This document shows, one piece after another, positions 1 through 54,212 of a stretch of DNA of 54,212 nucleotides. Under the pieces are notes generated by a model. That model had not been told where the DNA came from, made no database searches, and worked only from the letters and a program-made list of their open reading frames with translations. The position numbers and the translations under genes are program-made. Source of the stretch: Magnetococcales bacterium (GTDB lineage Bacteria > Pseudomonadota > Magnetococcia > Magnetococcales > JADFYX01); assembly GCA_002753565.1 (NCBI GenBank), contig PEAM01000028.1, positions 1 to 54,212 of the forward strand, written 5' to 3'. Position 1 is the stretch's first letter, and each line of letters opens with the position of its first letter.

Positions 1-58
1 CAAGCCGAACGGCCTCAATCTTGTACTCCTTCGAATAGTACTTCCTTGCCTTTCCCAT
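1..58 (-). CDS. IS3-family transposase OrfA, N-terminal fragment (runs off the window)
   Basis: Reading from the ATG at 58-56 on the minus strand gives MGKARKYYSKEYKIEAVRL, the typical opening of the helix-turn-helix Tnp_1 domain of IS3-type OrfA proteins (basic start, then YSxEYKxEAVRL). A perfect AGGAGGTGA Shine-Dalgarno sequence lies just upstream on the minus strand at about 61-69. Only 19 codons are inside the window, so completeness and the downstream OrfB cannot be judged. The identification rests on this short but characteristic motif. Confidence 0.6.
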   Translation of the reverse strand, partial: MGKARKYYSKEYKIEAVRL

Positions 59-120
59 AGGTCACCTCCTGAATGGATTATCATCCTTTTCGGAGTGTCC
101 ATCAAATCGGTGACCTACCA
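1..120 (-). mobile_element. End of an IS3-type insertion sequence
   Basis: The first 120 bases look like the left end of an insertion sequence read on the minus strand. They hold the start of a transposase with a strong ribosome-binding site, preceded by about 60 bases running to a presumptive tip at about 120 (minus strand TGGTAGGTCACC...). Beyond 120 the sequence becomes AT-rich and unrelated. The terminal inverted repeat cannot be confirmed because the other end is outside the window. The boundary is therefore inferred and the family assignment rests on the transposase N-terminus. Confidence 0.5.
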
Positions 121-505
121 GACTTAATAAATTAGATTAATGCAGACAATTATGGTAGATTTACCCCCTTTTCAGAGGGGAACCCGAGGAAATCTATCTT
201 TTTAGCTGGCATCACCTTTACCATTTCAGTGTATGTGCTGAAAAAAACTGGGGCAATTCTCGACAACCCCTCGTCAGGTTAGGATTTATCCACCTGAAGC
301 AAATTGATAAGATGGGAATTAACAAACAACCAAGGCTAAACATCTCCTAGACAGCCTTGATAGGTTAAAACCAAAAGGGTCAACTAGAAGCAAGAGGTTT
401 GTGTATCGAACTGAAATAGATTGAGTACAGAAATCCATCCCAACTCACAAGAGGGACTGCTGTGGTCAATCCTAATAACTTTTTATTGTTTAAGGGATGA
501 AGCTC
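121..505. other. Intergenic stretch without a recognisable gene
   Basis: These 385 bases between the insertion-sequence end and the CNNM-type gene are AT-rich and carry stop codons in all frames. A short C4/G4 inverted repeat (about 165-181, CCCCTTTTCAGAGGGG) could form a weak hairpin but has no T-tract. The promoter of the downstream gene is presumably here, but I see no convincing -35/-10 pair. I see no RNA gene or coding remnant that I would defend. Confidence 0.4.
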
Positions 506-1942
506 ATGGATCTAATGCTGTTTGGACAACTCATCGCCATACTGTTGCTGGTTGTCGGCAACGCTTTTTTCGTCGGATCAGAGGTTGCTATCACGGGTGC
601 CCGACGAAGTCGCATCAAGCAGATGGCAGATATGGGAGATGAGCGAGCTAAGATCGTCAAGTTATTGCATGATGAACCGACCCGCTTTTACGCCGTAACC
701 CAGATCGGAATCACCTTGGTATCCATGGCCCTAGGCTATATCGGCATGGATACCTTCAAGGTCCTGCTCTCACCGGGTCTGGAAACTCTCTATGGATTTT
801 TTCTCGCTCCTGAAGTCGCTGCTTCCTGGAGCAGCGTCACCGGCCTTGTTCTTGGCTTTGTCATAATCTCCTTCCTCCATGTTGTTGGTGGGGAGTTAGC
901 TCCAAAGGTTTTGGCCTATCACAAGGCAATTCAATTGAGTTGTGGACTTGGCTGGATAATTAACTGGCTCTATAAAATGTGGATCCCCGTCATATGGGTC
1001 ATGAACCATTCATCCAACTGGCTGTTGATTATCTGCGGCCAGGGAGATATCGTCGGTGAAGGTGATGGTCACGGTCACGACTCCTCCGCCATGTCTGCCG
1101 AGGAGCTCAGCATGGTGATCAACGCCAGTGCCAGCTCTGGTGTCATAGACAAACATCAGGGGCGGATGTTGCAAGGTGTCTTTGACATAGACGAGGAGAG
1201 TATCCAGTCAGTGATGACACCCCTACCGGAAGTCGACACCCTTAACATTCAAATGGTCTTTCGAGAGGCTTTGCATCATTTCGCCAATACCAACCACCAC
1301 CGTTATCCCGTCATGGAGGGGGACCGAGTGGTTGGAGTAGTTCAGGTCAAAACGGTAATGCAAGCATTGGACAGCAGCTGCGACAATATGGGTCCCTTGC
1401 TGAAACGTCCCATCTCCGATTTCATGTTGACTGATCCGTACGTTATTCCAAGCACCGTAATGATGGGTGCGGCTCTCAGAGAGTTCAACATTAATAAACG
1501 TAAATTGGGATTTGTTGTCAATGAACACGGAGTCATGCTTGGAATCGTCACACCTGATAATATCCTTGACAGGCTTGAAGGTGAATATATGGATATGTCT
1601 ATCGTCGAATCGGAACACTTTCGCTGCTTGGGTGGCAGCCAATGGGAAATTAATGGGAGTATGCGCACTTCCGACTTGGAATTGTCTCTCGACTTTCCTT
1701 TCCCTCGTGGCCCAGGGTACGTAACGATTGGTGGACTGGTTTTCGATCAGTTGGGCCGTATGCCTGAAGTTGGCGATGTCCTGGATATAGAAAATGGTCG
1801 TATCCAGGTTCTGGAGATTGAAGACATGCGGGTAAGCCGGGTTCTGTTCCAGATCAGGAAGGTAGATGAAGCGGGTAACTGGACACTGGTAGATGAAGAC
1901 AGCTCTCCACAAGAAAGAAGGAAGCCTGATTCCAGCTCATAG
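506..1942 (+). CDS. CNNM/HlyC-CorC family membrane protein (DUF21-CBS-CBS-CorC_HlyC)
   Basis: This is an integral inner-membrane protein of the CNNM/CorC/TlyC family, which is linked to Mg2+/Co2+ export; the name haemolysin is historical. An N-terminal DUF21 region of about 190 residues has three or four hydrophobic segments (GQLIAILLLVVGNAFFVGSE at the start, SSVTGLVLGFVIISFLHVVGGELAPKV in pieces later). It is followed by a His/Gly-rich linker, a CBS pair (about residues 210-335, with YPVMEGDRVVGVV and GFVVNEHGVMLGIVT) and a C-terminal CorC_HlyC domain ending near residue 450. Length (478-481 aa) suits the family. The frame opens at 497, but AAGGG at 492-496 abuts that ATG and lies nine bases before the ATG at 506, so I prefer 506. 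The gene appears monocistronic and ends before a hairpin at 2001-2042. Confidence 0.9.
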   Translation: MDLMLFGQLIAILLLVVGNAFFVGSEVAITGARRSRIKQMADMGDERAKIVKLLHDEPTRFYAVTQIGITLVSMALGYIGMDTFKVLLSPGLETLYGFFLAPEVAASWSSVTGLVLGFVIISFLHVVGGELAPKVLAYHKAIQLSCGLGWIINWLYKMWIPVIWVMNHSSNWLLIICGQGDIVGEGDGHGHDSSAMSAEELSMVINASASSGVIDKHQGRMLQGVFDIDEESIQSVMTPLPEVDTLNIQMVFREALHHFANTNHHRYPVMEGDRVVGVVQVKTVMQALDSSCDNMGPLLKRPISDFMLTDPYVIPSTVMMGAALREFNINKRKLGFVVNEHGVMLGIVTPDNILDRLEGEYMDMSIVESEHFRCLGGSQWEINGSMRTSDLELSLDFPFPRGPGYVTIGGLVFDQLGRMPEVGDVLDIENGRIQVLEIEDMRVSRVLFQIRKVDEAGNWTLVDEDSSPQERRKPDSSS

Positions 1943-2000
1943 CAACCAATACAAGAGATGGGAATGGTACGATTAGAGACCTTGTTTTTTTGAACTCAGG

Positions 2001-2042
2001 AAGTTGCTCTGGCTGGCAGCAGACGCAAGTCAGAGCAACTTT
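2001..2042 (+). terminator. Hairpin terminator after the CNNM-type gene
   Basis: An 11-bp perfect inverted repeat (AAGTTGCTCTG at 2001-2011 and CAGAGCAACTT at 2031-2041) can be extended inward by about three pairs and is followed by TTTAAT. It lies about 60 bases after the stop codon at 1942. The T-tract is short, so termination may be only partial. Confidence 0.5.
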
Positions 2043-2063
2043 AATCCTAGGTTAAACAAATAG

Positions 2064-2162
2064 TTAGAATTTCAGGTTGCCGCCTATCTTAATGCCTTAC
2101 AAATGAAGGGGGAGTCGATTAGCGAGATTGCCGGCTCTGCTTTGGCGTTTTATAAAAAATAG
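2064..2162 (+). pseudogene. Relic of a TrpD-like glycosyltransferase-3 N-terminal domain
   Basis: An open stretch between TAG codons at 2061 and 2160 reads LEFQVAAYLNALQMKGESIS and continues with EIAGSALAF. This matches the conserved helix of the Glycos_trans_3N domain of anthranilate phosphoribosyltransferase (QxAAFLMALRMKGExxEEIAGAxxAM). No start codon, upstream helix or catalytic domain is present, so it is a fragment of about 32 codons. I infer a remnant of a deleted trpD-type or thymidine-phosphorylase-type gene. It is short, so chance resemblance is not excluded, but several consecutive family-specific positions match. Confidence 0.55.
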
Positions 2163-2189
2163 CTTCTTAATTGACCAATCAAGGAGTCG

Positions 2190-3344
2190 TTGCAATTAAA
2201 AATGGAGACAAACAAAAACATTGATTCTTCAGCAAACCAACCAAGGTTAGATGAAAAGTGGATTCTTTCCTCTCTTCTTCTGATATTTTCAGCTGCATTT
2301 TTTCTTCCAGCGGTATTCGACCTGTTTTCTCCATCCGTTCCAGATCAAGTAATGCAGTCATTAGCTGCACCAGCTACGTTGAAATGGCGAGAAAATTTCG
2401 CGACATACTTTATCTCTATTACCCTTGAAGCTGCTCCATTCATGATCATTGGGGCTTTTATAGCTGCCTTAATTGAAATTCTGGTTCCCAACGACACTTT
2501 ACCTCGCCTTTTTGGAAAATTAGGGCTTTTTGGAATTCCTGCTGTCATTCTTGTCTCACCCATTTTCCCAATATGTGAGTGCGGGGTCATCATTATTGGA
2601 AGAAAATTACTGCAAAAAGGCATGCCCCTTCCCCATGTGATCTCCTACTTGCTTGCCGCTCCTATCCTTAATCCTGTGGTTTTAGGAGGTACCTATATCG
2701 CTTTTTATCAGGATTATTTTTATCCCATGTTGCGTGGACTTGGGGGAGTTTCAGTAGCACTGCTGACTGGTCTGTTTTTTCTCTTCATCCGTCGTGAATG
2801 GGCACTTAAACAGGAAATTAGCGACCTATCTCAGAAAAACGGTGATTTTCATGATCATGAAAATGGATGTTGCGGCAAAGAATCAAAACAAAACCAAACA
2901 GGTTTTTTAAGTAAAATAGAGCACTTGTTTGTCCATGTTCGCCGAGATTTCCTTGAAATGGGGATCTATTTCCTTTTTGGAGTTTTCCTGGCCAGCACCA
3001 TGAAAACCTTTATCGGCAATGAGCAACTATCCTTACTAGGAGATGGGCCATTCACAGGGCCAGCCACCATGATGGTCATGGCGTTTGTCATGTCATTATG
3101 CTCAGAAGCAGACGCTTTCCTGGCAGCAAGCTTTGTTGAATTTGACATGTTTTCTCATATGGGGTTTTTGGTGTTGGGGCCAATGCTGGACATCAAACTA
3201 CTTGTAATGTACAGGAGCATTTTCACGACACGATTTATACTGCTTTTTGCCGGGACAGTCATACTCCTAGTAGGACTTTACATAGCCTTTCTCCAAAAAC
3301 ATGGAGAGTTCATTCTTGATTATTCGATGAGGGGCTTGATGTGA
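2190..3344 (+). CDS. Permease of the YraQ/YcgR (UPF0718, ArsP-like) family
   Basis: This 384-residue polytopic membrane protein has about eight hydrophobic segments and a charged, His/Cys-containing cytoplasmic loop near residues 215-240 (HDHENGCCGKES). The motif SPIFPICECGVIIIGRKLL, followed by GMPLPHVISYLLAAPILNPV, is the signature of this permease family; the CxCG cysteines are conserved. The Bacillus member YcgR is paired with YcgQ, and the same pair occurs here: the next gene overlaps by four bases. The substrate is not settled; metal or organo-metalloid export has been proposed for relatives. The start is uncertain: AAGGAG at 2181-2186 is only three bases before TTG at 2190 and 15 bases before ATG at 2202. 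Confidence 0.88.
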   Translation: MQLKMETNKNIDSSANQPRLDEKWILSSLLLIFSAAFFLPAVFDLFSPSVPDQVMQSLAAPATLKWRENFATYFISITLEAAPFMIIGAFIAALIEILVPNDTLPRLFGKLGLFGIPAVILVSPIFPICECGVIIIGRKLLQKGMPLPHVISYLLAAPILNPVVLGGTYIAFYQDYFYPMLRGLGGVSVALLTGLFFLFIRREWALKQEISDLSQKNGDFHDHENGCCGKESKQNQTGFLSKIEHLFVHVRRDFLEMGIYFLFGVFLASTMKTFIGNEQLSLLGDGPFTGPATMMVMAFVMSLCSEADAFLAASFVEFDMFSHMGFLVLGPMLDIKLLVMYRSIFTTRFILLFAGTVILLVGLYIAFLQKHGEFILDYSMRGLM

Positions 3345-4087
3345 CTGGAGCTTGGAAAGAAAGATTGCAACTCGTTGGCTGGTTGGCTTTTTTTGGATGG
3401 ATGATTGCCAGCGGCTACCATGTAACTTATTTAGCAAAATTGCAGAGCCAGATTTTGCTTGTGGGAACAGGTATTCTTGTCCTTGCATTTTTAGTTCGTT
3501 GGCCTCGTACACGTCCAGCCTGGAGCTTTAATTATAGATTGTGGATTGAAAGTGCAGGCCACTACCTCCCCATAGCAATTTTCTTAATTATGGGCACAAC
3601 CTCTCTAACTTTGTCCGATTCAGGATTAGGTGGTGCAAACATAAGAGTCTTGATGCCGAATTCTCAACCGAAAATATTTTCACCAGAAAGCCTGAAGCCT
3701 GGGGAGTATTTTAAAACTTCTCTGGTTGATCTCTATGCCCTTGAAGGGTTAGATCAAAACGTTCCGATAGAAATGGTGGGGAGATTACATATCATGAGCC
3801 CAGAAGAGGCGAGAAAACATTTCCCCAATAAAAAGCCAACGCCCAAAGCTTTATTCTATCGCTATGCAATAGCCTGCTGTGCTGCTGATGCATCTCCTGT
3901 TGCGACTGTATTGGATGAATTTGAATCGAGGGAGTTTATTTCTGGAGATTGGATTCGTATCAGAGGACATACTTCTTTTTTTGAAACAGCCAAAGGAAAC
4001 CGAATGATAGTATTAAGTGCTGATACTATAGAAAAAACTGAAAAACCAACAGAACCGTACCTTAGTTGGTTACAAACTCTTAGATGA
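3341..4087 (+). CDS. TIGR03943 / YcgQ-family membrane protein
   Basis: This 248-residue partner of the preceding permease starts with GTG in a GTGA overlap (3341-3344), which implies translational coupling. Three hydrophobic segments occupy roughly residues 10-110. They are followed by a soluble domain with the family's twin cysteine motif (RYAIACCAADASPV, near residue 180) and a beta-rich end (WIRIRGHTSFFE). Family knowledge: in B. subtilis the ycgR-ycgQ pair belongs to the zinc-starvation (Zur) regulon, so a metal-related role is plausible, but I see no Zur box here. The pair is more AT-rich than the right half of the window. Confidence 0.85.
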   Translation: MTGAWKERLQLVGWLAFFGWMIASGYHVTYLAKLQSQILLVGTGILVLAFLVRWPRTRPAWSFNYRLWIESAGHYLPIAIFLIMGTTSLTLSDSGLGGANIRVLMPNSQPKIFSPESLKPGEYFKTSLVDLYALEGLDQNVPIEMVGRLHIMSPEEARKHFPNKKPTPKALFYRYAIACCAADASPVATVLDEFESREFISGDWIRIRGHTSFFETAKGNRMIVLSADTIEKTEKPTEPYLSWLQTLR

Positions 4088-4120
4088 CCTAGCACATAAT
4101 AGGATCATTATAGGCTACAG

Positions 4121-4325
4121 ATGACAAACAAAAAAAGTTCCGAAGAGATTAAACAGGAGAGCTTGAAAGGCACAACCCAGAATTTGGAGTGCGCCAGATT
4201 GGTGTCAATTATGTCTGTCGGCAGTAAATGAACCTGGTTCCGGTTCGGTTGTTGAAAATAGTGTGCCATCTAATCCTCCACGAATATCAATGGGTGAATT
4301 AGAAATTTATGTTGAAAAACACTAA
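4121..4325 (+). pseudogene. Possible small frameshifted gene
   Basis: An ATG at 4121 opens 36 codons (MTNKKSSEEIKQESLKGTTQ...) ending at TGA 4229-4231. In the +1 frame a stretch between stops, 4167-4325, reads protein-like: SAPDWCQLCLSAVNEPGSGS followed by VVENSVPSNPPRISMGELE and ending IYVEKH. Joining the two frames near 4188 would give a protein of about 69 residues. I recognise no family. Coding here is suggested only by amino-acid composition and the tidy ending. The rest of 4088-4439 holds nothing else I can name. Confidence 0.3.
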
Positions 4326-4439
4326 AAACAAACGGATAATCAAAACTGGGGGAGTAGATCTACAATAACTCTCATTTTCTGATATTTTGGTCATTGAGGA
4401 TCTTTTTCAGAACAAACAAAGTGGGTGGGGGATGCCTGG

Positions 4440-5177
4440 ATGAAAACGGTTCAAGATTCTTTGGGGGAAGATGCTCCCCTCATCCTGATTGTTGAGGATG
4501 AGAAAGATGTGGTCACACCCATGGAAATAAAGCTTGCCATGGAGGGGTACCAAACCCGCTCCGCTTTGACTGGCAAGTCTGCTTTGACTGAAGCTTTCCG
4601 AGAACCCACTCCTGATCTGATCCTGTTGGATATCATGCTGCCGGATATCTCCGGGCTGGATGTCTGCATGCGCATCCGTGAAGCACCTCAAACCAGTCAG
4701 ATACCCATTATCATGTTAACAGCCAAAGGCGAGGAGATTGACCGGGTGGTGGGATTTGAGGTGGGAGCGGATGATTATCTGGTTAAACCGTTCAGTATCC
4801 GGGAGTTGATCTTACGCATACAGGTGGCGCTAAGGCGTACGATGGGGAGCAGCGATTCCCCCCCCAGAAAAAGTAGTTTTGGTTCTCTAAACGTTAATTA
4901 TGATACTCATCGAGTCCATGTAGAAGGAGAGGAGGTCCTGCTCACGGCTACTGAATTCAAACTCCTCTCCACCTTTATCGAGCGGGCGGGGCGGGTACAG
5001 ACACGAGATATTCTTCTGGATGTGGTTTGGGGAGTACAGTCCTATGTGCAGACCAGAACAGTTGACTCCCATATTAAACAGCTACGCAAAAAATTGGGGC
5101 CAGCCGGGGATTACTTCGAGACAGTCCGGGGCGTAGGCTATCTATTCAATACCCAAGCTGGGAATAAAACCGCATGA
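4440..5177 (+). CDS. OmpR/PhoB-type response regulator
   Basis: A receiver domain (residues about 18-132 of the longer reading) is followed by a winged-helix DNA-binding domain (about 150-245). The acidic pocket is visible in LIVEDE, the phospho-acceptor is Asp69 in LILLDIMLPD, and Thr99 and Lys121 (DDYLVKPF) complete the site. The C-terminus carries LTATEFKLLSTF and VDSHIKQLRKKLG, typical of PhoB-like effector domains. The frame opens with GTG at 4425, but GGGGGA at 4427-4432 lies seven bases before ATG 4440, so I use 4440. It overlaps the kinase gene by ATGA. Nearby Na/Pi transporter genes make phosphate sensing a reasonable guess, not a demonstrated one. Confidence 0.92.
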   Translation: MKTVQDSLGEDAPLILIVEDEKDVVTPMEIKLAMEGYQTRSALTGKSALTEAFREPTPDLILLDIMLPDISGLDVCMRIREAPQTSQIPIIMLTAKGEEIDRVVGFEVGADDYLVKPFSIRELILRIQVALRRTMGSSDSPPRKSSFGSLNVNYDTHRVHVEGEEVLLTATEFKLLSTFIERAGRVQTRDILLDVVWGVQSYVQTRTVDSHIKQLRKKLGPAGDYFETVRGVGYLFNTQAGNKTA

Positions 5178-6952
5178 ATCTTGGCATTAGAGGTAAATTG
5201 ATTCTGGTTTCCCTTGTTCTGGATCTCATTTTGTTGGTTCAAGTAGCTGTCTCTCTTGAAATCAATCTTGAGGAACGTCTGGTAAAAGATGTCGAAGAGC
5301 ATCTACTTTCTCATGCCAAAAGTGCCCGTGTTTTATTGGCAAATGTTCCTGGAGACGCCTCTATTGCTGAGATGGACCGCTTAATAGATAATTTTGGGGA
5401 AGCAGTTGAAAATCGAGTAACGATTGTCTCTAATAATGGCAAAGTAGTTGGAGATTCCCAGTTGGAACCGGGACAAATTTTACAAACCGATAATCATGCA
5501 AATCGCCCGGAAATCATAGCGGCTTTAAAAGAAGGGACGGGAATCTCAAGACGTTATTCCGAAACCCTTGAGGTGGACATGCTCTATATAGCCGTTTCTG
5601 CCACCAGAGGTGGTCAGACTATGGTGGTTCGGGTAGCAAAATCCATGAAAAAGATACAGCAGGCTATTCAGGAACAGCGTCGATTTCTCATCAAAGCTTC
5701 TGTTCTCTCCCTGGCTATGGCGCTGATATTAACAGCCATGGTTCTGGACTTTTTGACTCGCACTTTCCGTAAACTTGTCTATCGCGCAAAACAGATGAGC
5801 CGTGATATCAGCGAACATCCCATACAGATCGCTTCCAAAGATGAAATTGGTGGATTGGCCTCCTCTTTCAACACCATGGCCGAACAACTGGACAGGACGG
5901 TTATGGAACTGGCACAGGATCGCGCTTGGATGAACGCCATTCTCGAAGGAATGAATGAGGGGGTTATTGCCCTCAACTGTGAAAAACAGATTACCCTGAT
6001 CAACCGATCAGCACGCCAGATGCTGAATGTGGATAGCTCCTCAATTGGTGGATTGTTGGAGGGGGTGGTACCCAAAGAGGTTTACGACGGTATCATGGGA
6101 CTTGATGCAGACTCCTTTTTTTGCAAGGTTAAATACGATTTTTTCACATCTGGCCAAAAATACCTGCAGATTATGGGTTCCATGATGAAAAATCGTGGCT
6201 GCGTTTTGGTCTTCAGGGACGTTACCGAGATCCGCCATATGGATCAGATGCAGCGAGATTTTGTTGCCAATGTCTCCCATGAGCTGCGCACTCCAGTTCA
6301 TGCTGTATTGGCCAACGCCGAATTGCTACAGGAACTGGTACCAAAAGAAGAAAAACAGCTTGGAAAACTATCAACATCATTGGAGCGCAATGCCTTGCGT
6401 CTCTCACGGATTATTTCCAACCTTCTCTACCTCTCCAAGCTGGATGCCGATAAACAGTCCATGCAGGTCACGGAGACGCCTCTTTTATCTACCGTTCGCC
6501 AGGCCATGAACATGGCCGCAGAGGCGGCCCAGGAAAAACAGATCAATATGACCTGCCTGGTTGAACCGGATATCCATTTTCTTGCCGACTCCGAGGTGTT
6601 ATCCGAGGTGATACTATTCAACCTTCTGGACAATGCCATCAAATATTGCCCGGAACAATCCTCTATTACCATTCGGACACGGAAGGTTGGATGTCAATAC
6701 CGGGTGGAGGTAGAAGATAATGGTCCAGGCATTCCACCAGAACATCAATCAAGAATCTTCGGACGGTTTTATCGAGTCAGCAAAAACCGATCCCGAGAGT
6801 TGGGAGGTACCGGACTGGGGCTCTCAATCGTTCAACAGTGGGTCCGTAAAATGGATGGTGAGGTTGGCATGGAACCAATCCTACCCCACGGATCTCTTTT
6901 TTGGATCTCCCTCCCCTCTCCCAAAGAGAGCCCTAACCCGGATATTTCATAA
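5174..6952 (+). CDS. PhoR/WalK-like sensor histidine kinase
   Basis: This is the cognate kinase of the preceding regulator (four-base ATGA overlap). In order there are TM1 (about 8-28), a periplasmic sensor of about 140 residues, TM2 (about 171-194), HAMP (about 195-245), a PAS domain (about 252-350), HisKA with the phospho-acceptor His369 in FVANVSHELRTPV, and a HATPase_c domain with the N box (LLDNAIKYC), G1 (DNGPGIP) and G2 (GGTGLGLSIV). Length 592 aa is ordinary for the PhoR-PAS architecture. The extracytoplasmic domain is larger than in E. coli PhoR and resembles the WalK/PhoR type of low-GC bacteria. The ligand is unknown. Confidence 0.92.
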   Translation: MNLGIRGKLILVSLVLDLILLVQVAVSLEINLEERLVKDVEEHLLSHAKSARVLLANVPGDASIAEMDRLIDNFGEAVENRVTIVSNNGKVVGDSQLEPGQILQTDNHANRPEIIAALKEGTGISRRYSETLEVDMLYIAVSATRGGQTMVVRVAKSMKKIQQAIQEQRRFLIKASVLSLAMALILTAMVLDFLTRTFRKLVYRAKQMSRDISEHPIQIASKDEIGGLASSFNTMAEQLDRTVMELAQDRAWMNAILEGMNEGVIALNCEKQITLINRSARQMLNVDSSSIGGLLEGVVPKEVYDGIMGLDADSFFCKVKYDFFTSGQKYLQIMGSMMKNRGCVLVFRDVTEIRHMDQMQRDFVANVSHELRTPVHAVLANAELLQELVPKEEKQLGKLSTSLERNALRLSRIISNLLYLSKLDADKQSMQVTETPLLSTVRQAMNMAAEAAQEKQINMTCLVEPDIHFLADSEVLSEVILFNLLDNAIKYCPEQSSITIRTRKVGCQYRVEVEDNGPGIPPEHQSRIFGRFYRVSKNRSRELGGTGLGLSIVQQWVRKMDGEVGMEPILPHGSLFWISLPSPKESPNPDIS

Positions 6953-7155
6953 ATCAGGGACTATCCGTCCCGCCAACCCCGATCACAATCAAATCATTCC
7001 AATAATAAAAAGTTCCACGACCCCTCAATCTTTACTTGTTCTTCACATAAACCCCATATTGCAGTCGCATCCATCATAAAACACACATATTAAGCCTCTA
7101 TAGTCGCCTCTAAATTCAGATGATCTTCATCAATATTAATTTAGGAGGATGTTAA

Positions 7156-8994
7156 ATGGACTGGAGCAAAACAATGAGCCTGCATGGCGTGAGTATCGGA
7201 CGCCGACTGGCGCTACTATTTCTGGTGGGTCTGGCAGTGACCTTTCCGTACGGAGATGCCTTGGCTGCCTCGGATGGTAAAGAGATGGCCTGGGGCAATA
7301 TGAGCATGACTTTGCTAGGTGGTTTGGCTCTATTTCTGTTCGGAATGGAGCAAATGGCCGACGCGCTCAAAGCGGTTGCTGGCGAGAGGATGAAAGGCAT
7401 CCTGGCAACATTGACCAAAACCAGGATCTCAGGAGCCGTTACCGGTGCTTTGGTAACGGCCGTAGTCCAGTCGTCCTCTGTGACGACCGTATTGGTTGTG
7501 GGCTTTGTTACCGCCGGGTTGATGTCCTTCTCCCAGACACTGGGTATTATCTTCGGAGCCAATATCGGTACCACCATCACCGCCCAGATCGTTGCCTTCA
7601 AGGTAACCAAGGTGGCTCTGTTGATGGTCTTTGTCGGCTTTAGTATGAGCTTTATCGGCAGCAAAGAGAAAATCAAGCAATATGGTTTCATGCTGATGGG
7701 CCTGGGTTTGGTCTTCTTTGGTATGAGCGTCATGAGTGGTGCCATGAAGCCGTTGCGTTCCTACCAGCCGTTCCTTGATCTCATGATCAGTATGGAAAGT
7801 CCCATGATCGGGATATTGGTCGCGGCGGCCTTTACCGGTCTGATTCAATCCTCTTCAGCCACCACCGGTATTGTAATCGTCATGGCCTCTCAGGGATTTG
7901 TGACCCTACCGGCCGGTATCGCCCTGGCTTTTGGTGCCAACATCGGAACCTGTGTTACGGCGTTACTAGCCTCCATCGGTAAGCCACGGGAAGCGGTTCG
8001 GGCGGCCATGGCGCATATTATGTTTAATACCGCTGGCGTTATTATCTGGTATTTCTTCATTCCAGTGTTGACGGAATTTGTTGTCTGGTTTTCCCCAGTT
8101 GCTGAAGGTCTTACTGGAATGGAAAAGCTGGGTGCAGAAACCCCACGTCAGATCGCCAATGCTCATACGGTCTTCAACGTCGCCAATACCATCCTCTTCC
8201 TGCCGCTGATTCCCCAGTTTGCCGCTCTTATTGAGAGGTTGCTCCCAGATAAGGCTGGCGGTGCCGAGGATGCGGCGGTTGCAACAGGTCGCCCTCTCTA
8301 TCTCAACGAAATTTTGATATCCACCCCTTCTCTGGCTCTTGATGCAGCACGCCGTGAAATCAAAAGCTTGGGTATGCGAGTCAACCTGATGCTGAACGAC
8401 TCTATGCCAACCATCTTGAAAGGAGACCTTAAAGAGCTGAAAGAGGTCGAGAAGAAGGATATCGCGGTGGATAAGATGCACGCCAACCTACTTGAGTATC
8501 TTGGAAAAATCAGTAGGGGGAACCTCTCCTCTGAGCAGTCCAAGGAGCTGATGGCCCTGATCAACGTGGCCGACAATCTGGAAGGAATCGGTGACACCAT
8601 TGAGACCAACCTGGTCTATCTGGGCGAGCAACGTCTGGCCAAGGGGGTGGAGATCAGCGAGGGTACCGTTGAGAGCATCAACAGTTTCCATCAACTGGTC
8701 AACCATGGCTTGGAGCTAGCTCTGCGTGCCATCTCAGAAGATGATGCGGACTCCATCAAAAAGTTAAAAGAGTTGGATGAGCAGATTGAGAAACGGATGT
8801 CTGACGCAGCCGTTCATCATGTACAACGACTCACCGCAGATGAACCCAGCCGTGTCGAGGCCTATTCCATAGAGATGGGCATTATGGATAAGTTGCGGCA
8901 GATTTTTAGCAACTCCAAAGCCATTGTTCGCCAAGCCGAACATATGATCGCCCTGCAAAATGATCTCGCTTATGAAAAAGCGGTGAACAACTGA
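7156..8994 (+). CDS. Na+/phosphate symporter-like protein with PhoU-like C-terminal domain (copy 1)
   Basis: This 612-residue inner-membrane protein belongs to the NptA/YjbB (PF02690) family. Both inverted-repeat halves carry the hallmark QSSS motif (VQSSSVTTVL near residue 95, IQSSSATTGI near residue 230), followed by GANIGT in each half. After the last TM (about 360) comes a helical PhoU-like domain of about 230 residues. An N-terminal hydrophobic stretch ending GDALAA resembles a signal sequence ahead of the first core helix. AGGAGG at 7143-7148 sits seven bases before the ATG. Known roles of relatives are Na+-coupled phosphate uptake or phosphate export; direction cannot be read from sequence. 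A close paralogue lies at 14931-16766. Confidence 0.92.
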   Translation: MDWSKTMSLHGVSIGRRLALLFLVGLAVTFPYGDALAASDGKEMAWGNMSMTLLGGLALFLFGMEQMADALKAVAGERMKGILATLTKTRISGAVTGALVTAVVQSSSVTTVLVVGFVTAGLMSFSQTLGIIFGANIGTTITAQIVAFKVTKVALLMVFVGFSMSFIGSKEKIKQYGFMLMGLGLVFFGMSVMSGAMKPLRSYQPFLDLMISMESPMIGILVAAAFTGLIQSSSATTGIVIVMASQGFVTLPAGIALAFGANIGTCVTALLASIGKPREAVRAAMAHIMFNTAGVIIWYFFIPVLTEFVVWFSPVAEGLTGMEKLGAETPRQIANAHTVFNVANTILFLPLIPQFAALIERLLPDKAGGAEDAAVATGRPLYLNEILISTPSLALDAARREIKSLGMRVNLMLNDSMPTILKGDLKELKEVEKKDIAVDKMHANLLEYLGKISRGNLSSEQSKELMALINVADNLEGIGDTIETNLVYLGEQRLAKGVEISEGTVESINSFHQLVNHGLELALRAISEDDADSIKKLKELDEQIEKRMSDAAVHHVQRLTADEPSRVEAYSIEMGIMDKLRQIFSNSKAIVRQAEHMIALQNDLAYEKAVNN

Positions 8995-9027
8995 TCTGGT
9001 GGCCTTTAAGTAGGTGTAGCTTACTAA

Positions 9028-9066
9028 GAGGGCAGGCAATCCAGCAAACACTGGTTGTCTGCCCTC
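9028..9066. terminator. Long hairpin after Na/Pi copy 1
   Basis: An imperfect inverted repeat, GAGGGCAGGCAATCCAG against CTGGTTGTCTGCCCTC with a six-base loop, gives a long GC-rich stem just after the symporter gene and before the small membrane protein. It is not followed by a T-tract on either strand. It may therefore act as an mRNA-stabilising or processing hairpin, or a partial attenuator, rather than a complete terminator. Confidence 0.45.
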
Positions 9067-9083
9067 ATATAAGGGGAATGGCG

Positions 9084-9473
9084 ATGGAATCCAGCGATAC
9101 CGACAACAAAAAGACCATAACAAAACCAGCTTGGCAGGCAAATATTATCGCATTGTCAATTTACTACCGTATTCTTGGGCGAAATGCTCTAAAAGATATT
9201 TTTTCAAAAGGCACACCTGTGTGGTGGATTTTAGCTGTTTGTTGGGGTGTTGCCAGTTTCACGGTTCTCTCAAACTATTATCAAACACAAGCCAGCTCAG
9301 AGTATATGAATGAGCTGTGGTTTCTACTCTCTCTCCTCTGGGCACAATTTGGCTTGGCAGTCGCTTTTGGCGCTCTGGCAAAGAGAAATTTTCGTCTGGT
9401 AGCCGATAAGCTGTTTATGGCTGTTTTCCCACCATTGATCCTCCATTTTTCAATTTTTTCCACGATTATGTAA
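9084..9473 (+). CDS. Small hypothetical membrane protein
   Basis: This protein of about 129 residues has a charged N-terminus (MESSDTDNKKTITKPAW) and two or three hydrophobic segments (VWWILAVCWGVASFTVL; WFLLSLLWAQFGLAVAFGAL; LFMAVFPPLILHFSIF). I recognise no family. ATG codons occur at 9078 and 9084; AAGGGG at 9071-9076 is one base before the first and seven before the second, so 9084 is preferred. It lies between the Na/Pi symporter and a universal stress protein, and a different tiny membrane protein occupies the equivalent place beside the second pair, so an accessory role with the symporter is possible. Confidence 0.7.
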   Translation: MESSDTDNKKTITKPAWQANIIALSIYYRILGRNALKDIFSKGTPVWWILAVCWGVASFTVLSNYYQTQASSEYMNELWFLLSLLWAQFGLAVAFGALAKRNFRLVADKLFMAVFPPLILHFSIFSTIM

Positions 9474-9541
9474 CAACCTCGTGTCCAATAGTGATGTCTG
9501 TGAGTTGAACTGTTTTCCAATTATCTCAGGAGTTATTTTAA

Positions 9542-10021
9542 GTGTCTATAAAATCAACCAATAAAGTATTAATCCCCATCGATTTTTCTGATGATAGCCA
9601 AGCGGCAATGGATGAGGGTGTAATATTAGCTAAAATGCTTGGTGCTGAGGCTACTATAATCCATATAATACATGACTCTTTGATTGAACCGGGGATATAT
9701 TTCGATAAAAAGAAGAAAAAAAAGAAACTTCTCAATCAAATAGATGAGGCTGCTCAGGAAAAGTTGGCCGAATATCTCCAAGAAAACGGTGTGATCAAAA
9801 AAGCCAAGGAGTTGGGGGTTAAACTGGATGCTCATTGTCGTCGGGGATTGCCAGCAGCCCAGATTATCCGTGCAATAGAAAAAAAGGATTATGGCTTGAT
9901 TGTTATGGGTAGTAGCGGCCGTACAGGGCTCTCTAATATTCTTCTCGGATCAGTTGCTGAACGGGTCGTACAGCAGTCACCTGTTCCGGTTTTGGTCGTC
10001 AAAAAGAAAAATAAGAAGTAG
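9542..10021 (+). CDS. Universal stress protein UspA family (with lysine-rich insert)
   Basis: A single Usp domain of 159 residues starts at GTG 9542 with AGGAG at 9528-9532. The beginning, VLIPIDFSDDSQAAMDEGV, and the ATP-binding loop GSSGRTGLSNILLGSVAERV (G-x2-G-x9-G-S) are canonical for the nucleotide-binding subgroup. Between beta-2 and the following helix there is a run of seven lysines (FDKKKKKKKLL) encoded by an A-rich tract with eight consecutive A at 9716-9723, a potential slippage site. The stress protein at 14349 has a comparable basic insert, and both sit next to Na/Pi symporters, which suggests a shared adaptor role. Confidence 0.92.
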   Translation: MSIKSTNKVLIPIDFSDDSQAAMDEGVILAKMLGAEATIIHIIHDSLIEPGIYFDKKKKKKKLLNQIDEAAQEKLAEYLQENGVIKKAKELGVKLDAHCRRGLPAAQIIRAIEKKDYGLIVMGSSGRTGLSNILLGSVAERVVQQSPVPVLVVKKKNKK

Positions 10022-10078
10022 ATCCGGTTACTCCGTAATGGAAATCTCAATTAGCTGGTGTGGATGGAGAATGATTTG

Positions 10079-12211
10079 ATGGAGTCTTCGAATCATTCTT
10101 CATCTTGGTTTCAGCGTAGCTTGTTTGGAATCGGCTCCATCTGGCTTGTGGCCTGTACAGGAATCGCGCTATCCATCGCCACCTTCTGGGTAACCAACCA
10201 TCAGTTGACGATTCACAAACAGCTGGATTTTAAATGGGCCGGCCAGAACCGTTATCGGGCTTTCCAGAAAGAGCTGGGGGACAGTCTGGGGGCGCTGGAT
10301 GAGTTGCGAACATTACTGGTTGGCGTCCCCAACAAGATCACTCAGGAAAATTTTCAGCTCTCCTCTGTTGCCATCATGTCCAACCATGAGGAGATTCTCT
10401 CTTTTGCCTGGATACCCCATGGCAGCAGAGAAAAACAAAAAGAATTTCTGCAAAAGAGCCGTGATACGGGAGAACAATGGGGTTGGGAGCATTTACCGAG
10501 TATGAAGCCATATCTGGAAAAAGCATCTACCAGTGGCGAAATGGTAGCAAGCATCGTTCGATTTGATAACAACCAGGGTCAAAATACACTGTTTGCCGTA
10601 TTTCTTGTCGTATACCCAGGTAGCTTAAAGCCAACGCACTCGACAGTCAGACAGATCACTCCCCTCGGATATGTGGTTGGTATTTACCAACTAGATCAAA
10701 TCGTCACAGCATCACTCGATCCTCTGGAGCCACGGGGAATCGATATATGGATACAGGATCCATTCATGCTGAAGGCTGAAAAGACTCTTTTTCACTATGC
10801 CAGCCGTCTTAGGGGCCAGAAGCAACAACAGACCTCCATAGAAGTCCCACCAATCAGCCATGAGCTCAAGGTCATTGAAACCATAAAGGTGGCAGACCGT
10901 GAGTGGACCTTTACCGCTTTGGCCAACCCCCTGTTTCGCAGTTCTCAGGCTTTCAATGAAGGACCATGGATTCTGTTGATTGAGGGCATTGTCTTTACGG
11001 CGGTCCTCATTCTCTATCTCATTCGCCTGCAAAGTGAGATGCGTAAACGAATGCGGGTCTCTCAGGCTCTAAAGGAGAGTGAGGAACAGTTCCGTAATTT
11101 GTTGGACCACTCTCCGGATATCGTCACGGCTCTGGATAAAAGGGGGCAGACTCTTTTCATCAATCGGCCATTTCCAAACGCCTCGATCAATCATGAGATA
11201 GGAGCAGAATTCATCAATCTTCTACCCCCATCCCTACACCGGAAATATCGACAGGTAATGGAGCAGGCTCTCTCTGACAAAGAAGTAAAAAATTGGCGTT
11301 TTTCCATGCCTGATTTCTCCTGGTGGGACGCAAGGGTCATCCCTATCGACCTGGATCATGGAGAGGTCAAGGTTATGCTCATTATTTCCGATGTGACCCA
11401 GGACCGTATGCTTCATGCTCAGGCCATTCGTAATGCGAGGCTGGCCTCGCTGGGCGTATTGGCCGCCAGTGTTGCCCACGAGATCAATAATCCCAACAGC
11501 GCCATCCAGTTTAACAATGCCATTCTTATGCGTACCTGGGGGGATATTCCTGCGGTTTTAAGACGTTATAGCGACAATATCAGCCAGTTTTCCCTGGGTG
11601 GGATGCCTGCTGAAGAGGCGTTGGAGGCCATTCCCAGACTGATGGCGGGTATCGAGCGCAGCACCAGCCGAATCAAGAAAATTGTCGGCAACCTGAAGCA
11701 TATGGCCAGACAAGACAAAGGGGGGATGGAACAGGAAATCAACATGGGTGAAGTCATCCAGGCCGCCATATCCATCCTGCAAAACCAAGTCAAAAAATAT
11801 ACCGACTTTTGCCATCTCGATCCAGATATGGAGCTGCCAGTCATCCGAGGGAATGCTCAGCAGTTGGAGCAGGTCATCATCAATATTCTGCTCAATGCCT
11901 TACAATCACTCCCCGACCGCTCTCGTCGTGTTCTTCTGGCAACCGCTATCGACGAAACAAAAGAGAATATTTTGATCACTATTCATGATGAGGGGGTCGG
12001 AATGGAAGAAGAGACCATGAAGAATATTCTTGACCCTTTTTTTACCACCAAAGAGACCACTGGTGGGACCGGTTTGGGGCTATCCATCTCTTCGGATATT
12101 ATCTGCAACCATGGTGGAAAAATCAGTTTTGATTCCAAAGTTGGGGAGGGAACTCTGGTCACCATCCGGTTACCGATCATCCCTTCCGTTTTAAGCGGTT
12201 TACAGACATGA
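10079..12211 (+). CDS. CHASE-domain sensor histidine kinase
   Basis: This inner-membrane hybrid-free kinase has TM1 (about 20-45 of the longer reading), a periplasmic CHASE-like domain (about 60-300; FAWIPHGSREKQKEF is typical), TM2 (about 305-325), a PAS domain (about 342-455), then HisKA with His474 (ASVAHEINNPNSAI) and HATPase_c (NILLNALQSLPD; DEGVGM; GGTGLGLSIS). The HE-INNP form of the H-box marks the NtrB-like group that partners sigma-54 regulators, and such a regulator follows with an ATGA overlap. The frame is open from GTG 10058, but GGAGA at 10066-10070 points to ATG 10079. CHASE ligands are varied and unknown here. Confidence 0.9.
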   Translation: MESSNHSSSWFQRSLFGIGSIWLVACTGIALSIATFWVTNHQLTIHKQLDFKWAGQNRYRAFQKELGDSLGALDELRTLLVGVPNKITQENFQLSSVAIMSNHEEILSFAWIPHGSREKQKEFLQKSRDTGEQWGWEHLPSMKPYLEKASTSGEMVASIVRFDNNQGQNTLFAVFLVVYPGSLKPTHSTVRQITPLGYVVGIYQLDQIVTASLDPLEPRGIDIWIQDPFMLKAEKTLFHYASRLRGQKQQQTSIEVPPISHELKVIETIKVADREWTFTALANPLFRSSQAFNEGPWILLIEGIVFTAVLILYLIRLQSEMRKRMRVSQALKESEEQFRNLLDHSPDIVTALDKRGQTLFINRPFPNASINHEIGAEFINLLPPSLHRKYRQVMEQALSDKEVKNWRFSMPDFSWWDARVIPIDLDHGEVKVMLIISDVTQDRMLHAQAIRNARLASLGVLAASVAHEINNPNSAIQFNNAILMRTWGDIPAVLRRYSDNISQFSLGGMPAEEALEAIPRLMAGIERSTSRIKKIVGNLKHMARQDKGGMEQEINMGEVIQAAISILQNQVKKYTDFCHLDPDMELPVIRGNAQQLEQVIINILLNALQSLPDRSRRVLLATAIDETKENILITIHDEGVGMEEETMKNILDPFFTTKETTGGTGLGLSISSDIICNHGGKISFDSKVGEGTLVTIRLPIIPSVLSGLQT

Positions 12212-13641
12212 GTGCTACGACATCCAATACCTTGCCGGTCATTTTAGTGGATGACGAAGAGGAGGTTCTCTTCGGCTCCAGCGTCCTTTTAAAGACCTTC
12301 GGCATCTCCTCCGTGGTAACCATGTCGGATGGTAATGCCTTGCTTCCCTATCTGGCACGTAATGAGTGCGGCGTTGTGGTTCTCGACCTGCTTATGCCGA
12401 AAATATCTGGCCTACAACTACTGCCAGAGATTATTCAGCACTATCCAGAAATCCCGGTCGTGGTGATGACGGCAGCACAGAATGTGGAAACGGCTGTCAC
12501 CTGCATGAAAGAGGGGGCTTTCGACTATCTGGTCAAACCGGTGGAAGAGAGCCGGTTCATCTCCAGCATCAGTCGAGCCATAGAGGTTCGTTCCCTTCGT
12601 AAACAGGTTAATAATCTCAGAGCCTGTTTGCTGGGTGGCCAACGATCCAATAACGGCACATTTTCCGAAATTGTCACAAACCATCCCAATATCGAAGCCA
12701 TATTTCAATATATTCTGGCCCTTGCCCACTCGGATGAGCCGGTATTGATTACGGGAGAGACCGGGGTCGGTAAAGGGTTGTTCGGCAAGGCCATCCATCA
12801 GGCCAGTAAAAGAGAGGGGGAGTTGGTTACGGTCAATGTGGCCGGTTTGGACGACAACATGTTCTCCGACTCCCTATTTGGTCATCAACGAGGGGCTTTT
12901 TCCGGTGCAGACGGTTTGCGTGAAGGGTTTGTCGCCAAAGCAGAGAACGGTTCCCTGTTTTTGGATGAGATCGGTGATCTGACCAAGTCCTCCCAGGTAA
13001 AACTGTTAAGATTGCTCCAGGAAAAAAATTATTATCCCCTTGGCTCCGACCTGCCCCGCCTGAGCAATGCCCGCATCATCACCGCCACCAATCTGGATCT
13101 CAGGCAGTTGATTGCTGAGAACAAATTTCGGCAGGATCTCTATTTCCGGCTCTCCGGTCACTGGATTGAGATCCCTCCTCTACGGGATCGCATAGAGGAT
13201 ATTCCTCTACTATTGGGATTCTTTCTGGATGAAGCGTGCAAAGCCATGAATAAACCGGATCTGGAGCCTCCACCAGAACTTATAACCCTGCTATCCACCT
13301 ATTCGTTTCCCGGCAATGTCAGGGAGATGCGTTCCATGATTTATGATGCGGTAACAAGGCACCGTTCCGGTTCCGTCATCGGTATGAAAAGTTTCAAAAA
13401 AGCCATTCGGGCCAACGCCTTTTCCCTTGAGGCAGACTCAAACCAGGTCAAGGAGCAGATTCAATCCTCCCTGCATACTACAGGCCGCTTTCCAACCTTG
13501 AAACAGGCTGAAAACCTGATTATCCAGGAAGCGTTACGGCAGACCGGTGGGAATCAAGGCATCGCCGCCATGTTACTAGGCGTTTCCCGACCTGCCCTTA
13601 ACCGTCGTCTCATGCGCCTAAAAACAGAGTCTGCCCTATAA
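12208..13641 (+). CDS. NtrC-type sigma-54-dependent response regulator
   Basis: This protein of 477 aa contains three domains: receiver (about 10-125; Asp15/16, phospho-acceptor Asp60 in VVVLDLLMP, Lys110), AAA+ (about 155-385; Walker A GETGVGKG 183-190, Walker B LFLDEIGD, arginine-finger region FRQDLYFRL) and a Fis-type helix-turn-helix (about 435-475; GNQGIAAMLLGVSRPALNRR). The sigma-54-contacting loop is GAFSGA rather than the usual GAFTGA (residues 229-234), a conservative change also known from active members. It is translationally coupled to the CHASE kinase. Targets are likely to have -24/-12 promoters; I found no clear one in the neighbouring intergenic regions. Confidence 0.93.
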   Translation: MSATTSNTLPVILVDDEEEVLFGSSVLLKTFGISSVVTMSDGNALLPYLARNECGVVVLDLLMPKISGLQLLPEIIQHYPEIPVVVMTAAQNVETAVTCMKEGAFDYLVKPVEESRFISSISRAIEVRSLRKQVNNLRACLLGGQRSNNGTFSEIVTNHPNIEAIFQYILALAHSDEPVLITGETGVGKGLFGKAIHQASKREGELVTVNVAGLDDNMFSDSLFGHQRGAFSGADGLREGFVAKAENGSLFLDEIGDLTKSSQVKLLRLLQEKNYYPLGSDLPRLSNARIITATNLDLRQLIAENKFRQDLYFRLSGHWIEIPPLRDRIEDIPLLLGFFLDEACKAMNKPDLEPPPELITLLSTYSFPGNVREMRSMIYDAVTRHRSGSVIGMKSFKKAIRANAFSLEADSNQVKEQIQSSLHTTGRFPTLKQAENLIIQEALRQTGGNQGIAAMLLGVSRPALNRRLMRLKTESAL

Positions 13642-14017
13642 TAAAACCATAACATATTGATAAATAATAATTTTCCTAAAATTCACAAGCCCTCATGCAG
13701 GTCAAATTCACGAATTCTCCACAATGCACGCCTTCCCTCATGGAGGGGTGTTCTCTATTAAATAAACACTCTTTTTCACAAAAACATTTATCTTGCTGTT
13801 TATATTGTATTATCTTCCGAAAACTCACAACCTTCTCCCCTCTGACCTTCATTTGGTTACACCCCCAATATCCAAACAAACCTCTCAACAATAAATCATA
13901 AACAATTGATTTTACAATAAATTCATTAAATCTCCATAAATGGCATGAATCATGAGATGTAATAGAGCAAAACAAATGGGGACTCTTCCCCTTTCATCTA
14001 TCTCATGGAGACTTATT
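13642..14017. other. AT-rich intergenic region upstream of the second stress cassette
   Basis: About 376 bases without a gene, very AT-rich toward the right, as expected for a promoter region serving 14018-16766. Features seen are a small CCCTC-ATG-GAGGG hairpin near 13736-13748 and a perfect palindrome CATGA-A-TCATG at 13944-13954, about 65 bases before the first gene, which could be an operator. A TGGCAT at 13941 lacks a GC at the right distance, so I do not call a sigma-54 promoter. Confidence 0.4.
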
Positions 14018-14311
14018 ATGAACAGTACAACCACACCCTCTGAAACTCTTTTCATAGCATTAACCCCTTCATCCACATCGGTCATGAACCGTTTTGCCAC
14101 CAACGGTAGAAAAAGCGGTATCCAGGCCATTCTTGCAGTTGGCTATTTTGCCTTGGCTGTTGTCGTCAATGAGGCCGCTGGGAACACTGGATTGCTTGCC
14201 ATGGGCTTTCTCCTGTTAACCGGAACATACGTTCTGGGCCGGGCTGAATTGATGCGGGCAAACAAACTGGCAATGGCTGAAAGGCAAGATGCTGCCAAAA
14301 ATGATGGTTGA
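14018..14311 (+). CDS. Small hypothetical membrane protein
   Basis: A 97-residue protein starting MNSTTTPSETLFIALTPSST, with two predicted membrane helices (GIQAILAVGYFALAVVVNEA and LLAMGFLLLTGTYVLGRA) and a charged tail. The frame is open further upstream to 13952, but GGAG at 14007-14010 lies seven bases before the ATG at 14018, and the upstream residues are not protein-like. It is not recognisably homologous by eye to the small protein at 9084. It is the first gene of the cassette with a stress protein and a Na/Pi symporter. No known family is recognised. Confidence 0.7.
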   Translation: MNSTTTPSETLFIALTPSSTSVMNRFATNGRKSGIQAILAVGYFALAVVVNEAAGNTGLLAMGFLLLTGTYVLGRAELMRANKLAMAERQDAAKNDG

Positions 14312-14348
14312 TCAACGCTTTTAACATCAACCGAGGAGAAAACGAAAA

Positions 14349-14924
14349 ATGATGTTGAAAGATCCGCCAAATGATTCACCGGCTCATTCGGATGAGGTTT
14401 TCTCACTATCCCAAGAGTCCCGGTCAGTGATGGACGGTAAACCGGAAGGTCCCATTGTAATCCCGGTGGATTTCTCATTGGACAGCGTGGAGGCGGTTAA
14501 ACAGGGATATAATATGAGTGTTTCAAGCAAGGAACCGATTCACCTCCTCCACGTTATTCCAGAGTTGGGCGATAAATCCGGTAAAGAGAAGAAAAAAACA
14601 GCTGAAAAAAAACTTCGTAAACAGCGGGATAGGGCCTCTGACCAAATGGCAAAATTTTTGCGCAACAATGCCATTCCTACGGCGTTCAAAAAGGAGGGGA
14701 TAAAATATCACACCTCTTTAGCCAGGGGAGAACCTCTGATCGCAATTTTAGCGAAAGCGGAAAAAGTACGGGCCGGTATCATTATCATGGGTTGCGGTCG
14801 CAACTCAGGCCCTTCATCCAATCTGTTGGGTGTAACTACCGAACGAGTTCTACGTCTGGCACAAAGGCCGGTCATGGTAGTCAAACACCCGCTAGACAAG
14901 AAAAAGACGGAAACCAGGAGATAA
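14349..14924 (+). CDS. Universal stress protein family, extended N-terminus and basic insert
   Basis: A Usp-like protein of 191 aa. The domain starts near residue 36 (IVIPVDFSLDSVEAVKQGYN) after a Ser/Asp-rich leader. A strongly basic insert, KEKKKTAEKKLRKQRDR, follows the second strand in the same place as the seven-lysine insert of the Usp at 9542. The nucleotide-binding loop is less standard (MGCGRNSGPSSNLLGVTTERV: the G-x2-G part becomes GCGRNSG and the final GS is GV), so ATP binding is uncertain. AGGAG at 14334-14338 precedes the ATG by about ten bases. The symporter gene follows after six bases. Confidence 0.85.
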   Translation: MMLKDPPNDSPAHSDEVFSLSQESRSVMDGKPEGPIVIPVDFSLDSVEAVKQGYNMSVSSKEPIHLLHVIPELGDKSGKEKKKTAEKKLRKQRDRASDQMAKFLRNNAIPTAFKKEGIKYHTSLARGEPLIAILAKAEKVRAGIIIMGCGRNSGPSSNLLGVTTERVLRLAQRPVMVVKHPLDKKKTETRR

Positions 14925-14930
14925 AAAATC

Positions 14931-16766
14931 ATGACTATTTTTCAAAGCAGTTGGCAAAAACGCCTTTTGCTAATGGCCATTGTGGCCATGGCAGGGGCAG
15001 CCATGTTTGCCCCCATGATCGCTCAAGCAGGCAGTTCCGGTGGCGGCATTGATTTTTTTACCATTACAATGAAACTGTTCGGTGGGTTGGCCATATTTCT
15101 CTACGGTATGGAGCGGATGGGTGATGCTCTGAAGATCGTAGCCGGGGAGAAGATGAAGCAGATTCTCGGCACCCTGACCACCAACCGTTTCATGGGTCTC
15201 ATCACCGGAGCCATTGTCACCGCCATTATCCAGTCCAGCTCAGTAACGACGGTTCTGCTGGTGGGCTTTGTAACAGCTGACCTGATGTCTCTGTCACAAG
15301 CTATTGGCGTGATCCTTGGTGCGGATATAGGGACTACCATTACCGCCCAGATCGTCGCCTTTAAGGTGACCAAGTATGCCTCTCTTTTGATCGCAGTCGG
15401 TTTTGTCCAGATTTTTACGGCAAAAGATGAGAAGAAAAAGCAGTACGGCTATCTTGTTATGGGCCTTGGCATGATCTTCTTCGGTATGGGTGAGATGAGC
15501 AATGCCATGAAACCCCTGAGAACCTATGAGCCATTCATCGACATGATGAAGAGCGTAGACAATCCGGTTATTGGTATTTTGATCTCTGCGGCCTTTACCG
15601 GTTTGATTCAATCCTCCTCAGCCACCATGGGGGTGATTGTGGCTCTGGCCATGCAGGGTTTGATCTCACTGGAAGGCGGTATCGCTCTGGCCTTTGGTGC
15701 CAACATTGGAACCTGTATGACCGCTGGTCTCGCTGCCATGGGAAAACCCCGTGCTGCGGTTAGAGTTGCTGTGGCTCATGTAACATTCAAAATCGCCGGC
15801 GTTGCCATTGCAGTCTGGTTAATTCCCCAGTTGGCTGACCTCGTTCGTTCCATTTCTCCGATCTATCCTGATTTAGCCGGGCAGGATCGTCTGGCTGCGG
15901 AGGTTCCTCGTCAAGTAGCCAACGCCCACACCATATTCAATGTGGTTATGGCCTTCGCTTTCTTGCCAATCGGCGGTCTCTTTGTTCGCTGGTGCGAGTG
16001 GGTTGTTCCTCCGGCTCCAGAGGGTGACAGCGTGGAAGATGCCATGTCTGGTATTTCCTATACACCAAAATATCTGGATGAAGCTCTGATCACAACACCG
16101 TCTTTGGCTCTAAGCATGGTTCGTCGCGAAGTGAATGTGATGTCCGATATTCTTGAAAAAATGCTTGCCGATATTCCGAATGCCGTCTTCAAGGGTGACC
16201 TGGAAAAAATGAAAGAGTTGGCAAAAATGGATGATCGGGTGGATGAGATTCACCAAGCCATCACCACCTATGTCTCCAAGGTCGGTAGCACAAATCTGCC
16301 TGCTTCGGTTGCTGAAGAGGTTATGACTACCATCACCGCCACCAGTGAGATGGAGAACATCGGTGACATCATAGAAAACAACATGACCCATCTGGCAGAA
16401 GTGTGTGCCACCAACAAGGTTGTCATGTCCGATGAGGCGATTCAAACCTTAACTGACTACCATAGAAAAATATCCTCTGCTTTCAAGGCCTCTGCAACCG
16501 CCTTTATTACCGATAATGAAGAGACAGCGCTGGCCGTTATGGCGATGAAAGATGAGATCAACACCATGGATACCGCCTGTCAAACCAAGCAGATGGATGC
16601 TCTGCAAGGGGAAGGCGAGACCCCTATGGCTGACCTTACCGCTTATACGTTGCAGATGGATATCCGTGAAAATCTGAAACGGATCTACTACCACACCAAG
16701 CGGGTAGCCAAGGTTGTGGCTCGCAGCAAAGAAGCCATCCTGGCTGCTGCTAAAAACAGAGCCTGA
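14931..16766 (+). CDS. Na+/phosphate symporter-like protein with PhoU-like C-terminal domain (copy 2)
   Basis: Paralogue of the protein at 7156-8994, alike in length (611 aa) and architecture: an N-terminal hydrophobic segment ending MIAQAG, two NaPi_cotrans halves with IQSSSVTTVL and IQSSSATMGV, then GADIGT and GANIGT, and a PhoU-like helical tail (about 380-600). Visible differences are concentrated in the PhoU-like part, and the first half has GADIGT instead of GANIGT. It is the last + strand gene of the cluster; its ribosome-binding site (AGGAG near 14916) lies within the end of the usp gene. A strong terminator follows at 16896-16920. Substrate and direction are inferred from the family only. 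Confidence 0.92.
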   Translation: MTIFQSSWQKRLLLMAIVAMAGAAMFAPMIAQAGSSGGGIDFFTITMKLFGGLAIFLYGMERMGDALKIVAGEKMKQILGTLTTNRFMGLITGAIVTAIIQSSSVTTVLLVGFVTADLMSLSQAIGVILGADIGTTITAQIVAFKVTKYASLLIAVGFVQIFTAKDEKKKQYGYLVMGLGMIFFGMGEMSNAMKPLRTYEPFIDMMKSVDNPVIGILISAAFTGLIQSSSATMGVIVALAMQGLISLEGGIALAFGANIGTCMTAGLAAMGKPRAAVRVAVAHVTFKIAGVAIAVWLIPQLADLVRSISPIYPDLAGQDRLAAEVPRQVANAHTIFNVVMAFAFLPIGGLFVRWCEWVVPPAPEGDSVEDAMSGISYTPKYLDEALITTPSLALSMVRREVNVMSDILEKMLADIPNAVFKGDLEKMKELAKMDDRVDEIHQAITTYVSKVGSTNLPASVAEEVMTTITATSEMENIGDIIENNMTHLAEVCATNKVVMSDEAIQTLTDYHRKISSAFKASATAFITDNEETALAVMAMKDEINTMDTACQTKQMDALQGEGETPMADLTAYTLQMDIRENLKRIYYHTKRVAKVVARSKEAILAAAKNRA

Positions 16767-16895
16767 ATATTCCGTAATATAAGGATAGATTTGGGTATTG
16801 TGTGAAATGTTGATGAAGATTAAGTGAAACAATTGATTGCTGTAGACAGATCACAGAATGTTCATACTTTGTAAGCTGAATCTTATTGATTCACA

Positions 16896-16920
16896 CCCAG
16901 CGCAAGCTGGGTTTTTTTTT
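16896..16920 (+). terminator. Rho-independent terminator of the + strand cluster
   Basis: CCCAG-CGCAAG-CTGGG (stem of five pairs with additional closing possible in the loop) is followed directly by nine T residues. This is a textbook intrinsic terminator, 130 bases after the stop codon of the second Na/Pi gene. Confidence 0.85.
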
Positions 16921-17034
16921 GCAAAAGTAAAAATTTTCGTAATGGCCTCTTCCAGGTTCAAGGCCTGACGGGTGCCAGAGATAACCTCTCCCAGCTCAAC
17001 CAGGGAGACCGCTACCATGGGCCGAAATGGAAGG

Positions 17035-17055
17035 AAAAAAGGGGTCTCAACCCCT
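17035..17055 (-). terminator. Rho-independent terminator of the minus-strand secretion operon
   Basis: On the minus strand AGGGG-TTGAGA-CCCCT is followed by TTTTT, about 31 bases after the stop codon at 17086. It faces the + strand terminator across about 115 bases, so the two long transcription units converge here and are separated by opposed terminators. Confidence 0.75.
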
Positions 17056-17085
17056 GCCATACAACCACTACCTACATGATTTCAC

Positions 17086-18042
17086 TTATTTAAAAGAGCC
17101 TGCGTGGTTAGAGTCAGGGTTGGAGGCTCCCCCTACTCCACTCGACCAGCTCATTTTACCGCTTACCCCTGGACGAAAAAGGCCATCTTGGTTATCAAAC
17201 AGCACTTTTACCTCCATCAGACCGCTAGCCGAGTCCATAACCGGAGAGACAAAAGTGACCGTTCCTTCCCGCTTCTGCCTGCTGGCTCCTGTGCGAATAG
17301 AGAGAACCACTTTTTGTCCGGTCTGGAACCGTCGACCCATGCGCTCTTCCAGATTGGCAACAAAAAAGCTGCTGTCGGCATCGACAAGATGGACCACCGG
17401 CTGATTGGCATCCACACTCTCTCCTTCATCCAGGTATAGCTTGGTAATTACTCCATCAAAAGGGGCCCGCAAAAAACGCCGGTCCAAATTGGCCTTGGCC
17501 ACCTCCAACTCGATGGCTTCGCTGGCTTTGATCAGCTCCAGCCGTTTTCGTTCTGTCACCGCAGCCAAAAGCTCCAACTCTTTCTGCTCCACCACCTCAC
17601 CACTCACTGAACGGCTTTCATTGAAGAGTTTTTTGGTTGATTCCAGTCGTTTTCTAAGTTTTCGCTCCCGAGCCATGGCTCCACGCAGTTCAGCTCGACT
17701 CTTTAAAAGCAGTGTGCGCTGTTCCACCGCTAATTTTTCCAACTGATTTTCCAAATGCAAAAGGATGCTCCCCTTGGTAACCCGCTCTCCTTCTCGAAAA
17801 AAAATCTTGGTAATCCGCCCTTGGACCGGAACACTGAGGTCTACATCGCGTCTGGCTTTGGTGACGCCGGAGAGTTGAAAGCCACTCTCCTCCGGATTAA
17901 ACGGCGCGGGCTCGGTAAGAGCCACGGCAGGAAACAAGAGAGCAGGAAGGATCAACCACCCCAGAAGAAAGCTGGCAGGAGAACGCCAAGGGCTGGGTCG
18001 AATCCCCCTCCTGACAGCAACCACCAACAAGATATTCGCCAT
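17086..18042 (-). CDS. Periplasmic adaptor (HlyD/RND membrane-fusion family)
   Basis: A 318-residue adaptor has an N-terminal membrane anchor or signal (FLLGWLILPALLFPAVAL, residues about 25-43). The first half of the biotinyl-lipoyl domain is VPVQGRITKIFFREGERVTK (about 70-95). It is followed by a coiled-coil hairpin (about 98-165), the second lipoyl half (LRAPFDGVITKLYLDEGESV) and a beta-barrel domain. The layout is that of short RND-type adaptors (AcrA/EmrA size), which link an inner-membrane component to TolC. It is the last gene of the operon, two bases after the TolC-like gene, with a GGGGGGAG ribosome-binding site. It could bridge the TolC-like protein to the M50-HlyD and GAF-HlyD proteins. 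Confidence 0.9.
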   Translation of the reverse strand: MANILLVVAVRRGIRPSPWRSPASFLLGWLILPALLFPAVALTEPAPFNPEESGFQLSGVTKARRDVDLSVPVQGRITKIFFREGERVTKGSILLHLENQLEKLAVEQRTLLLKSRAELRGAMARERKLRKRLESTKKLFNESRSVSGEVVEQKELELLAAVTERKRLELIKASEAIELEVAKANLDRRFLRAPFDGVITKLYLDEGESVDANQPVVHLVDADSSFFVANLEERMGRRFQTGQKVVLSIRTGASRQKREGTVTFVSPVMDSASGLMEVKVLFDNQDGLFRPGVSGKMSWSSGVGGASNPDSNHAGSFK

Positions 18043-18044
18043 AC

Positions 18045-19652
18045 CTACACTCCCCCCCTCTGTTGTTGTAACTGCGCCATGGCATTGACAACTTGCTCTT
18101 CATCGGGGAAAACCTCTGCCGCACGACGCAGATAGTTGCCAGCCTTTACCCACTTCTGTTGTTGTGACGCACGCTGAGCAAGCCAAAGATAGCGTTCCAA
18201 AACACGCTCAGCCCCCTGCTGTGCAGCAGGGTTATCCCTATCCAGACTCTGAGCAAGGGTAAACTTCTCCAGGGCATTGTTTCCTGGGGGAGCACTCAAG
18301 CGCAACTGTGTCATATCTCCCTCTGCCGCCTCCACCAGCTTTACCGCCAGTATTTTAACCCCTGCCAATGCGGCACGGTTGTCGGGATTCAGCTTGAGGG
18401 CAAAACGATATTTTTCCAGAGCATTTCTTCCGGGGGGAAGGGTTAGATTCATACTTTCCATATCTCTCTCAGCCAACTCGGAGAGTCGTGCTGAAATACG
18501 CTCAACGCCCTGAAACGCCTGGCTGTTGGTTGGATCAAGGGAAAGAACCTGAGTATATTTTTCCAGCGCGTACCCCTCTTTGCCCTGGGTCAGACGATCT
18601 TCCGCAAAATCCCTCTCTGCCTGCTGCAAAAGCTCCTCTACCAAGGGCTCCGAGTGGGGGGAGCCTGCTGGTGCTACGCTTTTTTTACTCATAGGAAGGG
18701 TGGGAGCAGGTTTAGGCGCTGAATCCACCAGAGCAACAGGGGTGGCCACCACCATGGGCTTCAGCGGCAAAACCGCCGGTTGGAGCGACGCTTGATCCAC
18801 CACCTGAGAAACCTGAAGCGTGTTCGCACTCTCCGGTCGTTGATCGGCTTTTTTCAAGGTATCGGCAACTGCTGGGAGAGGGGCCTGTTTCTCCCCGGTC
18901 GTTACCAGAACCGGTTGTTCCAGACCAAATTTTTCAAGCAGGGTTCCCTCGGCAAGCAAGACGCCGTAGCGCGCCTTCTGATAGGCGATATTTTTGCTCA
19001 ACGCCTCCTCTTTGGCCTCAATAAGTGCGGCCTCACGGGCCAACACCAGTTGGCTGTTGCTTTTTCCCGCCTCCAGGCCGCTGAGTTCACTCTCTAGAAG
19101 TCTGATTCTATTTTCCACCACCCGAAACGACTGTTGCCACTGTTTATAGGTGTTATTGACCATACGGATGCTCATATCCAGATTGTTGGTCAAAGCCACC
19201 TCAATCGCGTGCAGATCCAACAGAGCCTGTTTTTCTCGTAGCTTGGCGGCCCGATACTCACTGTTTCCTTTGATACCGCCGACTGGTATACTGAATTCAG
19301 CCCCGATACTCCAGGTGTTATAATCCTCAAACAGAGCAGAACTGATGGTGTTGGGGGTGGTAGGCCCCAATCCGTTCATTGTAAATTCTGCCTTCAAATC
19401 CAACTGAGGCAACTGCTGATTTTGGGCATAGGCTACCCGGATTTCCTCTCGGACTATTTTCATCTTTCGGGAAAGATATTCCGGCTGTCTGACAAAGGCT
19501 GTCTGCAGGCTCTTCTCCAGGTCGAACTGCTGCCTCTCAACCTCGGCCAGAGAGTCTGCCGCCTCCAGCCCCAGGCGGTTTTGCACCACAGAGAGCAGCA
19601 GGGCCTGCCGCACACCGTTTTGGGCAAAACTGACCTCCTGACCCGCAGCCAA
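18045..19652 (-). CDS. TolC-like protein, C-terminal part with TPR-like extension (downstream of an in-frame stop)
   Basis: This open stretch continues in exactly the same frame as the N-terminal part that stops at 19668-19670. Residues 1 to about 240 form the second OEP/TolC repeat (long helices such as FVRQPEYLSRKMKIVREEI, then GAEFSIPVGGIKGNSEYRAA). A Pro/Ala/Val-rich linker follows (about 255-345). The end holds three TPR-like units of about 60 residues built on ALEKYTQVLSLDPTN, ALEKYRFALKLNPDN and ALEKFTLAQSLDRDN, plus a fourth helical pair. If translated separately it would start at a weak TTG (19652) and lack a signal peptide, so it would not reach the periplasm. As one polypeptide with the upstream part it would be about 840 residues, far longer than TolC (about 490). 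Confidence 0.8.
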   Translation of the reverse strand: MAAGQEVSFAQNGVRQALLLSVVQNRLGLEAADSLAEVERQQFDLEKSLQTAFVRQPEYLSRKMKIVREEIRVAYAQNQQLPQLDLKAEFTMNGLGPTTPNTISSALFEDYNTWSIGAEFSIPVGGIKGNSEYRAAKLREKQALLDLHAIEVALTNNLDMSIRMVNNTYKQWQQSFRVVENRIRLLESELSGLEAGKSNSQLVLAREAALIEAKEEALSKNIAYQKARYGVLLAEGTLLEKFGLEQPVLVTTGEKQAPLPAVADTLKKADQRPESANTLQVSQVVDQASLQPAVLPLKPMVVATPVALVDSAPKPAPTLPMSKKSVAPAGSPHSEPLVEELLQQAERDFAEDRLTQGKEGYALEKYTQVLSLDPTNSQAFQGVERISARLSELAERDMESMNLTLPPGRNALEKYRFALKLNPDNRAALAGVKILAVKLVEAAEGDMTQLRLSAPPGNNALEKFTLAQSLDRDNPAAQQGAERVLERYLWLAQRASQQQKWVKAGNYLRRAAEVFPDEEQVVNAMAQLQQQRGGV

Positions 19653-19667
19653 CTCTCGAGCCTTGCG

Positions 19668-19670
19668 TTA
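19668..19670 (-). other. In-frame ochre codon splitting the TolC-like gene
   Basis: The plus strand reads tta at 19668-19670, TAA on the coding strand, between GCA (Ala) and CGC (Arg). The distance from 20570 to 19652 is a multiple of three, so no frameshift is involved. No obvious stop-codon readthrough context (for example CARYYA) follows; the next bases are CGCAAGG. Confidence 0.9.
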
Positions 19671-20570
19671 TGCCAGCCCGGCCTGGGCCTCCAGCACCTC
19701 TGTTTCCGCCATCTGTCCGAGGTTGAACTGCTTTTGATTATCTTGCAGCATTTTTTCAGCCACTCGGACCGAATCCCGGTTTGCCTTGAGTTTCTCCTGG
19801 GCCAGTTGCAAATCCAGATAGGCCTGGATACCATTGAAAGCCGCCTGCATCAGGGTGTTGCGGTAGGTTTGCTCGGCAATGCCACGCTCCTCCTCAGCAA
19901 TGGCAATATTGGCTCGGGTAACCTTGGAACCAAAATTTTTCAATAAGGGTTGAGTCAAGGAGACCCCTATGGCGGTTCTTAGTTCGGAACCGCTAAGAGA
20001 AGGGGTTTGCAGATTGCTGACGATATCTTCAAAAGTATAGTCCAGGTTGAGCTGCGCCCCTGAAGGAACCAAACCGGTGATTCCAGCCGTCAATGTATTG
20101 GTTTTATTGATGTAGTCTATGAGAGAAGAGCGGGCCAGAGCCTCTTCGGAAGCGTTCAGCTCACGAATGGATTTTCTCTCCAGAGAAAAGGATACCGTCG
20201 GATCATAGATGGATCGGGCATTGTTCTCCGACTCGGCAACAATTTGTTTTTCGAGCAGTTGAAAAAGGACTTTCTCATTTCTCTGCTGTATGACCGAAAG
20301 ATACCCCCTCATGGTGAGCTGTAACCGACTCTCCTGGAGTGAATCAAGAAATTCCCCGCTGTTGAGCCAACTGTTTTTCACCGCAACCGAGTCCGGTTCC
20401 ACACTCTCTTCGACCAGGTGAAACAGCTCAGAATGCTTCTTGAGAGAGGACCAGCGTCCCTCCTCTTCTGAAAAAGCTAAAGAGGTCAACACCATACTTC
20501 CGCTCTGTATGGCCATAAAAAACAGCAGTGACAAGGGTAACAAAAAGGGTCTCTTCATTGTAAAATCCAT
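19668..20570 (-). CDS. TolC-like outer-membrane factor, N-terminal part ending at a premature TAA
   Basis: 300 codons with a signal peptide (PFLLPLSLLFFMAIQSGSMV, cleavage around residue 33) and the first TolC repeat: beta-strand segments (GITGLVPSGAQLNLDYTFED; IGVSLTQPLLKNFG, a typical OEP phrase) and the helix leading to EVLEAQAGLA. There a TAA interrupts. The frame continues as RKARELAAG, where relatives of this family commonly have Gln (AxLAQRxA), so a CAA-to-TAA change explains everything. ATG 20570 or 20558 may be the start. The gene lies 71 bases after the SecA-like gene. Without readthrough the product is half a barrel and probably non-functional. Confidence 0.82.
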   Translation of the reverse strand: MDFTMKRPFLLPLSLLFFMAIQSGSMVLTSLAFSEEEGRWSSLKKHSELFHLVEESVEPDSVAVKNSWLNSGEFLDSLQESRLQLTMRGYLSVIQQRNEKVLFQLLEKQIVAESENNARSIYDPTVSFSLERKSIRELNASEEALARSSLIDYINKTNTLTAGITGLVPSGAQLNLDYTFEDIVSNLQTPSLSGSELRTAIGVSLTQPLLKNFGSKVTRANIAIAEEERGIAEQTYRNTLMQAAFNGIQAYLDLQLAQEKLKANRDSVRVAEKMLQDNQKQFNLGQMAETEVLEAQAGLA

Positions 20571-20641
20571 TCCATCTCAACAGCTCATTCAACCGCACCC
20601 GCCCGCTCCTGAGGGGGTGCCATGATACACCAACTCACATA

Positions 20642-22630
20642 CTACATTTTTTCCTTGGAGAAAGAGAGAGACTCTTCCAACCACTTATCGGCCTGCAAAA
20701 CAGCTCGGCGTTGGCGAAACCCCCACCGTTCCGCTCGCCACTGAGTCCAATCCAGGGCGGTCCTGAGCAGCCATTCAGCCCCCGGTCCCCGTATCCGCAG
20801 CCACCCTTGCAAAAAATGGCACACAATATCAGGAAGAAACCGGTGAAACAGAGGGTCCTCCAAACTGAAAAACAGTTGCGCCCAGCCAGGGTCCCCCTGC
20901 CGCCCACTTCGCCCATAGAGCTGCCGGTCCACACGGCTGGATTCGTTGGGTTCCGCCGCAATAACGCACAACCCACCCAGTTGACGAACCTCAGGGCTCA
21001 GCTTGATATCCGTTCCCCGTCCCGCCATATTGGTGGCGATGGTGATCCGCCCTTTTTGCCCAGCCTCGGCAATAATGTCAGCTTCATCCTGGTGCCTGAC
21101 CGCATTTAAGAGTTCGCAAGCATAACCACGCGCCTGAAACTGTTTGGCCAAGGACTCACTGCTCTCAACACTGCGTGTTCCCACCAAAACCGGCGTTCCC
21201 TGCGCATGGATATGGGCAACCCGAGCCACCACCCCCTCCCACTTGGCCTTTTCGCTACGAAAAACCTGCGGTGTGGCCAGCCTCCTCTGAATGGGGCGAT
21301 GGGTCGGAATGGCGAGTACCGCCAGCCCATAGAGACGCCACAACTCCCCTACCGACTCCCGAATCGTCCCGCTCATACCGCAGAGAACAGGAAACAGACG
21401 GAAGAATTTTTGATAGCTAAAACGGGCCATGGTCTCAGCAGGAGGAGATATCTCTACACCCTGGGCCGCTTCCAAGGCCTGATGCAGGCCAATTCCCAGC
21501 GTTCGATTGGGGGTCAATCGCCCCGTCAACTCATCCACCAAAACCACCTTGTCTTCCAGGATGACAAAATGCTTATCCCGCTGATACATCTCCCTGGCCT
21601 GCAGGGCCTGCATGACCAGCTCTCGTCGACGTTCCGCCCCCTTCCACATCCCTGGGAGCTCTTCGGACAATTTTTCCAGGGTGGCGTCTCCCTGTTTGGT
21701 CAGCTTGAGATCTCCCCGTTGGCTACCCACCCGATAATCCCTGTCCCGCTCCAGGAGGGCCGCTACTCGGTTGGCTGTCTGGACCGCCTCAACCAGAACA
21801 GGATTCGCTCGAGGGGAAGAGATGATAAAGGGGATCACCGCTTCATCAATCAAAATACTGTCGGCCTCATCAACAATGGCGGTGTGCAACCCCCGCAACA
21901 CAAACCCCTCTCCCGGGGGGGTTGGCCAGTATAGCAGGCGCTGGATGAGTCGATGTCCCGCCGCGGCTCGCTCCCCCAGCTTGAGGCGGTCACGGAGAAA
22001 ATCTCCCAGCAGCTCTTTGCTGGTGGTATAGACCACATCCTGACCATACTGACGCCGCCGCTCTTTTTGCTCCATGCCATCCACCACCCAGCCAACGCTG
22101 AGGCCACAATAGAGATAGAACGGCTTCATCTCCTCTGCATCCCGTTGTGCCAGATAGTCGTTGGCTGTCAGTAAATGACACGGTTGACCACTCCACCCAG
22201 CCAAAACAGCCGGCAGACAGGCGGTCAGACTCTTGCCCTCCCCGGTCGCCATTTCGGCAAGATAGCCATCATAAAGCGCCAAGGCCCCCATAATCTGGAC
22301 CGGATAGGGCTCCATTCCCAGAGAGCGACGGGCGGCTTCGGCAATCAGGCTGAGAGAGTCGTCCAGCAGCTCTGCCTTGAGACGGCGTTGATGCAGGCGC
22401 AGCTGTCGTGCCTTTCCCTGAAGGGCCGCCTGAAACCTCGCCTCATCCCACTGTTGCAGGGTAAAAGCGGCGGCAACAATGGCTTGTGCCCGTAGGGCAT
22501 AGCGCTTCAACAGTACTTTTCTGCCAGCCCACCGACCGGTTAGCGAGGCAAGCATGACATCCATCCCACTCACCACCGACCGCATGCGGGGTAGCCTGGC
22601 ACTGCGGTAGTCATCGACTGGCAACATCAT
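20642..22630 (-). CDS. SecA-like ATPase, short paralogue
   Basis: A 662-residue DEAD-motor protein with unmistakable SecA motifs: Walker A TGEGKS (129-134, usually GEGKT), Walker B DEADSILIDEA (254-264, DEVDSILIDEA in SecA), the helicase-2 phrase TIATNMAGRGTDIKLS and the arginine-finger motif GRSGRQGDPG (573-582). A preprotein-crosslinking region lies between about 215 and 355. The protein stops about 70 residues after motif VI, so the helical wing, C-terminal linker and zinc finger (SecB/lipid binding) of housekeeping SecA (830-900 aa) are missing. The frame is open to 22684, but ATG 22630 gives an ATGA overlap with the upstream gene and a good AGAGG site. Being in an operon with adaptors and a TolC-like gene, it probably powers export of the giant protein. 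Confidence 0.9.
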   Translation of the reverse strand: MMLPVDDYRSARLPRMRSVVSGMDVMLASLTGRWAGRKVLLKRYALRAQAIVAAAFTLQQWDEARFQAALQGKARQLRLHQRRLKAELLDDSLSLIAEAARRSLGMEPYPVQIMGALALYDGYLAEMATGEGKSLTACLPAVLAGWSGQPCHLLTANDYLAQRDAEEMKPFYLYCGLSVGWVVDGMEQKERRRQYGQDVVYTTSKELLGDFLRDRLKLGERAAAGHRLIQRLLYWPTPPGEGFVLRGLHTAIVDEADSILIDEAVIPFIISSPRANPVLVEAVQTANRVAALLERDRDYRVGSQRGDLKLTKQGDATLEKLSEELPGMWKGAERRRELVMQALQAREMYQRDKHFVILEDKVVLVDELTGRLTPNRTLGIGLHQALEAAQGVEISPPAETMARFSYQKFFRLFPVLCGMSGTIRESVGELWRLYGLAVLAIPTHRPIQRRLATPQVFRSEKAKWEGVVARVAHIHAQGTPVLVGTRSVESSESLAKQFQARGYACELLNAVRHQDEADIIAEAGQKGRITIATNMAGRGTDIKLSPEVRQLGGLCVIAAEPNESSRVDRQLYGRSGRQGDPGWAQLFFSLEDPLFHRFLPDIVCHFLQGWLRIRGPGAEWLLRTALDWTQWRAERWGFRQRRAVLQADKWLEESLSFSKEKM

Positions 22631-24777
22631 GTCAGATACCTCTGCTGCAAAAACTGCCGCAGCTTGATCTCCAACTGACGCCACAAAGGTTGGGCTGGCA
22701 GCGTTACCCGCAGTTTTCCAGCGTGACCATGGAGCAGAGAGAGCCCCTGCCTGTTTTCCAGGTGGGCACGAACCAAGAAGAACGGCTCCAACGACTGTCG
22801 CCCCTGTTTGTCACTGCCGGAAACCGCAATCTCCCCTCCCCCCAGCCATCCCAATGCCGAGGAGGGGAGCTGCTCCCGTTGGAAGGGGATGACCTGATAG
22901 TCGGCAACAGGGATCGTATCAACGGCACGTCCGTTCAAGCGCACCTCCAGACGGGCATGCTCCTGCTCTGCAAACAGAGAGGCGGCCTCCTCCTGAGAGA
23001 CCACAGCAATAAATTGGGTATGACCTTGATCCAGCACCATCCCCATCTGGCTCCCCTTGGCCACCCAGCGGCCCAGGGATTCAACCATCTCCGGTGCCAC
23101 CCAAAGACCCGCCTGCCTGGCACGCACCCTCAAAGCGGCCTCCTGCTGTTGCAACTGTTTCAGCAGCTTGGCGATGGACTCCTTGCGTTTAAGGATTGAG
23201 TCCATCTGAAGCCCCCCTCGACTGTTGGCCATCTGCTCCTGGATCAACACCTGCTCCCACTGGGCGCGTGCATCGAGGATATCCAGAGCCAACTCCCGAT
23301 TTTCCAAGCGAACCAACACCTCTCCTTCTTGGACATGATCTCCGGGTTTGGCAACCCTTTCCACCACCTCTCCCGAGGCCGCCGTCAACACCTGATAATA
23401 GGCCGTCGACTCAGTAACCCCAGGGGCACGAAAGGTGTTGGGGAGGGCGATGAGAGAGCCGCCTGCCAGAATCAAGAGAAGCAGGAGAGCCGTCACGGTA
23501 ACGGCCCGGCCACGGGTGGCACTCAGCCGGGAACTGAAGGCCAGATAGCGTAGCAGCTTAAAGGGGGGAACAACAAACCACATAACCAGCATCATGAGCG
23601 CCATCAAGCCCCCGACAAACAGATAGTGCTCGGAGACAAACAGGATGATGAAGGTGGTAAGAAACACCTTGTAGATGGCCGAGCCAATACCATAAGCCAC
23701 CAACCAGCTCCCCTCTTGGCGAGAGTAGCCCGCCGGTCTCCCCCCCTGGACACCAAAGAGAAACCGCTCGGCCAAATAGTTTAATTGCGCCTGGGCTCTG
23801 GATTGAAGATTGGGAATATCCAGCCAGTCCGAAAGAATAAAGTAGCCATCAAACTTCATGAGAGGGTTGGCGTTGAACACCAACGTGGAGACAGAGGCCG
23901 TAAACATCATGTTGTAGGCGATGGTATGGAGAATACCCGGTGCGGAGTAGACCCAGGCAAAAGCGCAGAGAGCGGCGATAAAAAGCTCAAACATCATGCC
24001 GGCCGAGCCAACCAGTATCCTCTGCCAACGACTGCGAAAACTCCAACTTGCCGTGGCGTCGACAAAGGGCATGGGAGTAAAAAGTATAAACAGAACCCCT
24101 GCCGTATGAACCTCACCGCCAAAATGTTTGCAGCTTGCGGCATGTCCGAATTCGTGGATCCATTTGGTCAGAACCATGCCGACATAGAGCAGAATCAAGT
24201 TATCCGGTGCCAGAACAGAGCTGGCCTCATAGCTCAACGCCTCCAGGCGAGGCAGAAGAAGCGCCCCAGCCACAAGGATGGTTGCCAACCAGATAAGCAG
24301 CCCCCCACGACTAAACAGCGGGCGAAAAAAGGGATAAACCCGGTCAAGCCAGGGGTTAGGGTCCAGCAGGTTGATGCGTAACGACAAAAAACTGAACAGC
24401 TTGGAGCGCTGCTGCCGTTTTTTGCTCTTAACCTGTTTGGCCAACAGCTTGGCACTGTCGGTAGGGGTATCGAAATAGAGCAGGTTATCGTTATTAAACT
24501 GGGTCAGCAACTGCAACACCGCCACCTGACCTGGTGCTGTGTCCGGGTTGGCATCAAGACACTCCTGCCAGACCTCATCGACGGTCCGGGAGAGGCTTAA
24601 GCGAGAGAGAAAGGCGTAGGCGCCCGGACTGAGACGGAAAAAAGCATTGTTGAACACATCGTGAAGCAGATACCACCACTGACCACGAAACCGCTGTTTG
24701 CGTACCTGTACCGTAGGGCGCAGCGCCGTGCGAATAGAGGCAACTCGATACCAGGACTCACTGAATGTGCCGGCCAT
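22627..24777 (-). CDS. M50 metalloprotease-like membrane protein fused to a HlyD adaptor
   Basis: 716 residues. An N-terminal PqqD-like segment (about 25-105; FRLSPGAYAFLSRL, DEVWQ) precedes a multi-pass domain with the site-2-protease zinc motif HEFGH (His208-Glu209-His212) and the second motif NPLMKFDGY (304-312, the NPxxxxDG third-ligand site). After about eight TM segments, a last TM near residue 430-450 leads to a lipoyl-like domain (SGEVVERVAKPGDHVQEGEV, near 470), a helical hairpin and a barrel. Relatives are annotated as peptide zinc metalloprotease/HlyD proteins. Both metal motifs are intact, so it may cleave a membrane-embedded substrate or simply form a channel platform. ATG 24777 follows AGGGGGGAG and is nine bases after the GAF-HlyD stop. 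Confidence 0.88.
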   Translation of the reverse strand: MAGTFSESWYRVASIRTALRPTVQVRKQRFRGQWWYLLHDVFNNAFFRLSPGAYAFLSRLSLSRTVDEVWQECLDANPDTAPGQVAVLQLLTQFNNDNLLYFDTPTDSAKLLAKQVKSKKRQQRSKLFSFLSLRINLLDPNPWLDRVYPFFRPLFSRGGLLIWLATILVAGALLLPRLEALSYEASSVLAPDNLILLYVGMVLTKWIHEFGHAASCKHFGGEVHTAGVLFILFTPMPFVDATASWSFRSRWQRILVGSAGMMFELFIAALCAFAWVYSAPGILHTIAYNMMFTASVSTLVFNANPLMKFDGYFILSDWLDIPNLQSRAQAQLNYLAERFLFGVQGGRPAGYSRQEGSWLVAYGIGSAIYKVFLTTFIILFVSEHYLFVGGLMALMMLVMWFVVPPFKLLRYLAFSSRLSATRGRAVTVTALLLLLILAGGSLIALPNTFRAPGVTESTAYYQVLTAASGEVVERVAKPGDHVQEGEVLVRLENRELALDILDARAQWEQVLIQEQMANSRGGLQMDSILKRKESIAKLLKQLQQQEAALRVRARQAGLWVAPEMVESLGRWVAKGSQMGMVLDQGHTQFIAVVSQEEAASLFAEQEHARLEVRLNGRAVDTIPVADYQVIPFQREQLPSSALGWLGGGEIAVSGSDKQGRQSLEPFFLVRAHLENRQGLSLLHGHAGKLRVTLPAQPLWRQLEIKLRQFLQQRYLT

Positions 24778-24786
24778 AGCTCCCCC

Positions 24787-26688
24787 CTACCACCAGACCA
24801 GCATACGCAGAAACTCAACCGTACGGTGGGTAAAAATCCAGATAATCCGCCGCTGGCCCACATCCAACTTGACCACGCCACTCATACCAGGCCGCCACCA
24901 ATCCGCCGTCTCGGTTGCCTTGATCTCGGCACGAACCAAAAAAACATTACGGCCATCCCGCACCTCCGCCACCGGGTTGATACGCGCCACCCGAATGAGG
25001 TAATACTGATCAGGTCGACCAATAAACGCAATCTCTCCGTCCATACCAACCCGAATCTCGTGGATATCCCGCTCATCCACATCGATCATGACATGCATTT
25101 GGGTTAGAGAGGCAACCCGAAACAGGGGGTCGCCACGACGCACCGGAGCACCGAGAAGTTTTTGCAAATCCCCCTCCACAATGATCCCTGCCATGGGGGC
25201 TCGGATGTGAGCCCTTTCGATCTGATAGGCGATTCGGCCATGCTTTGCCCTCATCTGGGTTTGCATGGCCTGAGCAATACGCATTTCGGCCAGGGCCCCC
25301 TCACTCCGGGCCTTCTCTGCTTCCAGGGCATAGCGGCTGATCTCCGCCAGGGTTGAACTCTCCTCCAGTTGCAGCTCCCGGCTATCCAGAGTGGCCAGAG
25401 TACGGTTTTTGGTTACCCGATCCCCCTCTTTGACCACAACCTCCTCGATAAAACCATCAAAGGGGGCTGGCAGGGTGTAGCTGTCATCGGTTTTCAACAA
25501 AAAGGGGGCCTCCACCCGGTAGGGCCAGAAAGAGAGCAGCGAAAAGAGCAGAAGAAGCGTGCCCAGAACACCCAAAAACTTGACAACAACATGTCCCCGC
25601 CCCCAAAGAGGTGCCGTAAGGTCGGTTAAAAAATCAACAACCCTGGCACCCATCCAGAGATCGGCTTTTTTTAGCTCTAACAGACGCAGTACCGTGTGAT
25701 CGGCAAACAGGCGCAGACTCCAGACATCAAACTCGCTAAAGGGTGCCCCTCTCCGTTCACAGGTCAACGCCCCCACCTGGGTTCCTCCGTGGCGCAGAGG
25801 CAGGGAGACCAGGTATTGCAAAGAGCGCTCCTGGGCATAGCTGCCGTGAGCAAGGGTGATTTCACTCCGCTGAGGGTCGGGAGGCCAGAGAATCTCTGCA
25901 TCCTGATCCAGAGACTCTTCCATCGCCGACTCCAGAGACTGGGCCGTGACCATCTTTCGGTCAAACTTGACCATATGGCTGATGGATTTCAGCTCGACAT
26001 ACCCCTCCTCATCCAACCAACCCAATCCAACTTGATTACACTCGAAACGGGTTGCCAACTCATTGCAGAGGGTCAGGGTGACCTGAGAGAAGGTTTTGTC
26101 CACCTGCAACCGACCAATCAGGTCTAACACCTCAGCAATACGCACCACATCCCGACGGCTTTGATGATACTCACGGCTCTGCTGATAAAGCGCCGGGATA
26201 TCCGCCACCAACTTCAGGCGATAGACCCACTCCTGCCCCTCCTCGCCGGTTTTCAATGGGTATCGTGGCACCAAAAAAAGCACCACATCCGGCTGTCCGG
26301 GACCAATATTCATCCGCAGAAGCAGCAGTCCGGTTTTGAACAGCCCCCCTTTGGCCCCTGCCAACTCCAGCACCAACCCCTCGCGAATGGTCCGATCCAG
26401 AAGAGCCTTGGGCGGCAGAAGATTCTCCCGAACACCACGGGCCCCCCCATGCCACAACCGCAGAGTCTGCCACGGCACCTCCGCATCCCCTTGGCGAATC
26501 AGGATGCCGCTCTGAATCGCCACACACAGCCCGGCCACCCCGGTCAGATAGTGGCCCCAGAAGGCATCAGGGGGACCAGTAAAGCGCCTCAGTTCGGTCA
26601 GTTGGGCAATACATCGGTCCACACTCCCCCGACGATCCCCTCCCTCCCGATTATCCGTGACGGATTGATCTTTCAAACCCACCGTCAA
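24787..26688 (-). CDS. GAF domain-TM-HlyD adaptor fusion
   Basis: 633 residues: a cytoplasmic N-terminal half with a GAF domain (about 185-335; LATRFECNQVGLGWLDEEG, LVSLPLRHGGTQVGALTCER) and possibly a degenerate one before it (about 45-170). One TM follows (367-388), then a periplasmic adaptor with split lipoyl domain (LPAPFDGFIEEVVVKEGDRV; IRAPMAGIIVEGDLQ), short helical hairpin and beta-barrel. The start is a TTG in a TTGA overlap with the stop of the giant gene (26685-26688); GTG 26682 is an alternative. Overlap with the giant gene implies one transcript and coupled translation. The GAF domain may tie export activity to a cytosolic ligand. No enzymatic domain is present. Confidence 0.88.
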   Translation of the reverse strand: MTVGLKDQSVTDNREGGDRRGSVDRCIAQLTELRRFTGPPDAFWGHYLTGVAGLCVAIQSGILIRQGDAEVPWQTLRLWHGGARGVRENLLPPKALLDRTIREGLVLELAGAKGGLFKTGLLLLRMNIGPGQPDVVLFLVPRYPLKTGEEGQEWVYRLKLVADIPALYQQSREYHQSRRDVVRIAEVLDLIGRLQVDKTFSQVTLTLCNELATRFECNQVGLGWLDEEGYVELKSISHMVKFDRKMVTAQSLESAMEESLDQDAEILWPPDPQRSEITLAHGSYAQERSLQYLVSLPLRHGGTQVGALTCERRGAPFSEFDVWSLRLFADHTVLRLLELKKADLWMGARVVDFLTDLTAPLWGRGHVVVKFLGVLGTLLLLFSLLSFWPYRVEAPFLLKTDDSYTLPAPFDGFIEEVVVKEGDRVTKNRTLATLDSRELQLEESSTLAEISRYALEAEKARSEGALAEMRIAQAMQTQMRAKHGRIAYQIERAHIRAPMAGIIVEGDLQKLLGAPVRRGDPLFRVASLTQMHVMIDVDERDIHEIRVGMDGEIAFIGRPDQYYLIRVARINPVAEVRDGRNVFLVRAEIKATETADWWRPGMSGVVKLDVGQRRIIWIFTHRTVEFLRMLVWW

Positions 26689-29600
26689 GGCGAACTCTCT
26701 GGCGAGGGTGCCTGCCCTTTGGCTTCAGGGTTGTCTCCGGCTTGTACCTCACTGTTTTCAGCGCCATCTACCGGCTCTGCAGGTTGGGCGGCCTGTTCAG
26801 GAGAGGTGGCAGTTTCACCCAGTGGTGGAGCGATATCCTCTACCTCCTCCTCTTCGGATTGGTTCTGATCCTGTTGTGGATCTGTTGCCGGTTCTGTTAA
26901 CGGGTTACCTGTCCCGTTTCCAAAGAGCCCATCCCCGGCCTGATTATCTGGCAGGGTGAGGTTATTCAAAAAGGGCGCACCATCATTCAAAAGGGTCGAC
27001 GGAGATTCAGGCTGTTGCAAACCGGGAATCAGCGGCTCAATCGACTGGCTGGCAGGAACACCACGCTCCAGCAGAGTCGCTGTCTCGTCGGCAAAGGGTG
27101 AACCCCCCTCTTCATTCGCATTAAACAGGCTCTGCAGATTGTTGCCGGCTGGATTGGTAAACAGCGCGCTGTACGTGCTCCCAAAAGAGCCCACCCCCTG
27201 ATTGCTAAAGCGTGCATCATCCTGCTGCTGGGCCGCCAAACCAGGGGGCTCGGAGGTGATATTGAACAGTTCAGACATCAAATGGCTCCGTCCCTTACCA
27301 AAGACCGTATCATTCAAGGGGCCGGAGTTATTGAAAATCTGGGTACGATCCAAGGTGGGGGTTGTCCCACCCGGTTGGAAACCGAGGTTGGTCAATCCGT
27401 TGGTGGTATTCTGCTTTTTATCGGACTGACTCTCGATGACTTTTTCAAAGCTTGGCACATAAGGAACCTCCCAGGAGTAAAGGTGGCTTCCGTGTACCAA
27501 CTGGAAGGGGGCCGTACTGCTTCCAGTCACCGTCCCCTCTGCCACGGCGAGAATGGCCCCGCCACCCGAGAGCGCATGGATACCTTGTCCAACCAGGGCA
27601 AGACCGTCCCTCTCTTCAATAAAAATACCGTTCTTCAGGGTATTCACCGCCTCAAGCTGCGCCACCTGCGTATTGAGCCCATCTTCATCGGTCAAATAGT
27701 TGTTGTCCGGCATCTGACCAATACCATCGGTGGCAAAGAGCCGGGCGGTTTGGGCGATGATGTTGGGCAGAGCGTCATCGGTTCGCGGTGTACCAAGATT
27801 ATCGAAAATGGCACCGGGGTTTGCCGTAACCACAACCTCTCCCTGTGCCTGCAGGCGGCTTAAGATAATGTCGCCGCTGGCTGTATAATGGATATCTCCC
27901 GAGGTGGATTGGCTGGATACGCCATTGGTCATTCCGATCCCCGCCGAACTGGAGGTGACAGAGAGCTTGCTGTCGGAGCGAAGGTCGACAAGTTGGGTGA
28001 TGGCACCAGAAGCCTCAAGGGTCATGGCGCCACTTGCCGAAGAGAGAGCAGCCAATTTCAAGGAGCCTCCATGAACAAGCAGAGAGGCCTCCCCTGCGCT
28101 GTTTTGCAATCCTGCCCCTGTAATGATCAGATTACCGGTCTGTTCAATAAAAATACCACCGGAGTGGCTGTTGACACTCGAGAGCGTGGCAGCACGAACC
28201 TTCAGAGGCAAATCCACCGCCCCCGTACCACTCCCGGAAGAGAGTTGAAGGTCTGTAGCGGTTACATTGAACGGAGTGCTTGCAGAGGAGTCGCTGGTAT
28301 CGATGGCGTAGATTGTCCCAGAGCCACTCTTGTTGGCATCGGCTACGATTCGCACACTGGCACTACCCTCCACTTGGGATAGAGCAATATCCTCTCCGGC
28401 TTGAAGGCTGACCACCCCCCCATAGGCGGTGACACTCCCCTCCTCCCCCATGATCACCGAGCCATAACGGGAAGAGACCAGCATACTCTCAGATTGAGCC
28501 AACACCTCACTGTCGAGAAGCAACTCATAACCGGCACGGATGGTATTGGATTGGGCCGAGACCAGTTTGCTCTGGCTGTCGAGAGTGAAATCACCCATCT
28601 CAGCCCCCATGTAGAGACTACCCGTTTGAGAAACAAACGCACCTGAAAGGAAAAGGTCCCCCGCCCCAGCATGCACCTCGACATGGCCCAGAGCCAACAG
28701 GTCTGCACGCATTTCGACCTCGGTCCCTTCAATCAGCAGCCTCGACCCAGAGTAGATATCAGCCTCGATCAGGAGGGCTTCCTGGGCCTCATCATCCTCC
28801 TCCTCTTCCTCCTCGCTGCCTATGACGGTGATGGTGCTCTCTGAAGAGTGGAGCAGCATCTCCCCGGAGAGGGCATGCACACTACTTTGAAGAAGGACCG
28901 CTTCTTCAGCAACAATCTTGACACCCTGACCCGCTGTAATCGCACCGCTCTGAGCCAGAGTGATACTTCCCGAAGCGCCGATTTCGACATCGCCGTGGTT
29001 GGAGCTTAAGGCGTGGGAGAGGGTGATATCCCCTGAAAGAGCGGTCACTGTCAGCGAACCCAAGGTAGCAATATCCGCCTCCGCATCCACAGAGGCCCCT
29101 TCCAGAATCAAGGGGTCGCCACCAGACGTCACATCCGACTGCACAAGCAGGGCCTCGGCCGCACTGAAATAGCCACCGCCATGGGCCTGGATACCGCTTC
29201 CGCTGATTGTGAGGGAACCTGTCAGCGTTTCCAGATTCAATGGGCCGCTGCCACCCGTCAGGCCACTCTGTTCGGCCCCATCGGCAACCACAACCAGAGA
29301 ACCATCTTTCTGAACTTCATTAACCTGGACAGGCTCCACCGTACCGGTGCTGATATCGCTGGACTCCGTTATGTCTGCTCCTGTGGCGGTCTCCAGGGTG
29401 ACAGTTTTCAGTTCGGTTTCCAGGCGATTGCTCTCTTCACCCACACCGCCACCAGTGACCATTCTCAACTCTGCGGCGAAGATATCCACCCCTTCATGAC
29501 CGGCAATGCCGTTATCAAGCAGTGCCCCGCCCGTGGTAAGGGTAACACGACCCCACTGTGCCTGGTCCGTGATGCTATCCTGATTCTGGTCGGCAAGGGT

Positions 29601-32600
29601 ACGGGTATCAATGGATCCCAACACCGCATCCTGAGCGGTTTCCAGCCGGAGATCATGACCGAGAGTCTGAACGCTTGAATCCAATCCCATGGTTAAAGAG
29701 TCGGAACGCAGCAGCATGGAACCTTCACTGCTGGTGATCACCTGATCAGCCAGAGTTAATGCCTCTGCCGCGATAAAGGTTCGACTCCCCGTCGTACTGG
29801 TAACATTGGCCTGGATAGCCAAACCAGCGCCGGAATCCAGACGGATGTTGCCGCTTCCGTGGGCAGTGACCCCCTTATTAAGTGTCAGGTTCCCCGTCTC
29901 CGTCGTTAGGATGATGTTGCCGTTACCTCCCTGGGTCAACAGCCCCAGGCCGGTGATGGATAGATCATCCACCTCCTGAATAAAGATCCCTCCACTGGTG
30001 GTGTTGACCGCCTCCAGAGAGGTTGCCGCCAGATTCAAGTCCACCGTAGCGCTGCCAATCCCCTGGTCCGCCTTGAGGGTGACCCTGTTACCGCTGACAT
30101 TGGGTGTCTCTGCGTCCAGGACATCGGCAATCCCCCCGCCAACAGCCACCAAGGTAACCCCCGTCAACCCCTGTACCTCCTGGACATTCAAATGGCCAGA
30201 CTCTGTGGCAATATGGATTTTTCCGGCAGCCAAAGCGTGACGCTGCACCCCTTTACCTATCGTCAAATTTCCCCCCGCACTCACCTCACTCACACGCAGA
30301 TCCCCTGAGGTGCCGTTATTCCAGGCAAAGAGGGTATCGCTATTCAGATCGATATCATCCGTTGCACCAATACCATACAGCGCCTCCAGGCGAACTTCGG
30401 AAGCGGTAATGTTGGCCGCTTCACTGCTCAGTCCGTCACGAATCACCCCGGTCTCAGCCAGGAGAGAGACCGTCGCCCCTATCGACTCCACCTGATGGAG
30501 AGCAATATCCCGTTTGGCTGTCAAGGTGATATCCCCACCCCCAGAGTGGATGGCAGCCATCTGTAACAGGTCGCTGGCAGGCCCCTCTGCCTGCAGGCGG
30601 ATCTCCCCGGCCCCAGCAGAGGAGACCCCCGAACCAGCCGCCATCACGGTGAGCGTCCCCCGCTCCACCGTCAACTGTATGCCAGAACTGTTACCGGCGT
30701 CGCTCTGGGTCACTTGCCAAACATCCAAGGCACCGCCAGCGGCCATCTCGGTCAGGTTGATGGTCCCGGAAGGACCGGTGTTGAGGGCATCGAGAACCCG
30801 AGCCTGAAAATTAAGATCTCCTTCTGCCGCTGTTGACCCCATCCCATCGGTAGCCCGAAGCAGCAGAGTACCGCTGCTGAGAATATTGCTCTCCTCCTCG
30901 GTCCAACCGTCCGCTTCTGACAACGTGTCTTGAATCCCGCCCGACTGGGCGTGAATAGCCACATCCCCGCCAACCTTCAGGGTTCCCGCCAGCTCCACCT
31001 CACCGCCGTAGAGAGTTACACTATCCTGAAGCGCTGCAGAACCCACCTCTATCAGACCGCTGCCGCTCCCTTCATGACCAATGACCAGGTTGGAAAAACC
31101 ATCCCTTAGGGCAAAAATATCGCTGTCGGAAAGATCCAACTCCAGCGCATCAACCCCATCAGGAGAGCCAACAGAGATAGCTTGATCCAGATCGGCAGGA
31201 CGCAGGGTTAACCGCCCCGTTCCCATCACACTCTGATAACCGCCGTTAAAGTCAACCTCCTCTCCTTGCAGGGTTATGTTACCGGCGCCCACATCGACCA
31301 ACCCATCAAACAGCAGGGTACCGGAACTGTTCAAGTCGATATTACCGGCCCGCAAGCTATCTTTAAAGTGGATATCTCCCAACCCGCCGGTCGCCACCGC
31401 ACTGCCCGCAATGCTCATACCCTGATTGAACACCGCCTCGGTTACCTGATCCATGGTGAGGTTTCCGGCTAAAGCTCCACGGTCTTCTACCTGTAGTGTG
31501 TCCGCATTGAGGATGGTTAAATGGTTGAGTGCCGCCGTGCTGGGCTTGACAGCACCAATCCGGCCCTGTAACAGCACACTCCCCTCCGTTGTCAGGGTCA
31601 GGTTATCCTCCCCGGTTCCCCCGTCACCATCCCCGGTGAGCAGATCTTTTTCACGGTTTTCCAGCAGGATATCCCCCTGGCGTGATGTCATGGTCCGATC
31701 ACCAGAAAGTGCGATTTTATCGTGGATGGTCAGATCCCCACCACTATCCAGATCCCCCTTGAGATCGTAGGTTGCCCCCGACCCGTTTACCGTAAAGCGA
31801 TGGCTGTCGGTGGTCACTACCGCACCGTTCTGGGTAATATGGCCCCCCAAAGCTGGTGTGTTCAGGGTGATGTCGTAAGCAAACGTTGCCGTCCCCCCTG
31901 ACTCTCCCAGTACCATGTGATGGCTACCGTTACTCAAACCAATCACCACATCCCCTCCAGCCCCCCCCTGCAGGGTATTCAACTCAGCCTGGGTAAGGTT
32001 GAAGGCTCCGGTCGCACCATCTCCCAAGCCGATAGAGGCCTCCGCTGCCAGAGGACGCAGATAAACCGTATTAGCCGAACCGGTGGTCAGGCCACCGCTC
32101 AACGCCACCTGTTCGGCGTTCAGGGTGATATCCCCCTCCTGGGTTGCCAGAGGACCGTCTATGCTCATCAGACCGCCCGTGCCTGAGGTTAACACCATCT
32201 GACCTGCTCCATGGGTTGTCAGGCCGTCACCACTGCCGCCATTGACCGTCAGATGCAGACCGGCATCCAGAAGAATATCCCGACCAGCAAGGGAGTCTAT
32301 TGCCGATACCGTCAGGGCGTTGCCCGCAGAGAGAGAGACCACCCCATCATGGGCCGTTATGTTGGCTTCGGTAAGAGAACCACCAGCCCGCACATGGACC
32401 GAGCCCGCCGCCACATCCAGTGTGTTGAGGGCCAGGCTATCCTCTTCGACCAGGACAACCGCACCCGCTCCACTGGTCGTCAGATCAACACCATTCATAT
32501 TACCGCCCAACGTGACCGACGAGGCGGCGTTGAGGGTAAGCTGGTCTGCAATGAGGGTAGCACCCTCCACCAAACCGGCACTATGGAGAGTGACATCCCC

Positions 32601-35600
32601 CTGACTGCCCGCCACCAGGGTATCGAACACCATGTCTCCCCCGTTGGTGGTGGTTAAAGAGATGTCGTTGGTGTCGCTGTCGGTTTGAGAGTGGATCTGG
32701 CCAACCATCAGGTAGCCGCTGTTTTCCATGGTAATCGCACCATCGGCAGCTGTAACATGGGTGACATTGAGCCGGCCTGAGTCCAGATCATCCCGACCGC
32801 TGTTGCTCAGCGTGATAGAACCAACACCCAAGGTACTCAGGGTTACATCTGCAACCTCTGAGTTGATATCGATCGACCCAGCTGAGGTTACACTCAGTTC
32901 ATCGGCGGTCACCAGAGAGGAGACCGTCACCCCGTCAACACCCTGGGCTGTGAGCGTCACATCCCCCAGCAGACCGGCGTTCAGGGTTGTCGCGCCAATG
33001 CCGTTACCGCTTGTGATGACAATATCGTTGTCGTCACTGTCGGTGGTTAAATCCAGGCTGGTCACCGTTAAGGTGCCACCAGACGTCAGATCGGCACCCC
33101 CATTGGCAACGGTAGCCGTCAGGGTGGCATCGTTGAGCTCATGGATAATCAGATCACCAGAACCACCAAGGGCAAAGGTCATCTGCCCGGCATCGGTATC
33201 CATCTCCAACAGCCCATCCCCCTGCACAACGTTCAGATTACCTGCTGTCATCAAGCCGCTGGTTTGCATCGTCGTGGTGGCTGTCAGATCCATACGCCCC
33301 GTACTGCCAACATTGATGGCGTCAGCAAAGAGGATTTCACGGGCATCGAGGGTTATTTGACGACCATCAAAATCCGGCATGGAGACAACGGTAATCACCC
33401 CTGTTGCCGAAATGTTGATATCCCCCTCATGACCATTGACCAACATCAGCAGGTAGTCACCGTCAATATCGAGGTTGAGGTCACCGCTGGTTAAATCCAG
33501 ATCTTCGGTAATGTTGACCGCCAGGACAGAGCCGATATCCACGGCATCGAAAGCCATGCCGATACCGGTTTCAATGTTGACCTGATAACCAAAAACATCC
33601 ACACCATCATCTTTCCGCCCGCTGGGCTCGACAACGGTGCCCGTAGCGGCATCCAGGGTGATGCTGGCGGCAGTTTTATAGGCCCCCACCGAGCTGCCTG
33701 CCTCGATTCGATCGGCATAGATATCGACACCAGCACTGAGAGTGATGTGGTTGGCAGCGGTATCGGCGATGGTTTCGACATGGGTTGCCGTCAGGGATTG
33801 CCCGGCAATGACGTGAATGGCGCCATGGGTAGAGACCACTTTAACCAGCTCCACATCATCCGCCTCTTTAATGGTGATATCCCCGGGTGAGGTGGCTGAA
33901 AGGGTATTGGCATTGGTGTTGAGAGTAATACTATTGGCCTGAGCGACCAGATTATCGGTAATAAAGACCGAACTGATCCCAGCATCGATGGTGTTGCCCT
34001 TAATCTGAGTCTCCACCGAAGCCCGGTAGATACCCGAACCAATGGTCAGATCGCCACCACTGGCCAGGGTGAATTTTTGTGGCGCACTGCCAGAGGTCAA
34101 ACCGGAGACAGAGCCGGAAAGGTTGAAACTCTGGTCCATCAGTACCGACACATCCCGTGTCGCCTTGATGTTCAACTTATCGGTATTCAAACCGCTCATT
34201 TCCATGTAGACATCACCACCGCTCTCCACCATCTGTTTAGGGGCAAAGGAGGCATCGGCTGTCACCTGGGTATAGGTGGGACCGTAGGAGTCCGAACCTG
34301 CAAGGTAGTACGTGTTGCTAACCAGATCGTAGAGGTACTCGTTGTTGGCAGCATCCACATAGACCTGCATGCCCGAGGCGATATCCTTCACCGAGCTGGT
34401 GATGGGAGTATCGGCCCGAGCCGTAATGGCCACCTCACCAATGGCAGCAGCGCTACCGCTGGTCAGGGTGCCGTAAACCAGAACCGTACTGCCGGAGTTA
34501 AGGGAGATGCGATCGCTGGCGGTCAGGGTGTCGGCAGCGGAGAGGGTGAGGATCGAGCCGGAATCGAGAATAATTTCAGCCGCCGAGAGAGTCACAGCCC
34601 CCGCCGGAAGAAGCAACTGCTCCCCGGCCCGCATTTCGATCTTTTGGGAGGCTTGGTAGAGGCGATCCAGCTTGAGCGTTTTGGCGGCATCCAGAGTGTA
34701 ACCGGTGCCATAACTCAAAGCGGGACCGTTTTGGGCTGGCTCCTCGACAAGGATATTCCCAGCCGCACTGGTTAAGGTCAGCAGGTCCGACGTACCCCCC
34801 GCGTGGGCACCGGTCACCCGCATGCCCTGATCGGCCTCCAGGGTAACCGACCCATTCAGGCTGGCCAGGTGGGTGACGGTCAACCCGCTAAACACCTCAC
34901 CGTAGCCGTCCCTCTCTGTGAGGGTAATGTCTCCATCACGGCTCTCCACATCCAACAGCTCGTTGGCGGCTATTTCGAAGCCGGAGATCTCCCCCTGGGC
35001 ATGGAGGGTGACACGATCGGCAATCAGGTCCACCCCATCATCCTCGCCACCCTCCGTAATGGTGCCGCCGGCCTGCATCACCACATCGCTCTGGGATGAG
35101 AGGAGCCGTGTCTCTGCGCCATTGGTTGAGTAAGCCCCGGCTTTGACATAACCGATGCCAATATGACCGGCGGCGGTGACCAACAGGTCGTTGTCATCTC
35201 GGTTGGTTCCCAGAACAACCTGGTCAAGAATGACATCACCATAGTCGTTTACAACGGTAAGAGAGCCGTTTTGAATAAAAACATCGTTCAACACGAACGG
35301 ATCGGAGTCTGGTGCCGTCAGGGTCACATCCCCCTCTGCCCGGCTCTCTAGAAGCAGGGTGTTGACATCCGCCGTCAGGTTGACGCTGGTCTCCACGCTA
35401 ATATCCAGCACATCCGCCTGGAGTGCCTGGGCATTTTTTTCGAAGATGGCTCCATCGATGTTGAGGGTAATGTCGCCCAATCCCCCGGCCCCGGTGGTCA
35501 AGGTGGTATAGGTCAGGTTGGCACTCTCGCCCTCATCACCATCCATGTCGTGGGTGGTAAGAGAGATGTCGTTGTCGTCGGAGAGACCCTGAACCTGAAT

Positions 35601-38600
35601 ATCTTGGGCGACCATATCGCCCAAGGCGGTAAGGGTAATGGCGCCATCGCCACTCACCACCTGGCTTGCCACCACCTTGCCCTTGACCCAGGCGGTAATA
35701 TCACCACGGGCCGTGGTTACCTGACTGAGGTTGAGGTTGGAGCGGCCGGTCAGGTTGATATCCCCGCTTGTGCCGGTTACCGTCGCATGGATACGGTCGG
35801 CATCCAACGTGAGGCGAATATCCCCCAGAGCGCTGGCGTTAACCGTGCTGGAGGTGAGAGTGCCATTGCGGTGGGAAACCTGCCCGGCTGTCGCTTGCAG
35901 TGCCAGAGTGGCCGATGCACTCGCTACGGCGTTGTCGAGGTTGATATCGCCTGCCAACGATCCGGCTGTCGCACGCAACATGCCATTGGCCCCGGTTACG
36001 GTCAGGTTGGAGTAGAGCCCGCCATTGACATGCCCCGTCTGCGTCTCTCCCTGACCGGCAAGAAGAGTCATGGCCTTACCCGAGGTGAGGGTTCCATCCA
36101 CACCCAGGTTGCTGCCCGCCGTCAGGTTCATACTGCCGGTGGCCGTCACCCCCCCTTCGACGGTTGCCCCCCGTTGGGCCTCAATCATAACATTCCCGCC
36201 GCTGGTGGTTGCCGAAGAGCGGGCCAGAACAACATCCACATCGGCCTTCAGGGTGATGTGGCCACCGACATCAAGCTTGGAATAGGCTGCCACAGTGTTG
36301 GCTACGGCCCCGTCTGGGGTGGTTCCCTCCTGGGTGATATTGCCCCCGGCCTGAATGGTCAAATCGGACTGGGTACCGTTGACCTTGATCAGACTGGAGA
36401 GAAAGACATCGGAACCGCTGGCAATGTTCAGGCTGCCCTGGGTAACAATGGAGTCGTTTTCAAAGGCGGCAAAAGGGCGATCCTCCCCTTCATCCAGACG
36501 TACCGTCTCGGTAATGGTCTGCTGCTCGATGACCGGCACCGTCTCCCACAAGGTGACGGTCTTCTCCTTGACAATTTTAACGTCGGTCTCGTAGGTCTCG
36601 TAGACGGGACGATTATCCCAGATATCGTAGTCCTGACTCACCCACTCATAGGCGAGGGTCTGGCGTTTATCCACCACATCGGTCCAGGTGCTGGTCCAGT
36701 TGTACAGATAGTCCTGAAAACCACCGATGATCGCTTTATCCTGCCGCCAGTAGGGTTCGTACTGGATGACAAAGGGCCCTGGAGCATAGGAATCAGAATA
36801 GGTCGTCGTAGAATCTGAATACGTGACCCCACTCCAATTGCCATAATCATTCCAAGCGTTGGGCTGTCCAACGGTAAACTCCTCGTCCCCCCCGGCATTG
36901 TTCGGCTCACCGCTATTCCAGAAACTTTGATAGCCGGGATTGGCAATATCTGCAAAGTTCATATCGATCAACTCACCTTGGCCACGACCTTCACCGGTAT
37001 AGCCATAGGCAATCCCCAGCATGGTATTAAAACTCTTTTCGAAGAGATTGATCCAGATACCCGCTCCTCCCGTCACCGCCGCCATGCCAGTGGCCTGGGC
37101 CGCCGTAAAGGGGACCGCCATCAGGGTGTCGCCCCAACGGCTGTCCATGGGGGCTATGATGGTCGGTCTGGAGCTGGAGGGAATGGAGGCATCGACGGCA
37201 ATTTTGGTGGCTTCGACAAAATACCGGGGATCGGAACGGAAAGAGTAGTCACGACCATGGTACTGCCACTCATAACCGACCACCTCGGTATGGTAGGCTT
37301 GGTTTTGCTTCCAGTTGACCGAGGCCATCTTATCCAGGAAACCATCCCGAGTGTAGATGTACTGGTCGCTGTTATCGCTATCGTTGTCCCAACCGGTCTC
37401 CCAGGTTCCTGAAGTGGCCCAGAAGGGGTCGGCATCGAAGGAGACACTGTTGCCACCGGTACGCCCGTCATAAAGGATAAACTCCTTCTGACCATTGCCG
37501 TTATAATCGACCGCCCAGCGAATGGGCGAGCTGTCCAGGTCGGCACTCGTATTCACCAGGGATTTGCTCTCCCCTACATAAAAATAGGGGTCAGAAGCGG
37601 TCAGGGACTGGGTAAGCTGGGTGTAGGCAGAGCGGTCCTGATCGTAATAGACATCCGCATGTTCACGGAACTGCCCCACGGTCTCATACCAGGTGCCCGG
37701 CGTCCACCACTCGCTACCGGCCGCTTTGGGGAGATCGATGGCATTGGCCAGACCACCCTGGCTCACCACCCGCAACACATCCAGCTGTGCTCCGGTGGGC
37801 ATGCGGATGTATTTATCTTTCCAGCCATCCACGTTGACATTATAGATACTCTCCGCGGCCCCAACCCAGGTCGGACTCCAGGTTTGCGTGGTGGTCACAC
37901 CGTTGAGGGTCTTGTGGAGGAGAGGGTTGAAGCTGGAAAAATTGTAGAGTGCCCGATACCCCAAGGTATCCAGCACCGCCTGCCGGTGAGCATCGGTGGA
38001 TAGATCGAAGAAAGTGGTGTTATCCACCGGAGCCGTCAACCCAAAGGCACCCCAGTTGATGACCGGAGCCGAAGAGAGGGCGTTGGGGGTGGCCGAAGCC
38101 TGATAGCTCTGCTCGGTGGCGGAGTTAAAATAATCCACCTTGTTGACAAAATACTCTTTCTGCCCGGCGATACCGGGGTTGTAGTAGCCATCCTGAGAGA
38201 GGACAATGTCCATGGTGTGCCACTCCCGGCCCACCTTCACCTCTACCGAACCCACCTCTTCTGTTACCTTGGTGGTCTCCCAGTACACCTCTGGGACAAC
38301 AATAGTGCCGGCCTCCAGCTCTTGATAGCCGGTCACCACATCGATGGAGAGGGTTTGCGTGGAGAGGGTGGGGGTCGCCAGAGAGAGAGTGCCATCCTGC
38401 TGTTGCGGTGCCGCGGCAACAATCACATCCCCACCAGCCAGAAGGGAGATATCCCCGTTGGAGAGCAACTGCCCGGAACCGGAGACCCAGATCATGCCAC
38501 CGATGAGGTCGGCGGTGGTGATTGTGCTGGTCAAACGGGCTTCGCTCCAACTTCCCGAGACACCAGCATTCACCTCCAGCTCAAAACCGGCATCAACCGT

Positions 38601-41600
38601 ACCGGAAAGAATCGCCTGATTGGTGGCATTCAGTAGAATGCGGCTGTCGGCCTCCCGGGTGACAACATGACCATCCACACGCAGGTTGGCAGCCGAGAGG
38701 TGAACCTGCTCCTGGGCTTCTACCAAGCCGTCGTTCCCGGACACCCCCCCCGAGGCGATAAAAAGGTTGGCGTCAGAGGCAAGATAGATAGCCGAGTTAT
38801 CACCACGGGTCTTAACGATACCCTCAGCCAAAAGATGGATACCCCCCTCACTGATCATGCGCAGAGAGCTGTTGGCCTCTACCCGACCTGTGACGGTAAC
38901 ATCCCCCTTGGAGGCCACACTCAACTTGGCGACATGAACCCCGACCTCCCCACCATCCAAGGTGACCAGACGGCCCACATTGCCCGCCAGTCGAATATCA
39001 TCCGCCGCACTCAGGGCAATGGTGCCCCCCAAACCGGTCTCTATGATGCCCCCCGATTGATAGAGAGGCAAACCACCAAACACCGCATCGGTACTTGGAT
39101 CACCATTGGCGTCCACATAGCTGCCATCGGTGTCGATCAGATCGCCGTTGAGGTCGATGGCTCGCCCCAGGTCGTCCACAAGCTGCCCATCGCCATTGGT
39201 GGCATAGGTAATGGCGTTGACAAAAAGTCCGGCACCGTCAGCATTGACACCCCCAGTAAGCGCAACCCGGCTTTCGCCATGCAGGGTACCATCGACAAAA
39301 ATCATCTCTTCGGATTTTACCGTCACCTTGGAGCCAACATCCCGGCTGGCAACCAACCCCCGCACCTGAATATCCCGGTCCGCTTCCAGGAAGACATGAT
39401 GAACCGTACTGCCCGTCGGGGTGAGGACACCCCCGGCAGTGGCATCGCTCTCCACCAAAGAGGCGGCATTCATGGAGAGAGCGGTACTGGTCGCACCACC
39501 CAGGACAGAGAGACAAATATCACCACTGGCAAGGATAGCCCCCCCCATGGACTCATCCATCCCATCGCCATTGATTCCCGTACCGCCAATGGAGAGGGTA
39601 TCGGTAAGAGTCAGCGTGACATCCGCATCCAAACCCTGGCGCACCACCCCATTGCTCTCATCGATATTGGCACCGCCATAAAGAGAGCCGATCAGACTCA
39701 TGGAGCCTGCGGTGATATCCACCACACTCTCATCCTCAAAGGTCATCACCCGTGCGCCGCTGCGCAGGGTAATCAACCCCTCGGCCACCATCTCCACCCG
39801 GTTGGCGGCCCTCAGGGTGCCGCCGCTCTCATAGCGCTGCCCCAGAGGAACCGGCCCATCCTCCCCTGCCGTCGCCTCCTCTCCCAAGGTGATGGCACCC
39901 GCCGATTGCAGCACAATCCGCTGCCCGGCTCCCGCCGCTTCCACCTCACCACTGGACAGCGTAATGCTGGTTTGTGAAACCATTTTCAGCGAGCCTGCCA
40001 TCTGGATGTCGCCACTCACCGAAAGGGGTCCGGTCACATCAATCAGCATCTCAAAGTCGTTCAGATTATCTGTTGCACGGGTATTGATGACCGAGCCTTG
40101 AATCTCCACCCCTTGCCCGTTGAAACGGATCAGAGCGTCCGACTCAATACGGCCCGACTCCCGCTCAATCAGAACATCCCCCGCTGTCGAACGGATATTG
40201 ACCAGGCGCAAGTCGGCGCTGCCCATCCCCACGACACTATTAATTTGAACGTCGTTCAAGCCATTGATCAGAATCTCACCGGCGGTTCCGGTGGTCTTCA
40301 TGGTGCTGGTTCCCTCGGTGCGGATGGAGACGGTATCGGCAACCACGTTCTTGCCAGCCGTCAGAGAGATTTGATCGTCGGCTGTCAGAGAGCCGTGCAG
40401 GGTCAGGGAGTTATCCGAGCTGAGAATAATATCCGATCCAGCGCCACCGGCAATGATATCACCACGGATAACCCCATTTTTACCGGCATTAAAGGCGATG
40501 CTGCCATCCACGGTTTCGAGAAGGCCGGTCCAACCCAGATCAATGTCGGTGCCATCGGCTGACTCACCGGAGTAGAGGTTGATTCGGCTATGGGCCAACA
40601 CCTTGCCACGGATGTCCAGTTTGCCGTTGGGCCCTTCGGGGGCGCCAATGTTAATAACGGAGCCTTCCCCTGAGGCTTTGAGCATATAGGGCAGTGAGGA
40701 GGCTTGATCTCCAAGGCTTACGTTCTCATAGCCAAGAAGGTCGGCATTGAGAGAGGTTGCCAACAGGTTGAACTTGTAGGGGCTGGTCAAGTTGATCTGA
40801 CCATCCCGAAGCTTGGCTTTAAAATCGGGATCGTTGGTTGGGTCTGCGGTGGTGTAGGTATCCCCGACCGCCCAATCGGCATGATCGGAGCGCACCACAG
40901 TAAAGGAACCGCTGTCCAAAGCGGCCTGAATGTCTGCCAGAAGGTCACCATTCTGACTGTTGTCCTGGGTATCGGCTGCGGCAACGGTGATGGAGCCTGC
41001 CACCTCAAAATCGACCTTATCCAGAACAAGATCCAAGGTGACATCCTGGCTCAGCCGGCCATTGGCATACTCGGTCCAACCCGCGGCGCGAATCTCATTG
41101 GTATGGGCCGGGGCATGGAGTAAAACCGGGCCTGGTGCGTTAAGATTGATGGCACTGTTGTCACGCCAGGTGGAGAGCTGTGCCGAACCCTGCAGAATAA
41201 TACCTGGTGCATTGGGATCTTCAGCAACCCCACCGCCGTTGAAGGTGATCTCCTTCCCAGCCGCCAACTCCAGACCCAACTCGATAACCCGCTCGGCATC
41301 GATGGTCAGAGTGGAGTCGCCACCATGGGTCACTTTTTTGCGCCCCTGGTAGGTGCCGTCCGAATCCCGGACATCTTCCACATGACCGCCGGAGAGAAGC
41401 AGGCCGAGAATGTAGGCATCCCCCGTTGCCTGGACGGTAATATCACCATCCAAATTATCCGTGACCAGCTCACTGGCGCCAGAGATCTTGACCCCGGCGG
41501 TTTCCCCCAGTTGAGTCGGCGCCCCCCCCTTGACCAGAATGGCGTCAGTGGTTTGCAGGTAGCCTCCGGTCTCTACCTGGGAGCCATCCTTGGCGGTGGT

Positions 41601-44600
41601 CATTCCCCCAATCCAAGCCTGCCCCCCCGCCGCCACCTCGATGGTGGATTGCGTGGCGTTCCAGGTGGTGGTGGTACTGGCCAGGTTGCCTTCGCTGTCG
41701 AAGGTCTGGGTTACATTGCCCCCAGAAGTGACCCGCCCCATAATCTGCATGTCGTCCACCGCCGAGAGGCGAACCGTTGCACCGCTGCCATCACTGGTCA
41801 GCCCCGCGGCGGTCGCACCACCAGCCGAGTTCATGATAAACCCAAGCCCACCATCCTCCAAACTGGCCGAACCACCGTGCAGATCCACCGATCTGGCTGC
41901 CACCATGGCAGCATCCACATAGAGCTGTCCACCAGACTGCACAAAGAGGGTCGAATCCGGTCCGGCAAAGGTAACGCCATGGCTACCGATCTGCCCACCC
42001 GCAACCAAATCACCATAGAGGATCACATCTTCTGCCCCCTCGATACGGATGTCACTCCCGGCCCCTTTGGTCACCAGACGGCTGGTGGCATGGACGTAGA
42101 TACTATCCCCCCAGTCGTTGGCCCCACTGGCATTGACCGAAATATCCCCATCCACATCAATGGCCCCTTCCAGATAGACCCATTTATCCGAGTCGATGCT
42201 TAAATCGGCACCTGCCCCATAGAGCTTGATGTTACCACGCACGATGACATCATCCGTCCCGGAGAGAGAGAGGTTTTGATCCGCCCCCATGGTCAGAATC
42301 GTGCCGGTGATCAGCATGTCATAACCATCCACATGGTTTTGCAGATAGTGGGGTATGGTTTCAATCACCACCCCATCGGCATCCCGAACCACTTTGGAGG
42401 GAATGGACGAAAAATAGTCGGTATGGGCATGCAGGGCGCCGTGGCTTTCGGCCTGAAAATTATTGGAGGCGCTCAGGGAGCCACCCAACAACATTTCATG
42501 GGCAGAATTTAAATGGATGTTGGCATTGGCCCCGGTCATGAAGGGGACGGGGGTGGCACCGTAGTAGTTGAAATCCACACCTGCCATCATGGCCGAACCA
42601 GAATTGACATGAATAAAGGAGCCGGCATCAACCCCGATATCTGAATCGGCCCCGAAAGTAGCCAGCGCCCCCCCTTCCATCAGATGAAAAGCCGCACCTG
42701 TCTCTACAGCAATGGTAGAGCCCGCACCCTTGGCCTCGATAAACGAGCCAACCCGCGCCCCTTGATCCGTGGTCAGGGTGATGGTACTACCAGCGTTGGC
42801 GGTTTCGATGGTGGCCCCGGTCGAACTGATGAAGCTGAAAGGCTCGCCCCAACTGTCTGCCATCACCACGGTTTCGGTGCCGGTGGTTCCTTCCACATCC
42901 ATACGAATAGAGTCATCGGCCTTGATCCACCCAGCCACCACCATCTGCTCTTCAATATCAAAAGCGATGTTGCGGGCGGTCACCCCAGAGTCTGGGCCGG
43001 AGTCGGGCAGGTGGAGGTTAGCCATGTTGATCTGAAGAATATCGGCACTAAAGCTGACATCGTTGCCGGTAGCACGCAGGTCACCACGGATAAAAATTTC
43101 ATCGGCCTTGAAGGCGACATCATCGTAAAAGGTTGAGTCCCAGCCGTGGCTGGTCTCCAGATATTTAATGGGAGAGTCCGGCATGGTATCACCAAGGGTC
43201 ATGGCGTTGCCATCCTCCCGCCGCCCGACGCTGATCTGCTGAAATCCATCGGTCAGAGCAGCAAGATCCCGAGTGGAAAGCTCCAAGGCTCCCTGGCTGG
43301 CGGGGGCAAAATAGTAGGGCCAGTCCGCACCGGTCAGGGGATACATATCCCGAGTGGCATCATCTCCAGCGGCATTCTCTGCCGCCGACCCCAGACGATA
43401 TTCCCAAACAGCCTGATTGGCCTCAATGACCAGATTACCCGAGGCGGTGACCCTGTGTTCCCCCGAGAAAAAGTCGATGTCATCCATGGTCAGGGTGATA
43501 TCTGATCCGCTATCCAGGGCATGAATATCACCGGATTTCAGGGTCATGCGTGCATCCTCGCCAAGAAGACGCAGAGAGAGGTCACCTCCCCCCACCTCAA
43601 TGGCATGATCCTTTTTACCCTCTTGAACCACAGCGTGCCACTGGCTGGTAGCCTCGTCATCCCAATCCTGGCCCAGCTCCCAGCCATTTTCACTGGGTAC
43701 AGACAGAATCTGCAGATTGGGGTTAACCCGATGGGTCAGGGTTTTTTCAATAATCAGATCGAGATCATCCGCTTCGGTGAGAACAATATCCCCCCTGCCC
43801 GCATCGGAGGTGATGGCGGATAGCTCGGCCAACGTAGTGATAATCGGTGCCTTTATCGTACCAATAGCGTTGCCGGCCCGGGCCTGAAGATAGCCGCCGG
43901 AAGCGAGAATTTCTGATTCATTGCTGTTTAAAACAGAGCCGTCAGGGGCAACCAGACGCAACCATCCCGAACCGGCCCCATCCCAGTTGTTGCCACTGGA
44001 AACCAGCATATCCGCCTGTTGAATAATGTCTGAACCGTCACCGTAAACCCGCAGGTCCACCATGCCGTTATGTGAGGCATTCAGACGATGGGTGAGGGTG
44101 AGATCGTCGATGGTCTCAATCATGAGAGCGGTGGACTTTACATCGCTCCCCATGGTCAACGCCTCGGCAACCACCCGGAACTCGGTCTGCTGCAGATCGC
44201 TCACGCCGCCGTTGTCGGTATTGGTAAAGGAGACCTTGCCGCCAAAGCTGGTAATGGCCGAATCGGAATAGAGTCCCCCCTTGCCCATCAGGGTCAGGCG
44301 TTCGATTTCACCGTTGTTATAGTTTAAAAACTCGCGACCATTGACCATCTGGTCGGTATTCAGCTCCAGAGCGGTCTTTTTGGTCTGCTCCAGAATGATC
44401 TCATCAAACCCACCACCGTTATCCACAATATTGATGGTTCCGTCCCCCATGGTGGAGGTCGGACGTCCGGTTAAAACATGATAATCATCATCTCCACCCA
44501 GATCAGTGAGGGTGATGGTCCGCTCGGGGAAATCTCGGATGAGAACCAGATCATCGCCGCTCCCCAAGCTCAACGCATTGACCGACTCCCCAGAGGTGCG

Positions 44601-47600
44601 CAACTCAGAACCGAACTGATCGACCACACTAAAGCCACGTTTACTGAGCGTCGCCGTCACGGCACTGCTCATGCCAGAAAAGTCCAGTGCCACAAAGCCA
44701 TCCCGGTCTTTGAGCTTGTCGTTACCGTAATTTTCGACAAAATGATAACTGTCGTCTCCGGCGCCCCCTTCCAGACGATCCTCACCCAGACCACCGTCAA
44801 GACTATCCCGGCCCGCCAGACCTTTCAGGCGGTCATTCCCCGCCCCACCAATCAGTTGGTCATCACCATTGCCACCGGTGAGTTGATCATCCCCGTCGCC
44901 ACCATCCATTCGGGTCGAACCGGTTGCGCCAGCCACAATGGAGAGTTCATCCTCTCCCCTGCCACCAATAAGCTCACCACCCGCGCTGCCCAGAGTCAGA
45001 ATATCGTCTCCGTCCCCCCCATCTGCCACCACCCGCACCCCGGAGAGGCGAGAAGCATCGAGAATATCATCGCCATCACCCAGGTTGACCACCACCTCAT
45101 CAATTCCAGAGAAGGTCTGATACCAGCCGTCAAACTCAACAGAGACCTCGCCACCAGAACCGTACAGGGTAAACACCTCGCCACCCTCTTCCATATCGAA
45201 ATATTGGCGCAGAGAGGCCCGGTCTCCCCCATTGAGGGTCAGGGTAGTGCCGGACTGTTCCGCAAGGGTGGGTTCGACGTATGGGGCGTTATATTCAAAG
45301 GAGAAAAGCTCCTGCTCAAACAGCCGCATCTCGACGATATTTTCCCATCCTATCAAGGGGATGTAGATATCCGCATAAGCATCGGCATAGAGATTGGCCC
45401 CGCCGTCGATATTGAACAGGTTGGTAAAACCTCCCCCTTCATACGCATACATTGTGGCCATCTCGGAGGCACGGATTTTGCCGTCGCTCTCCATGGTGAA
45501 CCCAGAGACATAACCGTCGGCATCTTTGGTGAGCACCGAGCGGGCGATATCTTGGAGGTCAAAATCGGTGAAAAACTCAATCCCTCCCTCCAAGCCCCCC
45601 CGGACAATGGCCAGATTAACCGCCGCTTCAATGGCAATGCGAAAATCGGTGGTCAACTCCGGCTTGTCGTGGGTAGTCCCCAGGGCAAAGTCCGAAACCC
45701 AGAAACCGTCCAGAACATGGAGGTAGTTACCGGTATCCAGCGCCTTGCGAATACCGTAGGTGTCGTAGCCAAAGGCCAGGTCGACATTGGCCTCCAGTTC
45801 GGCCTTACCAAAAATACCCAACGATGCCGGTCCAACATTAAAGCCAACAAGGGGTACCTGAAACCCTTTTTCAAAGGTGAGAATCGGCATTTCATAGGTA
45901 AACAGGGTGGCATCACCCCCGGTCATGATATTCATCCAGTTGCCGATATCGGTGATATACTCGACAAACTGAAAACCGGAACGACCATTTTTACTCGCCC
46001 CACCGGTGGTCCCTGAAGAGCCATTCTGAACACTGTTAATCTTATCCAACAGAGCGCTATCCACATCGGGAACCGCCCCACTCCAAGGGGAGACCGAATG
46101 AACCTTGTTGGTGCCAAGATTCATGATATCGCCAAGCAAAATCTCCCCTCCATCACCCCAAGAACGAATCTCGGCAGGAAGATCGAGCATATATTTAGCG
46201 GCGTAGACGAAGGTCCAATCGATGGGCTTTTTACCCTGCAACTGCAAGCCTAAGTTGATCAACTCCATCACGTTGGGGGGGTTGACCAAAATATCCAGAC
46301 CGGAAATGGTTGTGGTCAAGGCATCAAGGACAGGCCGGGTAGGCTCCAGGATGGAGCTGACGTTATCGGCAATAGGGAGAAGAAAATCATCCAGTAAAGA
46401 GCCGACATCCAGACGCAACTGCTCCAGGTTGATGGTCGGTGCCACCACCGCCTTGTTAATGTCCCAATCCCAATCCAGGGTCAGATCCCCTTTGAGCGTA
46501 GGAAGTCCCCCCACATCGGGAACAGCAAGGGTTACCCCCAGATCCAACTGCCCATCCATGCCAAAGTCGACATCAAAGGCCGATTCATCCCGAGCGCTGA
46601 TCTCATTCAGGGAGAGCCGTCCACGGTCATTGCCGTTGTAGTCCAGGGTTACACCGCCAAACAGCCCACCAGGCTGAAAGCCCGCCTTGTTGGGGTCGAT
46701 ATCGTGATCTGTCAGGGTGGCCTGGAAGAAAAGCAGCTCCCCGGTGGCCTGGAAGGGGGTGGTCACGCTGGCGTTGTTGGGTGAACCATCCAGGAAAAAG
46801 GAGACACCGGCGGTTAACTCCTCTTTTTGAAGATCATCAACCAGATAAAAACCATCGGTGACGGAGAGACCGAGACCAAAGTCGTAATGCCAATCCACCT
46901 CCATGGCAAAACCGCCATCGATGTTCATCTCAAAGCCCGGCAGATTGAAATCCAACGGCAGATCCAAACCATCGCCGTACAGGGTGCCGCCCAACTGCAT
47001 CTCCAGCTGAATGGCGTCGGCTTCCAGTAAGGAGCTGTCGGGATTCCACGACTCAAGCCGATGACCGTCCACGTCATACCAACCAGCGGCAATATCCTCG
47101 ATGGTAACCGTTGCATCGCCGTTGGTGTCGAGAATCAGGCCAAGGTTTTCCGGCCCAAAAACATCAAAAAGAGCCTGACGGGTGATGGCGACTCCGCCAC
47201 CACTGTTGCTGAGCTTGTCACGCAGATCGGAGAGCAGACCGGTGCGCATATCTTGAACAAAGGTGGCGACAGAACCCAACGCATCGCCAACCAGAGGAAG
47301 ATCCTGACTCACAGCATGGCCAAAAATATCTTGTACCGCGCCCAAGCCAAAATCCACCCCGTCGATAATCCGCTCCGGAGAGTTGATCAAACCAAGGATG
47401 GAGTACTCTCCCATCAGATTGTCAAAAGTTCCGGCAATATCCGGTGTTTCAATGACAATGGCAGGCAGATCTCCCAACCCAACCTCACCAGCCAAACCAT
47501 CCATCAAGGCCAACAACCCCCGCTCACTCCAGGCCGAATTGGAGAGTACTTTCAGAGGTTCCGGCAACGCAACACGGGCGCCGCCTATCTCCAAGGCCGT

Positions 47601-50600
47601 GGGCAGATTAACCGCAAACTGGGCGGTGGAGGTCAACACCAGGTTGTCGGAAAAGCGTTCCCGATCAAAGTGAAACTTGCCATCATCCCCAGGGGAGCCG
47701 CTTTTTTGGTTCAGGGCCAGAGTAACCGTGGCAAAATCATCGGTAGCGGCATTGCCATCAGCATCCAGAATAAGCGAGCCACCATCGACCCCCAGGCTCA
47801 TCAGGCCGACATCAAAGCCCAACTCCAGATCACTCCCCGACAGGCGCACCCCTATTTCGGCACGGGTCCCCTCCCCCAGTGCTGCGTCATAATCGTAGAG
47901 GAAAAATTCCGGATCATCCTCGCCGGCAAAGTGAATGCCCGAGTCCACCACCAACTCCGCGTAGCTCTCCAAGGAGATGCCGGCTCCGGCGTTGATGGTG
48001 TCGACCAGAAAATCCAGACCATCCAAAGCCGACGGATCAATACCAGCCGCCTCCTTCAGTAGCTCCAGATCCAGACCAAAGCGGTACATGTCAGAGAAGA
48101 CCAGAGCATAATCCATATGGATTTTAAGGTCGTCCCCATCCAACACCAACGCAAACTTCTGGTTGTTCCAAGCAGCGTCATTATCGTCCTGAATACCCAG
48201 AGCCTGTTCAAAAACAGACTCCACATTCTGTATGCTCCCCTGTGGATCTTCTGCGGCGGTCTCAATCCGTGCCAAAAGCTGGTCCGTCACATCCAACGTC
48301 TGGGCCAGAGAGACATTGACGACCGGCAGCTCAAACGAATAGAAGGATTGCTCTTCCAGGCTCTCTTGAAGAAAACTGACCCCCTCACGGGTCGCATGGA
48401 CAATATCCAGAAAGCTGAGATTTTTATAATCAAACGAGGTACCCAGATCCGGCAATACCGTCACCAGATCGTTGGCATCCACCTGACCGGTGGCAATCAG
48501 GTTCTCTATGTTGACGCTCTGGGTCGGGTCGGTGTAATAGACCACCGAATCGCCAATATTAAGGGGGTTTTTGGCGTGAATGGCTATTTCCAGGTTATCG
48601 GCCAAGGGGGCTCCACCGGCTATGCCACCCTCTGCCAAGGCCAACCCTTTCAACACGGCAGAGGCTTCGGCCTCCAGAGAGAAACCCAACGCATCACCCA
48701 GATCCCCCTGAACAATATCCCCCAGAGAGAACCGTTTAGCATCCTCCAGACCCGTACCCCGATCCAGAGCCAGCTTGGCGGTGGCCCCAGCATGGACCAA
48801 AGAGCCGCTCCCAGCTCCTCCTGCTGTCAGACCGATAAAACCCAACTCGGCTGATACCGCCGGATCGGTAACATCCATCGCCATGGTTCCGGTCAGGGAG
48901 AGGTCCGCAAAGCCCATGACCAACCCCTCCTCCAACACAAATCCGACGGCGTTGTGGCTTGAGGTCGCGCTGTGGTCCAAAATCAGGGTATGGGTGTCCT
49001 CTACCCCGGTCACCGTAAAGGTTTCACCGGCAATGGTCAGATCGAATCCCACCAGATGCGCATCAAAACGGGAGATGGTCGAGGTGAGCTGGTTGGAACC
49101 GGCCACTACCACCCCGTCGGTACCTTTGAGGGTCTCACCGTCCATGTCGACAAAGAGACTCAACCCCCCGTTAATCGCCCCGGTCAGCTCGGCGGTTGCA
49201 TCGGTGGAGATCTCCAAAACATCGCCAAGATCCAGGGCAAAATCCAGATCGGTGGCATAGGTTGCAGTGTGATCAAAGGTGAGGGGGATGGAAAAAAGGT
49301 TGGTGACAGGATCGTAGGTTATCGCGACCCCTCCTGTCACACCAGATTGATTGATGGCTGTCACCAGCTCCTGAACAGTGACAATCTGCTCTAATGGCTC
49401 ATGAAGGGTAAAGGAGAGACCCTCCACACTGCTCTCCATATATTTATTCAAAACCAAACTGTTGGCATCGGTAACCTGGCGAATTTTAAACAGACCGACC
49501 CCATCGATGGATATCTGCTTATTGACCAACTCCTGGGTAAAGCCCCCCACAGAAGAGGTCACCACCTTGCTGCCCGCCTGTATGCTCAAGCTGGCATCCT
49601 CCATGAGATCGGTCAGAAGATCGACGGAATCTCGATAGAAGTTGATCTTGTCGTACACCTCAGCCTTGAAGGCGTTACCCAGATCCAGAACCTGATCCAG
49701 CGCCCCACGGGTAAAGGGGATCTCGGCGGTCAGCTCGTTATCGCGGACCGTATCGAGAAATTCGATCAGGTCGGGAAACATGAGGATGACATCCACCACC
49801 GACAGGTTGGAAAAATCCATCAGACGATCAAAGTTGACCGTCTCCAACTGCAACGCCCCGCCAGAGAGGGGCGCCCCTTTAATGATCAGCTGAGCAGCCC
49901 CGGCTGCATCGGCAAGATCAACCCCTGCAACCGAAGCGAAGACCGGCAACGACACATCAACCCGGTCCTGACCCGGCGTCACCTGAAACTGACCATCGAC
50001 CAGAGAGGCCGAACCACGAAGATCCACCTCGATTCGACCCGGATCAGAGGAGGTGCCGATTCCCAGGGCCACCGGGCCATAAACCGCCGTTGTCACCAGA
50101 TTATCCACCAACCCGTTGACCTTGAAACCCAGATGGTTGACATCAAAAGAGCTGATGCCACTGTTCCAGTCCATGGTAAAGCCAAGGTCGATATCGGAGA
50201 CCATGGTCAGATCCAAGTCGATATCACGCTCCAACGCCAAACCAAATTGGGCCGCCTCATCCCCCAGGCTAAAATCGATGCTACTGTTATTGGTCACCGA
50301 TCCCTGCAGAGCGATCTGCAGTCCGCTATCATTTAAAACAATGTTCAAATCATCACCGGAGAGTCCCGGCAGGGTGGGGATCCACTCGGTACGGAGAAAA
50401 TCAATCAGACCGGTCAGCGTTGGCCCCTCGGCATACTGCCCGTAAGGAATAAGCTCCTCAGGATCTGGAATAAAGGGGAGAAGGGTTGCTTCGCTATAAA
50501 GGTGGGGTTCCAGATAGTGCTGAACATAGTCACCCAGAGCCAAGATATTGCCAATATCCAAAATGGTTGCCAGGTTGCTGTCGATTCCGGGAATATTCAT

Positions 50601-53600
50601 CCCCAAGGGGTTGGAATCATCCAGATTGCCGGGCTTGAAATCCTCGGCAATGGCGATGACCTTACCTGCAGCACTGTGCAACGACTCACCAAGAAAACCG
50701 CTCAAGCTGAGATCCAGTGTGCCGACATCGATGGATTTTACCATCTTACCCGTGGTAAAAGAGACCGCTTTTCCATCCACAACCGTATCGATGGCCTTAC
50801 CCAGGGTGTTGGCCTTAACCTGAACAGGGCCAGAAAAGGTTAAATCTCCTGCCCCCGCCACGCTCACCGTACCGGCTCCCACCAAGGCATAGGCGGGTGA
50901 ACCGAGATTATCCGCCTTGATCACCATCCCCAAAGAGCCAGACGACAGGGAGCCGGGGCCGATGGCGGCGGTGATGCCACTGCCAGAGAGGTGCAGCTCT
51001 GGCGCAGCCAAGGTGCCGGCTGTGGTGATGGCAAAGGTGCCGGAAAGATTGGCAACCCCTTCAATACCCAGTGAGAGATCCCCCTCTGCCCGCATGCTGG
51101 CATCGCTCAACGACAACCCACCAATGGTGCTGCTGGCAAAGTTCACCACTTTATCCGCTGCATTAGCGGAGCCATTGACCAAAATATCCATGTCAATGGT
51201 GGGGAGGGTGAACCCCTCCAGCCCCAAGATACGCCCCGCACCGGCATTGGCGGCAAGTCCATAATAGAAGGCGGTATCGCCGAGTGTTGTGGGTTTGAGC
51301 AAAGTGGCATTAAAGCTGGCCCCATCCAGGAGGAAGCCGGCCGCTTGGGGAGAGCCCACCGGGCCATTGATGCCGACAAAAGCCTGGGCATTGGCAGCAC
51401 TGAAGGTGAGGCCGGTCATGGATTGCATGTCGCCGTTACTCAGAACAGCCTGAAGATCGCTCTCTCGGACTATGTTGAGCTGCCCCTTTAAACCGGCAAA
51501 CTGGGCCAGATCCAAGCCAATATCCCCAACGCCAGCAAACAGCTCCCCCTCCAACCCGTCAAAATCGAAGGTAAACAGCTCTCCACCCGTATCGACATGG
51601 AGGGTATTGGCAGACCAATCCACTACATCCAAGGTTTGAATACCCCGGTTGATGTCAAAAACAAGGTTGTCCGCCACCACCCGAACATCTCCGGGAACCC
51701 CCGTAAGAGAGGCCGAATCGGCCTTCATCTTCAAGGCCTGCCAGGAGCGGGTACCCACCTCTTCGGCCAGGGAGACCAGCGCAAAATCCGCCCCCTCCAG
51801 AGCCAACCCCATGGCGTTGTCTGCTCCCGGAGCGCCATCCAGCCCCAGCCAGGCCGAGACATCACTGGCACGAATCACCACCTGATCCACACTCACCAGA
51901 TCCGATGCCACCATCACCTGGGAGGTGCTCTTCTCTACCCCAATCTGCCCCGTAGCGGTCAAAAGGCCGTCCACCTCAAGCCCAGCCTGCCCGGCAACAC
52001 TTAACAGCTGATCTGCCGTGGCTTGAACCCGCAGCAACTGGTCTCCGACAATGACCTGTTTATCCACTGCCTGACCGGTCTGATTGATCATGACCGTCAG
52101 GTCACTGCCCGTCACACCAACCCCACCGATTCCGGTAATATTGACATCCCCACCGGTTGCCAAAGCCCAACCGTCAGATTGGTTGGTGCCTGCCATGGTG
52201 TCCCGCGTGCCAAGCAGAACAATAGCTGCACTGCCACCCGCCAGCTCCGCCCCCAGACCACCGCCCACACTCAGATCGCCTACCACGTTGGTGGCAGCAA
52301 TGGTCATCTCGGTGGTGATCAGATCGTCCATCTCATCACCATTACTATCCACACCGTTGCCGGTCGAAGTGCTGGAGAAGACAAAATCACCGCTTATACT
52401 GCCCGCCCCACCCGGCAGGCTGAGGGTGGCACCATCCACCGAAAATGTCTGAACATAGGCCGATGTGGCAAACTGCAAGGCGACCTCTTGCTGACCATTG
52501 TTGACAAGTTCATCTACCGGCATGCCCAGGGTATTGAGCTTGATACCCACCGAGTCCGACAGACCCCAGCCATCAAGACCAATCAAACCGGGCACACCCG
52601 ATGCCGACAGAGCAACACCCGGCTGGCCGTCTGCCCCTTTTTGCACCACCAAAGCCAGATTATCCGACTGCACCTCCAGCCCGACCCCACCCTGAAGATC
52701 GCCCACACGGGCCACCACATCCTTAGAGCCAAATTTTAATTTTTGAACACCGTCCACAACCTCTTTTTCGATGGCAAAATCACCGGTAAGGGAGGCAAAA
52801 TCGGCAATCGTGATGCTCATGTCTGGCAGCGAAATGCCAAACCCCAGGTTGGCGGGCAGATCCAGATCCAGCCCCTCGAAGTCAAACCCAGAAAAATCAA
52901 CATCCAACTCATTCAGGTGAATGCCGACACTGGGGATATCGAAGGAGAAGCCAGGAATATCGATTGAGGCGGAAAAGTCCAGATCCAGGGCAAAACCATC
53001 CGGGGTAAAGAGCAGGTCGCCAAGACCATCAAACAGATTAAGAGAGAAGCCGTCAAAATCAAAATCGATTCCCAACCCAGACAGATTGAGGCCAAACCCC
53101 CTATCCGGCAGCCCCGGCATATCCGGCAAGTTGATCAGGTCAAAATTAAAATCCCCGATAACCGGCAGACCGAACAGATCGAAATCAACCGCAACATCCG
53201 GCATATGGAAGGTGGGCAGCTTCAAGCCCAAATCGCCAAAGTCCAGAGAGAGGTCGGGACTCAATTCAAAGGCCCCAAAACCGGGCAGCCCCCATTCGGC
53301 GGTCCAGTCCATGTTGGGTAGGGCAAGCTCGGGCAAATTTGGCAGGCTGGCAGGTGGCAAGGCCCAGTTGAACGTAAACCACTCCGACCCCAAATCCGGC
53401 GCAAACGACCACGGCCCCAAATCGATGCTATCCATGATACCCGCCAAGCTGAACCACTGGCGTGCCATATTGATGTTAAAATCGGTATCCACGCTAAAGT
53501 CGTGAGAAAAGCTGAAGGCAAAATCCAACCCCTCAAAACCGACTGACCAATCCGGCATACCCGGCACACCCAAATCCAGATCCACATCCAATCCGGCAAA

Positions 53601-54212
53601 ATCATAGCGCATCAGATAGTCCAGATCGAATCCCGGATCGAAAGAGCCAAGCTCCGGCAGCATGAAACCAGGCATCTCCACCAACATCCGAGAGAGATCG
53701 ATTTCGCCATTAAAAGCGAACAGACCACCCAGGTCGATATCCATCAACCCCGAAAGGGAAAAGTCGTTCAACGACCCCATGGAGAGGTCAATTCGGCCGA
53801 TGGAGCCGAGAGATCCCAAAGATCCGAAGGAGAGATCTCCTAAAGAAAGGGTGTCTAAATCCAAGGATCCCACAGAGAGATCCCCCAGGCTGAACCCACC
53901 CAAGGAGAGTTTACCCAAGGTAAGAGCGCCCAGATCAAACCCGCTCAGGTCCAGGTCACCCACCGAAAAACCACCCAGCCCCAAGTTATCAAGGTTGTAA
54001 TCACCCAGGCTCAACGCTCCCAGGGAGAGATCGCCCAGGGAGAGATCACCCAGGGTAAAATTGGCAAGGTTGAGAGAGCCCCAATCCACCCCCCCCCAAT
54101 CCAGCCCCCCCAATCCCGGCAGAGAAAGGCCCAGATCGCCGATCCCCTTAAGGGAAAGATCCAGATCCAGCTCCGACAGGGTGAGACCATTCAGGGTCAA
54201 GCCGCTTAAAGA
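26685..54212 (-). CDS. Giant adhesin-like secreted protein, N-terminus outside the window
   Basis: One uninterrupted frame of 27.5 kb, open through the right edge of the window, so the protein exceeds 9,170 residues and its start, signal and any export tag at the N-terminus are unseen. Layout from the visible N-side: LSLGD five-residue repeats, Asp/Gly/Phe/Leu-rich tracts, adhesin-like soluble modules, an EF-hand-like loop, an RTX block (residues about 3038-3154), thousands of residues of filamentous-haemagglutinin-like beta-repeat, an aromatic insert with a C-type lectin-like domain, more beta-repeat, and a Pro/Gln/Glu-rich tail. I see no LPxTG, no PEP-CTERM and no typical type I C-terminal signal. 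Amino-acid composition (rich in D, G, L, S, T, V, few K, almost no C) suits an extracellular calcium-binding adhesin. Numbering used here counts the TTG at 54200 as residue 1. Confidence 0.9.
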   Translation of the reverse strand, partial: SLSGLTLNGLTLSELDLDLSLKGIGDLGLSLPGLGGLDWGGVDWGSLNLANFTLGDLSLGDLSLGALSLGDYNLDNLGLGGFSVGDLDLSGFDLGALTLGKLSLGGFSLGDLSVGSLDLDTLSLGDLSFGSLGSLGSIGRIDLSMGSLNDFSLSGLMDIDLGGLFAFNGEIDLSRMLVEMPGFMLPELGSFDPGFDLDYLMRYDFAGLDVDLDLGVPGMPDWSVGFEGLDFAFSFSHDFSVDTDFNINMARQWFSLAGIMDSIDLGPWSFAPDLGSEWFTFNWALPPASLPNLPELALPNMDWTAEWGLPGFGAFELSPDLSLDFGDLGLKLPTFHMPDVAVDFDLFGLPVIGDFNFDLINLPDMPGLPDRGFGLNLSGLGIDFDFDGFSLNLFDGLGDLLFTPDGFALDLDFSASIDIPGFSFDIPSVGIHLNELDVDFSGFDFEGLDLDLPANLGFGISLPDMSITIADFASLTGDFAIEKEVVDGVQKLKFGSKDVVARVGDLQGGVGLEVQSDNLALVVQKGADGQPGVALSASGVPGLIGLDGWGLSDSVGIKLNTLGMPVDELVNNGQQEVALQFATSAYVQTFSVDGATLSLPGGAGSISGDFVFSSTSTGNGVDSNGDEMDDLITTEMTIAATNVVGDLSVGGGLGAELAGGSAAIVLLGTRDTMAGTNQSDGWALATGGDVNITGIGGVGVTGSDLTVMINQTGQAVDKQVIVGDQLLRVQATADQLLSVAGQAGLEVDGLLTATGQIGVEKSTSQVMVASDLVSVDQVVIRASDVSAWLGLDGAPGADNAMGLALEGADFALVSLAEEVGTRSWQALKMKADSASLTGVPGDVRVVADNLVFDINRGIQTLDVVDWSANTLHVDTGGELFTFDFDGLEGELFAGVGDIGLDLAQFAGLKGQLNIVRESDLQAVLSNGDMQSMTGLTFSAANAQAFVGINGPVGSPQAAGFLLDGASFNATLLKPTTLGDTAFYYGLAANAGAGRILGLEGFTLPTIDMDILVNGSANAADKVVNFASSTIGGLSLSDASMRAEGDLSLGIEGVANLSGTFAITTAGTLAAPELHLSGSGITAAIGPGSLSSGSLGMVIKADNLGSPAYALVGAGTVSVAGAGDLTFSGPVQVKANTLGKAIDTVVDGKAVSFTTGKMVKSIDVGTLDLSLSGFLGESLHSAAGKVIAIAEDFKPGNLDDSNPLGMNIPGIDSNLATILDIGNILALGDYVQHYLEPHLYSEATLLPFIPDPEELIPYGQYAEGPTLTGLIDFLRTEWIPTLPGLSGDDLNIVLNDSGLQIALQGSVTNNSSIDFSLGDEAAQFGLALERDIDLDLTMVSDIDLGFTMDWNSGISSFDVNHLGFKVNGLVDNLVTTAVYGPVALGIGTSSDPGRIEVDLRGSASLVDGQFQVTPGQDRVDVSLPVFASVAGVDLADAAGAAQLIIKGAPLSGGALQLETVNFDRLMDFSNLSVVDVILMFPDLIEFLDTVRDNELTAEIPFTRGALDQVLDLGNAFKAEVYDKINFYRDSVDLLTDLMEDASLSIQAGSKVVTSSVGGFTQELVNKQISIDGVGLFKIRQVTDANSLVLNKYMESSVEGLSFTLHEPLEQIVTVQELVTAINQSGVTGGVAITYDPVTNLFSIPLTFDHTATYATDLDFALDLGDVLEISTDATAELTGAINGGLSLFVDMDGETLKGTDGVVVAGSNQLTSTISRFDAHLVGFDLTIAGETFTVTGVEDTHTLILDHSATSSHNAVGFVLEEGLVMGFADLSLTGTMAMDVTDPAVSAELGFIGLTAGGAGSGSLVHAGATAKLALDRGTGLEDAKRFSLGDIVQGDLGDALGFSLEAEASAVLKGLALAEGGIAGGAPLADNLEIAIHAKNPLNIGDSVVYYTDPTQSVNIENLIATGQVDANDLVTVLPDLGTSFDYKNLSFLDIVHATREGVSFLQESLEEQSFYSFELPVVNVSLAQTLDVTDQLLARIETAAEDPQGSIQNVESVFEQALGIQDDNDAAWNNQKFALVLDGDDLKIHMDYALVFSDMYRFGLDLELLKEAAGIDPSALDGLDFLVDTINAGAGISLESYAELVVDSGIHFAGEDDPEFFLYDYDAALGEGTRAEIGVRLSGSDLELGFDVGLMSLGVDGGSLILDADGNAATDDFATVTLALNQKSGSPGDDGKFHFDRERFSDNLVLTSTAQFAVNLPTALEIGGARVALPEPLKVLSNSAWSERGLLALMDGLAGEVGLGDLPAIVIETPDIAGTFDNLMGEYSILGLINSPERIIDGVDFGLGAVQDIFGHAVSQDLPLVGDALGSVATFVQDMRTGLLSDLRDKLSNSGGGVAITRQALFDVFGPENLGLILDTNGDATVTIEDIAAGWYDVDGHRLESWNPDSSLLEADAIQLEMQLGGTLYGDGLDLPLDFNLPGFEMNIDGGFAMEVDWHYDFGLGLSVTDGFYLVDDLQKEELTAGVSFFLDGSPNNASVTTPFQATGELLFFQATLTDHDIDPNKAGFQPGGLFGGVTLDYNGNDRGRLSLNEISARDESAFDVDFGMDGQLDLGVTLAVPDVGGLPTLKGDLTLDWDWDINKAVVAPTINLEQLRLDVGSLLDDFLLPIADNVSSILEPTRPVLDALTTTISGLDILVNPPNVMELINLGLQLQGKKPIDWTFVYAAKYMLDLPAEIRSWGDGGEILLGDIMNLGTNKVHSVSPWSGAVPDVDSALLDKINSVQNGSSGTTGGASKNGRSGFQFVEYITDIGNWMNIMTGGDATLFTYEMPILTFEKGFQVPLVGFNVGPASLGIFGKAELEANVDLAFGYDTYGIRKALDTGNYLHVLDGFWVSDFALGTTHDKPELTTDFRIAIEAAVNLAIVRGGLEGGIEFFTDFDLQDIARSVLTKDADGYVSGFTMESDGKIRASEMATMYAYEGGGFTNLFNIDGGANLYADAYADIYIPLIGWENIVEMRLFEQELFSFEYNAPYVEPTLAEQSGTTLTLNGGDRASLRQYFDMEEGGEVFTLYGSGGEVSVEFDGWYQTFSGIDEVVVNLGDGDDILDASRLSGVRVVADGGDGDDILTLGSAGGELIGGRGEDELSIVAGATGSTRMDGGDGDDQLTGGNGDDQLIGGAGNDRLKGLAGRDSLDGGLGEDRLEGGAGDDSYHFVENYGNDKLKDRDGFVALDFSGMSSAVTATLSKRGFSVVDQFGSELRTSGESVNALSLGSGDDLVLIRDFPERTITLTDLGGDDDYHVLTGRPTSTMGDGTINIVDNGGGFDEIILEQTKKTALELNTDQMVNGREFLNYNNGEIERLTLMGKGGLYSDSAITSFGGKVSFTNTDNGGVSDLQQTEFRVVAEALTMGSDVKSTALMIETIDDLTLTHRLNASHNGMVDLRVYGDGSDIIQQADMLVSSGNNWDGAGSGWLRLVAPDGSVLNSNESEILASGGYLQARAGNAIGTIKAPIITTLAELSAITSDAGRGDIVLTEADDLDLIIEKTLTHRVNPNLQILSVPSENGWELGQDWDDEATSQWHAVVQEGKKDHAIEVGGGDLSLRLLGEDARMTLKSGDIHALDSGSDITLTMDDIDFFSGEHRVTASGNLVIEANQAVWEYRLGSAAENAAGDDATRDMYPLTGADWPYYFAPASQGALELSTRDLAALTDGFQQISVGRREDGNAMTLGDTMPDSPIKYLETSHGWDSTFYDDVAFKADEIFIRGDLRATGNDVSFSADILQINMANLHLPDSGPDSGVTARNIAFDIEEQMVVAGWIKADDSIRMDVEGTTGTETVVMADSWGEPFSFISSTGATIETANAGSTITLTTDQGARVGSFIEAKGAGSTIAVETGAAFHLMEGGALATFGADSDIGVDAGSFIHVNSGSAMMAGVDFNYYGATPVPFMTGANANIHLNSAHEMLLGGSLSASNNFQAESHGALHAHTDYFSSIPSKVVRDADGVVIETIPHYLQNHVDGYDMLITGTILTMGADQNLSLSGTDDVIVRGNIKLYGAGADLSIDSDKWVYLEGAIDVDGDISVNASGANDWGDSIYVHATSRLVTKGAGSDIRIEGAEDVILYGDLVAGGQIGSHGVTFAGPDSTLFVQSGGQLYVDAAMVAARSVDLHGGSASLEDGGLGFIMNSAGGATAAGLTSDGSGATVRLSAVDDMQIMGRVTSGGNVTQTFDSEGNLASTTTTWNATQSTIEVAAGGQAWIGGMTTAKDGSQVETGGYLQTTDAILVKGGAPTQLGETAGVKISGASELVTDNLDGDITVQATGDAYILGLLLSGGHVEDVRDSDGTYQGRKKVTHGGDSTLTIDAERVIELGLELAAGKEITFNGGGVAEDPNAPGIILQGSAQLSTWRDNSAINLNAPGPVLLHAPAHTNEIRAAGWTEYANGRLSQDVTLDLVLDKVDFEVAGSITVAAADTQDNSQNGDLLADIQAALDSGSFTVVRSDHADWAVGDTYTTADPTNDPDFKAKLRDGQINLTSPYKFNLLATSLNADLLGYENVSLGDQASSLPYMLKASGEGSVINIGAPEGPNGKLDIRGKVLAHSRINLYSGESADGTDIDLGWTGLLETVDGSIAFNAGKNGVIRGDIIAGGAGSDIILSSDNSLTLHGSLTADDQISLTAGKNVVADTVSIRTEGTSTMKTTGTAGEILINGLNDVQINSVVGMGSADLRLVNIRSTAGDVLIERESGRIESDALIRFNGQGVEIQGSVINTRATDNLNDFEMLIDVTGPLSVSGDIQMAGSLKMVSQTSITLSSGEVEAAGAGQRIVLQSAGAITLGEEATAGEDGPVPLGQRYESGGTLRAANRVEMVAEGLITLRSGARVMTFEDESVVDITAGSMSLIGSLYGGANIDESNGVVRQGLDADVTLTLTDTLSIGGTGINGDGMDESMGGAILASGDICLSVLGGATSTALSMNAASLVESDATAGGVLTPTGSTVHHVFLEADRDIQVRGLVASRDVGSKVTVKSEEMIFVDGTLHGESRVALTGGVNADGAGLFVNAITYATNGDGQLVDDLGRAIDLNGDLIDTDGSYVDANGDPSTDAVFGGLPLYQSGGIIETGLGGTIALSAADDIRLAGNVGRLVTLDGGEVGVHVAKLSVASKGDVTVTGRVEANSSLRMISEGGIHLLAEGIVKTRGDNSAIYLASDANLFIASGGVSGNDGLVEAQEQVHLSAANLRVDGHVVTREADSRILLNATNQAILSGTVDAGFELEVNAGVSGSWSEARLTSTITTADLIGGMIWVSGSGQLLSNGDISLLAGGDVIVAAAPQQQDGTLSLATPTLSTQTLSIDVVTGYQELEAGTIVVPEVYWETTKVTEEVGSVEVKVGREWHTMDIVLSQDGYYNPGIAGQKEYFVNKVDYFNSATEQSYQASATPNALSSAPVINWGAFGLTAPVDNTTFFDLSTDAHRQAVLDTLGYRALYNFSSFNPLLHKTLNGVTTTQTWSPTWVGAAESIYNVNVDGWKDKYIRMPTGAQLDVLRVVSQGGLANAIDLPKAAGSEWWTPGTWYETVGQFREHADVYYDQDRSAYTQLTQSLTASDPYFYVGESKSLVNTSADLDSSPIRWAVDYNGNGQKEFILYDGRTGGNSVSFDADPFWATSGTWETGWDNDSDNSDQYIYTRDGFLDKMASVNWKQNQAYHTEVVGYEWQYHGRDYSFRSDPRYFVEATKIAVDASIPSSSRPTIIAPMDSRWGDTLMAVPFTAAQATGMAAVTGGAGIWINLFEKSFNTMLGIAYGYTGEGRGQGELIDMNFADIANPGYQSFWNSGEPNNAGGDEEFTVGQPNAWNDYGNWSGVTYSDSTTTYSDSYAPGPFVIQYEPYWRQDKAIIGGFQDYLYNWTSTWTDVVDKRQTLAYEWVSQDYDIWDNRPVYETYETDVKIVKEKTVTLWETVPVIEQQTITETVRLDEGEDRPFAAFENDSIVTQGSLNIASGSDVFLSSLIKVNGTQSDLTIQAGGNITQEGTTPDGAVANTVAAYSKLDVGGHITLKADVDVVLARSSATTSGGNVMIEAQRGATVEGGVTATGSMNLTAGSNLGVDGTLTSGKAMTLLAGQGETQTGHVNGGLYSNLTVTGANGMLRATAGSLAGDINLDNAVASASATLALQATAGQVSHRNGTLTSSTVNASALGDIRLTLDADRIHATVTGTSGDINLTGRSNLNLSQVTTARGDITAWVKGKVVASQVVSGDGAITLTALGDMVAQDIQVQGLSDDNDISLTTHDMDGDEGESANLTYTTLTTGAGGLGDITLNIDGAIFEKNAQALQADVLDISVETSVNLTADVNTLLLESRAEGDVTLTAPDSDPFVLNDVFIQNGSLTVVNDYGDVILDQVVLGTNRDDNDLLVTAAGHIGIGYVKAGAYSTNGAETRLLSSQSDVVMQAGGTITEGGEDDGVDLIADRVTLHAQGEISGFEIAANELLDVESRDGDITLTERDGYGEVFSGLTVTHLASLNGSVTLEADQGMRVTGAHAGGTSDLLTLTSAAGNILVEEPAQNGPALSYGTGYTLDAAKTLKLDRLYQASQKIEMRAGEQLLLPAGAVTLSAAEIILDSGSILTLSAADTLTASDRISLNSGSTVLVYGTLTSGSAAAIGEVAITARADTPITSSVKDIASGMQVYVDAANNEYLYDLVSNTYYLAGSDSYGPTYTQVTADASFAPKQMVESGGDVYMEMSGLNTDKLNIKATRDVSVLMDQSFNLSGSVSGLTSGSAPQKFTLASGGDLTIGSGIYRASVETQIKGNTIDAGISSVFITDNLVAQANSITLNTNANTLSATSPGDITIKEADDVELVKVVSTHGAIHVIAGQSLTATHVETIADTAANHITLSAGVDIYADRIEAGSSVGAYKTAASITLDAATGTVVEPSGRKDDGVDVFGYQVNIETGIGMAFDAVDIGSVLAVNITEDLDLTSGDLNLDIDGDYLLMLVNGHEGDINISATGVITVVSMPDFDGRQITLDAREILFADAINVGSTGRMDLTATTTMQTSGLMTAGNLNVVQGDGLLEMDTDAGQMTFALGGSGDLIIHELNDATLTATVANGGADLTSGGTLTVTSLDLTTDSDDNDIVITSGNGIGATTLNAGLLGDVTLTAQGVDGVTVSSLVTADELSVTSAGSIDINSEVADVTLSTLGVGSITLSNSGRDDLDSGRLNVTHVTAADGAITMENSGYLMVGQIHSQTDSDTNDISLTTTNGGDMVFDTLVAGSQGDVTLHSAGLVEGATLIADQLTLNAASSVTLGGNMNGVDLTTSGAGAVVLVEEDSLALNTLDVAAGSVHVRAGGSLTEANITAHDGVVSLSAGNALTVSAIDSLAGRDILLDAGLHLTVNGGSGDGLTTHGAGQMVLTSGTGGLMSIDGPLATQEGDITLNAEQVALSGGLTTGSANTVYLRPLAAEASIGLGDGATGAFNLTQAELNTLQGGAGGDVVIGLSNGSHHMVLGESGGTATFAYDITLNTPALGGHITQNGAVVTTDSHRFTVNGSGATYDLKGDLDSGGDLTIHDKIALSGDRTMTSRQGDILLENREKDLLTGDGDGGTGEDNLTLTTEGSVLLQGRIGAVKPSTAALNHLTILNADTLQVEDRGALAGNLTMDQVTEAVFNQGMSIAGSAVATGGLGDIHFKDSLRAGNIDLNSSGTLLFDGLVDVGAGNITLQGEEVDFNGGYQSVMGTGRLTLRPADLDQAISVGSPDGVDALELDLSDSDIFALRDGFSNLVIGHEGSGSGLIEVGSAALQDSVTLYGGEVELAGTLKVGGDVAIHAQSGGIQDTLSEADGWTEEESNILSSGTLLLRATDGMGSTAAEGDLNFQARVLDALNTGPSGTINLTEMAAGGALDVWQVTQSDAGNSSGIQLTVERGTLTVMAAGSGVSSAGAGEIRLQAEGPASDLLQMAAIHSGGGDITLTAKRDIALHQVESIGATVSLLAETGVIRDGLSSEAANITASEVRLEALYGIGATDDIDLNSDTLFAWNNGTSGDLRVSEVSAGGNLTIGKGVQRHALAAGKIHIATESGHLNVQEVQGLTGVTLVAVGGGIADVLDAETPNVSGNRVTLKADQGIGSATVDLNLAATSLEAVNTTSGGIFIQEVDDLSITGLGLLTQGGNGNIILTTETGNLTLNKGVTAHGSGNIRLDSGAGLAIQANVTSTTGSRTFIAAEALTLADQVITSSEGSMLLRSDSLTMGLDSSVQTLGHDLRLETAQDAVLGSIDTRTLADQNQDSITDQAQWGRVTLTTGGALLDNGIAGHEGVDIFAAELRMVTGGGVGEESNRLETELKTVTLETATGADITESSDISTGTVEPVQVNEVQKDGSLVVVADGAEQSGLTGGSGPLNLETLTGSLTISGSGIQAHGGGYFSAAEALLVQSDVTSGGDPLILEGASVDAEADIATLGSLTVTALSGDITLSHALSSNHGDVEIGASGSITLAQSGAITAGQGVKIVAEEAVLLQSSVHALSGEMLLHSSESTITVIGSEEEEEEDDEAQEALLIEADIYSGSRLLIEGTEVEMRADLLALGHVEVHAGAGDLFLSGAFVSQTGSLYMGAEMGDFTLDSQSKLVSAQSNTIRAGYELLLDSEVLAQSESMLVSSRYGSVIMGEEGSVTAYGGVVSLQAGEDIALSQVEGSASVRIVADANKSGSGTIYAIDTSDSSASTPFNVTATDLQLSSGSGTGAVDLPLKVRAATLSSVNSHSGGIFIEQTGNLIITGAGLQNSAGEASLLVHGGSLKLAALSSASGAMTLEASGAITQLVDLRSDSKLSVTSSSAGIGMTNGVSSQSTSGDIHYTASGDIILSRLQAQGEVVVTANPGAIFDNLGTPRTDDALPNIIAQTARLFATDGIGQMPDNNYLTDEDGLNTQVAQLEAVNTLKNGIFIEERDGLALVGQGIHALSGGGAILAVAEGTVTGSSTAPFQLVHGSHLYSWEVPYVPSFEKVIESQSDKKQNTTNGLTNLGFQPGGTTPTLDRTQIFNNSGPLNDTVFGKGRSHLMSELFNITSEPPGLAAQQQDDARFSNQGVGSFGSTYSALFTNPAGNNLQSLFNANEEGGSPFADETATLLERGVPASQSIEPLIPGLQQPESPSTLLNDGAPFLNNLTLPDNQAGDGLFGNGTGNPLTEPATDPQQDQNQSEEEEVEDIAPPLGETATSPEQAAQPAEPVDGAENSEVQAGDNPEAKGQAPSPESSP
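26688..26930 (-). other. Acidic Pro/Gln/Glu-rich C-terminal tail
   Basis: The last 80 or so residues are low-complexity and acidic (QQDQNQSEEEEVEDIAPP, EQAAQPAEPVDGAENSEVQ, ending SPESSP). They do not resemble the hydrophobic or LI-type C-terminal signal of classical type I substrates, so the export information, if C-terminal, would be of a different kind. Confidence 0.6.
26930..36480 (-). repeat. Filamentous-haemagglutinin-like beta-repeat region, second part
   Basis: About 3,000 residues of beta-helix-like repeats, for example GLTTHGAGQMVLTSGTGG and AEQVALSGGLTTGSANTVYL. Regularly spaced GDIxLxA-type strands and poly-Ser/Gly/Asp turns dominate. It leads into a non-repetitive Asn/Gln/Pro-rich end (about 26930-27470; LNNLTLPDNQAGDGLFGNGT). 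Confidence 0.7.
36480..38400 (-). other. Aromatic-rich inserted domain of the giant protein
   Basis: About 640 residues (5268-5907) that break the beta-repeat pattern: rich in Trp, Tyr, Asn and Pro, non-repetitive (KQNQAYHTEVVGYEWQYHGR, DPFWATSGTWETGWDNDSDN), ending with a C-type lectin-like domain. Both edges have similar strand-rich, charged phrases (VVPEVYWETTKVTEEVGSV on one side, PVYETYETDVKIVKEKTVT on the other), as if the insert were held out by a paired beta stem. Confidence 0.6.
36755..37170 (-). other. C-type lectin-like domain in the giant protein
   Basis: The sequence contains the fold's landmarks in order: an alanine-rich helix with FTAAQATGMAAVTGG, WINL (WIGL-type strand), FWNSGEPNNAGGDEEF and WNDYGNW, and a closing strand FVIQYE. 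The E-P-N and W-N-D motifs are the calcium and mannose-type sugar ligands of C-type lectins. The usual disulfide cysteines are absent, which is common in bacterial members. About residues 5678-5816. Confidence 0.75.
38400..43900 (-). repeat. Filamentous-haemagglutinin-like beta-repeat region, first part
   Basis: Roughly 1,800 residues of imperfect 15-25-residue units such as AGGQIGSHGVTFAGPDSTLF, AAGSNLxVxGxLxSG-type turns and GDIxLxAxxxVxxxG strands. These are typical of the right-handed beta-helix stalk of two-partner-secretion and large surface adhesins. At DNA level the units produce the frequent GATATC-containing G-D-I codons. Confidence 0.7.
44740..45090 (-). repeat. RTX calcium-binding nonapeptide block
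   Basis: About nine GGxGxDxLx repeats in a row (NLGDGDDIL, GGDGDDILT, GGRGEDELS, GGDGDDQLT, GGNGDDQLI, GGAGNDRLK, GLAGRDSLD, GGLGEDRLE, GGAGDDSYH), about residues 3038-3154 of the visible protein. RTX blocks bind Ca2+ and fold after secretion, and are typical of type I secretion substrates. Here the block is in the middle of the protein instead of near the C-terminus. Confidence 0.9.
47085..47150 (-). other. EF-hand/dockerin-like calcium loop in the giant protein
   Basis: The codons encode ILDTNGDATVTIEDIAAG, matching the D-x-N-x-D-x-x-(V/I)-x-x-x-D/E calcium-loop pattern of dockerin/EF-hand motifs. Only one loop is visible; dockerins have two. It probably binds calcium locally. Confidence 0.55.
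48960..49580 (-). repeat. Two copies of a ~45-residue beta module in the giant protein
   Basis: Copy A (49435-49580) and copy B (48960-49118) share the plan S-x-L/V-T-S, F-x-x-x-L-V-x-x-x-I-x-I-x-G-x-x-x-F-x-V/I-x-x-V-x-D, then L-x-L-x-K/D. Example pieces are KQISIDGVGLFKIRQVTDAN and DLTIAGETFTVTGVEDTHTL. The spacing is about 470 bases. The module resembles short beta-sandwich or tail-fibre-like units found in phage and adhesin proteins. No function is assigned. Confidence 0.55.
52790..53720 (-). repeat. Alternating Asp/hydrophobic tracts
   Basis: Roughly residues 160-470 of the visible giant protein alternate acidic and large hydrophobic residues (FDPGFDLDYLM, LDVDLDLGVPGMPDWSVGF, FEGLDLDLPANLGFGI) with many P-G turns. 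This looks like irregular beta-strand repeats, probably calcium-stabilised, and carries no domain I can name. Confidence 0.5.
53760..54212 (-). repeat. LSLGD five-residue tandem repeats in the giant protein
   Basis: About the first 145 visible residues repeat with a five-residue period, consensus L-(S/D/T)-L-G-(D/A/G/K): for example LSLGDLSLGDLSLGALSLGD, LTLGKLSLGGFSLGDLSVGS. The codon-level repeat is 15 bases. The array reaches the window edge (upstream codons still read SLSGL), so its full size is unknown. It resembles pentapeptide-repeat beta-helices, but the centre is Leu with Gly rather than the classical A(D/N)LxX. Confidence 0.8.

Follow-up and report, generated by a model that had tools for sequence, protein, structure and literature searches.

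A single in-frame TAA interrupts the TolC-like gene of an apparent giant-protein export operon in a Magnetococcales bacterium

The interrupted gene and its operon

The window analyzed here, the whole 54,212-nucleotide stretch of DNA, is one entire contig (C2) of a 3.87-Mb Magnetococcales genome assembled in 92 contigs. On its minus strand, the frame of a TolC-like gene runs from position 20570 to 18045 for 841 codons before a TAG, and its sole inner stop is a TAA at codon 301, which reads as TTA on the plus strand; past this TAA, the frame stays open for 540 codons. The first-pass annotation had described a TAA that splits a TolC-like gene whose halves read in one frame as a coherent OEP protein, and both the coordinates and the reading are borne out by the sequence, its translation, and profile searches. 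The Pfam OEP match spans the TAA (residues 105 to 323; E value, 2.7e-25), OEP is also matched by each half alone, and a profile search of the genome flagged the OEP domain place of the split gene with "1 TAA" inside. Because the Pfam match crosses the TAA and the nearest ortholog aligns gap-free across the site, sequence comparison identifies the two OEP halves as one gene, not a chance juxtaposition of two open reading frames (ORFs). The gene family is OEP and the present allele is interrupted: the TAA places the two OEP repeats in separate ORFs, not in one polypeptide. The score to the type I secretion channel model TIGR01844 was 85 bits, below the curated cutoff of 225.

The TolC-like gene belongs to a minus-strand operon (window positions 17086 to 54200; Table 1) that appears, from its gene content, to encode an export system combining a SecA-like ATPase with M50-HlyD and TolC-like proteins. 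No ABC transporter gene was seen among the operon genes, and a secretion system that joins a SecA-like motor to a TolC-type exit would have an unusual architecture; no description of a SecA/M50/HlyD/giant-protein operon was found in the literature that we searched. The operon recurs in Magnetococcales, Verrucomicrobia, Desulfuromonadales, Betaproteobacteria, Planctomycetes, Fibrobacteres, and other groups. Giant ORFs adjoining it at loci L135, L160, L175, L184, and L162 carry an N-terminal LEPR-XLL motif (NF012209), and this association suggests that the operon exports or processes LEPR-XLL proteins. In the window, the frame of the giant ORF is still open at the contig end (54212); the earlier claim that all other operon genes remain intact therefore holds for the remaining listed genes, all of which are open, and can be assessed for the giant gene only up to that end.

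Table 1. Features of the interrupted TolC-like gene and the surrounding operon
Feature	Position	Strand	Evidence
In-frame TAA, codon 301 of the TolC-like gene	19668..19670	-	Sequence; translation; "1 TAA" in OEP domain place
Whole TolC-like gene: OEP repeats 1 and 2, C-terminal TPR-like repeats; 841 codons, TAG end	18045..20570	-	Pfam OEP across the stop; intact 863-aa ortholog; ortholog model matching TolC
First open part, 300 aa: N-terminal region, apparent signal sequence (by eye), most of OEP repeat 1	19668..20570	-	ORF list; Pfam
Open part after the stop (540 codons), holding the end of OEP repeat 1, then OEP repeat 2, a linker, and TPR-like repeats	18045..19667	-	ORF list; Pfam; ortholog alignment
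HlyD-type periplasmic adaptor, open; final operon gene	17086..18042	-	Pfam HlyD_D23/HlyD_3; RND_mfp
SecA-like ATPase of 680 aa; the housekeeping SecA is a separate gene, on contig C49	20642..22684	-	Pfam SecA_DEAD; genome search
M50-type metalloprotease fused to an HlyD-like domain, open	22627..24777	-	Pfam Peptidase_M50; RND_mfp; NCBIfam daptide_HExxH below cutoff
GAF-HlyD protein, open	24787..26688	-	Pfam GAF and HlyD
Giant repeat-rich ORF, at least 9,171 aa, presumed exported substrate, 5' end cut by contig end	26685..54200	-	ORF list

Two further observations concern genes outside this operon. On contig C77 of this genome (positions 426 to 5982), another M50-like gene lies close to a second OEP gene; the pair may represent a related export system that lacks the SecA-like ATPase. 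The window itself also contains two similar Na/Pi-cotransporter-like genes (7156 to 8994 and 14931 to 16766), with a universal-stress-protein-like gene near each (9542 to 10021 and 14349 to 14924, respectively); all were named by eye from sequence.

The stop site among relatives and in the channel fold

The nearest ortholog is found in a Magnetococcales bacterium of the same genus (isolate nwagbin5), where an uninterrupted OEP-TPR gene of 863 aa lies on contig C184, with the same gene order as the window: end of the giant gene, GAF-HlyD, M50-HlyD, SecA-like, OEP-TPR, and HlyD. Identity between the two genes is 56% before the stop and 54% after it, with no gap at the site, and nonsynonymous change is likewise 0.29 before and 0.31 after; synonymous sites are saturated and uninformative on relaxation. 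The ortholog carries Lys at the stop site, which is variable among 26 aligned distant relatives (Leu in 6, Arg in 4, Asn in 3, Lys in 2, Gln in 1, and others). Gln had been thought common at this position, and a CAA-to-TAA transition had been proposed on that basis; since the nearest ortholog has Lys and Gln occurs in only 1 of the 26 at an unconserved site, this view of the original codon loses its support. No aligned relative has a stop at the site, and the inner stop is thus absent from orthologs, as in a nonsense pseudogene. We also considered a recurrent split, suggested by inner stops in other relatives, and rejected it: among the readable alignments there was none at the site or in the channel domain, the one inner stop seen in a relative falling at query position 563, beyond that domain.

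The wider distribution of the operon was surveyed in a genome collection. A first scan with the OEP protein as the query gave no matches, and a scan with an M50-HlyD alignment recovered 80 loci from many phyla, whose ORFs were assigned by profile searches to five operon gene types. This yielded 247 near-complete operon genes (39 OEP, 61 SecA-like, 28 HlyD, 42 GAF-HlyD, and 77 M50). No split OEP gene was found beside the 39 full-length ones at these loci in named genomes. Elsewhere in the operon, lone in-frame stops were seen in two genes against the 247 complete ones: a TAG in a SecA-like gene (L188, positions 13313 to 13315) and a TAA in a GAF-HlyD gene (L171, positions 1190 to 1192), both in metagenome-assembled genomes. 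Lone stops this infrequent, and scattered over different genes, are what sporadic mutation or errors in draft assemblies would produce, and the operon loci show no recurrent or conserved stop. Because the same-genus ortholog is whole and none of the 39 OEP genes is split, the TAA at codon 301 is, as far as these sequences indicate, private to this assembly.

The position of the stop within the channel was mapped with a structural model of the intact ortholog (mean pLDDT, 76.8, and >90 through most of the channel). This model, which is that of the ortholog and not of the window product, has the TolC fold: it matches TolC structures with E values down to 7e-21, including Escherichia coli TolC (PDB 1ek9; E value, 4e-18; target TM score, 0.69). 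The stop aligns with residue 163 of E. coli TolC and with ortholog residue 273, within a modeled helix (residues 261 to 296) that follows a long helix (residues 192 to 255). Alignment and model together place the end of the 300-residue product inside the return helix of OEP repeat 1, so that the bulk of this helix would be missing along with all of repeat 2. Because it is truncated in the return helix of the first repeat, the fragment should not form a TolC channel, a loss of function that we infer from anatomy.

Base error, readthrough, and restart

A nonsense allele that is truly present in the organism has one close rival, in which the TAA is a one-base sequencing, assembly, or strain-mixture consensus error. 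The TAA is the only defect in the gene, all of its partner genes are open, and no second stop, frameshift, or trace of relaxed selection accompanies it as independent evidence of decay; these points favor a base error. Against it, the stop site is far from the contig ends and outside homopolymers and repeats, and the rest of the contig shows no such flaw: a coding ORF of about 27.5 kb runs without a stop, and the other listed genes are open. In genome searches, inner stops were absent from 149 of 150 response-regulator places, all 44 ABC-ATPase places, and all 8 other OEP genes. The TAA is therefore explained neither by a changed genetic code nor by an assembly with errors throughout. The sole response-regulator exception is a lone TAG at positions 25 to 27 of L131 (contig C33 of this genome, 3 kb long), some 25 bases short of the contig edge; it is probably an assembly edge error and counts toward a base error in the channel gene as well, as does the occurrence of both other lone operon stops in metagenome-assembled genomes, that of L171 at a coverage of 3.4. 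The assembly is good but not perfect, and base errors do occur in it. Weighing these points, we regard a base error as a serious contender that falls somewhat short of even odds, and the balance between it and a real nonsense allele as roughly even.

The response-regulator gene on contig C33 is closely similar to the window gene at 12208 to 13641, and a contaminant strain is a possible alternative source for it; contamination of the genome is 3.5%, a figure that also weighs against a real nonsense allele.

If the TAA is real, it might still be partly read through by a near-cognate tRNA, giving low levels of full-length channel and tuned expression. The long downstream frame is conserved, which speaks for this scenario, and Belinky et al. 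(2021, PMC7918605) report that bacteria widely carry in-frame stops under purifying selection. On the other side, the stop is common to no relative, and there is therefore no conservation to indicate use. No TTA, CTA, or TCA anticodon was present among the 44 tRNAs read by ARAGORN (45 tRNA matches in the genome; 150 of 169 first-look candidates scored), and the suppressor-tRNA survey proposed in the first-pass annotation thus came out negative. The genome encodes two full-length release-factor-like proteins (frames of 351 and 363 aa), taken to be RF1 and RF2, and TAA ends 5 of the 18 listed window genes. The RNA after the stop is less stable than most of its shuffles (z of about +1) and shows no stimulatory structure. 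UAA is, moreover, generally the tightest bacterial stop. None of the marks of programmed readthrough or recoding (a conserved stop, a suppressor tRNA or altered stop use, or a stimulatory RNA structure) was found here, and we consider readthrough improbable. A narrower version, in which the TAA is maintained as a leaky switch whose rare readthrough would hold the channel at a low dose and so limit costly export of the giant protein at the cell surface, perhaps in a mixed population where the TAA is one allele, is more doubtful still.

Three mechanisms were considered and set aside. No suppressor tRNA was found among the anticodons read, and an altered genetic code was rejected on the RF1/RF2-type genes and the other window genes that TAA terminates. 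Phase variation based on repeats or inversion was rejected on the ground that the stop motif occurs once; a 15-nt inverted repeat with 160 nt between its arms flanks the stop site and is taken as chance, there being no further sign of inversion.

The gene might instead work as two polypeptides, with translation restarting past the stop and the halves assembling. The stop divides the gene close to where the two OEP repeats meet, and a TTG six codons past the stop is preceded by GAGAG, yet this GAGAG touches the 5' side of the TTG and leaves no spacing for a ribosome-binding site. None of the starts after the stop has a well-spaced ribosome-binding site (spacing judged by eye). A restart product would also lack a signal sequence (likewise judged by eye) and would not reach the periplasm, and no relative has the split form. 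We therefore regard a two-piece channel as very unlikely; there is little in favor of either it or readthrough.

Interpretation and comparison with known systems

The explanation that we favor, with a probability of roughly 0.5, is that a private nonsense substitution broke the TolC-like channel gene in this lineage, or in part of its population, and left the rest of the giant-protein export operon intact. Ribosomes would stop at codon 301, the 300-residue product would lack the second half of a trimer-forming channel and lose function, and the dedicated export route would probably be inactive, barring replacement by one of eight other OEP channels in the genome. Measured against the divergence from the nearest sequenced relative, the change would be recent: the 540 downstream codons have stayed open, and the ortholog matches them and the upstream codons equally well. 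It had been proposed that the loss was very recent if real, which is plausible; the best reading is an ordinary nonsense allele, recent or polymorphic. The first-pass annotation had listed recent inactivation, readthrough or suppression, and base error as its options; the first and last remain the leading ones, and the tRNA and release-factor surveys make the second unlikely. Ordinary pseudogene formation or assembly error, not a new mechanism, is most likely.

Substitution by another outer-membrane channel, such that export continues despite a real TAA, has a very small chance of being correct. Eight other OEP genes of the genome are intact, one of them near the second M50-like gene on contig C77, and E. 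coli TolC serves many exporters. Against replacement, the two genome matches to the C-terminal TPR region elsewhere both lie away from OEP places, and an operon-encoded OEP is kept at most loci with enough sequence.

The stop alone matters little, because draft genomes commonly contain genes broken at a single base, whether truly or by artefact; the SecA/M50/HlyD/TolC operon is more interesting than the stop itself. If the TAA is real, the strain would be a natural mutant without the channel of an uncharacterized export system that spans many phyla, and it could show what the channel is needed for.

The survey of Belinky et al. (2021, PMC7918605) found in-frame stops to be widespread among bacteria and for the most part short-lived, with lifetimes on the scale of population polymorphism, and cautioned that many of them are artefacts. 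The window gene resembles the young pseudogenes of that survey (PMC7918605) in having one in-frame stop in an otherwise coherent gene, but there artefacts were excluded through stops shared by several genomes, whereas here the stop is seen in one assembly only. The operon itself compares with the LEPR-XLL giant-protein loci (NF012209), several of which have the same SecA/M50/GAF-HlyD operon and an adjacent giant ORF; in the window, the N terminus of the giant ORF is cut by the contig end, and any such motif would lie outside the sequence. With TolC/OEP channels (PF02321; E. coli TolC, 1ek9) the gene shares two OEP repeats, which lie across the stop, and the match of the ortholog model; unlike TolC, it has a linker and C-terminal TPR-like repeats, is interrupted, and sits with a SecA-like ATPase and an M50-HlyD protein instead of an ABC transporter.
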